Shown: positions 1 through 37,352 of the stretch, piece after piece
Numbering within the stretch: position 1 is the stretch's first letter
How the letters are laid out: every line of letters begins with the position of its first letter
NCBI GenBank assembly: GCA_017415105.1
Contig: JAFQJD010000039.1
Coordinates: forward strand, 1-37,352
Length of the DNA stretch: 37,352 bases
Source of the DNA: Clostridia bacterium
Lineage (GTDB): Bacteria; Bacillota; Clostridia; UBA1381
Direction: 5' to 3'
Translations under genes and position numbers: made by a program
The notes under the pieces: generated by a model
Told to the model about the DNA's origin: nothing
What the model saw: only the letters and a program-made list of their open reading frames with translations
Database searches by the model: none

Positions 1-64
1 GTACCAAGTCCTCTATACTTATCATCTCTATTTGATATCTGTTTTCATATCCTTTTTGCATCAT
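1..64 (-). CDS. Transposase N-terminus (partial, runs off the left edge)
   Basis: Reading leftward from ATG codons at 64-62 or 61-59, an open frame gives MMQKGYENRYQIEMISIEDL and continues off the window. This opening (a short GYxNRxQ-EMISIEDLV start) resembles the first residues of DDE transposases annotated as IS1182-like, but only 21 codons are visible. A TATAAT box lies on the same strand at 88-83, about 20 bases before the start codons, without a convincing -35 box. The hairpin at 101-130 sits where the end of the insertion sequence would be expected. The family assignment is recognition of a short motif only. Confidence 0.45.
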   Translation of the reverse strand, partial: MMQKGYENRYQIEMISIEDLV

Positions 65-100
65 ATTTCATCACCCAAGGATATTATACCATAAAACGAA

Positions 101-130
101 GAAAAAGCCCAGACTTTTCTGGACTTTTTC
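101..130. terminator. Bidirectional terminator-like hairpin
   Basis: GAAAAAG-C-CCAGA pairs with TCTGG-A-CTTTTTC around a CTTT loop, with one internal mismatch. The stem has A-tract and T-tract flanks and can therefore act on either strand. It lies between the leftward transposase start and the leftward excisionase-like gene. It may stop that gene's transcript, or protect the transposase from outside transcription as insertion-sequence ends often do. Confidence 0.6.
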
Positions 131-141
131 GACAGTCTGAG

Positions 142-167
142 CGAAGTAACCATTAAAGGTTACTTCG
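142..167. repeat. Perfect 10-bp inverted repeat over the excisionase stop codon
   Basis: CGAAGTAACC (142-151) and GGTTACTTCG (158-167) form a perfect hairpin with a 6-base loop. The loop contains the leftward TAA stop at 155-153. Together with the hairpin at 101-130 it makes two stem-loops in a row at the 3' end of the gene. It could be a terminator or mRNA-stabilising stem, or a DNA site for the element's recombination proteins. Confidence 0.6.
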
Positions 168-335
168 TGTTCTTATGTATGATTCTACGGATGCTTTGGA
201 TATCTTCCAGACTCGTCCTATTTTAAATGCATTGAGTTCATGTGATTGCAGTAGTTTATAAGCGGTAGTGCGGCCTATCATTAGTAACTCACAAAGTTCA
301 TCTATTGTGAGTAGTTCAACATATTCTGATTGCAT
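153..335 (-). CDS. Excisionase-like / MerR-type HTH DNA-binding protein
   Basis: This 60-aa basic protein matches the excisionase-family HTH pattern: LLTIDELCELLMIGRTTAYK followed by a wing with FKIGRVWKIS and an ESYIR end. Such proteins bind DNA as recombination directionality factors or as small regulators. The start ATG at 335-333 has a strong AGGAGG seven bases upstream. No tyrosine integrase is next to it; the nearest recombinase is the serine recombinase 36 kb away on the right edge, so a functional link cannot be claimed. The family call is solid; its role as excisionase rather than regulator is uncertain. Confidence 0.8.
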   Translation of the reverse strand: MQSEYVELLTIDELCELLMIGRTTAYKLLQSHELNAFKIGRVWKISKASVESYIRTRSNL

Positions 336-375
336 GAGATATACCTCCTTGTATTAGATTACTTAATGTTAAAGA

Positions 376-435
376 GAGTAGAAATCAAAGGCTATAGAAA
401 ATGGATTTTGTCAATGATTTATGGGGAGTAGAAAT
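376..435. repeat. Paired GAGTAGAAAT direct repeats 50 bp apart
   Basis: GAGTAGAAAT occurs at 376-385 and 426-435, inside the 213-bp AT-rich gap between the leftward HTH gene and the rightward Fic gene. The exact 50-bp spacing is close to five helical turns. It could be a binding site for the HTH protein encoded next door; chance cannot be excluded for a 10-mer in AT-rich DNA. Confidence 0.35.
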
Positions 436-489
436 ATTAAATGAATAAATTTGGGGAATAATATAAAAGGATAAAATTCGTAATTTGTA

Positions 490-518
490 TTGATTTTATT
501 CCTCAAATGTGATATACT
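490..518 (+). promoter_or_regulatory. Promoter for the Fic gene
   Basis: TTGATT (490-495) and TATACT (513-518) are separated by 17 bp, and a TG precedes the -10 box (TGATATACT), so it is an extended -10 promoter. Transcription would start near 525. This argues that the ATG at 519 is not the translation start and supports the ATG at 549. Confidence 0.7.
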
Positions 519-548
519 ATGTACAATAAACTCGAAAGAGGTATGATT

Positions 549-1466
549 ATGGATTATATTAAAGTTTCACAAGCGGCAGAAAAGTGGGGGATCTCTCCTC
601 GGAGAGTCAGGCTTTTGTGTGCCCAAAACAGAATAGATGGTGTTGTTCAAAAGGGCAAGTTATATATGATTCCCGAAAATGCACCAAAGCCTATTGATGC
701 AAGGACATTGAAGGGGATTACGATGCCGGAGAAATTATCACCATTGCTTTTAAAAATTGATGCATTAAAGGCAGAGCTTGATTCAAAAAGACCGTTAACC
801 GCTGGTGAAGCAGAAAGACTTCGTGAGCAGTTTATGGTGGACTTCACATATAACTCAAATGCAATCGAGGGCAACACTCTGACATTGAAAGAAACTGCAA
901 TGGTATTAGAAGGTATGACAATCGACCAGAAACCTTTAAAGGACCACCTTGAAGCAGTTGGGCATAGAGATGCGTTTGTGTATGTAGAGGACATTGCAAA
1001 GGACACAATAATTAGCGAAGCGGTTATTAAGAACATTCACTCTCTTGTGTTGATGAACAGACCTGACGATAAAGGAACATACCGCAAAATTCCTGTAACC
1101 ATTATGGGTGCATACACGGAGCCTGTTCAACCGTATTTGATTGAACCAAAAATGGCAGAGCTTCTTACAGAGAATGAGAAACGCAAAAAGAAAATGCACA
1201 CCATTGAGAGAATTGCAAGATTTCATCTTGAGTTTGAGGGTATCCACCCATTTGTCGATGGCAACGGTCGTTGTGGAAGATTGTTATTGAACCTTGACCT
1301 TATCCAAAACGGATACCCTGAAATCAATGTGAAATTCACAGACAGAAAAAAATACTACGCAGCATTCGACGAATTCTATAAGAACATTACAGCAGACCCA
1401 ATGATAGAATTGGTTGCAGAATATGTAATAGAACGACTGGAACAATATTTGGAAATATTGAGATAG
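549..1466 (+). CDS. Fic-domain protein with N-terminal HTH (predicted AMP transferase)
   Basis: This 305-aa protein has two parts. Residues ~1-55 form a MerR/excisionase-like HTH (VSQAAEKWGISPRRVR, then KLYMIP). The rest is a Fic fold with the full catalytic motif HPFVDGNGRCGR beginning at His233, which in the family transfers AMP to hydroxyl side chains of target proteins. An upstream inhibitory motif SNAIEGN (residues 103-109, Glu107) marks it as a class II, self-inhibited Fic protein. Start choice: AAGAGGT at 536-542 fits ATG 549; the ATG at 543 directly abuts the ribosome site and the one at 519 overlaps the expected transcription start. A gene for an unrecognised membrane protein follows after 59 bp. 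Target and role are unknown; such stand-alone genes are often accessory cargo. Confidence 0.93.
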   Translation: MDYIKVSQAAEKWGISPRRVRLLCAQNRIDGVVQKGKLYMIPENAPKPIDARTLKGITMPEKLSPLLLKIDALKAELDSKRPLTAGEAERLREQFMVDFTYNSNAIEGNTLTLKETAMVLEGMTIDQKPLKDHLEAVGHRDAFVYVEDIAKDTIISEAVIKNIHSLVLMNRPDDKGTYRKIPVTIMGAYTEPVQPYLIEPKMAELLTENEKRKKKMHTIERIARFHLEFEGIHPFVDGNGRCGRLLLNLDLIQNGYPEINVKFTDRKKYYAAFDEFYKNITADPMIELVAEYVIERLEQYLEILR

Positions 1467-1525
1467 GATGATATTTTGTTTAGTGATGGAAAAATAATAA
1501 TTATTGATTGAGGATAGATGTTTTT

Positions 1526-3997
1526 ATGAAATCAAAGTTTACGAATGACAAAAAGCGAATTTTAGGTGAATGTTTAGCAACGATAATTTTGTTAGTTGTT
1601 TGTGTATTTGCTTATTTTGCCGATAAAGGTATTTACAAAATCCCTACCATTTTTATTTTGAGAATAAAGAACAGTGAAGAGTTGCTTTTTAATTTATTTG
1701 GGGTTCAGGCAACTGTTTCCAGTATTGGAATTGCGATAATAGCTTTATTATCAGGAGCAAATTCAGAAAGTGCATATGGAATATGTTTTTCTAGATATAT
1801 TTCATATATTAAACCACAGCTTTTTAAACATAATCGCCTAATAATCACAAATTTAATTATTACGCTTGCTAACTATTTCGTTGTTTCTTATTATCTTTTT
1901 AATTTATCTATTTCGTTGTTTTTTGTTAGTATAATGATTTCGGTTAAGTTGGCTAATGATATATATGTTATATTTTTAGGTCGGAAAGAAATGAAAAAAC
2001 AAATTTCGCAATATATTATAGATAATTACGATTGTGGTCTGTTGCAAGAATTCTCATTAGCTTTGAATGATCCAGAGGAATTGAAGAATTTATCTTGCAC
2101 AAAAGATAATTTTGACCTACTTAATGAGATCTTTAAGAAGGAGTTATCAAATGCAAATCCTGACGAAGAATTGAAACTGTTGAAATATTTAGAAAAGGTT
2201 TCAACAGAGACATCTATAAACATGTTGAAGAAAAATGAATCACAATTAACGATGCTTGTGTTAGATCATTTATTAAGTGTATATACAATAGCAAATGAAG
2301 AAAGTAATGTTTCTCTAGATATATGGGATAATATAATACCAGAGTTTTTTGATTCATTAAAAAACTTGATGTATCATCATATAAATGATTCAGGAGTGTT
2401 TTTTGACTTGTATAGACAATTATACCATAATAGCAAGTTTGTGATTGACAATCATGGTCGCATGTCAAATAATTCATTGAAATATTATTCAACATGGCTC
2501 TATAATGCGTTGAGAAACAGCCAAAACCGCGATTCGTTTGATATGGATAGAATCGCTAAAAGAATTTACGATGACATTAGTTCTCTTTATAAATTTGATA
2601 AAGAAATTGATGATACTAAACGTGATATTCTTATGGCAGAAATGAACATATTTGCTCGAAATTTGATCGAATGTGGTGAGACTAGAACTTTAACAAAACT
2701 GTATTTTAATGTGGATTTTTATCCAGATGAAGAATATAAAGAAGTCTCATTATTTGTTGTACTTATATACTTGTACTACTTGATTTGTAGGGAACCGCTT
2801 GCGAATGATACAGTGTTAAAATTGAATGCCGAAAAAATTGTGAAAGAGAATCTGAAAAATATATGTTATTTTATAGATAATGTAAATATTTCAAGAATTA
2901 TTAGTAAAAAATTGGATTTTATAAGAAATCTTATGCATACATGGGAAGTGATGCCAGAAGGGGAAGCAAAAACAATGATTATTGATACTGTCATAAATGA
3001 TTGGTTTGTTTTCTGTGTATTAGAACGCTTTCACTCTAAAGATGAATTACAAGAAATGGTTTATAATATTTCTCCAGATGATAGTTTTTCTATTTACACA
3101 TCATATTTTTCAGGAGATGGTAAAAGAATAGTTGATCTTTTTTCAAAATTCCAATCTGTATTTTATAATAAAATGGACGATCCTGAATTTGACGAAAAAA
3201 TAGATTTATTAAGAAATGTACTATATGAAAAATATAGAAAAGAAGAGTTAAAAGAAGGAATAGAAGAGCAGATAACTGAAGACGATAAAGCCAGATTTAC
3301 AAAATTGGTAAGTGATGAATTTAACAATATTTTAAATGAGAATCTATCTTTATTGAATTCTCATACAATTCATAAAGAAAATGTTATTGAAGAACCTCTT
3401 ATATTGAATATATCATTGCCTAATATAACATTTCGTGAAGATTTTTTAAATACATTCATTTCCAGAGAACTTCATAATTCTCTTATAAATCTTCTTTTAT
3501 TTAAACTGAAAGATCATATAAAGATAGAAAAAGCAAGAATTTATGATCGTGATATTCAAGAAAGATTTATTAAATTAGTTAAACTTCATAATATAAATGG
3601 TGATATATACTTAGGAAATAGAGATATATTTTGGCATGAAGAAAACAAAAATCTTCTTAAGGATTTTGTATCATCAATGAAAAACATCAATTATTCAAAA
3701 GGATATAGTCAAATATTTATTATTGACAGTACAGCTATGCATTTTAAATACTCTAATATAAGAGTTGAATTCGAAGATTTAACCGAAGAGGAAATCGCAG
3801 AAAAATGCAAAATAGATGAAAATGGTGTTTTAATGTACAACGTTACAAATGACATTTATATCCCGTTTGAAAAAGCGGAACTTACTGAACATGTACATCG
3901 AATTAAGAAAAAAGCTAAAATTTACGTAGAAATTTCTTATAAGATTGATGGAATAGTAGGAGTTGGCATTCTTATTGAACAAGATAAGAAAAAGTAA
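1526..3997 (+). CDS. Large membrane protein of unknown function, AT-rich accessory gene
   Basis: This is an 823-aa protein if begun at ATG 1526, which has GAGGA 11 bases upstream; a TTG at 1508 is the alternative. The first ~150 residues contain about four hydrophobic segments (one near ATIILLVVCVFAYF, one near SSIGIAIIALLSG, and a pair near residues 105-145). The remaining ~670 residues are charged, helix-rich and free of membrane segments, so a cytoplasmic domain is likely. I recognise no family and see no nucleotide-binding or nuclease motif. Codons are strikingly A/T-ending compared with the genes from 4.4 kb on, which suggests recent acquisition together with the Fic gene. A role in sensing or defence would be a guess. 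Confidence 0.8.
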   Translation: MKSKFTNDKKRILGECLATIILLVVCVFAYFADKGIYKIPTIFILRIKNSEELLFNLFGVQATVSSIGIAIIALLSGANSESAYGICFSRYISYIKPQLFKHNRLIITNLIITLANYFVVSYYLFNLSISLFFVSIMISVKLANDIYVIFLGRKEMKKQISQYIIDNYDCGLLQEFSLALNDPEELKNLSCTKDNFDLLNEIFKKELSNANPDEELKLLKYLEKVSTETSINMLKKNESQLTMLVLDHLLSVYTIANEESNVSLDIWDNIIPEFFDSLKNLMYHHINDSGVFFDLYRQLYHNSKFVIDNHGRMSNNSLKYYSTWLYNALRNSQNRDSFDMDRIAKRIYDDISSLYKFDKEIDDTKRDILMAEMNIFARNLIECGETRTLTKLYFNVDFYPDEEYKEVSLFVVLIYLYYLICREPLANDTVLKLNAEKIVKENLKNICYFIDNVNISRIISKKLDFIRNLMHTWEVMPEGEAKTMIIDTVINDWFVFCVLERFHSKDELQEMVYNISPDDSFSIYTSYFSGDGKRIVDLFSKFQSVFYNKMDDPEFDEKIDLLRNVLYEKYRKEELKEGIEEQITEDDKARFTKLVSDEFNNILNENLSLLNSHTIHKENVIEEPLILNISLPNITFREDFLNTFISRELHNSLINLLLFKLKDHIKIEKARIYDRDIQERFIKLVKLHNINGDIYLGNRDIFWHEENKNLLKDFVSSMKNINYSKGYSQIFIIDSTAMHFKYSNIRVEFEDLTEEEIAEKCKIDENGVLMYNVTNDIYIPFEKAELTEHVHRIKKKAKIYVEISYKIDGIVGVGILIEQDKKK

Positions 3998-4007
3998 GGT
4001 GTGTTAA

Positions 4008-4109
4008 TGCAGGTTTGTTTTTGAGTCAAATCAGAACGACAATTCAAATGAATTTTGGGATTCGACTTATTTTTACTTTCCGGAAAGCGATGATTCTGTC
4101 TTTGATTGA
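4008..4109 (+). pseudogene. Remnant 3' end of a coding sequence
   Basis: After the in-frame stop at 4005-4007, the frame from 4008 reads RFVFESNQNDNSNEFW, then DSTYFYFPESDDSVFD and a TGA at 4107-4109. The acidic and aromatic composition looks like a real protein tail rather than random AT-rich translation. There is no start codon or ribosome site for it, so it would be the broken end of a gene truncated when the segment on its left arrived. I do not recognise the family. Confidence 0.35.
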
Positions 4110-4210
4110 AAATAAAAAATTCCTATAAAAAGAATGGCGATGTCGAGGATATATATTTTGAGTATTAAGATTAAAGATTTTTCATTATATCTTCCTCAAA
4201 AAATAAACTC

Positions 4211-4241
4211 CCGTAAACCCAGGCTATGCCTGGGTTTACGG
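4211..4241. terminator. Perfect 14-bp GC-rich stem-loop
   Basis: CCGTAAACCCAGGC-TAT-GCCTGGGTTTACGG is a perfect inverted repeat with a 3-base loop. No T-run follows on the plus strand. On the minus strand the stem is followed by a T-rich stretch (GAGTTTATTTTTTG), so a leftward terminator is the better reading. Confidence 0.5.
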
Positions 4242-4348
4242 CACTTTCCTTAAATTACTAATTTCGGTGAAGCACTTGACAATTTGCAGAGCAAATTACA
4301 GCATAAATCGGTCAAGGGAACAGGAATTAAAGGTTGTTATTAAAACTG

Positions 4349-4376
4349 AACAGGCAGGGGGAACCCTGCCTGTTTT
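4349..4376. terminator. Terminator hairpin behind the AraC gene
   Basis: AACAGGCAGGG pairs with CCCTGCCTGTT around GGAA, giving 11 perfect pairs, with TTT after it on the plus strand and AGTTTTAA on the minus strand. It lies about 60 bp beyond the stop of the leftward AraC gene and separates the accessory segment from the sugar locus. Confidence 0.65.
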
Positions 4377-4438
4377 AGCTTTAACTCACATTAGAAAGAG
4401 TACACTGCCTATACAACGAATATGAATCAGATACATGT

Positions 4439-5281
4439 TTATGTATTATCCTCAATTAAGGATTTAGAATTTTCCTGGTTCATATACTGTTTGGGTGTCA
4501 TACCGAAACTGCGTTTAAAGCATCTTATGAGTCCGCTGACATCTCCAAGCCCGCATTTTTCTGCGGTTTCATGCTCGGTTTTGCCGCTACGGAGAAGTTG
4601 TATGGCTTTTTTTAATCGGCAATGGATTATATAATTATTGAGAGTGCTGCCGGTATATTTTTTAAAATCCGTCATAAGCGTCGTGCGGCAAACAAACAAT
4701 CTGCGTGCAAGGTCTGATGCAACAATTTTCTCCGGAAAGTGTTCGTTGATATAGTGCAGAGCCTTTATAATATAATTCGGTGTTACATTGGACTCCGACT
4801 TATCGCTTGCAGAAAACTCATTTGTGTATGATAACAGGTACATAATCAGGATTTTTTTTCTGAATGAATTTTTTTCCTCTTTGATTTTAGTGATTATTTG
4901 TTTGCAATATTTTTTTTGCTCGTCAGAGAGTGTAATGATTTTTCCGGTTTTGCCGAAAGTAGCTAAAAGCTGCATCCATTCGGGATTGCAGGAGGTAATA
5001 AAATCATCTGTAAAGACCAGATAAAGACTGCTGTACAGGGTGTCAGGATTGCAGGAAATAAAATGTGTTGTATTTGGTTTTGTCAGAACAATTTTGCATG
5101 ATGTTCCGTCCTCCGACTGATTGGTGAGCAAAATCTTAACGTTTCCTGACAATATCAGATTTATTTCATAAAAATCATGTTCATGAAAGTCTGCTACGGA
5201 GGAATGATATCTTTCCCTCTGCTCAACATATACACCATCCCATTTTATTCCGTATCCGTGGTCATACAGCTTGTTTTTCAC
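4439..5281 (-). CDS. AraC-family transcription regulator (cupin + double HTH)
   Basis: This 280-aa protein has the usual AraC layout. An N-terminal sugar-sensing cupin half (residues ~1-160, with FHEHDFYEINLILSG) is followed by a C-terminal double HTH (residues ~175-275: HYINEHFPEKIVASDLARR, then LIRCFKRSFGMTPKQYM). It should bind DNA and respond to a sugar released from the locus substrate. Start: GTG 5281, because AGAGAGGG sits 8 bases upstream; the GTG at 5290 directly abuts that site. It is divergent from the oxidoreductase/MBL pair, with a 200-bp shared control region holding repeated motifs, so it probably activates that pair and perhaps itself. Confidence 0.92.
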   Translation of the reverse strand: MKNKLYDHGYGIKWDGVYVEQRERYHSSVADFHEHDFYEINLILSGNVKILLTNQSEDGTSCKIVLTKPNTTHFISCNPDTLYSSLYLVFTDDFITSCNPEWMQLLATFGKTGKIITLSDEQKKYCKQIITKIKEEKNSFRKKILIMYLLSYTNEFSASDKSESNVTPNYIIKALHYINEHFPEKIVASDLARRLFVCRTTLMTDFKKYTGSTLNNYIIHCRLKKAIQLLRSGKTEHETAEKCGLGDVSGLIRCFKRSFGMTPKQYMNQENSKSLIEDNT

Positions 5282-5313
5282 AATAAACACCCTCTCTGCT
5301 AACTGTTTTACTT

Positions 5314-5342
5314 ATTATAGCACATTTTTGAACTATTTTCAA
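5314..5342 (-). promoter_or_regulatory. Promoter of the AraC gene
   Basis: On the minus strand TTGAAA (5342-5337) and TATAAT (5319-5314) are separated by 17 bp, with TGC before the -10 box. This is a near-consensus promoter that should work without an activator, as expected for a regulator gene. Confidence 0.7.
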
Positions 5343-5367
5343 TGAAATAATCTGAAAAATCAAAATT

Positions 5368-5419
5368 ATGCCATTTTATTTTAAATAACCTGAACGATAT
5401 GCCATAAAATTTGAACGAT
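5368..5419. promoter_or_regulatory. Candidate AraC operator: two interleaved direct repeats
   Basis: TGAACGAT occurs at 5391-5398 and 5412-5419, exactly 21 bp apart (two helical turns). ATGCCAT occurs at 5368-5374 and 5399-5405. AraC-family proteins typically bind direct half-sites about 21 bp apart next to the -35 box. Here the downstream half-site ends 6 bp before the -35 position of the rightward promoter. The binding claim is inference from spacing and position. Confidence 0.55.
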
Positions 5420-5425
5420 TTCCTA

Positions 5426-5454
5426 TGGTTTCAGAGTAGTGCCCATTATATAAT
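5426..5454 (+). promoter_or_regulatory. Activator-dependent promoter of the Ldh_2/MBL pair
   Basis: A consensus TATAAT lies at 5449-5454, but the matching -35 position (5426-5431, TGGTTT) is poor. A strong -10 with a weak -35 directly beside AraC-type repeats is the signature of a promoter needing activation. Confidence 0.55.
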
Positions 5455-5485
5455 ATAAGAAAATTATGAAAGTGGGAGAAATGAA

Positions 5486-6628
5486 ATGAATTCAATTAAG
5501 TATAGCTATGAGCAATTAAAAAAACTATGTTGCGATGCGTTTGCCGGATTTGGGTTTTCGCAAGAAGAGGCGGAACAAATTACGGATGTTCTGCTTTTGG
5601 CAGATTTATACGGCATAAGATCGCATGGAACTCAACGACTTGTCAGATATCATAAAGGTATTGAGAATGACACGATTAAAATTGATGCTAAACCTGAAAT
5701 AGTATTTGAGACGCCTGTATCTGCAGTAATAGACGGTCATTCGGGAATGGGTCAGTTAATTTCGGTTTATGCAATGAAACTGGCGATAAAAAAGGCAAAA
5801 GAAGTGGGAATGGCTTTCGTTACGGTACGTAATTCCAACCATTACGGAATTGCGGGATATTATTCAAAAATGGCTTGCGATGAAGGCTTGATAGGCATTT
5901 CAACAACTAATTCGGAGTCTATTGCAGTGCATACAAATTCAAAACAGGCAATTCTTGGTTCAAATCCGATTGCTTTTGCGATGCCTGCGGAGCCTTATCC
6001 GTTTTGGTTTGATGCGGCGACTACAGTTGTGCCAAGAGGACGACTTGAGGTTTATAATAAAGAAAACAAGCCTATTGCACAATCATGGGCGGTTGATGAG
6101 GAAGGCAAAACATGTACGGATGCCGAACGTGTACTTGAATGTATAAACGACAAGAACAGTGCCGGAGGTATTTTGGTGCTCGGTGGCAAGACTGAGCAAG
6201 ATGGAAGTCACAAGGGGTATGGCTACAGTATGATAAGTGAAATCCTGTGTGCAATAACATCGGGTGGCTCAACATCTAATCATCACGTACGCAAAAAAGG
6301 TCAGGGTGCCGGCACATGCCATTCGTTTATAGTAATTGACCCTAAAATTTTTGGCGACACAGAGACAATAAAAGACCATTTATCCGTATTTTTACAGGAA
6401 CTGCGTGATGCAGAAAGGGCAGACGGGGAGATACCGATATATACACACGGTGAAAAAGAATTTATAAATGCCGAAAAAGTCTTAAAGGAAGGTATAGATG
6501 TCAATATAAACACAGTAGCAGAAATGGTAAGACTATGTGATTATCTGGGTATGAACAGCGTGGAATATCTTGGCGAGGTAGACATTTCCGGGACAAAACA
6601 AGGCAACTATGACAAGGTTTATAAATAA
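5486..6628 (+). CDS. Ldh_2-family (malate / L-lactate / ureidoglycolate type) NAD(P)H oxidoreductase
   Basis: This 380-aa protein carries the hallmarks of the Ldh_2 family: RSHGTQRL near residue 45 (His47), the VRNSNHYGIAGYY segment with the conserved His119, SNPIAFAMP, and a GSHKGYGYSM stretch. Family members reduce 2-keto acids with NAD(P)H; known ones act on malate, ureidoglycolate, 2,3-diketo-L-gulonate and cyclic imino acids. In a sugar-acid locus a 2-keto- or diketo-sugar acid is a plausible substrate, but it cannot be read from sequence. The ATG at 5486 has GGGAG 7 bases upstream. The MBL gene follows within 30 bp, so both are probably one transcript under the AraC protein next door. 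Confidence 0.92.
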   Translation: MNSIKYSYEQLKKLCCDAFAGFGFSQEEAEQITDVLLLADLYGIRSHGTQRLVRYHKGIENDTIKIDAKPEIVFETPVSAVIDGHSGMGQLISVYAMKLAIKKAKEVGMAFVTVRNSNHYGIAGYYSKMACDEGLIGISTTNSESIAVHTNSKQAILGSNPIAFAMPAEPYPFWFDAATTVVPRGRLEVYNKENKPIAQSWAVDEEGKTCTDAERVLECINDKNSAGGILVLGGKTEQDGSHKGYGYSMISEILCAITSGGSTSNHHVRKKGQGAGTCHSFIVIDPKIFGDTETIKDHLSVFLQELRDAERADGEIPIYTHGEKEFINAEKVLKEGIDVNINTVAEMVRLCDYLGMNSVEYLGEVDISGTKQGNYDKVYK

Positions 6629-6658
6629 CTGATTTTATTGCAGGAGTGGGTGATAAAA

Positions 6659-7429
6659 ATGAGAGAAAAACCGTGGGAAGGATACATAAAACCTTCAAAA
6701 ATGATTGGAAATTTGTATTTTGCAGGCACTTATGATGCATCAACTCATATTATTGATACCGGCGAAGGGTTGATTCTTATTGATCCGGGATACTCGGAAA
6801 GTCTTCATATGGTAATAAATAACATATGGGAGTTGGGATTTAAACCGACGGATATAAAATATATAGTTATTTCACATGCACATTATGACCATATGGATGC
6901 TACAGAAGCACTTGTTGCAATGTCCGGTGCAAAAACGTTTATCGGCAGAGAGGACCTTCCGCTTCTTGAGGGAGAAATATATCATTATCCTATAAAAACA
7001 TTCAAGCCCGATGTATTGCTTGACGACGGTGATGTTATAAGCTTGGGCAACACAAAAATCGAATGTGTTCATACTCCGGGACATACAGACGGAACATTTT
7101 CGTTTTTCTTTGATGTCTGCGAGGGAACAGAAATATACCGTGCAGGTATGTTTGGCGGAGCAGGAACAAATACAATGGTTAAGAACTTTTTGGAAAAGAA
7201 CAACCTGCCGCCTGATAACAGGCAGAGATTTATTGATAGTATAAAGAGGCTAATGCGGGAAAAGGTTGATGTTTTTGTTGGAAATCATGTGTGGAACAAC
7301 AAAACGGATAAGAAGCTGGCGGAGCTTGAAGGTTCAGAAAAGAACCCGTTTATAAATACGGAGGAATGGAACACTTTTCTTAAAGAAAGAATGTCAAGAA
7401 TAAATTCTGTCATAAAAAATGACGAATAA
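6659..7429 (+). CDS. Metallo-beta-lactamase-fold hydrolase, glyoxalase II-like
   Basis: This is a 256-aa cytoplasmic protein with the di-zinc motif HAHYDH (His73, His75, Asp77, His78), a second-shell TPGHTDG histidine and a late GNH histidine. Enzymes of this fold hydrolyse thioesters, lactones or phosphodiesters. It is a clear paralogue of the MBL protein at 34279 (same IDTG-GLILID-GY opening and PGHTDG, GNH-NN blocks). Start choice: ATG 6659 with GTGGG about 8 bases upstream; GTG 6650 and TTG 6638 are less likely. It forms a probable operon with the Ldh_2 gene. A lactonase acting on an oxidised sugar is my preferred guess because of that neighbour. Confidence 0.88.
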   Translation: MREKPWEGYIKPSKMIGNLYFAGTYDASTHIIDTGEGLILIDPGYSESLHMVINNIWELGFKPTDIKYIVISHAHYDHMDATEALVAMSGAKTFIGREDLPLLEGEIYHYPIKTFKPDVLLDDGDVISLGNTKIECVHTPGHTDGTFSFFFDVCEGTEIYRAGMFGGAGTNTMVKNFLEKNNLPPDNRQRFIDSIKRLMREKVDVFVGNHVWNNKTDKKLAELEGSEKNPFINTEEWNTFLKERMSRINSVIKNDE

Positions 7430-7455
7430 AAAACGCAAAAATTTTACTTAAATGC

Positions 7456-7498
7456 TACAAAAACGTATTTTTTTGTAAGTAATAAATGGTGTTTTTTG
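7456..7498. promoter_or_regulatory. Candidate regulator site upstream of the lipoprotein promoter
   Basis: ACGTATTTTTTTGTAAG (7463-7479), followed 9 bases later by GTGTTTTTTG (7489-7498), resembles ACGTTTTTGTAAG plus GTGTTT upstream of the large operon at 10244-10272. The first part also folds as an inverted repeat (TACAAAAA 7456-7463 with TTTTTGTA 7470-7477). Its place just upstream of a promoter fits an activator site, most simply for the AraC protein encoded at 9283-10155. Confidence 0.4.
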
Positions 7499-7512
7499 CA
7501 CTAGCGTTTATG

Positions 7513-7541
7513 TTTACAAAATGCCGTGAAAATGCTATAAT
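7513..7541 (+). promoter_or_regulatory. Promoter of the solute-binding lipoprotein gene
   Basis: TTTACA (7513-7518) and TATAAT (7536-7541) are 17 bp apart, with an extended TGC before the -10 box. The transcript has a leader of about 95 bases before the start codon at 7646. The leader holds a short TCTGAC...GTCAGA pairing at about 7571-7596. Confidence 0.75.
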
Positions 7542-7645
7542 TAAATAAATAGAGGTAAGCAGATATATAAATCTGACGGTTGGAAATGTCAGATTATGTA
7601 TGGCTGGTATCAATATTTAGAGGACGAAAAGAAAGGAAGATGAAA

Positions 7646-9235
7646 ATGAAGAAAAAAATATTTGCACTTTTGTGTGCAGGAATGATGCTTCTTAGCGGTT
7701 GTGGTGGCAATGGCGGAAACGGCGGCACTGATTATGAAACATCACAGGCAAATTTTAAGGGCTATCCGATGGAGGGAGCTCCGAAAATGACATATTGGCT
7801 GGCGATGAGTTCTAATATGTCGCTTGTGGCAAGCAATCCGGGTGAAACTGCATTTGCAAAGGAGCTCGCAAAGAGAACGGGCGTGGAGATTGAGTATATT
7901 GATCCGGGTACAGCGGGTGAGCAAGACCTGAAGAACCGTATTGCTTCAAAGGAAATGCCGGATATGGTAACATATACCTGGGGAAGCTTTAACGGAGGTG
8001 CTTCAAAGAGTATTGAAGACGGAATTATTCTTCCGCTTAACGATTTGATTGAAGAGCATGCACCGAATCTGAAAAAGTATCTTGAGGAACATCCGGAAAT
8101 TGATAAGATGGTAAAGACAGATGACGGCACATATTATTGTTTCCCGTTTATACGCGGCGGTGAGAGACTTCTTATTTCAACCGGCCCTGTTTACAGACGT
8201 GACTGGGCGAATGAAGCAGGACTTGATGCTCCGAAGACTGTAGCCGACATAGAAGAAATACTTAAAGCATATAAAGAACAAGGTGTTAAGAAGCCGTTGA
8301 GTGTTACGGCAGGTAACCTTACAGTATTTATGGGTAATTTCAGTACAGGAATCGGTTTCTATTTAGACTCAAAAGAAAATGTTGTATTCGGACCGACTAC
8401 TGATAATTACAAATTTGCATTGGAGACATTCGCAAAATGGTATAAGGAAGGTTTGCTTGATAACAACTTCATATCAATTGATGCGGCGACAGTTAAGGCA
8501 CAGGTTCTTAACGGAGAAACCGGTATGACGATCGCATCAGGCGGTGGAAATCTTGGTTCATGGCTTGATACAAAGGAAGCTTTGGGAGAACCATTTGATA
8601 TGGTTGGCTTCGGATTCACAGCAAACAAAAAAGGCGGCAAGAATACATATCATCAGCTTGAATCAAATGTGCCGGGTTACGGATGCGTTGCGATTACGAC
8701 ATCATGTAAGGATCCTGTAGCAGCTGTGAGATATCTTGACTACGGTTACAGTGAAGAAGGTCATCTTCTTTACAACTTCGGTATAGAAGGCGTAAGTTAT
8801 GAGAAGAATGACAAGGGTGAGTGTATCTTTACAGACCTCATAAATAAGAACCCGGATGGCTGGACGCAGGCATCAGCGATGGCATACTATTTGCGTTCAT
8901 CATCGTCAGGCCCGTTTATTCAGGATGAGGGTTATATAGATCAGTTCTATGGCAAACCAAACCAGCAGGATTCGCTGGATGCATGGATTGCAGACTATGA
9001 CACTGCAAAGAAATATGTTCTTCCTAACATTGCAAAGACAAATGACGAAAACGTAGAGTATTCTGAAATTATGTTCGATGTCAATGAGTATGTTTCAGCC
9101 GAGAGAATTAAGTTCATAACGGGTGAGAGATCATTCGACGAATGGGATGAATATGTTAAGAAGGTTAACGAGCTTGGAGCTATAAGAGCTAAAGAGATAG
9201 TTGATGCAGCTCTTGACAGATATAACGCAAAGTAA
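7646..9235 (+). CDS. LplA-type extracellular solute-binding lipoprotein of a sugar ABC transporter
   Basis: This 529-aa protein starts MKKKIFALLCAGMMLLSGCG, a lipoprotein signal peptide with an LSGC lipobox, so it should be lipid-anchored outside the membrane. The mature part has the family 1 binding-protein pattern of the large LplA/YtcQ group: PEMPDMVTYTW-type text, FPFIRGGERLL, YRRDWANEAGLD, a GYGCVAI segment and AVRYLDYGYSEEG. This group binds oligosaccharides such as pectic and xylan fragments. Start: ATG 7646 with GGAAG six bases upstream; the frame upstream is open but lacks a signal. No LplB/LplC permease or ATPase gene is near, so transport must use permeases encoded elsewhere. A strong terminator follows. 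Confidence 0.92.
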   Translation: MKKKIFALLCAGMMLLSGCGGNGGNGGTDYETSQANFKGYPMEGAPKMTYWLAMSSNMSLVASNPGETAFAKELAKRTGVEIEYIDPGTAGEQDLKNRIASKEMPDMVTYTWGSFNGGASKSIEDGIILPLNDLIEEHAPNLKKYLEEHPEIDKMVKTDDGTYYCFPFIRGGERLLISTGPVYRRDWANEAGLDAPKTVADIEEILKAYKEQGVKKPLSVTAGNLTVFMGNFSTGIGFYLDSKENVVFGPTTDNYKFALETFAKWYKEGLLDNNFISIDAATVKAQVLNGETGMTIASGGGNLGSWLDTKEALGEPFDMVGFGFTANKKGGKNTYHQLESNVPGYGCVAITTSCKDPVAAVRYLDYGYSEEGHLLYNFGIEGVSYEKNDKGECIFTDLINKNPDGWTQASAMAYYLRSSSSGPFIQDEGYIDQFYGKPNQQDSLDAWIADYDTAKKYVLPNIAKTNDENVEYSEIMFDVNEYVSAERIKFITGERSFDEWDEYVKKVNELGAIRAKEIVDAALDRYNAK

Positions 9236-9238
9236 TAA

Positions 9239-9284
9239 AAATAACAGCGATTGCATATCAAAATGCAATCGCTGTTATTTTTTT
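9239..9284. terminator. Strong bidirectional terminator between convergent genes
   Basis: AAATAACAGCGATTGCAT (9239-9256) pairs perfectly over 18 bp with 9263-9280 around an ATCAAA loop. T-runs follow on the plus strand (TTTTATT) and on the minus strand (TTATTACTTT). It ends both the rightward lipoprotein gene (stop 9235) and the leftward AraC gene (stop at 9285-9283). Confidence 0.93.
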
Positions 9285-10155
9285 ATTGTTCGTTATTCAG
9301 TTTTACATATTCTGACGGTGAGCACCCCATATGCTGTCTGAATGCACGTGCAAATGCTTCAGGTGAATTAAATCCGCATTTGAATGCAACAGAGTAAACA
9401 GAGGCGTTATCTTCGAGTAGCATTTCCTTTGCGTTAATTATTCGTACACTGACAAGGTATTTATGCAAGGTCGTATTCATAGAGTTCTTAAAAATTCTGC
9501 TTACGTGTGTTTTGCTGAAATGTAGCTTTTCTGCAAGGTCAGAAATAGTAAGCGATTTATGGAAATTGTTTGCAATATATTCAGCTATCTGGTTTGCGTA
9601 GTACTGTTCTGTCCTGTTAATTGAAGCATCATCAGTAGCATTCTGCTCGTTGAATTCTTCGGTGAGCAGGAGTAAAAGATTAGAAAGCAACACTTTTCCC
9701 TTCATTGTGTAATCGGGTGATTGGGGGGAAAGAGCAATCAGTGAAGATACGAAATAGTTAAGCATTTTTTGTGAATATGCGGAAAGCTTAAGCACAGACA
9801 TATTAAAACAGTCTGCAATGCGTGGCGATGCAAATTGACAAAATTCTTCCATAAGATCGGCCGTTATCTGTATAAGAACTCGCTGCTGGCTATTTGGCGA
9901 CGCCGAACGTACCTGATGTATAAGATGCGGTTTTAAGAGCGCTATGCAGGTGTTGTCAAGTGTGTATGTTACGGAGTTATTCACAATAATTTTCTTTGCA
10001 CCGCTTGCAATGTACAGAATTTCATAATGGAAATGTGAATGGTATGATGGCATTATATTATTGTGTTGTATTAGTTTGTTTGCATAAAATCCAAAACTTT
10101 CCAGGCTGTTTGGAAAATCATGGTAATAATGGTTGTTTTTGTTAGCTTTTTTCAT
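9283..10155 (-). CDS. Second AraC-family transcription regulator
   Basis: This 290-aa protein has a cupin half with SYHSHFHYEILYIASG and a C-terminal double HTH (ISDLAEKLHFSKTHVSRIFK, then FNSPEAFARAFRQHMGCSPS). It is unlike the AraC protein at 4439 except in the shared fold. Start: the ATG at 10155 has GAGGTG 7 bases upstream; the ATG at 10179 lacks a good site. It converges with the lipoprotein gene and diverges from the 13-kb surface operon at 10381. Near-identical motifs lie upstream of both of those promoters, so it is the best candidate to control transport and surface capture together. Confidence 0.92.
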   Translation of the reverse strand: MKKANKNNHYYHDFPNSLESFGFYANKLIQHNNIMPSYHSHFHYEILYIASGAKKIIVNNSVTYTLDNTCIALLKPHLIHQVRSASPNSQQRVLIQITADLMEEFCQFASPRIADCFNMSVLKLSAYSQKMLNYFVSSLIALSPQSPDYTMKGKVLLSNLLLLLTEEFNEQNATDDASINRTEQYYANQIAEYIANNFHKSLTISDLAEKLHFSKTHVSRIFKNSMNTTLHKYLVSVRIINAKEMLLEDNASVYSVAFKCGFNSPEAFARAFRQHMGCSPSEYVKLNNEQ

Positions 10156-10186
10156 TTCAAAACACCTCATAAACTTCATTATATTA

Positions 10187-10215
10187 AGTATAGCAGAAAA
10201 TTATCGAATTGTAAA
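10187..10215 (-). promoter_or_regulatory. Promoter of the second AraC gene
   Basis: On the minus strand TTTACA (10215-10210) and TATACT (10192-10187) are 17 bp apart, about 30 bases before the start codon. The strong match suggests basal expression of the regulator. Confidence 0.7.
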
Positions 10216-10243
10216 CCGGATAATTAAAAAACAAGTGGAATGT

Positions 10244-10272
10244 ACGTTTTTGTAAGGTTTTCTTGGGTGTTT
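10244..10272. promoter_or_regulatory. Candidate regulator site upstream of the surface operon
   Basis: ACGTTTTTGTAAG (10244-10256), then GTGTTT (10267-10272), matches the arrangement at 7463-7494, with 11 versus 10 bases between the end of the first part and GTGTTT... within 1 bp of the same spacing. Here the site lies 12 bp closer to its promoter, about one helical turn, which keeps the same face of the DNA. Confidence 0.4.
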
Positions 10273-10278
10273 ATTTCA

Positions 10279-10307
10279 TTGTAACAAATTTGCATATATG
10301 TTATAAT
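10279..10307 (+). promoter_or_regulatory. Promoter of the 13-kb surface-protein operon
   Basis: TTGTAA (10279-10284) and TATAAT (10302-10307) are 17 bp apart. TTGTAACA occurs twice around it, at 10279-10286 over the -35 box and at 10310-10317 just after the -10 box. The pair flanks the polymerase site and could be a repressor or regulator site. A leader of about 65 bases precedes the start at 10381. Confidence 0.6.
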
Positions 10308-10380
10308 ATTTGTAACATTGGAAAAGTGTTTTTAAAAGCTATAAACAGTTCAAATATATGACAAGAACGGAGGTACAAAA

Positions 10381-13300
10381 ATGAGAAAAAAACTGATGAT
10401 TTTATTATCTGCTGCAATGTTGTTTAACAGCCTTGCAGGACTTACAGGCTATGCAGAAACAACTGTAGATTCTGAAATTGCTGTTGTGACCGATGATGAG
10501 AATATTAAAACAGAAACAGGCACTACAAAGGTCTGCGGAACGACCAATCCGTACTGGATAGCAGATGATACAGCAGATGCATTAAAACCTTTTGCTGAAT
10601 CTACAGTTAAAGCACAGCAAACATCTGCACAAAATACGGTTACTGCAGAAGATCTGGCGGCAAACGATGATATAATCGGAAACCCGGTAGAAAAAGGCGG
10701 TGTGAGCTTTATCGGCGTCAGAAGAGGCTATGCAATTGTAGCAGCTCCGGAGAATGGAACTATAAGCCGCTTTAAATATTATATTTTTGCGGAAGGCGGC
10801 ACGGAAAGCATTACGTCATCATTGTCTGTATCGGATGAGTTGAACGGTACTTACAATCCGGTAACGGTAACTTTGAAAAAACTTGGTTATGTAAGCGGAA
10901 GAAAGACCAATCATTTTCTGTACGAGGTGGAAACGGCAGCGGAGATAAGCAATAAATATGTAAAAGTGACGCTTTCGGAGGAAAATAACAGTTTCCTTAT
11001 ACTTGGTGCATTTGAATACGACTGGCTGAAAACAACAGATTTAAGTCAGTTGCCGGATGGAACAAACAAGGTTTCCGGTACAACTAATGAGTACTGGATA
11101 GCAGATAGTACAGATGATGCATTGAAACCTTTTGCGGAGTATACAGTTAAGGCACAGCAAACATCTGCACAAAAAACAGTTACTGCAGAGGATTTGGCAG
11201 CAAACAAGGACATAATCGGAAACCCGGTAGAGACAGGCGGAACAAGCTTTATTGGTGTCAGAAAAGGATATGCAGTGTTTGCAGCTCCGGCGAATACATT
11301 TATAAGACGTTTTAAATACTACATTTTCGCTTGTGGCAGCGACACAGAAAAAATTGTGTCATCACTGTCCGTATCGGATGAAATAAACGGTACTTATAAC
11401 CCGACAGCGGTAACTGTAAAAAAACTTGGTTATGTAAGCGGAAGAGCGACAAATCATTTTTTGTATGAGGTAGAAACGGCAGAACAGATAAACTGCAAAT
11501 ATGTAAAGGTAACTCTTTCAGAGGAAAACAACGATTTTCTCATACTTGGTGCATTTGAATACGATTACAAAATTAACAAGGCTGCGATGGCACTGGATAA
11601 AGTATTCTATACATATGATGACATCTTAAACGGTCAAGACAAAATGAATGTTGAAGATGACCTGAAACTTTTTGAGACAATCGAGGCGGAAGAAAAGGAA
11701 TACACAATTGAGTGGTTGACAACCGATGAAGCAATTATAGCATCTGACGGAACGGTACGCCGACCGACACAAAGTAAGTCCGTGACGGTCACTGCAAAGG
11801 TTTTTGATAACTCACAAACTATGGTGTATTCAAAAAACTATGATGTAACAGTAGCGGCTATAGGAAGCACTCTTGTATTGAAAGAGGATTTTGAAGCGGC
11901 GGTACTTGATGAGGGAACAGGAACAGCAAGTGTTAACGGCTATAATGGATGGATTTCGCAAAACACCGAAAAGACAAAAAGTGCAATTTTAAAAGACCCG
12001 TCAAATGCCGATAACAAAGCACTTTGGGTTTACAGAGAGGATGTAACGTCTGACGGTGATAAGAACCAAAAAGATTATGATGAAATATCAGGCGGAAAAT
12101 TAGAATTAAGCTTTAAGCATATGACAACCTCGTCAAGCACACAGTCAAGAGTCGGCTGGTGCGGTATGGACCTTTATATAAGAGCGTCAGGAATTTACGG
12201 CTCTGTAAGTGGAACGAGTATCAGCTTTACAAATCAGAAAAAAGTTACATGGAAATTGGGAGTGTGGCATGAATACAGATTTGTAATTGATATGGATCGT
12301 GCATTGCTCGATATCTATTTTGAGGGAGAACAGATACTTGATGACTGTGTACTTCCGTCAGCAACATATACATCTTCGTATGTTTCTTTAAGAACAAAAA
12401 GAAACGGAAACTACGGTTCATCGTATTTTGACGATGTATGCATGAGAAATCTCTCTCCTTCAGACGAGGATGCAATAAAATATGATGCGGACTTAATAAG
12501 CATTCCTGAAGCAACTGTGGATGACATCGAGCTTCCTGCAATGGGCAATTTCGATTCAATTATTGCATGGGACAGCTCTCATCCATCGGTAATAGACAAT
12601 AACGGTATTGTGACACAAGGGGCAGAGGATACAGACGTAACACTCCATGCAACTCTTGCACGGGGAGAGTATATTGAAGAACGTGACTTTACCATTAAGG
12701 TTCTGGGTGCACAAAATACTGATTATATTACACGGGACGAAGAAGCAATCAAGGCCATAGCTGAAAAATTTTCATTAGAAAAGATGCTTGACGGTCAGTC
12801 TGCTTTAAATATCACAGACGATATTACTTTACCATTAGAATACAGCGACGGTGATGCAGGACGTCTTGGCGGTTGTAACATAAGCTGGAGCAGTGATGGC
12901 GATGCACTTACAATCAATGGTAGTGAGGGTATCGTTACAAGGGGTGAGAATGATACAAAGATAACACTTACAGCAGAGTTTTCGTTTAAAGAGGATAGCG
13001 AAACAAAAACTGAGAAGACCTATACTCTTATTATATCGGGTGAGGGTGAATACGAATACCACAACACCTTTGACGGTGCAGGGTTCGGAAATAAAGCATC
13101 ATTGCTTGACGGTGTGAGTGTGACTGAGGCCGAAGACAGCGGCTCTTTCTACGGCGCATGGCAGTCTCCGACAGATTTATTAAACGGTGTGCTGGCTGTA
13201 ACACGCACAGACCTTACTTCTGTTGATAAGGATGCGGTTCTTGCAACAGATTATACAGGAAAAAATGCAGAAGCAGGATTCTCCTTCTATTTAACCAGTC

Positions 13301-15330
13301 CGGCAGACAGAATTGATGTTTCGCTTGACGGAGTGGATATCTCTGTATATGTAAAATCAAGTCAGATATCGGTTGACGGTGTTTTGTATGACACAACAGT
13401 AACAACAAAAGAATGGCACAAGCTTGTTCTGCGATTTGATGACTACAATAAATTCTGTTATGTATATCTTGACGGCACAGCACTTTCAGAGGACCCGATA
13501 GAATACGATACAGATTTTGAAATCAATTCAATAACGGTATCAAATGATGCAACAAACGGAACACTTGGTTCGTGGTATGCTGATGATGTATATATAAAGG
13601 ATATAGATGTATCTGATGAAGAAGCCATAAGAAGAACGATTGCGGCAATTGATATAGCAGATACTGCGGAATGGAATATCACACTTCCCAAACTCGGCAA
13701 GCTCGGTGCAAGTATAAGCTGGAGCTCGGAGGACGATACGGTTCTTGACGGTAACGGTATTGTAAAAAGAACAGTCGGAGGCGACAAGACAATAACACTT
13801 ACCGCGAGCGTATCAAGAGGCGGTGTTGTAGTTGATGCGGACTTCGATGTAGTCGTTCCCGGACTTACAGGAAATGAAACACCTACGCAGGAAAAGTTTG
13901 AAGAGCACGTTAATGCAATAGATATTTCTGAACTTACAAGCGAGAAATATACTGAAATAACAAAAGACCTTGATTTGTTCAGTGAATATATGAACGGTAA
14001 CTGTGCGTTTTACGGCGGTATGGACGTTACGTGGAGTTCGGAGCATACGCAGGTTATAACTGACGACGGAAAAGTAACACGCCCGATGCTTGACAAGGGT
14101 GTAACAATGACTGCTACGTTCACATCAAAGCGTGATACATCAGTAACTGCACAGAAGGATTTCCACTTCATTGTACTTGCGCCATTTGAAATGATCTGTT
14201 ATGAGGATTTTGATGACATAACAGAGGCTATGGTGGGAACAAACATTAACGAATACAAGGATTGGACATTTGAAAAACAGATTGAAGTTAATAAGTCAAT
14301 GATAGCCGACCTTGAAATTGACCCGGCGGATAAAGACAAACCGTTTAACGAGGCAAACAAGGCATTCAGAATTTCAAGATGGAGAAACAGCAGTTATCCT
14401 GAACGTGCAAGATGGTACTTTACTGCAAAAGAGAGCGAGGCAATGATAGAAGCAGATGCAGTGGCATTCAGCTTTAAAATCAAGTATATAAACACAAAAT
14501 CAAAGCTGGATTTTGCACTTGGAGGATTAAGCGGAATTATTAGCAACGGCTCCATAAGCAACAGTACTACCGTAAAAGGCAGCTTCACCAGCGGTTCATT
14601 CCCGGCAAACGAGTGGCATACCCTGACCTTTATAGTAGCACCGGCGAGCGGAGTGGTTTATTTCCTTATTGACGGAAATAAGGGCTTTTCGGAGCCCTAT
14701 GGCGAATTCGACAAGAAGTTGAGCGTCAGATATCTTGAATTGCATACATTCAGAAAAAGAGGTCAGAGTGATTACTATATTGACGACATATCAATCCGGG
14801 TTCTGAAGGATTCAGATAAAGCGGCGGTGGAAAAGGCTTTTTCAGAACTGACATTACCGCAAACTGTTATTGATACAGTGACGTTACCGTCCTTTGGTGC
14901 GGAGAGAACGAACATAAGCTGGATATCAGACAGTCATGATGTTATCCTCGACAGCGGCGAGATAGTAGGAACAGGTGATGCACTTCTCAAGGCTATAATA
15001 ACACGAGGTACGGCACAGTCTGAAAAGGAATTTTCAGTAAACGTAACAAAAACGGACAGCTATGACTTTACTGTAAAAAACCTTATGGTTTCTAACGGAA
15101 TAATAAGCGGTGCTGAAGTTTCATACACGGAAGATACTGCAGGTACGGAGCTTGTCGTGCTTGTATATAATAATGGCAGACTCTGTGCATTGCGAAATAC
15201 ACAAATTACCGGAACAGCTATTACATTTGACGCAGTTGATATATCAGAATTCTATGACTGTGAGATTGAAGCATATGTAAAGAAGGGTTCGGATATTGTG
15301 AGCAATGTTTATGTAACAAATCCACAATAA
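10381..15330 (+). CDS. 1649-aa secreted multi-module glycan-binding candidate
   Basis: A signal peptide (residues 1-25, ending GYAET) is followed by two tandem ~165-aa modules (about 50-214 and 230-395) of a type I do not recognise. Then come alternating aBig Ig-like repeats (around 400-495, 700-775, 785-885, 1086-1160, 1165-1268, 1490-1555; each with an ISWSS-x-VI-GIVTRG-TLTA pattern) and three LamG/concanavalin-like beta-sandwich domains (around 500-695, 890-1080, 1270-1485; each with EDF, an EWH-L-F core and a YFDD-type end). A ~90-aa beta domain closes the protein. There is no catalytic signature, SLH, LPXTG, dockerin or membrane anchor. A role in capturing polysaccharide is inferred. It is the first gene of the operon; the next starts 22 bp later. 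AACGGAGG precedes the start. Confidence 0.85.
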   Translation: MRKKLMILLSAAMLFNSLAGLTGYAETTVDSEIAVVTDDENIKTETGTTKVCGTTNPYWIADDTADALKPFAESTVKAQQTSAQNTVTAEDLAANDDIIGNPVEKGGVSFIGVRRGYAIVAAPENGTISRFKYYIFAEGGTESITSSLSVSDELNGTYNPVTVTLKKLGYVSGRKTNHFLYEVETAAEISNKYVKVTLSEENNSFLILGAFEYDWLKTTDLSQLPDGTNKVSGTTNEYWIADSTDDALKPFAEYTVKAQQTSAQKTVTAEDLAANKDIIGNPVETGGTSFIGVRKGYAVFAAPANTFIRRFKYYIFACGSDTEKIVSSLSVSDEINGTYNPTAVTVKKLGYVSGRATNHFLYEVETAEQINCKYVKVTLSEENNDFLILGAFEYDYKINKAAMALDKVFYTYDDILNGQDKMNVEDDLKLFETIEAEEKEYTIEWLTTDEAIIASDGTVRRPTQSKSVTVTAKVFDNSQTMVYSKNYDVTVAAIGSTLVLKEDFEAAVLDEGTGTASVNGYNGWISQNTEKTKSAILKDPSNADNKALWVYREDVTSDGDKNQKDYDEISGGKLELSFKHMTTSSSTQSRVGWCGMDLYIRASGIYGSVSGTSISFTNQKKVTWKLGVWHEYRFVIDMDRALLDIYFEGEQILDDCVLPSATYTSSYVSLRTKRNGNYGSSYFDDVCMRNLSPSDEDAIKYDADLISIPEATVDDIELPAMGNFDSIIAWDSSHPSVIDNNGIVTQGAEDTDVTLHATLARGEYIEERDFTIKVLGAQNTDYITRDEEAIKAIAEKFSLEKMLDGQSALNITDDITLPLEYSDGDAGRLGGCNISWSSDGDALTINGSEGIVTRGENDTKITLTAEFSFKEDSETKTEKTYTLIISGEGEYEYHNTFDGAGFGNKASLLDGVSVTEAEDSGSFYGAWQSPTDLLNGVLAVTRTDLTSVDKDAVLATDYTGKNAEAGFSFYLTSPADRIDVSLDGVDISVYVKSSQISVDGVLYDTTVTTKEWHKLVLRFDDYNKFCYVYLDGTALSEDPIEYDTDFEINSITVSNDATNGTLGSWYADDVYIKDIDVSDEEAIRRTIAAIDIADTAEWNITLPKLGKLGASISWSSEDDTVLDGNGIVKRTVGGDKTITLTASVSRGGVVVDADFDVVVPGLTGNETPTQEKFEEHVNAIDISELTSEKYTEITKDLDLFSEYMNGNCAFYGGMDVTWSSEHTQVITDDGKVTRPMLDKGVTMTATFTSKRDTSVTAQKDFHFIVLAPFEMICYEDFDDITEAMVGTNINEYKDWTFEKQIEVNKSMIADLEIDPADKDKPFNEANKAFRISRWRNSSYPERARWYFTAKESEAMIEADAVAFSFKIKYINTKSKLDFALGGLSGIISNGSISNSTTVKGSFTSGSFPANEWHTLTFIVAPASGVVYFLIDGNKGFSEPYGEFDKKLSVRYLELHTFRKRGQSDYYIDDISIRVLKDSDKAAVEKAFSELTLPQTVIDTVTLPSFGAERTNISWISDSHDVILDSGEIVGTGDALLKAIITRGTAQSEKEFSVNVTKTDSYDFTVKNLMVSNGIISGAEVSYTEDTAGTELVVLVYNNGRLCALRNTQITGTAITFDAVDISEFYDCEIEAYVKKGSDIVSNVYVTNPQ
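10528..11565 (+). repeat. Tandem in-gene duplication of a ~165-codon module
   Basis: 10528-11022 and 11068-11565 are two copies of the same module offset by 540 bp (543 after one inserted codon). Long runs of DNA are identical, for example GCACAGCAAACATCTGCACA and the stretch reading ATAATCGGAAACCCGGTAG. Both protein copies share NPYWIADDT-type text, an IGNPVE-GG motif, SLSVSDE-NGTYNP and NHFLYEVET. Conservation of silent sites points to recent duplication or gene conversion. Confidence 0.9.
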
Positions 15331-15352
15331 GAAGCATAAGGGAGGAGAGACA

Positions 15353-18300
15353 ATGATTAAAAAACTTATAAGTTTAATATTATCGGCTGTAACTATTGCA
15401 AATATTATACCGATAGTTTTTGCAGCAGATGAATACTCCGTGACAACTATGCTCTATTCAGAGGATTTTGAAAGCTACGAAACAGGCACGAAACCGAAAA
15501 TGGATGTTTATGAGTCAACAGGCAGTATTAAGGTTGAAACTGTCGGTGCGGCTAAAGCCTTACATATTCAAAATATAAACGGAAATGCAAACGCTATGGC
15601 GGAAAAGTCAATTGATAAAATTGAAAAAAAGCCGGTAGAGGCATCCGTAAGATTTATGCAGACGCAGACAGGTTCGTCACAGAATAAGGTGCTTGAACTT
15701 TCCGGTGATGGCACTTCGGTTACAGTTTTTGCAAACGCCGGAGCATTATATATTGACGAAACAAAAATCTGTGATTATGTTGCAAACAAGTGGTATACGG
15801 TATCGCTTGACATCAACCTGTTCAATTCTAAAATTGACGTGTCGGTAAACGGTGAGGAAAAACTAACCGATACCGTGACGGCTGTAAAAGCGATTGAAAA
15901 AATTGCAATTGGTGCGTCGCAGTCACCGGGTTTCTGGGTTGATGATATAAAGCTTCTGAGCGAGCAGAATATGACACAAATGAGTATAGACGGCAACAGC
16001 ACTGCGGTAATACCCAGGAATGGAGAGAACGAGTATAAGTTCTTTGCATACTGCAAGGACGAAAATGGCGAGAAAATCACAGTTTCGGACATTGACTGGA
16101 GTATATCTCCGGTAGACTATCAGGGAATAACAACAGACAAAACCGCAGACGGTTTTATAATAAGAGTGACATCAGGGGCTATTGAGGGCGAGATTACACT
16201 GACGGCTTCAATAGAGAATGGTGCATATTCCCAGACAAAAACAGTAAAGCTCGAAAAGGTATCAGCAGACGAAATCCGAATTGATGGAGATCCAAGAATA
16301 TCAGGAGAGAATGGTGAAACGTACCGATACGGATATGAGGTCGTAATGAACGACCAGAACGGTGATACAATTGAGAACTACGGTGATTTTATATGGACAA
16401 TGACCGGAGTTAATGGATATGTTATCCCGTCAAGTATAAAGCTTAACGAAACCACAGGAATAATAACCGTAGCAGCTGAAACTCCTTACAGAGAGTTTAT
16501 AGAGCTAAAGGCAACCTCGGTTGATGATCCTGATATATGGCAGAAAAAGAAAATTCTTATAACAGACCATGACTCACACGTTCTTGACAGCAGACGCTAT
16601 GATGCTGTTAAAGCACACATTGACAATGTTATAGAATATGCAAAAGACCCGTATGATGACACACCGCTTATTGCCGATCTTGTGAATGTCAAGGCAAAAG
16701 CACCGGGTGCACTGATAATGGGTGATGGTACAACGGCATATCTTCACAACCTCGGTGCACAGTCAAATCTTATGCGTTCGATGGTGAATTTATCGAATTT
16801 TGAGAACGATGATAAGTACAAAAATCAGGTAAACGACATTTACCGATATAACATAGATGTTGCAGAGAGTCCGACATATCTTTTTGAAGGCGGACATATG
16901 GAGCTGGACCTCAGAACAAAAACTGCAAATGCATATACCAGAGCATACTGCTCTGTAATAAACGAAATGAAGAGCGGTTTTATATACCGTGTACCGATGT
17001 TTGAAGTTGATTATGAGGCGGGCGAGACTCTTACAAAGTCAGCGTTTGTAGGTCATACCGGTTTTAATAGCGAGCATCGCTGGAAAAATGTGTTGGTGGG
17101 CAGACACTGGTACTGTGCAACAGACGCATTGACTCCGGAAACGGCTGATTATTACTGGAACGATACTTCAAAGTACGACTGGGAAAGAAAAGGCGCTATA
17201 ACATATGCAGAAGATTGTAACTTCCTTATTGCATACAGCGAAATGTTCTGGCTGTTAGCAGAATACTACGAGTGTGCACGGACCCAGGAGGAAAAGGATA
17301 AAATCTTAGAATGGGGAGATATTATTTACTCATCGCTTGACCAGACCGGATACAATCCGCTTACGGGCGAATATACGGGAATGTTTAATGAGACAAATGG
17401 CTCAAAACACTATGAGGACTGGAGCAAGATTTACGCTACATGGGAAAAAAATGGCAGACACTGGTATGACAAGACGAATTATACGAGCTATGTTCCGGGA
17501 GACCGTTGGCTTACAAATGTAATCCTTGGCGACAGAGATATAAGAGCTGTTTCCGATGGCGGAGAGGGCTTCGGACCAAGCTCTGACGGTAAATCATGGG
17601 TAAATGACCATTATGATCCGGACCCGATGAAGGGCGTAAATGAACAGAACTGGATGCTCTTTCTGGAACCGTATATGTTCACAAGAGAAAACTCGTGTAT
17701 CGTTCAAATAGTACCGGGGCTTTTCACATTCCTGGAAATCCTTGAGGATGATTCGCCGCTAAAAACAAAAATCATTGAGAAGTATACTAATGCAATATAT
17801 AACTACTTAAACTTGCGTTATGACTGGGAGGATTCTCACTTTGATGCAAAAATGAGCTGGGGTCTTGACGTAACCGGTTGGGAGTATCCGCATAACGGAT
17901 ATTATGGTACAGAAGGCTCTACAATCACAGGAAAAGTACCGGAAACAGAGCTTGTAGAAGGTTTGGCAATGCTTTGCCATAAAGCGGTGCAGCTTGCAGA
18001 ACAGACAGGCGAAAACGAAAGTGCATCAAACACATATCCTGAAAAGAAACGAAAAGAGCAGCTTTTGGAGCAGGCAGAGTATATATGGAGCGTGTTGAGA
18101 AACCTTTGTAAGATTAACTATGACATGGGTGACATAGGAAATCCATTCAAAGGCGAGCCGGCAAAGCTTAATTTAGCAACAACCTCTACAAACACGGCAC
18201 TTCTTCAGGGTGCCACAAGAATGTATCAACTGTATGCAGACGAACAGTTCTTAAAGCTTGCATCCAACATAGGAAACAACATAGTAGCGTCACAATTCAA

Positions 18301-18787
18301 TGATGGTAATGGTGTATTTGCAAACTCAAATGCAATACTGACAACATCGTCAAATTTGGTTCTGCCGGCACTTCTGCAGCTTGAGGCGACATTGCTTGAT
18401 GATTACGATAAACTCATTGAAGCTCAAACCATAGGAAGAGTAAGACAGTACTATGACCCGGGCGTTTTAGGAGAGCACGGCGGAGTTGATGAGCCTTATC
18501 CGTACACATCGCTTCTTTCACTTGCCGAAGCGGGTGTAACACAGCAGATGCTTATCATCGAAAAACCGTTTACAATGAAAGCGGGCGAGCAGAGAAAAAT
18601 CAAATACACCGTTCTTCCGTATGATGCGGGAACGGGAGTATTGTGGGATGTTTCTGACCCGTCAATTGCGGATATATCTGACAGTGGGGTTATAACTGCT
18701 CACAAGCGTGGAACGGTTGATGTCCGATGCGTTTCAAGCTCGGTTCAGGGACTGAAATCAGAAACAATTACCGTAACGGTGGAATAG
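15353..18787 (+). CDS. 1144-aa secreted protein with probable alpha/alpha-toroid enzyme domain
   Basis: The signal peptide (1-24) is followed by a concanavalin/LamG-like domain (~28-205, with EDFES-ETGT and WVDDIKLL), two Ig-like beta regions (~210-400), a large helical region (~409-1060) and a C-terminal BIG2 domain (~1067-1144, VLWDVSDPSIADISDSGVIT). The helical region opens RRYDAVKAHIDNVIEYA, then TPLIADL, SNLMRSMVNLS and FEGGHMELD, and later has NTALLQGATRMYQL and VLPALLQLEATLL. This helical-pair pattern resembles secreted (alpha/alpha)-barrel enzymes often labelled pectate-lyase-like. I cannot assign a CAZy family or name the catalytic residues. It is the second gene of the operon, and GGAGGAG precedes the start. 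It is the best candidate for the extracellular depolymerase. Confidence 0.75.
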   Translation: MIKKLISLILSAVTIANIIPIVFAADEYSVTTMLYSEDFESYETGTKPKMDVYESTGSIKVETVGAAKALHIQNINGNANAMAEKSIDKIEKKPVEASVRFMQTQTGSSQNKVLELSGDGTSVTVFANAGALYIDETKICDYVANKWYTVSLDINLFNSKIDVSVNGEEKLTDTVTAVKAIEKIAIGASQSPGFWVDDIKLLSEQNMTQMSIDGNSTAVIPRNGENEYKFFAYCKDENGEKITVSDIDWSISPVDYQGITTDKTADGFIIRVTSGAIEGEITLTASIENGAYSQTKTVKLEKVSADEIRIDGDPRISGENGETYRYGYEVVMNDQNGDTIENYGDFIWTMTGVNGYVIPSSIKLNETTGIITVAAETPYREFIELKATSVDDPDIWQKKKILITDHDSHVLDSRRYDAVKAHIDNVIEYAKDPYDDTPLIADLVNVKAKAPGALIMGDGTTAYLHNLGAQSNLMRSMVNLSNFENDDKYKNQVNDIYRYNIDVAESPTYLFEGGHMELDLRTKTANAYTRAYCSVINEMKSGFIYRVPMFEVDYEAGETLTKSAFVGHTGFNSEHRWKNVLVGRHWYCATDALTPETADYYWNDTSKYDWERKGAITYAEDCNFLIAYSEMFWLLAEYYECARTQEEKDKILEWGDIIYSSLDQTGYNPLTGEYTGMFNETNGSKHYEDWSKIYATWEKNGRHWYDKTNYTSYVPGDRWLTNVILGDRDIRAVSDGGEGFGPSSDGKSWVNDHYDPDPMKGVNEQNWMLFLEPYMFTRENSCIVQIVPGLFTFLEILEDDSPLKTKIIEKYTNAIYNYLNLRYDWEDSHFDAKMSWGLDVTGWEYPHNGYYGTEGSTITGKVPETELVEGLAMLCHKAVQLAEQTGENESASNTYPEKKRKEQLLEQAEYIWSVLRNLCKINYDMGDIGNPFKGEPAKLNLATTSTNTALLQGATRMYQLYADEQFLKLASNIGNNIVASQFNDGNGVFANSNAILTTSSNLVLPALLQLEATLLDDYDKLIEAQTIGRVRQYYDPGVLGEHGGVDEPYPYTSLLSLAEAGVTQQMLIIEKPFTMKAGEQRKIKYTVLPYDAGTGVLWDVSDPSIADISDSGVITAHKRGTVDVRCVSSSVQGLKSETITVTVE

Positions 18788-18797
18788 GAGGAACAAA

Positions 18798-21446
18798 ATG
18801 AATAAGCTTACTAAAATACTGACATCACTTGTGTGTGCGTTTATCATAGCACTATCGAGTGTTCAGGCGGCATTCTTCGATGACGCAAAAGACCACAAAT
18901 ATGCTGAAGATATACGCCTTTTGTGCAATCTTGGCATCGTTAACGGTGATGATGACGGAAACTTTAACCCCGACAATTCAGTCAGCCGTATAGAATTTCT
19001 TACAATAGTATTGAGAACACTTTACGATAACCAGAGCCTGTACCTTTCCGCAGGCGGCGAGTATGCATTCGATGATGTGCCCAAGAGTCATTGGGCATAT
19101 CACGAGGCTTGCTTTATGAGGCTTATGGGAATGACAGAAGGCGTGGGCGATAACAAGTTTGACCCTACAGCTACAATTGCACTGCGTGATGCAGTGAAAA
19201 TCCTTGTAAGTGCATTAAGCTATGGTGAGGTCGCCGAAACGCAGGGCGGATATCCTAACGGCTATCTGCAGGTTGCATCATCAATCGGACTTATGGACAA
19301 TGCAGAAGCTGCAAATGGTGAGGCAATGACAAGAGCCGAGGTTGCACACCTTGTAGCAGGTGTTCTTGACATAGAGGACAACACAGAGCTTAAAAAGACA
19401 ATACTTGAAAAACGCAAGTATGCAATAATAGACGGAACAGTAGATGCAGTATATGAATTGCAGATGGGTAAGACTCTTACTCCCGGACAGATACAGATAG
19501 GCGGAAAGGTCTATAACACCAATGTAACACTGCTTCCGTGTCCGGAAATTGAGCTTGTCGGCAGACGTGTTATTGCATACTATTCAGCAGATAAAGATGC
19601 AATTATACATATAGAAAAGAAGGGTGAGCAGGACGTACTCACTATAAAGAGCCGTGATATTGCAGGTACACCTACAATTTCACAGTATCAGTATATTGAT
19701 GCGAACAGTAAGACAAAAACCGAGCAAATTGAAAACGGTGTAGTAATCTACAACGGTGAGCTTCTCGGAACAGGGCAGATTACACCGTCAAAGCTTAAGC
19801 CAAACTCCGGTGAGGTCACATTGATGGACACAGACGGCAATAACGTATATGATATGATTTACGTTAAGAGCTATGACACATATACAGTTCGTTCGAACAA
19901 CAACGGAATGATATATGACCGTCTTGGCAATCAGATAGACCTTGCGGAAATCAACACCGTATACGTATATGATGGTGACACAGAAGTAACGATTGGGGAC
20001 ATTAAAGCCGATGATGTAATATCAGTTATGAAGAGCATGAGCGGTGACAGAGCATGGGTATATATAAGCCGTGCAACTGCCGAGGGCAGAATTGACACCA
20101 CACGCACAAAGGGCACAGCAACGCTATGCGGAATAGGCGATGATGAGTACTACATCAGCTATACTTATAAGAACAAACAAAACACATCATATGCTGTATC
20201 AATGAAACCCGGTGATTACAGAAAGGTTTACCTTGACATATACGGCGAAATCGCATTTGCAGAAGCAACAGAGGCTGATAGAGAGCTTCCCGACTATGCA
20301 TATCTTGTAAGTGCAAAAACAAGTGCAGAGGTTGGCGACCAGGCGGCGGTTGTAAGACTTCTGACAGCCGATAACAAGTTCAGGAACTTTGTCATTTCAG
20401 TCGATGAAAAAATCCGTTTCGGCAGACTTTCGGGCGATAATTACACAATCTCAAAGGAAGATGCCGATACTATTGCTACACAGCTCAACTCAAACAAGAA
20501 ATCGCTTGTAACATACGAGCTTGACGAAGAGGGAAAGCTCACAAAGATATGTTTGCCAGGCAGCAGAAAGGACAGTGAAAATATTTCAAGAGACTCTTCG
20601 AAATATTCAATGAACTACAGAAACAAGGTAATTGACAGTAAATATTACGTAGACCAGAACACTGTCTGCTTCGGAATCCCGTTCAATGGTGCTTATGAAG
20701 AATATATGTCAGCCGGACAGTATAATGACATACTCAAAACCGGTTCACAGACATTAACACTTTATGATATGGAGCCTGACGGACGAATCGGTGCACTCAT
20801 ATCACATTCAACCGTAACGGAACGTTACACAGAGTCGAAGGGTGAATATGAGGTACTGCTTGACTATGTAAACTCACCGATACTCTTTGTAAATGACGTA
20901 ATTACAAAGCTTGATGAGGACGGTGATGAAGAAACCTATGCTGTAGGCTATCAGCTCGGAATTGAAACTACCGTACCGATAGGAAATAGTGTAAACGGAA
21001 ATTCAGAGTCGCTTGATGTCATAAAACCCGGTTCTGCGGTACAGTATGTAACAAACACACTTGACCGTTCAAGAGCGACAACTTCGGAGGATAAGGAACG
21101 TATCATAATAGTCAGAAAGGTATTTGACTTTACGGTAGACAATCCATATAAATCGACATATGGTTATTCGGAATCATACGTCAGCCGTATATCAGGCGTA
21201 AGCTCAATGTCACTTGACGGTCTGGTTGTAACCTTTGACACTGTTAATGAAATATCTGATGCGGCAATAAAGCTTAACAAGAGTTCTGTATCTATACAGA
21301 AAAACAGCGGTATAGTTGTTATGTTCTATAATACTGAAACTGAACAATTTGAACCTGCAACTCTTGATGACGTGCAGATTGGTATGGAAGTTTTTGTTCG
21401 ACGCAGATATAACAATGCCATTGAAATTGTAATTATGAAAGACTGA
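18798..21446 (+). CDS. S-layer homology (SLH) surface protein
   Basis: This 882-aa protein has a signal peptide (1-24) and then SLH repeats at ~24-75 (ending GNFNPDNSVSRIEFL) and ~88-140 (FDDVPKSHWAYHEACFMRL), plus a third, weaker one at ~150-195 (EAMTRAEVAHLVAG). Three SLH repeats bind pyruvylated secondary cell-wall polysaccharide, so the protein should sit on the cell surface. The remaining ~690 residues are beta-rich, with several OB/beta-barrel-like units, and have no enzyme motif that I can see. It starts 10 bp after the previous gene, with GGAGG upstream. It may be an S-layer component or a surface platform for the two secreted proteins upstream. Confidence 0.88.
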   Translation: MNKLTKILTSLVCAFIIALSSVQAAFFDDAKDHKYAEDIRLLCNLGIVNGDDDGNFNPDNSVSRIEFLTIVLRTLYDNQSLYLSAGGEYAFDDVPKSHWAYHEACFMRLMGMTEGVGDNKFDPTATIALRDAVKILVSALSYGEVAETQGGYPNGYLQVASSIGLMDNAEAANGEAMTRAEVAHLVAGVLDIEDNTELKKTILEKRKYAIIDGTVDAVYELQMGKTLTPGQIQIGGKVYNTNVTLLPCPEIELVGRRVIAYYSADKDAIIHIEKKGEQDVLTIKSRDIAGTPTISQYQYIDANSKTKTEQIENGVVIYNGELLGTGQITPSKLKPNSGEVTLMDTDGNNVYDMIYVKSYDTYTVRSNNNGMIYDRLGNQIDLAEINTVYVYDGDTEVTIGDIKADDVISVMKSMSGDRAWVYISRATAEGRIDTTRTKGTATLCGIGDDEYYISYTYKNKQNTSYAVSMKPGDYRKVYLDIYGEIAFAEATEADRELPDYAYLVSAKTSAEVGDQAAVVRLLTADNKFRNFVISVDEKIRFGRLSGDNYTISKEDADTIATQLNSNKKSLVTYELDEEGKLTKICLPGSRKDSENISRDSSKYSMNYRNKVIDSKYYVDQNTVCFGIPFNGAYEEYMSAGQYNDILKTGSQTLTLYDMEPDGRIGALISHSTVTERYTESKGEYEVLLDYVNSPILFVNDVITKLDEDGDEETYAVGYQLGIETTVPIGNSVNGNSESLDVIKPGSAVQYVTNTLDRSRATTSEDKERIIIVRKVFDFTVDNPYKSTYGYSESYVSRISGVSSMSLDGLVVTFDTVNEISDAAIKLNKSSVSIQKNSGIVVMFYNTETEQFEPATLDDVQIGMEVFVRRRYNNAIEIVIMKD

Positions 21447-21463
21447 CGGGGAGGTAAACAGAT

Positions 21464-23260
21464 ATGAAAAAGACTATATCTTTAATCCTCCTGCTTGCAG
21501 GTATCTTTATTGGCACCTGCTCTGCCCATGCGGCAGAAATGCAGTTTTCAGATATAAGCATCGACCTTGAAACGGCGGTAACGCATAACCTCGTCCTTCC
21601 TGATACATGGGAAGGCACGGGCGTTACGTGGACGACTGATGGCGTATATATAGAGTCTGACGGAACAGTGAACAGACCGTATCCTGATGATGCACAAAAC
21701 GTTACTATCACTGCCGAATACGGCGGTACAACAAAAACATTCACTGTAACCGTAAAAGCCTTTGAAAGCAAAAAAGAGATAGTCCGGACAGCGGCAATGT
21801 ATCTATCATTTTCAGATATAAGTACCGATGATTCAAACTATGTCGAAACAGATTTATATCTGCCCGGAGAAGGGTTATATGGCACAGATATTTTATGGTC
21901 AAGCGGAAATCCGTCATTGATAGATGTGGTATCTGACGGAAACGGCAACTATATCGGTAAGGTCAGCCGCACTCATCTTGGAGAGGGTAATTACGGCGTA
22001 CGTCTTACGGCAGTATTCTACTTTGAGAATGAGTTTTTTGAAAAACACTTCTACATAAATATCGCAGAAGACAGTATGGACTACACCCTGCCGGAGGATT
22101 TAACCAAACTGCGTGACACCTACCGTGATGAGTTTCTGAAACGGAACAATATTTTTGATTTACGCAGTGATTTGATTTTACCGCAGATAACAACGGATAT
22201 AGAGATGACATGTGTATCGGGAAATCCTGATGTTGTTACAGCAGATGGAGTTGTTACAAGAGATAAATTCTACGATAAAAAGGTAACATTCACGGTAAAC
22301 TTCAAAAAGGGATATATCACGACCAATCTGATAATTCCAATCGTGGTTACGGCATACTCAAACAGTGAGCTTGAAAAAATCCCTGAGGATGACGTAAAAA
22401 ATCTTATAGCCGAGATTACCCGTAATAACAGTATGAACGCACTGATGAATAATCTGACTTTAAAGACAACAGGCCCGAATGGCAGTGCGGTTACGTGGTC
22501 GAGCAGTGATATATCTGCTATGACGAACACGGGCGTAATAACGCGTGGCACAAATGATAAAACGGTAACGTTGACCGTTACGGCAGATTTTAAGGGTCAT
22601 ACATACACCGAAAGTATTGACATAATAATCAAACGCAACAGCACAACAAGCGTAACAGAAACTACTCCTGTAATCAGCGGAAGCCCGGGCTTTTCGGCAC
22701 CGTCCGCACCGGTGACACCGCCGTCAGGCGAGATAATCTATTTTGATGACCTCTCGTCAGACCACTGGGCATACGACAATATAATGGGACTTGTTGAAAA
22801 TAATGTTGTCGGCGGCTATGACGATAACACATTCCGTCCCGGTAATGCTGTTACAAGAGAGGAATTTGTAAAGATGCTTCTTCTTGCAACTGATAATTAT
22901 TCGGCAGGCTATGATTCGGAATTTTCTGATGTGGCAGAGGATAGCTGGTACTATACATATGTATCGTGTGCATATAAAAAAGGGATTGTGCAGGGAATTG
23001 CAAATGATTTATTCGGCAGCGGAATCAGTATTTCGAGACAGGATGCGGCGGTTATGATTTGCCGTGCACTCGGAATTGAAACCGAAACTGTGAACGAAAC
23101 GGTATTCCCCGATTTTGACAACATATCAGGATATGCACAGAATGCTGTTTGCACACTTTATGAATCGGGCGTAATAAACGGCGACGATAACGGATATTTC
23201 AATCCGAAAAACAATATCACACGTGCCGAGGTATCAAAGATATTGAGCCTCGTTATGTGA
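21464..23260 (+). CDS. aBig-repeat protein with C-terminal SLH anchor
   Basis: This 598-aa protein has a signal peptide (1-23, ending SAHAAE) and four aBig Ig-like repeats (~26-103, 104-202, 210-298, 302-392; the last with the clear AVTWSSSDISAMTNTGVITRG pattern). A short proline-rich linker (SAPVTPPSG) leads to three complete SLH repeats (~425-598: HWAYDNIMGLVENNVVGGYD, then DSWYYTYVSCAYKKGIVQGI, then AVCTLYESGVINGDDNGYFN). It is the fourth and last gene of the operon, 17 bp after its neighbour, with GGGGAGG upstream. Since aBig repeats also fill the 1649-aa protein, it may tether that unanchored protein; this is inference. It contains no enzyme domain. Confidence 0.9.
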   Translation: MKKTISLILLLAGIFIGTCSAHAAEMQFSDISIDLETAVTHNLVLPDTWEGTGVTWTTDGVYIESDGTVNRPYPDDAQNVTITAEYGGTTKTFTVTVKAFESKKEIVRTAAMYLSFSDISTDDSNYVETDLYLPGEGLYGTDILWSSGNPSLIDVVSDGNGNYIGKVSRTHLGEGNYGVRLTAVFYFENEFFEKHFYINIAEDSMDYTLPEDLTKLRDTYRDEFLKRNNIFDLRSDLILPQITTDIEMTCVSGNPDVVTADGVVTRDKFYDKKVTFTVNFKKGYITTNLIIPIVVTAYSNSELEKIPEDDVKNLIAEITRNNSMNALMNNLTLKTTGPNGSAVTWSSSDISAMTNTGVITRGTNDKTVTLTVTADFKGHTYTESIDIIIKRNSTTSVTETTPVISGSPGFSAPSAPVTPPSGEIIYFDDLSSDHWAYDNIMGLVENNVVGGYDDNTFRPGNAVTREEFVKMLLLATDNYSAGYDSEFSDVAEDSWYYTYVSCAYKKGIVQGIANDLFGSGISISRQDAAVMICRALGIETETVNETVFPDFDNISGYAQNAVCTLYESGVINGDDNGYFNPKNNITRAEVSKILSLVM

Positions 23261-23324
23261 ACCCAATCAGGTTAAATACGGCGGAACGCCATATTTATAA
23301 ATGACAGCTGTGTGTAAAGCGAAA

Positions 23325-23377
23325 ATGCAGTATTGTTTAAACAGTTATGTCTCCTTCTGAATTAAGGGATACTGCAT
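23325..23377. repeat. Inverted repeat and palindrome upstream of the esterase gene
   Basis: ATGCAGTAT (23325-23333) and ATACTGCAT (23369-23377) form a perfect 9-bp inverted repeat around a 35-base interior. The interior starts with the 10-bp palindrome TGTTTAAACA (23334-23343). It lies upstream of the promoter at 23383-23410. It may be a regulator site or a weak transcript-end structure for the operon that stops at 23260, for which no classic terminator is visible. Confidence 0.4.
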
Positions 23378-23395
23378 ACCGCTTGTCGCAGTTGT

Positions 23396-23424
23396 GAAAA
23401 ATGATATGATTTAAGAAAGGAAAG
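23396..23424 (+). promoter_or_regulatory. 29-bp promoter/RBS cassette, copy 1
   Basis: This 29-bp stretch, starting GAAAAATGATATGAT and ending AAGGAAAG, is identical to 27571-27599. It contains a TATGAT -10 box (23405-23410) with TTGTCG 16 bp upstream (23383-23388) as a possible -35. It ends in a purine-rich ribosome-binding stretch. It precedes the SGNH esterase gene. Confidence 0.55.
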
Positions 23425-23436
23425 AGGCGAAGTGAT

Positions 23437-25035
23437 ATGAAACTGCAAAAAAGATTAGTTGCTTTATTGATAGCTCTCTTAACCCTTATAGCTTGCACCT
23501 TATCTGTATCAGCTGTTGATACACAGTACAGAAATAATACAGTGCGTGTTAAAGGTAACGTCGGCAGTGAGAATGCAAACACTCCGGTAGTGCTTCTTAT
23601 GCTTAACAAGGATGCAGATTCTGTTGCATTTACAACAGAGGATGTATATTATGCAGAGCAGGTTGATGCAGATGATGACGGCGACTATATTTTTAAATTC
23701 AAAACAAGCCATAGCGGTGACTACAAAATTCTTGTAAACCAGAACGGCGTGAACGTGAATTCGACGGTTACAGAAGCTGTAGAATTCAAGGACGTTGTAA
23801 TTCCAACATTGAACATTACAAAGGATGGCATGAATGTTTCGCTTGAGAATTTGTTCGACAGTGATTTTGACGACTATGAAATAAACATAATGCTTGCAGG
23901 TTACGACAAAAACAAAAGAATGACAGGTGTAAGAGGTACACGCATTACCTCTACAGGTGAGGAGATTATTTTAGACAGTCTGGCAAATGACCTGCCGGGA
24001 GATACAACTACCCTTAAAGCATTCCTTTGGGGTTCACTTGAAACAGCTGTGCCTTTGACGGAGCCGGCAATAGCAGCTACAGGAGCTGATATAACCTGTA
24101 TCGGAGACAGTCTTACACAGGGCGTTGGCTCAACAGATGAGTCCGTAAATTCGTATCCGTCGGTACTTTCGAAGCTGACTGCGAAAAAGGTCAATAACCT
24201 CGGCGTAAGCGGTGAAACTGCAACAACAATTGCTGCACGTGCAGGTGCTGTTGATATGCTGATTCAAAAGGCGTTCACTATCCCTGCATCATCATCAGAA
24301 AGTGTTACTGTTGCAGCAGATGATGATGTGCCACAGCTTCTTATGGGCTCAAACGGAATCGGTATAGGCCCAAGAACATCAAACACACTTCGAGGAGGCT
24401 ATACCACATGTATCATAGAAACTGCGTCAGGCGATGAAATCGAGTGTGATCTTGAATTCAGACTCAATTCAACAAACGATTCGTTCAGTTCTATGACTCT
24501 TAAGAGATTAGAGGACGGCGAAGCTGTAAATGTTTCAGTTGGCGATAAACTCATTCCGTATGCGGCACGCAACTACAAGGATGATATAACCGTTATCTGG
24601 AGTGGTACAAACGGTAAGTATGACCCAACCGGCGGCAACGATACTACATATCTTATAGACCTTATAAACGGTATGACAAAAACTCTTTCAGAGGGTAACG
24701 ATAAGTATGTGGTTATAGGTCTTAAGAGCAAGAAAGCTACTCTTGAAGCGCAGATGCTTGAGGCATACGGCGATAAGTTCATAAACATCCGTGAATACTT
24801 TGCAAGCGGAAAATGCTATGATGATGCGGTTAAGTACGGCTATATGTCACAGTCGGAGGCTGATGCGTATAAGGCAGAGTATGCAGAGGTAATGGCAAAC
24901 GGTGAGGTTCCTGCAATGTTTGATGCATCTGAGACCGACGGCGTTCACTTCAACGATTTGGGATATAAGCTGATAGCTCATTGTGTACATGACAAGCTTC
25001 TTGAACTTGGATATTGTTATGAGCTTATGGATTGA
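23437..25035 (+). CDS. Secreted SGNH/GDSL-family carbohydrate esterase
   Basis: This 532-aa protein has a signal peptide (1-26, ending SVSA). Two beta modules follow (~27-120, and ~121-215 with an AGYDKNKRMTGV / LKAFLWGSLE pattern). An SGNH hydrolase domain comes next: block I GDSLTQG with Ser225, block II GVSGET, block III SGTNG with Asn392, and block V DGVHFNDLGY with Asp501 and His504. A ~90-residue beta insertion sits between blocks II and III. Such enzymes deacetylate polysaccharides or oligosaccharides, fitting an acetylated pectin- or hemicellulose-like substrate. AGAGGCGAAG precedes the ATG. It begins a new transcription unit 176 bp after the SLH operon. Confidence 0.9.
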   Translation: MKLQKRLVALLIALLTLIACTLSVSAVDTQYRNNTVRVKGNVGSENANTPVVLLMLNKDADSVAFTTEDVYYAEQVDADDDGDYIFKFKTSHSGDYKILVNQNGVNVNSTVTEAVEFKDVVIPTLNITKDGMNVSLENLFDSDFDDYEINIMLAGYDKNKRMTGVRGTRITSTGEEIILDSLANDLPGDTTTLKAFLWGSLETAVPLTEPAIAATGADITCIGDSLTQGVGSTDESVNSYPSVLSKLTAKKVNNLGVSGETATTIAARAGAVDMLIQKAFTIPASSSESVTVAADDDVPQLLMGSNGIGIGPRTSNTLRGGYTTCIIETASGDEIECDLEFRLNSTNDSFSSMTLKRLEDGEAVNVSVGDKLIPYAARNYKDDITVIWSGTNGKYDPTGGNDTTYLIDLINGMTKTLSEGNDKYVVIGLKSKKATLEAQMLEAYGDKFINIREYFASGKCYDDAVKYGYMSQSEADAYKAEYAEVMANGEVPAMFDASETDGVHFNDLGYKLIAHCVHDKLLELGYCYELMD

Positions 25036-25054
25036 TTGAGAGGAGATATTGGCT

Positions 25055-27532
25055 ATGAAAAATATAATTAAAAAACTTTTTTCGGCAGTGCTCACGCTCA
25101 CAATAACCGCAGCATTATGCCCGATGACTTTATATGCAGATGAGGCTGCAGTTGCGCAGATGGAGTTTGAAAGTGTTAAGATTTCAAGCACTGAAGCAAA
25201 CAACACAATTGTGAAGTCCAAAGAAGGAAGCAAAATAGTGTTTAAAACATATTCCTACAGTAGTGGTACTAACAATTATGGCTTGACGGGCGGAGCCACA
25301 ATGGGTAGGTGTGCTTTGGGTGCAGAAGGTGACGCTATCGTAATTGAACTCCCGCAAAAGGATGGGTACGACCTGACTGCGGCAGAGGTGACTGTTGCAA
25401 TGAACGGCAGTTATGTATCGCTTTTTGACTATTCATATTCTTCTGCAGTTGAGGGAGAATATACGTCATTAGAAAATGCATATATTTCTACCGCTATGGA
25501 TAAACCCAGTGCTAATTACAACCTGTATGCAGAAATTGTTAAGGTTCCTGTAGGGGCAAAATACCTCAAAATTGCCCGTAATGCAAATACCACAGAAAAA
25601 TATTCTGAAAACGCAGGGGTTACAGGATTCATTTTCGGATATGCACCTCAGAATGTCGATAAAATCCAGCTTACTACAACGTGTTGCGGAAATGAGCTTA
25701 TGAAATTACTCGCATCAGGTATGCTCCCCTCATCGGGGGAGTTAAATATCCAGGCAACCCGTTCTGACAGAGTATCTGCCAGCATATATGACGGAGCATA
25801 TGGATTGACAATTTGCGGAACAACAGCGCAGACATTTAATGCTATTGGCGAATATAAAATAACAGACGTGTCAATGAAATATTACGCTATCGGTACATCT
25901 GCGGTACCTTTTGCATTAAAATTAGGCGATGCAGAAGATAGAGTCGAAAAAGCTTCAAGTACAACAATAAATGATTTGAATGTTACTTCAGAAGCAGGAG
26001 AGACTTCATTCACTATGGCTTCGGAGAATGGAACCGGTGTTGCATATGATGTTGTCATTACGATGGAGAAAGATATTACAGGCGGTACTGTTGATGTTCA
26101 CGGTACTATACCGAAGCAGAATGAAGAGGGTGTTGCTTCGTCCGGTAACGTCAATTATTCAATGGTGGACTATGCAAAGGATAACGGTGACGGAACATAC
26201 ACAAACTATACGGCTGATGAACAGACAGAACTTGTCAATGATATAATTTCAACATACACAGAAGAAACAACTGGTTGTACTCCAAGATCAGACCTGGAAA
26301 ACTTTTCGGGACTTAGAAACAAAAATGCTACTGCATATGCTGTTTTTAAAGCACCTCAGGATGCGTATATTCAGAATTTTGATTGCTACATAAGATATAT
26401 CTCAGCTCAAGGAATAAACAAACGATTACAATTAAGCGTTGCCCAAACTCCTGACGGACCGTGGATAAATGTTGACAGCACATGGGAAAAAGTGACGACA
26501 TACGAAGACTCAGATGGAAATTACGGCGGTATATACAGACAAAAAACAATTGACGGAGTTAAACTGAACGCAAAATATCTGAAGGTTAGTTATCCTTTGA
26601 TATATTCAGCGACATCAACCAGAAAGCAAGTAGTTCTTGGTGCATTTAAGTATGACTGGACAGTCGAAAAAGAAGCAAATACGTATCCGCAAAGCGGAAC
26701 ATGGCACATTGGCAGCACAGAAAATCCATATTGGCTTGCTGATACAACAGAAGCCGCGTATAAGATGCTTGCTGATTATCCGCATAGAAATGAAGGGGGA
26801 CTATCCTCATATATGACTACGGCTACCAATACTGTTACCGAGGAGGACATAGCTGAAGGCGGTTATATTGGCAAGGCTGTTAATGAAGGTGATGCAGTAT
26901 TCGTAGGCGTTGGTTCAAGCTCGAGCTACAACGGTTTTGTAACTGTACAGGCACCCGATGATTCAATTGCAACAAAGGCTACCTTCTATCTTTATAGAGT
27001 AGGCACTATTCCTGATATTGCTGTATGGACTTCAGATGCTATAGACGGCGAATATACCGAGGTTGAGACCACAGTTGAAAATATAGGAAGAGTTGCAGGT
27101 ATGAGCAGTAACCATTATATCTACGCTTTAACGGCAGACAATCTTAAAGATGCAAGATTTATAAGGGTTCAGCTTAATTACGGTTCAGAGGTAAAGTTAG
27201 GTGCGATAGACATTGACTATACGAGAGTCGGAATGCCGTGCATATTCACAAGCAACAAAAATGATGACTCAACCTATACTCTAACAGCGACAAACTATAC
27301 TGTAGGTGATGCAGACTGCAAGTTAATAGTTGCACAGTATGATACGGATAATAAAACAAACACTCTTGCAGGCGTTGAGGTCCTTGACAAGCTTAACATT
27401 GCCGGCAGAGGCAGCAATGTTAAGACAATAACACCTGTATCTGGTGCAGATAAGATTTCGGTAATGGCTATTGATGCAAAAACAAATAAGCCATTGGCAA
27501 ATCCGGTAGTGATTTATCCGGTAACAGAATAA
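25055..27532 (+). CDS. Secreted multi-module glycan-binding candidate with paralogous ~310-aa domain
   Basis: This 825-aa protein starts at ATG 25055, with AGGAG nine bases upstream; TTG 25049 is too close to that site. After the signal peptide (1-27), residues ~28-340 are a domain shared with the protein at 27609 (LPQKDGYDLTAAEVTV, GVTGFIFGYAPQN, MKLLASGMLPSSGEL, AYDVVITMEK). Residues ~401-535 and ~547-727 are two modules related to the tandem modules of the 1649-aa protein (the second with ENPYWLAD, TVTEEDIAEG, SDAIDGEYTEV and SNHYIYAL). The tail (~728-825) is the beta domain seen at the end of several locus proteins (LIVAQYDTDNKTNTLAGV). No catalytic motif or anchor is visible. It starts 19 bp after the esterase gene. 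Confidence 0.85.
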   Translation: MKNIIKKLFSAVLTLTITAALCPMTLYADEAAVAQMEFESVKISSTEANNTIVKSKEGSKIVFKTYSYSSGTNNYGLTGGATMGRCALGAEGDAIVIELPQKDGYDLTAAEVTVAMNGSYVSLFDYSYSSAVEGEYTSLENAYISTAMDKPSANYNLYAEIVKVPVGAKYLKIARNANTTEKYSENAGVTGFIFGYAPQNVDKIQLTTTCCGNELMKLLASGMLPSSGELNIQATRSDRVSASIYDGAYGLTICGTTAQTFNAIGEYKITDVSMKYYAIGTSAVPFALKLGDAEDRVEKASSTTINDLNVTSEAGETSFTMASENGTGVAYDVVITMEKDITGGTVDVHGTIPKQNEEGVASSGNVNYSMVDYAKDNGDGTYTNYTADEQTELVNDIISTYTEETTGCTPRSDLENFSGLRNKNATAYAVFKAPQDAYIQNFDCYIRYISAQGINKRLQLSVAQTPDGPWINVDSTWEKVTTYEDSDGNYGGIYRQKTIDGVKLNAKYLKVSYPLIYSATSTRKQVVLGAFKYDWTVEKEANTYPQSGTWHIGSTENPYWLADTTEAAYKMLADYPHRNEGGLSSYMTTATNTVTEEDIAEGGYIGKAVNEGDAVFVGVGSSSSYNGFVTVQAPDDSIATKATFYLYRVGTIPDIAVWTSDAIDGEYTEVETTVENIGRVAGMSSNHYIYALTADNLKDARFIRVQLNYGSEVKLGAIDIDYTRVGMPCIFTSNKNDDSTYTLTATNYTVGDADCKLIVAQYDTDNKTNTLAGVEVLDKLNIAGRGSNVKTITPVSGADKISVMAIDAKTNKPLANPVVIYPVTE

Positions 27533-27570
27533 CAGTAGTTGTATATAATTTCACCATAGTGTGATTTATA

Positions 27571-27599
27571 GAAAAATGATATGATTTAAGAAAGGAAAG
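27571..27599 (+). promoter_or_regulatory. 29-bp promoter/RBS cassette, copy 2
   Basis: It is base-for-base identical to 23396-23424, with TATGAT at 27580-27585 and a purine-rich ribosome site at the end. The matching -35 position (TAGTGT, 27557-27562) is poor. A separate TATAAT occurs at 27544-27549. Identity outside any gene suggests either a shared control element or a copied upstream region. Confidence 0.5.
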
Positions 27600-27608
27600 G
27601 AAATGGAA

Positions 27609-28937
27609 ATGAAAAAATTATATCAAAAAATCATTGTAAGCATACTTTCTCTTACAGTTATGGGAACAGTATGTGCAATAGCTCCGGTTATGGCGGAGGC
27701 AGATGAGGCTACAGTTGCACAGATGATATTTGAAAGCGTTAGTTTTGGTTCATCACTAACAGAACCCACAGATACCATCGTAAGGACAAAAACAGGAGAT
27801 GCTAAATTCGCAACATATAGTTTTAACAATGGTACTGATAACTATGGCTTGACGGGTGGAGTTACTGTGGGTGTGTACTATTTGGGTGGAGCGAATGACT
27901 ATATAATAGTTGAACTCCCGCAGAAGGAAGGGTACGACCTGACTGCAGCAGAGGTGACTGTTGGACAGTACAAAGCATCAACAAACATAGGAATTGCTGA
28001 TTATTCATACTCCACTGAATCGGATGGAACATATAATCCGGTGAACCATGCGTATATTTCCGGAGCGATGGAAAAAGTTAGCGGTAACTATAACTTGTTT
28101 GTAGATGTAGTGAAGCTTCCGGCAGATGCTAAATATCTTAAAATAACGCGTAATGCAACTACTACTTCGGCTTACAGCGATAGAGCAGGCGTTACAGGAT
28201 TCACTTTCGGCTATGCACCCCAGAATGCAGACAAAATTCAGTTTAGTGAAACAAGTGAAGGAAAAGACCTTATGAAATTACTCGCATCAGGTATTCTCCC
28301 AGCATCGGGTGAGTTGAGTATCCAGGCAACCCGTTCTGACAGAGTAAATGCTGACGGAGCGTATGGATTGTCAATTTCCGGAACAGAAACGCAGACGTTC
28401 AATGCTATTGACGGATATAAAATCACAGAAGTATCAATGAATGCTTATAATTCATCAGCGGATTTTACGCCTTTTGTATTAACATTAGGAGATGCAGCAG
28501 ATGAGATTAACGATAAAGGAGAGGGCTCTTTGAAGGTTGTTTCCGAATCGGGAGAAACTTCATTCACACTGGCTTCGGAGTATGGAACAGGTGTTGCGTA
28601 TGATGTTGTCATTACAATGGAGAAAAAGCTTGAGACATCAATCGACAGTGCAGTTGATAACGGCACAGCAGTAACTGCAACTGCTACAGTTTCAAACCTT
28701 GGCTTGGCAGAGTATGATTCAATGGAGCTTATTGTTGCAGGCTATGACGGAGACAGATTTACAGGTGCCCAGACAAAAACTGTCACAAAGGCAGATGCGG
28801 ACGGAACAGATTCACTTACAGCGACATTGCCGACAGGTACAAAGTCTGTAAAAGTATTCTTGTGGAAAGACCTTGACACACTTGAATCAATACTTGCACC
28901 GATAGAGCTTGCAGTAACTACTGCATCAGCAGAATAA
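27609..28937 (+). CDS. Secreted paralogue of the 25055 protein's N-terminal domain
   Basis: This 442-aa protein (ATG 27609 preferred, ATG 27603 possible) has a signal peptide (1-~29, ending APVMAEA). A ~310-aa domain follows that is strongly similar to residues 28-340 of the preceding protein, including LPQKEGYDLTAAEVTVG, RAGVTGFTFGYAPQN, MKLLASGILPASGEL, IQATRSDRV and YDVVITMEK. A C-terminal ~95-aa beta domain has the LIVAGYDGDRFTGAQ / KSVKVFLWKDLDTL pattern that also occurs in the SGNH esterase. It therefore equals the 25055 protein without the two middle modules. The function is unknown; a carbohydrate-binding role is inferred from company and architecture. There is no SLH or sortase anchor. 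Confidence 0.85.
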   Translation: MKKLYQKIIVSILSLTVMGTVCAIAPVMAEADEATVAQMIFESVSFGSSLTEPTDTIVRTKTGDAKFATYSFNNGTDNYGLTGGVTVGVYYLGGANDYIIVELPQKEGYDLTAAEVTVGQYKASTNIGIADYSYSTESDGTYNPVNHAYISGAMEKVSGNYNLFVDVVKLPADAKYLKITRNATTTSAYSDRAGVTGFTFGYAPQNADKIQFSETSEGKDLMKLLASGILPASGELSIQATRSDRVNADGAYGLSISGTETQTFNAIDGYKITEVSMNAYNSSADFTPFVLTLGDAADEINDKGEGSLKVVSESGETSFTLASEYGTGVAYDVVITMEKKLETSIDSAVDNGTAVTATATVSNLGLAEYDSMELIVAGYDGDRFTGAQTKTVTKADADGTDSLTATLPTGTKSVKVFLWKDLDTLESILAPIELAVTTASAE

Positions 28938-29145
28938 TTAAATAACTCAACGTAATAATTACGAAAACGTATTATGTTTGGAATTACGGTATAACCACAA
29001 CATATGCCTTTCGTTAATTATAAAAAACATTATAAACTCAACGTGATTCGCTTCTTTTGAAGCAAAAAACGGGTGATTTATGCCCGTGTACCGGATTGCG
29101 GACGGGTTTTCCGTCCGCATTTTGTGTACAAAAATGGAGGATTTT
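28938..29145 (+). promoter_or_regulatory. Structured leader before the catabolic operon
   Basis: This 208-bp gap holds AACTCAACGT twice (28944-28953 and 29035-29044), the palindrome CGTAAT-A-ATTACG (28951-28963), a GCTTC-TTTT-GAAGC hairpin (29050-29063), an ACGGG...CCCGT pairing around 29069-29087 and a terminator-like hairpin at 29097-29123. The hairpins lie directly upstream of the ribosome site of GH105. No known riboswitch core is recognised. Confidence 0.45.
29097..29123 (+). terminator. Terminator or attenuator hairpin ahead of GH105
   Basis: TGCGGACGG (29097-29105) pairs perfectly with CCGTCCGCA (29111-29119) around GTTTT, followed by TTTT. The T-run ends only about 13 bases before the GGAGG of the GH105 gene. 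It either ends transcripts from the surface genes upstream, or attenuates transcription into the catabolic operon. Confidence 0.65.
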
Positions 29146-30309
29146 ATGAGCAATAACACTAATAAATACGAAATAAAAGGATATACACCGCTTCAATATG
29201 CGGAAATGTTTATTGACCGATATACGAAAAAAATGCCGGCACCGGAAATGTCCATATTTCAGATAGGACGTCTGGGCGGTTTTACATACCCGCAAGCCAT
29301 TGTATTAAGAGGTATTCAGGAGGTTTATAAAATAGACGGTAAGGCTGAATACAACAAATATATAACAGACTGGCTTGAATCAACAACGGACGAGGCGGGC
29401 GTTCCGTATCATCAGGAAAAAGGCTGGGTTTCAATGGACAGCCTTGATTTCAGACAGCCCGGAGGTTTGTTATTTGACCTGTATAAGGAGACTAAGAATG
29501 AAAAGTACTTAAACGGTCTTGACTTTCTTTTCGGTGATATGAAGAATTTTAAAAAAACGTCTCACGGTGCTTTCTGGCATTCGCTTGACGGAGTGCACGA
29601 TGATCAGACCTGGCTTGATGGCTTGTTTATGGCAGGTCCTGTATGTGTCAAGTATGCGGTATTGCGTGATGATAAAGAGCTATTGGACATTGCAATGGAT
29701 CAGCCTGTCATTATGTGGGAAAATATGCGTGATGAGGCGACAGGACTTTTGCGTCATGCGTGGGATGAGAGCAAAAAAGCTAAATGGGCAGACAAGGAAA
29801 CCGGTCTTTCAAGCTTTGTATGGGACAGAGCGATTGGCTGGTATGCCGCGGGTATTACCGAGATGTATGAGGCGGCACCCAAGGACCACAAAAACATACC
29901 AAAGTTCCGTGAAATTATAAAAGAACTTTTTACAAACGTTATTAAGTATCAGACTAAAGAGGGAAGATGGTATCAGCTTATAGATAAGGCTGATGACCCG
30001 AGAAACTGGGTGGATAACTCCGGTTCGCTTCTTATTCTTTATGCTATGGCAAAGGCTGTTAAGACAGGTGCATTAGACGAGTCCTTTGTTGAGAATGTTA
30101 TGCGTGGTTATACCGATGTAATAGTTAATTCTACAGTTATAACCGATGATGATTTCAATATTCTTGACATATGTCAGGGAACCTGCGTTGGTGCAAATGT
30201 TGAGTATTACTACTACAGACATAAGATTATAAACGACTGGCACGGAACAGGCGGATTTTTGCTGATGTGTGCTGAAATTGAAGCAATGCTTAAAAAACTT
30301 AACAATTAA
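29146..30309 (+). CDS. GH105 unsaturated rhamnogalacturonyl/uronyl hydrolase (YteR/YesR type)
   Basis: This is a 387-aa cytoplasmic (alpha/alpha)6-barrel enzyme without a signal peptide. The [17 protein letters not shown] segment carries the catalytic Asp158 (matching YteR Asp143). [19 protein letters not shown] and the late [15 protein letters not shown] are also typical, and length matches the family. GH105 enzymes hydrate and release the 4,5-unsaturated uronic acid left at oligosaccharide ends by polysaccharide lyases. This implies a uronic-acid polymer cut by a lyase outside the cell. Start: ATG 29146 with TGGAGG 5 bases upstream; the frame upstream is open over the terminator hairpin and is not translated. 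First gene of a six-gene operon. Confidence 0.93.
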
Positions 30310-30344
30310 GAATTATGAATTTTTTAGAACCGGAGGGTGTAATT

Positions 30345-31322
30345 ATGAAAATAGTAAATGGCGAAAACATACCAAATCTTCCATGGGAGGAAAGACCGGA
30401 GGGCTGCACAGACGTTGTGTGGAGAAGTGCAAAGAATCCTATAATAACACGTGATGCGATTAAAAATTCAAACAGTATCTTTAACAGTGCCGTTGTTCCG
30501 TTTAACGGCGGATTTGCAGGTGTGTTCAGAAGTGACGACACTACAAGACGTCAGGCTCTGCACGTAGGCTTCAGCAGTGACGGAGTGAACTGGGATATAA
30601 ATGACGACCCGATCAGATTTTTGGATAAAGACGGGAATGTGAATGAATTTGAGTATGGATACGACCCGAGAGTATGCAGGATAGAGGATAAGTATTATGT
30701 TACATGGTGTAACGGATTTAAGCGGTTCCCGACAATAGGAATTGCACATACGACTGATTTTAAAAATTTCTATCAGTATGAGAATGCGTTTCTGCCGTTT
30801 AACAGAAACGGAGTTCTGTTCCCACGTAAAATAAACGGTAACTTTGCAATGCTGAGCCGTCCGAGTGATAGAGGACATACACCGTTTGGAGATATGTTCT
30901 ACAGCGAAAGCCCCGATATGACGTTCTGGGGCAAGCATCGTCACGTTATGGGCCCGACAACCAACTGGCAGAGCACAAAAATCGGGGGAGGTCCTGTTCC
31001 GATTGAAACAGATGAAGGCTGGCTTATAATCTACCACGGCGTGCTTACGAGCTGTAACGGATTTGTATACAGTGCAGGAGCAGCAATACTTGATCTTGAT
31101 GAGCCATGGAAGGTTAAGTATCGCACAAAGCCGTATATCATAGCTCCGAGAGAGCTTTACGAAACGGTTGGCGATGTGCCCAACGTTGTATTCCCGTGCA
31201 CAAACCTTTGCGATGCACAGACAGGCCGTATCACAATCTATTACGGAGCCGCAGACACTGTTATAGGTATGGCGTATACCACAGTGGATGAGCTTGTAAA
31301 ATTCGTAAAGGAAAACTCATAA
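30345..31322 (+). CDS. GH130-family glycoside phosphorylase (mannoside phosphorylase-like)
   Basis: This 325-aa protein is a five-bladed propeller of the GH130 type. It has [12 protein letters not shown], the [16 protein letters not shown] strand with the probable proton donor Asp107, [12 protein letters not shown], and the family-typical [23 protein letters not shown]130 enzymes mostly phosphorolyse beta-mannosides, giving mannose-1-phosphate; some hydrolyse. YDPR replaces the EDPR common in other branches, which may separate subfamilies. Start: ATG 30345 with GGAGGG 7 bases upstream; the ATG at 30315 lacks one. It lies 35 bp after GH105. Mannose linked to a uronic acid or glucose is a plausible substrate; this is inference. 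Confidence 0.9.
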
Positions 31323-31353
31323 GCATAGGCTCCTTAATTTCTGACAGAAGGGA

Positions 31354-32877
31354 ATGACTTCGAAAATGGCAAATGAAGGCACTTTGAAAATTATTAACAA
31401 AACCTTGTCAAAAACAAGTAATGATTGCTATATAACAGATTTTAGTGCAGAAAAGAATGCATATTATACATTTGAGATAGGATATGCACACGATTACTGG
31501 GATGCGTCCCTGAAAGTCGATATAACGTATCCTGACGGCAGAATCTCCACATTCTTGAAAGGGCTTCCGCACGGAAAAAATATGATTAAGTTAAATGTCT
31601 TTCTTGAATGCGGAACAAACAGAATAGCAATAAGCCATTATTTTGGTGAGATTTTATTAAACAGCATAAAAGCTACAGGTCCGGCAGAGATAACAGATTA
31701 CAGAATTTCTCCTGAAAACATATTTTTCTCTTGTGATGCCCCTAAAAATGTCAAAATGGTGTTGCAAAACTACCGGAAAGAGCTTGTAGAAATAAAAACG
31801 GAATCGGGTACGCCGATTCCGTTTGAAGTACGTGTGAAAGAACCGTACAATGAATATACAGCCTCTATTGTCGAGGTATTTTTGGACAAAGAGGTAGTTT
31901 TTTGGCTTGGTGAGGGTGAGCACACCCTTTGTTACTGCCTTGAAAACGGTGTTACACTTGAGCAGAGCCTTACAGTAAAGAAAGCGACACCAAAAACGGA
32001 TTTGCAGTTTATAAATTTTAATGTTGGCTGTGCCAATGCGACACTCATTATGCTACCGAACGGTAAAAATATGCTTGTCGATTCGGCAACAGAAAAGAGT
32101 GCACGTGAAAAGATTATTCCATATCTTGAAAAACATTCGGTGAAGGTCGATTACTATTTACTCACGCATTTTCACGGTGACCACTTCGGATGCGTTGATG
32201 AAATTCTTGAAAAAAACGGTATAAAAAAACCTGACGGGCAGAAAGCAGAAAAAATGGTCAGGACTGATAAAGCAAAACGTGAGAAATATCTGAAAAACTA
32301 CAGTTATCTTGATTCTACCATGCTTTGTTTCTATGATGAGATACATAATATATGGGATTTGGGCGGTGTCAGAATAGAGGTATTAAACAGCCGTTTTGAC
32401 GAGTACGGAAACCCGATGAGGATATATAATTATCCGTTTATAAAAAACAACGAGCATAATTTTGAAAATTCAACCTCTGTTTCGTTTATGCTTGATTACA
32501 ACGGCTTCAGATACTATCACGGTGCAGACAATTACGCATTTTCCCAGAACAGATTGATAGCTGACTATACCAAACAGGGACGTGAGGATGAGCTTTGTTG
32601 TCACTACTTTTTCGGTAACCACCATTTTATATGCGATACGAGTGCAGAGTTTATGAACACATTAAATCCGACGGTTGTATTTATTCCGATTTGCGGAACA
32701 ATCTACAGAAGAAGCACTTATGAATACGTTTATAAAGAGAACGTGAAAAACTATTATTTTTCACATAAACGTCTCTCAGATACCCTTATTTCAAGTGAGG
32801 TCGGGAGTGTAAGGGTTTGCGTCAATAATGCAGATGACTGGTACTATGAGAATATACAGGACGAGGATTTATATTAA
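31354..32877 (+). CDS. ComEC-like metallo-beta-lactamase protein with N-terminal beta domain
   Basis: This is a 507-aa protein if begun at ATG 31354, where AAGGGA directly abuts; ATG 31366 with a long spacer is the alternative. There is no signal peptide or membrane segment. Residues ~1-215 are beta-rich and unrecognised. From ~220 it is an MBL domain of the ComEC/DUF-type: FINFNVGCANATLIMLPNGK, VDSATEKSAR, then THFHGDH (His272, His274, Asp276, His277), YYHGADN and FFGNHHF. ComEC-type MBL domains are usually nucleases or phosphodiesterases fused to membrane parts. Here the partner is instead an N-terminal beta domain in the middle of a sugar operon, 31 bp after GH130. The substrate is unknown. 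Confidence 0.82.
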   Translation: MTSKMANEGTLKIINKTLSKTSNDCYITDFSAEKNAYYTFEIGYAHDYWDASLKVDITYPDGRISTFLKGLPHGKNMIKLNVFLECGTNRIAISHYFGEILLNSIKATGPAEITDYRISPENIFFSCDAPKNVKMVLQNYRKELVEIKTESGTPIPFEVRVKEPYNEYTASIVEVFLDKEVVFWLGEGEHTLCYCLENGVTLEQSLTVKKATPKTDLQFINFNVGCANATLIMLPNGKNMLVDSATEKSAREKIIPYLEKHSVKVDYYLLTHFHGDHFGCVDEILEKNGIKKPDGQKAEKMVRTDKAKREKYLKNYSYLDSTMLCFYDEIHNIWDLGGVRIEVLNSRFDEYGNPMRIYNYPFIKNNEHNFENSTSVSFMLDYNGFRYYHGADNYAFSQNRLIADYTKQGREDELCCHYFFGNHHFICDTSAEFMNTLNPTVVFIPICGTIYRRSTYEYVYKENVKNYYFSHKRLSDTLISSEVGSVRVCVNNADDWYYENIQDEDLY

Positions 32878-32903
32878 AAATAATATAATGGAGGATGAAT
32901 AAA

Positions 32904-34259
32904 ATGGCATTCAAAAAAGATTTTGTATGGGGTACGGCAACCGCTTCCTATCAGATTGAAGGTGCATGGAATGAAGACGGCAAAGGTCTTAACCTGTGGG
33001 ATGTATTTTCTCACGAACCCGGCAAGGTTCAATGTGGACATACAGGCGATACGGCCTGTGATCATTATCACAGATTTAAAGAAGATATTAAGCTGATGAA
33101 GGAGCTTGGGATAAAGGCATACCGTTTTTCTATCAGCTGGACACGCATTTTTCCTGACGGAGCAGGTGCGGTGAACGAAAAAGGTGTAAAATTCTATTCG
33201 GATTTGATTGACGAGCTTATAAAAAACGGTATAGAGCCGTATATTACTCTTTTTCACTGGGATTATCCTTATGCACTTTATAAAAGGGGAGGATGGCTAA
33301 ATGAAGAGAGTGTAAAATGGTTTGCAGATTATGCGGCAAAGATTTCTGAATTTTATTCTGACCGCGTAAAATATTTTATTACCTTTAATGAGCCGCAATG
33401 CTTTATTGGGCAAGGCTATCTTTCAGGAGTCCACGCTCCCGGATTAAAAGTTTCCTTCAGAGATATTTTTCAGATGTGCCATAATGTACTTAAGGCTCAT
33501 GGAGCGGCAGTTATTGCACTTCGCAAATATGCAAAACAGCCTATTAAAATAGGTTATGCACCTACCTGCACTGCAAATTATCCATCCACCGATAAACCCG
33601 GGGATGTGGAGGCTGCACGCAAAGCACTTTTTGCATGCCCGCCGCTTGGTCAGGATGTTATGTGGAATACGTCTTGGTGGAGTGATCCGGTTGTGTTGGG
33701 ACATTATCCTGAAGATGGACTTGAAATGTATAAAGACTATCTTCCCGAAATAACCGGGGAGGATATGAAACTTATCAGTCAGCCGTTAGATTTTTATGCA
33801 CAGAATATCTATAACGGCAAAGAAATCAGAGAGGGTGCGGACGGTATGCCTGAAATCGTGGAACGCTATGTAGGAGCACCTAAAACAGCTACTCAGTGGC
33901 CTGTTACACCTGAGTGTCTTCACTGGGCACCGAAATTTTTCTGTGAAAGGTATAAGCTTCCGTTATATATAACAGAAAATGGTATGTCTGCTCACGATGT
34001 TATATCTCTTGATGGGAAGGTGCACGACCCGAATCGTATTGATTTCCTTGAACGGTACCTTATAGAGCTTGAAAAGTCAGTCGATGAAGGTGCCGATGTT
34101 GCAGGGTATTTTCTTTGGTCGTTTATGGATAATTTTGAGTGGGCAAAGGGATATACGGATCGCTTTGGCATTGTTTTTGTGGATTATGAAACACAGAAGA
34201 GGCTTCCTAAAGATTCTGCATATTGGTATAAGGAATGGATAGAGGCTCACAGTAAATAA
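32904..34259 (+). CDS. GH1 beta-glycosidase
   Basis: This is a 451-aa cytoplasmic TIM-barrel enzyme with the standard GH1 features. It opens FVWGTATASYQIEGAWNEDG, has YRFSISWTRIFP, the acid/base in TFNEP (Glu163) and the nucleophile in YITENG (Glu358), and ends SFMDNFEWAKGY-RFG. Full family length. It should cleave terminal beta-linked glucose, galactose or related sugars from imported oligosaccharides; a phospho-glycosidase role is less likely because no phosphotransferase genes are near. Start: ATG 32904, nine bases after GGAGG; the ATG at 32895 touches that site. Fourth gene of the operon. Confidence 0.95.
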   Translation: MAFKKDFVWGTATASYQIEGAWNEDGKGLNLWDVFSHEPGKVQCGHTGDTACDHYHRFKEDIKLMKELGIKAYRFSISWTRIFPDGAGAVNEKGVKFYSDLIDELIKNGIEPYITLFHWDYPYALYKRGGWLNEESVKWFADYAAKISEFYSDRVKYFITFNEPQCFIGQGYLSGVHAPGLKVSFRDIFQMCHNVLKAHGAAVIALRKYAKQPIKIGYAPTCTANYPSTDKPGDVEAARKALFACPPLGQDVMWNTSWWSDPVVLGHYPEDGLEMYKDYLPEITGEDMKLISQPLDFYAQNIYNGKEIREGADGMPEIVERYVGAPKTATQWPVTPECLHWAPKFFCERYKLPLYITENGMSAHDVISLDGKVHDPNRIDFLERYLIELEKSVDEGADVAGYFLWSFMDNFEWAKGYTDRFGIVFVDYETQKRLPKDSAYWYKEWIEAHSK

Positions 34260-34278
34260 GTTTGAGGGGGTGTAACTT

Positions 34279-35169
34279 ATGACAAGAGAAGAATATTTGA
34301 AAACAAAATATTATGAGTGCTATGATGAATATATAGCTAAATATAAAGAGTTCTATGCAAACCCGTCAATTGCACGCATTGAACCGTTTAAGATAGCTGA
34401 CGGTCTTTATTATGTGGGTGACAGAAAGGTTTGTATTCATTTAATCGACACAGGTGACGGACTCATTCTCATTGACTCCGGTTACATCGGAGCAGCACAC
34501 CTTCTTGTAGACAGTATATGGCGTGCCGGCTTTGATCCGAAAAATGTTCTCTGGATAATTCATACTCATGGGCATTACGATCACTTTGGTGCTTCGGACG
34601 AATTTCGCAGAATGTATGGTACAAAACTTGCAATCAGTAAGGTTGATGCTGAGTCAGTGAGGCTTAAACCTCATAGGGCTCATGTTAATAAGGATTCCTT
34701 TCCTTATGCAAAAATACCTGCTTTTGATTATGAAATTGAAGATGGTGAGATTTTTAAGCTTGGCAATGTGGAAATTCGTTGTATTCTGACACCGGGGCAT
34801 ACAGACGGAGTTTTAAGCTTGTTTTTTAACGTTACCGATAACGGAAACACGTATTTGGCAGGATTATTCGGCGGTGCCGGAGTCAGAGCTCTTACACTTC
34901 CATATATTTGGTATAATGAAAGTTTTACGGATTGCCCACAGCAGATGTTAAACTCAATTGAAAAGATATGGAACGAGCCGGTAATGGTGCATTTAGGTAA
35001 TCATCCATATAATAACCGTACAATAGAAAAACGCGAAAAACAACTTAAAGAAGGCGGAAATCCGTTTATTTCTCCTGACAGCTGGCACATTTTTTTGGGT
35101 GATTTAAAAGAAAAGGTTGAAAAGATAATTAAAGATAATAAAGAACTGGAGAAAAAATTTACTGAATAA
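34279..35169 (+). CDS. Second glyoxalase II-like MBL hydrolase
   Basis: This is a 296-aa protein with HGHYDH (His97, His99, Asp101, His102), TPGHTDG and the late GNHPYNN. It is a diverged duplicate of the protein at 6659: same IDTG-GLILID-GY strand, same 'IW-GF-P' helix before the metal motif, and the same AG-FGGAG segment, with an N-terminal extension of about 25 residues. GAGGGGG lies 8 bases before the ATG, and it follows GH1 by 19 bp. Two copies of one MBL type in the same locus suggest related substrates, perhaps lactones or esters of sugar acids. Confidence 0.88.
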   Translation: MTREEYLKTKYYECYDEYIAKYKEFYANPSIARIEPFKIADGLYYVGDRKVCIHLIDTGDGLILIDSGYIGAAHLLVDSIWRAGFDPKNVLWIIHTHGHYDHFGASDEFRRMYGTKLAISKVDAESVRLKPHRAHVNKDSFPYAKIPAFDYEIEDGEIFKLGNVEIRCILTPGHTDGVLSLFFNVTDNGNTYLAGLFGGAGVRALTLPYIWYNESFTDCPQQMLNSIEKIWNEPVMVHLGNHPYNNRTIEKREKQLKEGGNPFISPDSWHIFLGDLKEKVEKIIKDNKELEKKFTE

Positions 35170-35322
35170 GCGGTTCAACGGCAATTTTTAGCCTTGACCT
35201 TATAAGAATAATTGCGTTGCATAGCAACGCATCGATATGAATTCATATCATATAGAGTTTGAGCAAAGCGAAAAATATGATAAAGTATGTAGCACAAATA
35301 CATATGCAGAAGAGGTGAAGTA
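35170..35322. repeat. Intergenic palindromic repeat block
   Basis: The 153-bp gap contains TGCGTTGC-ATA-GCAACGCA (35213-35231), directly followed by the 16-bp palindrome GATATGAATTCATATC (35234-35249), then AGTTTGAGCAAAGCGAAAAATATGAT. Short hairpins separated by ATATGAT-like spacers are common in dispersed non-coding palindromic repeats of gut Clostridia. It interrupts an otherwise tightly packed operon. A weak TATGAT at 35276-35281 is a possible -10 box without a good -35. Confidence 0.5.
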
Positions 35323-36162
35323 ATGGATATTTCAATAGCAAGCGGAAAGGAAGAGTTTTTTGAGGATTTAAAGAAAATCGGCTACAGCGGTGTGGATTTC
35401 CCGATGATTATATACGATAATATGAGTGAGGTGATTCCGTCAAAGGAATATGCCGATTCGATTATGAAAAGATATCAAAGGCTTAAAGATATGGGACTTT
35501 GTGCGTATCAGTCGCATCTGACTTTCTGGCCTGACCATTTTGAACCGTTTGCAACGCCTGAGGCGTATGCAAAGCATTTTGCACCGCTTTATGCACGACA
35601 GATTGAATTGACAAGCGAAATAGAGTGCAGAACGGCAGTTGTTCATTTGCATCGTGGTAAGGATGCTGACGTGGTTCGCAAGGGTAATATTGTGTTAATA
35701 GAGTCACTTTTGCCGACACTTGCAAAAAACGGCGTAGTGCTTGCGATAGAGAATGTATTTGATTCGGGTGTCACGGACGGAAATATGACAACAGCGGAGG
35801 ATTTGCTTTTCTATATTGACTATTTCAAAAGCAAAAACCTCGGCATCTGCCTTGACACAGGTCATGCTGTTGCGTTAAATCAGAATCCGGTAGAAATGCT
35901 TAAGGCGGTTTCTCAACATCTCGCAGCCGTACATATTCATACAACTATTCCGGGCGAGGATTTGCACAGGATACCCAATTTTATGGGTTGGCGTGAACCG
36001 CTTGACTGGAATGAGTTTTATGATGTATTATCAGCATCAGAATATAAAGGTCCATTTAATCTTGAGATTGGCGGCCCGAAAAATCTTACGCACGAGGCAA
36101 TGGTAACCTATTATAAATTAGCATATCAGGTTGCCGACGGTATTGTGAATAAACATAAATAA
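35323..36162 (+). CDS. TIM-barrel sugar isomerase/epimerase (xylose isomerase-like, AP endonuclease 2 fold)
   Basis: This is a 279-aa cytoplasmic protein with the metal-binding residues of this fold: Glu in LAIENVFDSG, Asp and His in CLDTGHAVALN, His in AVHIHTT and a late Glu in FNLEIGGP. Members epimerise or isomerise keto sugars, or cleave or dehydrate oxidised sugars; related TIM-barrel proteins act in 3-keto-glycoside and C-glycoside breakdown. GAGGTGAAGTA precedes the ATG. It is the last gene before a terminator and is separated from the operon by a palindromic repeat block. The exact substrate is not readable. Confidence 0.88.
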   Translation: MDISIASGKEEFFEDLKKIGYSGVDFPMIIYDNMSEVIPSKEYADSIMKRYQRLKDMGLCAYQSHLTFWPDHFEPFATPEAYAKHFAPLYARQIELTSEIECRTAVVHLHRGKDADVVRKGNIVLIESLLPTLAKNGVVLAIENVFDSGVTDGNMTTAEDLLFYIDYFKSKNLGICLDTGHAVALNQNPVEMLKAVSQHLAAVHIHTTIPGEDLHRIPNFMGWREPLDWNEFYDVLSASEYKGPFNLEIGGPKNLTHEAMVTYYKLAYQVADGIVNKHK

Positions 36163-36170
36163 TTGAAACA

Positions 36171-36204
36171 CCCCCAAAGCCGATACCTACGGGCTTTGGG
36201 GGCA
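36171..36204 (+). terminator. Terminator of the catabolic operon
   Basis: CCCCCAAAGCC (36171-36181) pairs perfectly with GGCTTTGGGGG (36192-36202) around a 10-base loop, nine bases after the stop codon of the isomerase gene. The T-run after it is weak (CATTTGTT), but stem strength and position make it the operon end. Confidence 0.8.
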
Positions 36205-36352
36205 TTTGTTCGAAACAGTCGTTTCGGTGAACCAAACCATACTAATTTAAGGAGATTTTTCCCATACTAAAAGACACCGCAACCGATTGAGTTGCAGTGT
36301 CTTATTTTGTTTGTTACAGTATATCATATTACTAATAAAAAAGCAATACCTT
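36205..36352. other. Probable boundary zone of the right-hand element
   Basis: No gene lies here. CGAAAC-AGTC-GTTTCG forms a small hairpin (36211-36226), with one base of play in the loop. CCATACTAA occurs twice (36237-36245 and 36262-36270). A terminator stem for the leftward recombinase (36271-36303) follows. The left end of the element carrying the recombinase should fall in or near this zone. An exact attachment site cannot be fixed without an empty-site comparison. Confidence 0.4.
36271..36303 (-). terminator. Terminator behind the serine recombinase gene
   Basis: AAGACAC-C-GCAAC pairs with GTTGC-A-GTGTCTT around CGATTGA, 12 pairs with one mismatch. It lies about 50 bp beyond the leftward stop at 36355-36353. 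T-rich sequence on its plus-strand side could let it stop rightward transcripts too. Confidence 0.7.
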
Positions 36353-37352
36353 TTAGATGTTCCAGACGATTTCAGCATTTCCATCCTCGTCTATAATGAT
36401 GCGATTTATAATGATGCCGCATACGCCACGCTTTTCCTCAAAGGAAGCGGTTTTCCATTTCTTAGATAGGTTGATAGCTTGTTTAACATCAATTTCTGTA
36501 TTTTCAAGTTCTTCAATCTTTAACAAAAGCTCAGTTTTCTCTGCTTTGAGTTTTGTTGCTCTTTTGCTCATCAGTTCCAGCAAATCAGCATTTGCTTCCG
36601 GTTGCATCAGCATATCTGCGATTTTATTTTGAGATAACTCGATAGATTTCACTTTGTTTCGCAGTTCGTTGATTTCAGGATGCACATTCTTTCTCTCGCT
36701 TGTCCTGATGTTCTTCAAGGTTTCAAGCTTATTAGCAATTTCAGTATAAACCATATCTTCAAGGCTCTCAGCATAAATCGTGCCTTTAGTTCCTTTACAG
36801 TCCTTGAAATGTGTTTTGCCTGTGCAAGTAAAATATCTGCGGATTTCTCCGCTTCCTGTCTTACCCTTGATAGTAGTCATAGTTCTGCCACATCTGCCAC
36901 AGATGATTTTACCACCGAGCCAAGAGGTTTTATTAGATACGGCATTTCGTATCTGCTTATTTTTAGATAGTTTCTGCTGACATTTAAGCCAAGTATCGCT
37001 ATCTATAACCCCCTCGTGTGTCATTACCACTACCTTTATGTCAGACCAATCGTTATTGTCTGCCTCGTGTTTACTCTTACCATAAATCTGTATGCCGTTA
37101 ATACCATTAAAAGACTCTGGCGGTGATATTATAATAGCGTTATGACCTAAAAAGAAATCGTAAACTCTGCTATCAGCCTTTACATAAATAGGGTTTTTAA
37201 TGATGGTTGAGAGCTTGGCAGTAGTCCATCCGCCACCCGATAAGGTTTTGATGTCATTCTCAACAAGGTTCTTTAAGAGCCTACCTAAAGATACTTGCTC
37301 AACTGCGTATGTATCATAAATGTATTTGACTTGCTCGATTTCATCAGGAATA
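36353..37352 (-). CDS. Large serine recombinase, C-terminal part (runs off the right edge)
   Basis: The leftward frame is open from the window edge to the TAA at 36355-36353, 332 codons with no start needed inside; the GTG at 37030 is internal. In order: the end of the catalytic/recombinase domain (PDEIEQVKYIYDTYA, LSTIIKNPIY), a variable insert (residues like INGIQIYGKS), HEGVIDSDTW, a zinc ribbon (CGRCGRTMTT ... FTCTGKTHFKDCKG), a long coiled coil (ELRNKVKSIELSQNKIADML) and a C-terminal KWKTASFEEKRGV helix. This layout matches TnpX/TndX-type recombinases of clostridial mobilisable and conjugative elements. The N-terminal catalytic serine lies outside the window. No frameshift is seen. Confidence 0.92.
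   Translation of the reverse strand, partial: IPDEIEQVKYIYDTYAVEQVSLGRLLKNLVENDIKTLSGGGWTTAKLSTIIKNPIYVKADSRVYDFFLGHNAIIISPPESFNGINGIQIYGKSKHEADNNDWSDIKVVVMTHEGVIDSDTWLKCQQKLSKNKQIRNAVSNKTSWLGGKIICGRCGRTMTTIKGKTGSGEIRRYFTCTGKTHFKDCKGTKGTIYAESLEDMVYTEIANKLETLKNIRTSERKNVHPEINELRNKVKSIELSQNKIADMLMQPEANADLLELMSKRATKLKAEKTELLLKIEELENTEIDVKQAINLSKKWKTASFEEKRGVCGIIINRIIIDEDGNAEIVWNI

Follow-up and report, generated by a model that had tools for sequence, protein, structure and literature searches.

Jelly-roll domains that bind carbohydrates and others that bind proteins are the described systems closest to the module analysed here. The CBM32/F5_F8_type_C domains (PF00754) resemble it in the predicted sandwich, with 4lpl as the best Foldseek match, and, by our reading, in the pattern of the C-terminal half of the module. 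In contrast to these domains, the module has no match to the family in Pfam, exceeds the 127 positions of the profile with its 172-194 aa, owns a distinct N-terminal third, and reaches a probability of 1.9% over 33 columns in an hhalign comparison of five module sequences (Neff 2.2) with 30 F5/8 type C domains from the same bacterial family. It likewise differs from CBM6/CBM35 (PF03422 and relatives), with no CBM6 match in Pfam and a profile-profile value of 0.4% against CBM6 (20 of 30 CBM6 loci fetched). The identity of the module to CBM27, CBM29, CBM61 and 8x8h, the carbohydrate-binding domain of a putative pectate lyase, is 5-14%, and none of them is matched by PDB sequence-profile searches. 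The Eph ligand-binding and MAM domains, which come from animal receptors and metalloproteases and bind proteins, are among the highest structural Z scores (8.7 and 8.2), whereas their identity to the module is 4-9% among the matches listed.

The window, i.e., the whole stretch of 37,352 nucleotides that was analysed, is the entire contig C38 of a 1.80-Mb genome in 40 contigs and carries four copies of the module in two proteins (named A and B). The module is real, rare and apparently novel in sequence and, by its predicted fold, of a familiar structural kind. We read it, with a probability of about 0.58, as a sequence-divergent, galactose-binding-domain-like jelly roll and a putative CBM-like glycan binder in non-catalytic secreted proteins.

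Four copies of the module in two proteins

Protein A (10381..15330, forward strand, 1649 aa) has a signal-peptide-like N-terminus, as judged by eye, followed by modules 1 and 2, six aBig_2 stretches (PF20578, E 3.4e-68) and a LamG-like region (PF13385, E 2.2e-5, just under its cut-off). At E up to 1, Pfam additionally gave Mannosidase_ig just under the cut-off and DUF6645 at 0.05. Copy 1 of the module (10513..11028, forward) was identified by repeat comparison, profile search and alignment. Copy 2 (11053..11571, forward) forms a direct repeat with it at a spacing of 540-543 nt, with 80% aa and 79% nt identity. The direct repeat within the ORF 10381-15330 confirms the two adjacent copies that an initial annotation of this DNA had placed in the 1649-aa protein.

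Protein B (25049..27532, forward; 827 aa from a TTG or 825 aa from an ATG two codons later) consists of an N-terminal region common with a third protein (named C), modules 3 and 4, and a short C-terminal region. Copy 4 (26684..27229, forward) shares 32-35% aa identity with copy 1, and the two align with a score of 225 against a maximum of 63 in 1000 shuffles. Copy 3 (about 26084..26665, forward; profile match 26303-26662) is the most diverged; its scores of 91 against copy 1 and 99 against copy 2 lie above the shuffle maxima of 60 and 64, and a profile built from the other three copies (1, 2 and 4) recovered it genome-wide at E 1.9e-7. The direct alignment of copies 3 and 4 scores 55, under the shuffle maximum of 68, and is thus not above chance. 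The shuffle-tested scores and the profile search bear out the proposal of two diverged relatives in the 825-aa protein. In the whole 1.80-Mb genome, the protein profile found only the four window copies, and a 1038-base query matched only itself.

Alignment of the upstream region places the module start around 11 residues before NPYW, at GT-x-[KH]-[VI]. From this shared stretch and the better structural model described below, the module is therefore 172-194 aa long, roughly 175; the ~165-aa module proposed before exists and begins further upstream than was thought. The motifs that all copies were said to share are fully present in copy 1 and nearly so in copies 2 and 4, where the opening of copy 2 reads NEYW and the end of copy 4 is LGAIDIDY instead of LGAF-YD. 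Copy 3 has neither the N-x-YW-x-AD opening nor the TVT-x-ED block and carries NY in place of NH, so the set is complete in copy 1 alone.

Copies 1 and 2 had also been described as nearly identical in DNA and freshly duplicated, which the divergence contradicts. Two ungapped stretches of 272 nt and 226 nt are 81% and 82% identical, respectively; the codon-aligned identity is 79.1%, and 44% of the synonymous sites differ. The 80% aa identity of the two copies still exceeds the 54-55% aa that each of them shares with the partial copy of a second genome, G428. A fresh duplication is rejected by the dS of 0.67; this value, the identity and a dN/dS of 0.23 (dN 0.155; an estimate made without a statistical test) indicate that the copies are related and apparently constrained, rather than freshly made.

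Protein C (27603..28937, forward, 444 aa) shares its N-terminal region with protein B at 58% identity (27603-28658 and 25049-26125, respectively), and this region has no Pfam match. Protein B corresponds to a C-like N-terminal region with modules 3 and 4 added; G428 owns a single C-like protein of about 30% identity. The stretch 27888-28166 of protein C weakly resembles the C-terminal half of the module, at noise level, as its genome-wide profile match (E 2.2e-4) stands beside those of unrelated ORFs in other genomes (1.7e-4 for Jag, and 7.2e-4). The N-terminal region of B and C may be another diverged copy; its profile-profile comparison with the module gave 6.5%.

Comparison with known families

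With E up to 1, proteins B and C have no Pfam match, and the sole Pfam match on the module within protein A is a 25-residue coronavirus domain under its cut-off. Five single module sequences returned two Pfam families, both implausible, with a best E of 0.064. F5/8 type C (PF00754) is not matched by proteins A, B and C up to E 1, CBM6 (PF03422) has no profile match in the three proteins or the five module sequences, and neither family is listed for the five sequences when the limit is raised to E 10, a range in which few matches beyond 0.1 pass the filters. NCBIfam gave no match for proteins A and C, and only MoaE falls on a module of protein B (11.7 bits against a cut-off of 175). The PHROGs search gave nothing under E 0.05, and sequence profiles against the PDB gave no match (best E 0.88 and 0.47).

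Five candidates were dismissed as chance because they are short, under the cut-off and implausible: the Pfam coronavirus NSP13 stalk at residues 55-79 of A (whole-protein E 8.8e-5; 0.064 for the best single module), Pfam Pro-MCH on the module sequences (0.18), PADLOC REase_II within module 2 at residues 231-296 of A (3.1e-4, with no stretch passing alone), NCBIfam MoaE within module 4 at residues 573-648 of B (0.15), and NCBIfam LIMLP_04285 at the N-terminal end of B (1.5e-4). The label "unrecognised" given by the initial annotation therefore holds for Pfam, NCBIfam, PHROGs and PDB sequences, where the module has only sub-threshold and implausible matches; a CAZy CBM family without a Pfam model may fit these sequences. 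The absence of enzyme domains, also proposed there, is supported by Pfam for proteins A and B; the one NCBIfam match, at E 0.15, falls far short of its cut-off and is put down to chance. In the CAZy sense, a CBM is contiguous with a carbohydrate-active catalytic domain; by Pfam and NCBIfam, the modules of A and B have no such domain beside them.

Predicted fold of the module

The AlphaFold2 model of the module is mainly beta, with a pLDDT of 82.2 and a pTM of 0.79, and the five models span pLDDT 82.2 to 60.2. An earlier model, made with shorter boundaries and without copy 3 and the partial G428 copy, reached a pLDDT of 63.6 and a pTM of 0.61; the improvement accompanied the addition of the GT-x-[KH]-[VI] stretch and of these two sequences. 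The top Foldseek match, the CBM32 domain 4lpl, has an E of 9.3e-4 and a TM of 0.37, and CBM6 is next. In the structural comparison, the top rows are mostly Eph and MAM domains, and no more than about 1.4 Z units separate the Eph, MAM and CBM rows. The suggestion of a discoidin-like jelly roll agrees with a fair predicted model and with the type of PDB domain that it resembles, although no single family stands out and the profile-profile comparison with F5/8 type C is non-significant. The module probably represents a new sequence family of the familiar glycan-binding kind, with a predicted fold like that of common sugar-binding domains.

The conserved residues N12, Y14, W15, D18, N133 and H134 (model numbering) are located in loops or at a strand edge and are weak candidates for a putative site in the model. 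The argument is weak because the loops are no more conserved than the strands (19 of 75 and 25 of 83 positions, respectively).

Distribution across genomes

Overlapping searches with the module profiles A1, A3 or A5, at E limits from 0.001 to 0.1, covered 41, 70, 391, 21, 95, 398 and 28 genomes, amounting to 861 genomes (G000-G860), many of them incomplete. Secure matches were found in two, the genome of the window and G428 (E 3.5e-21, or 6.6e-35 with a profile containing the G428 sequence), whereas the chance level of the profile searches extends to E 1.7e-4 (Jag-like ORFs). Two pattern scans of an 84,980-species collection, which require near-exact peptide patterns and miss distant relatives, gave no match and one match, respectively, the latter in RGIG5265, a sheep-colon Clostridia MAG. 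No module relative was found in the phages and viral contigs searched, and the plasmids gave one match at E 0.3.

The weak matches in genomes other than G428 were rejected, their proteins being named by reading the translations and not from a library result. They include alanine racemase-like (L006, L011), GH3-like (L027, L036), GH43-like (L023, L041), Jag-like (L045, L046) and P-type ATPase-like (L017) loci, SLH proteins (L008, L012, L037) and similar others, as well as discoidin-type-looking stretches at L007 and L034 that are non-significant (E 0.02 and 0.087). This reading left out 13 of the weak-match loci (L009, L010, L014, L016, L018, L019, L021, L024, L026, L028, L029, L030 and L035).

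A probable sugar locus partly conserved in a second genome

From protein A to its last gene, the locus is a co-directional run with gaps of 5-176 nt. Protein A is followed after 22 nt by a Pectate_lyase_2 protein (15353..18787, 1144 aa; PF06917, E 9.2e-36), which also matches Sialidase-like_CBM at 67-185 (PF22585, 3.7e-7). Further downstream, all on the forward strand, are an SLH-domain protein (18798..21446, 882 aa; Pfam), a protein with four aBig_2 and three SLH domains (21464..23260, 598 aa; Pfam), a GDSL lipase/esterase-like protein (23437..25035, 532 aa; PF13472, 3e-10), proteins B and C, a GH88-family protein (29080..30309; PF07470, 7.6e-81), which we take to be of the unsaturated uronyl hydrolase type, a GH130-family protein (30315..31322; PF04041, 4.2e-73) and a GH1-family protein (32895..34259; PF00232, 1.4e-151). 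The neighbouring Pectate_lyase_2, GDSL, GH88, GH130 and GH1 families suggest that the locus may serve to degrade a plant polysaccharide that contains uronic acids, most likely pectin.

Six genes of this cassette are conserved in G428. There, the A-like protein is truncated by the contig end within the module (47% identity), and downstream of it lie a Pectate_lyase_2 protein (54%), an 883-aa SLH protein (60%), an aBig_2-SLH protein (61%), the C-like protein (31%) and GH88 (65%). At E 1e-5, the G428 contig has no match for the GDSL, GH130, GH1 and metallo-beta-lactamase genes or for the module part of protein B. At the right window edge (36353-37351, reverse strand), the contig end truncates a large serine recombinase (PF07508, PF13408), and recombinases of the large serine class are also present on the G428 cassette contig (L042, 6904-11836), where tblastn with the window recombinase found no match at E 1e-3. 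The recombinases on both contigs and the patchy distribution suggest that the cassette may be mobile.

Possible function of the module

Glycan binding by the module is plausible and fits a locus encoding Pectate_lyase_2, GH88, GH130 and GH1 proteins. We infer that proteins A and B are exported and located at the surface, that they bind sugar and that their ligand is pectin. They would be non-catalytic capture proteins made together with a pectin-type degradation cassette, and their paired jelly-roll modules would keep an acidic polysaccharide of plants close to the lyase and esterase that are exported with them. Pairing within each protein may raise the binding strength or combine two specificities. 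Counting against glycan capture are the mostly protein-binding Eph and MAM domains in the top structural rows and the loss of part of the pattern in copy 3.

Those structural rows could instead mean that the module binds protein and assembles A and B with SLH proteins or other surface partners, as Eph and MAM jelly rolls do. We consider this improbable, as the CBM rows score so close to the Eph and MAM rows, no partner is identified, and the locus is saccharolytic. A structural spacer or adhesin repeat without a specific small ligand, multiplied by duplication like Ig-like repeats, would explain why the module is joined to six aBig_2 stretches in protein A, why strands and loops are about equally conserved, and why copy 3 is without the conserved loop aromatics. 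Yet the low dN/dS and the retention of N-x-YW-x-AD and G-x-V-x-G-x3-NH in copies with an overall identity of only about one third make such a repeat the least credible of these explanations.

A further alternative concerns descent and can hold alongside glycan capture: the module may belong to the ordinary F5/8 type C (CBM32-like) or CBM6-like domains and have drifted under the Pfam threshold. By our reading, its S-D-x2-G-x-Y and YVKV pattern is similar to that of F5/8 type C; the F5/8 type C-looking stretch L034 of another genome was matched, only at E 0.087; the best Foldseek match is a CBM32, with CBM6 after it; and F5/8 type C is common in the same bacterial family (50 of 61 genomes). However, Pfam lists neither family for the five module sequences even with the limit at E 10, and the profile-profile comparisons are non-significant, so we regard such drift as rather unlikely. 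A bolder extension of the glycan-capture reading, which we hold to be doubtful, is a new CBM family for an acidic pectic backbone or side chain, paired in the enzyme-free proteins A and B, in a cassette that would move between distant Clostridia with large serine recombinases. Should the module bind sugar, it would extend the CBM-like jelly rolls by one sequence family and give a way into the enzyme-free capture proteins of pectin loci in Firmicutes, missed by the Pfam and NCBIfam models used; the kind of module is already familiar.

Other features of the window

A promoter-like site lies at 10279-10307, upstream of protein A, although such sites are not clearly more frequent there than in shuffled sequence (8 sites, where shuffles average 5.3 with an sd of 2.2). 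Two convergent genes are separated by a 20-pair hairpin (9237-9282) that is terminator-like on both strands. The gene at 7580-9235 reads to us like a solute-binding lipoprotein, with no Pfam match at E 0.001, and Pfam found no ABC permease family in any of the 21 ORFs of the window that reach 200 aa or more. Three metallo-beta-lactamase-fold proteins are encoded in the same sugar locus (6638-7429, 31354-32877 and 34279-35169). Near the left edge, a Fic-domain protein (519-1466; PF02661, 4.8e-19) matches the PADLOC models PDC-S04 and SoFic, and its gene adjoins that of an 829-aa protein (1508-3997) for which Pfam gave nothing at E 1e-5.
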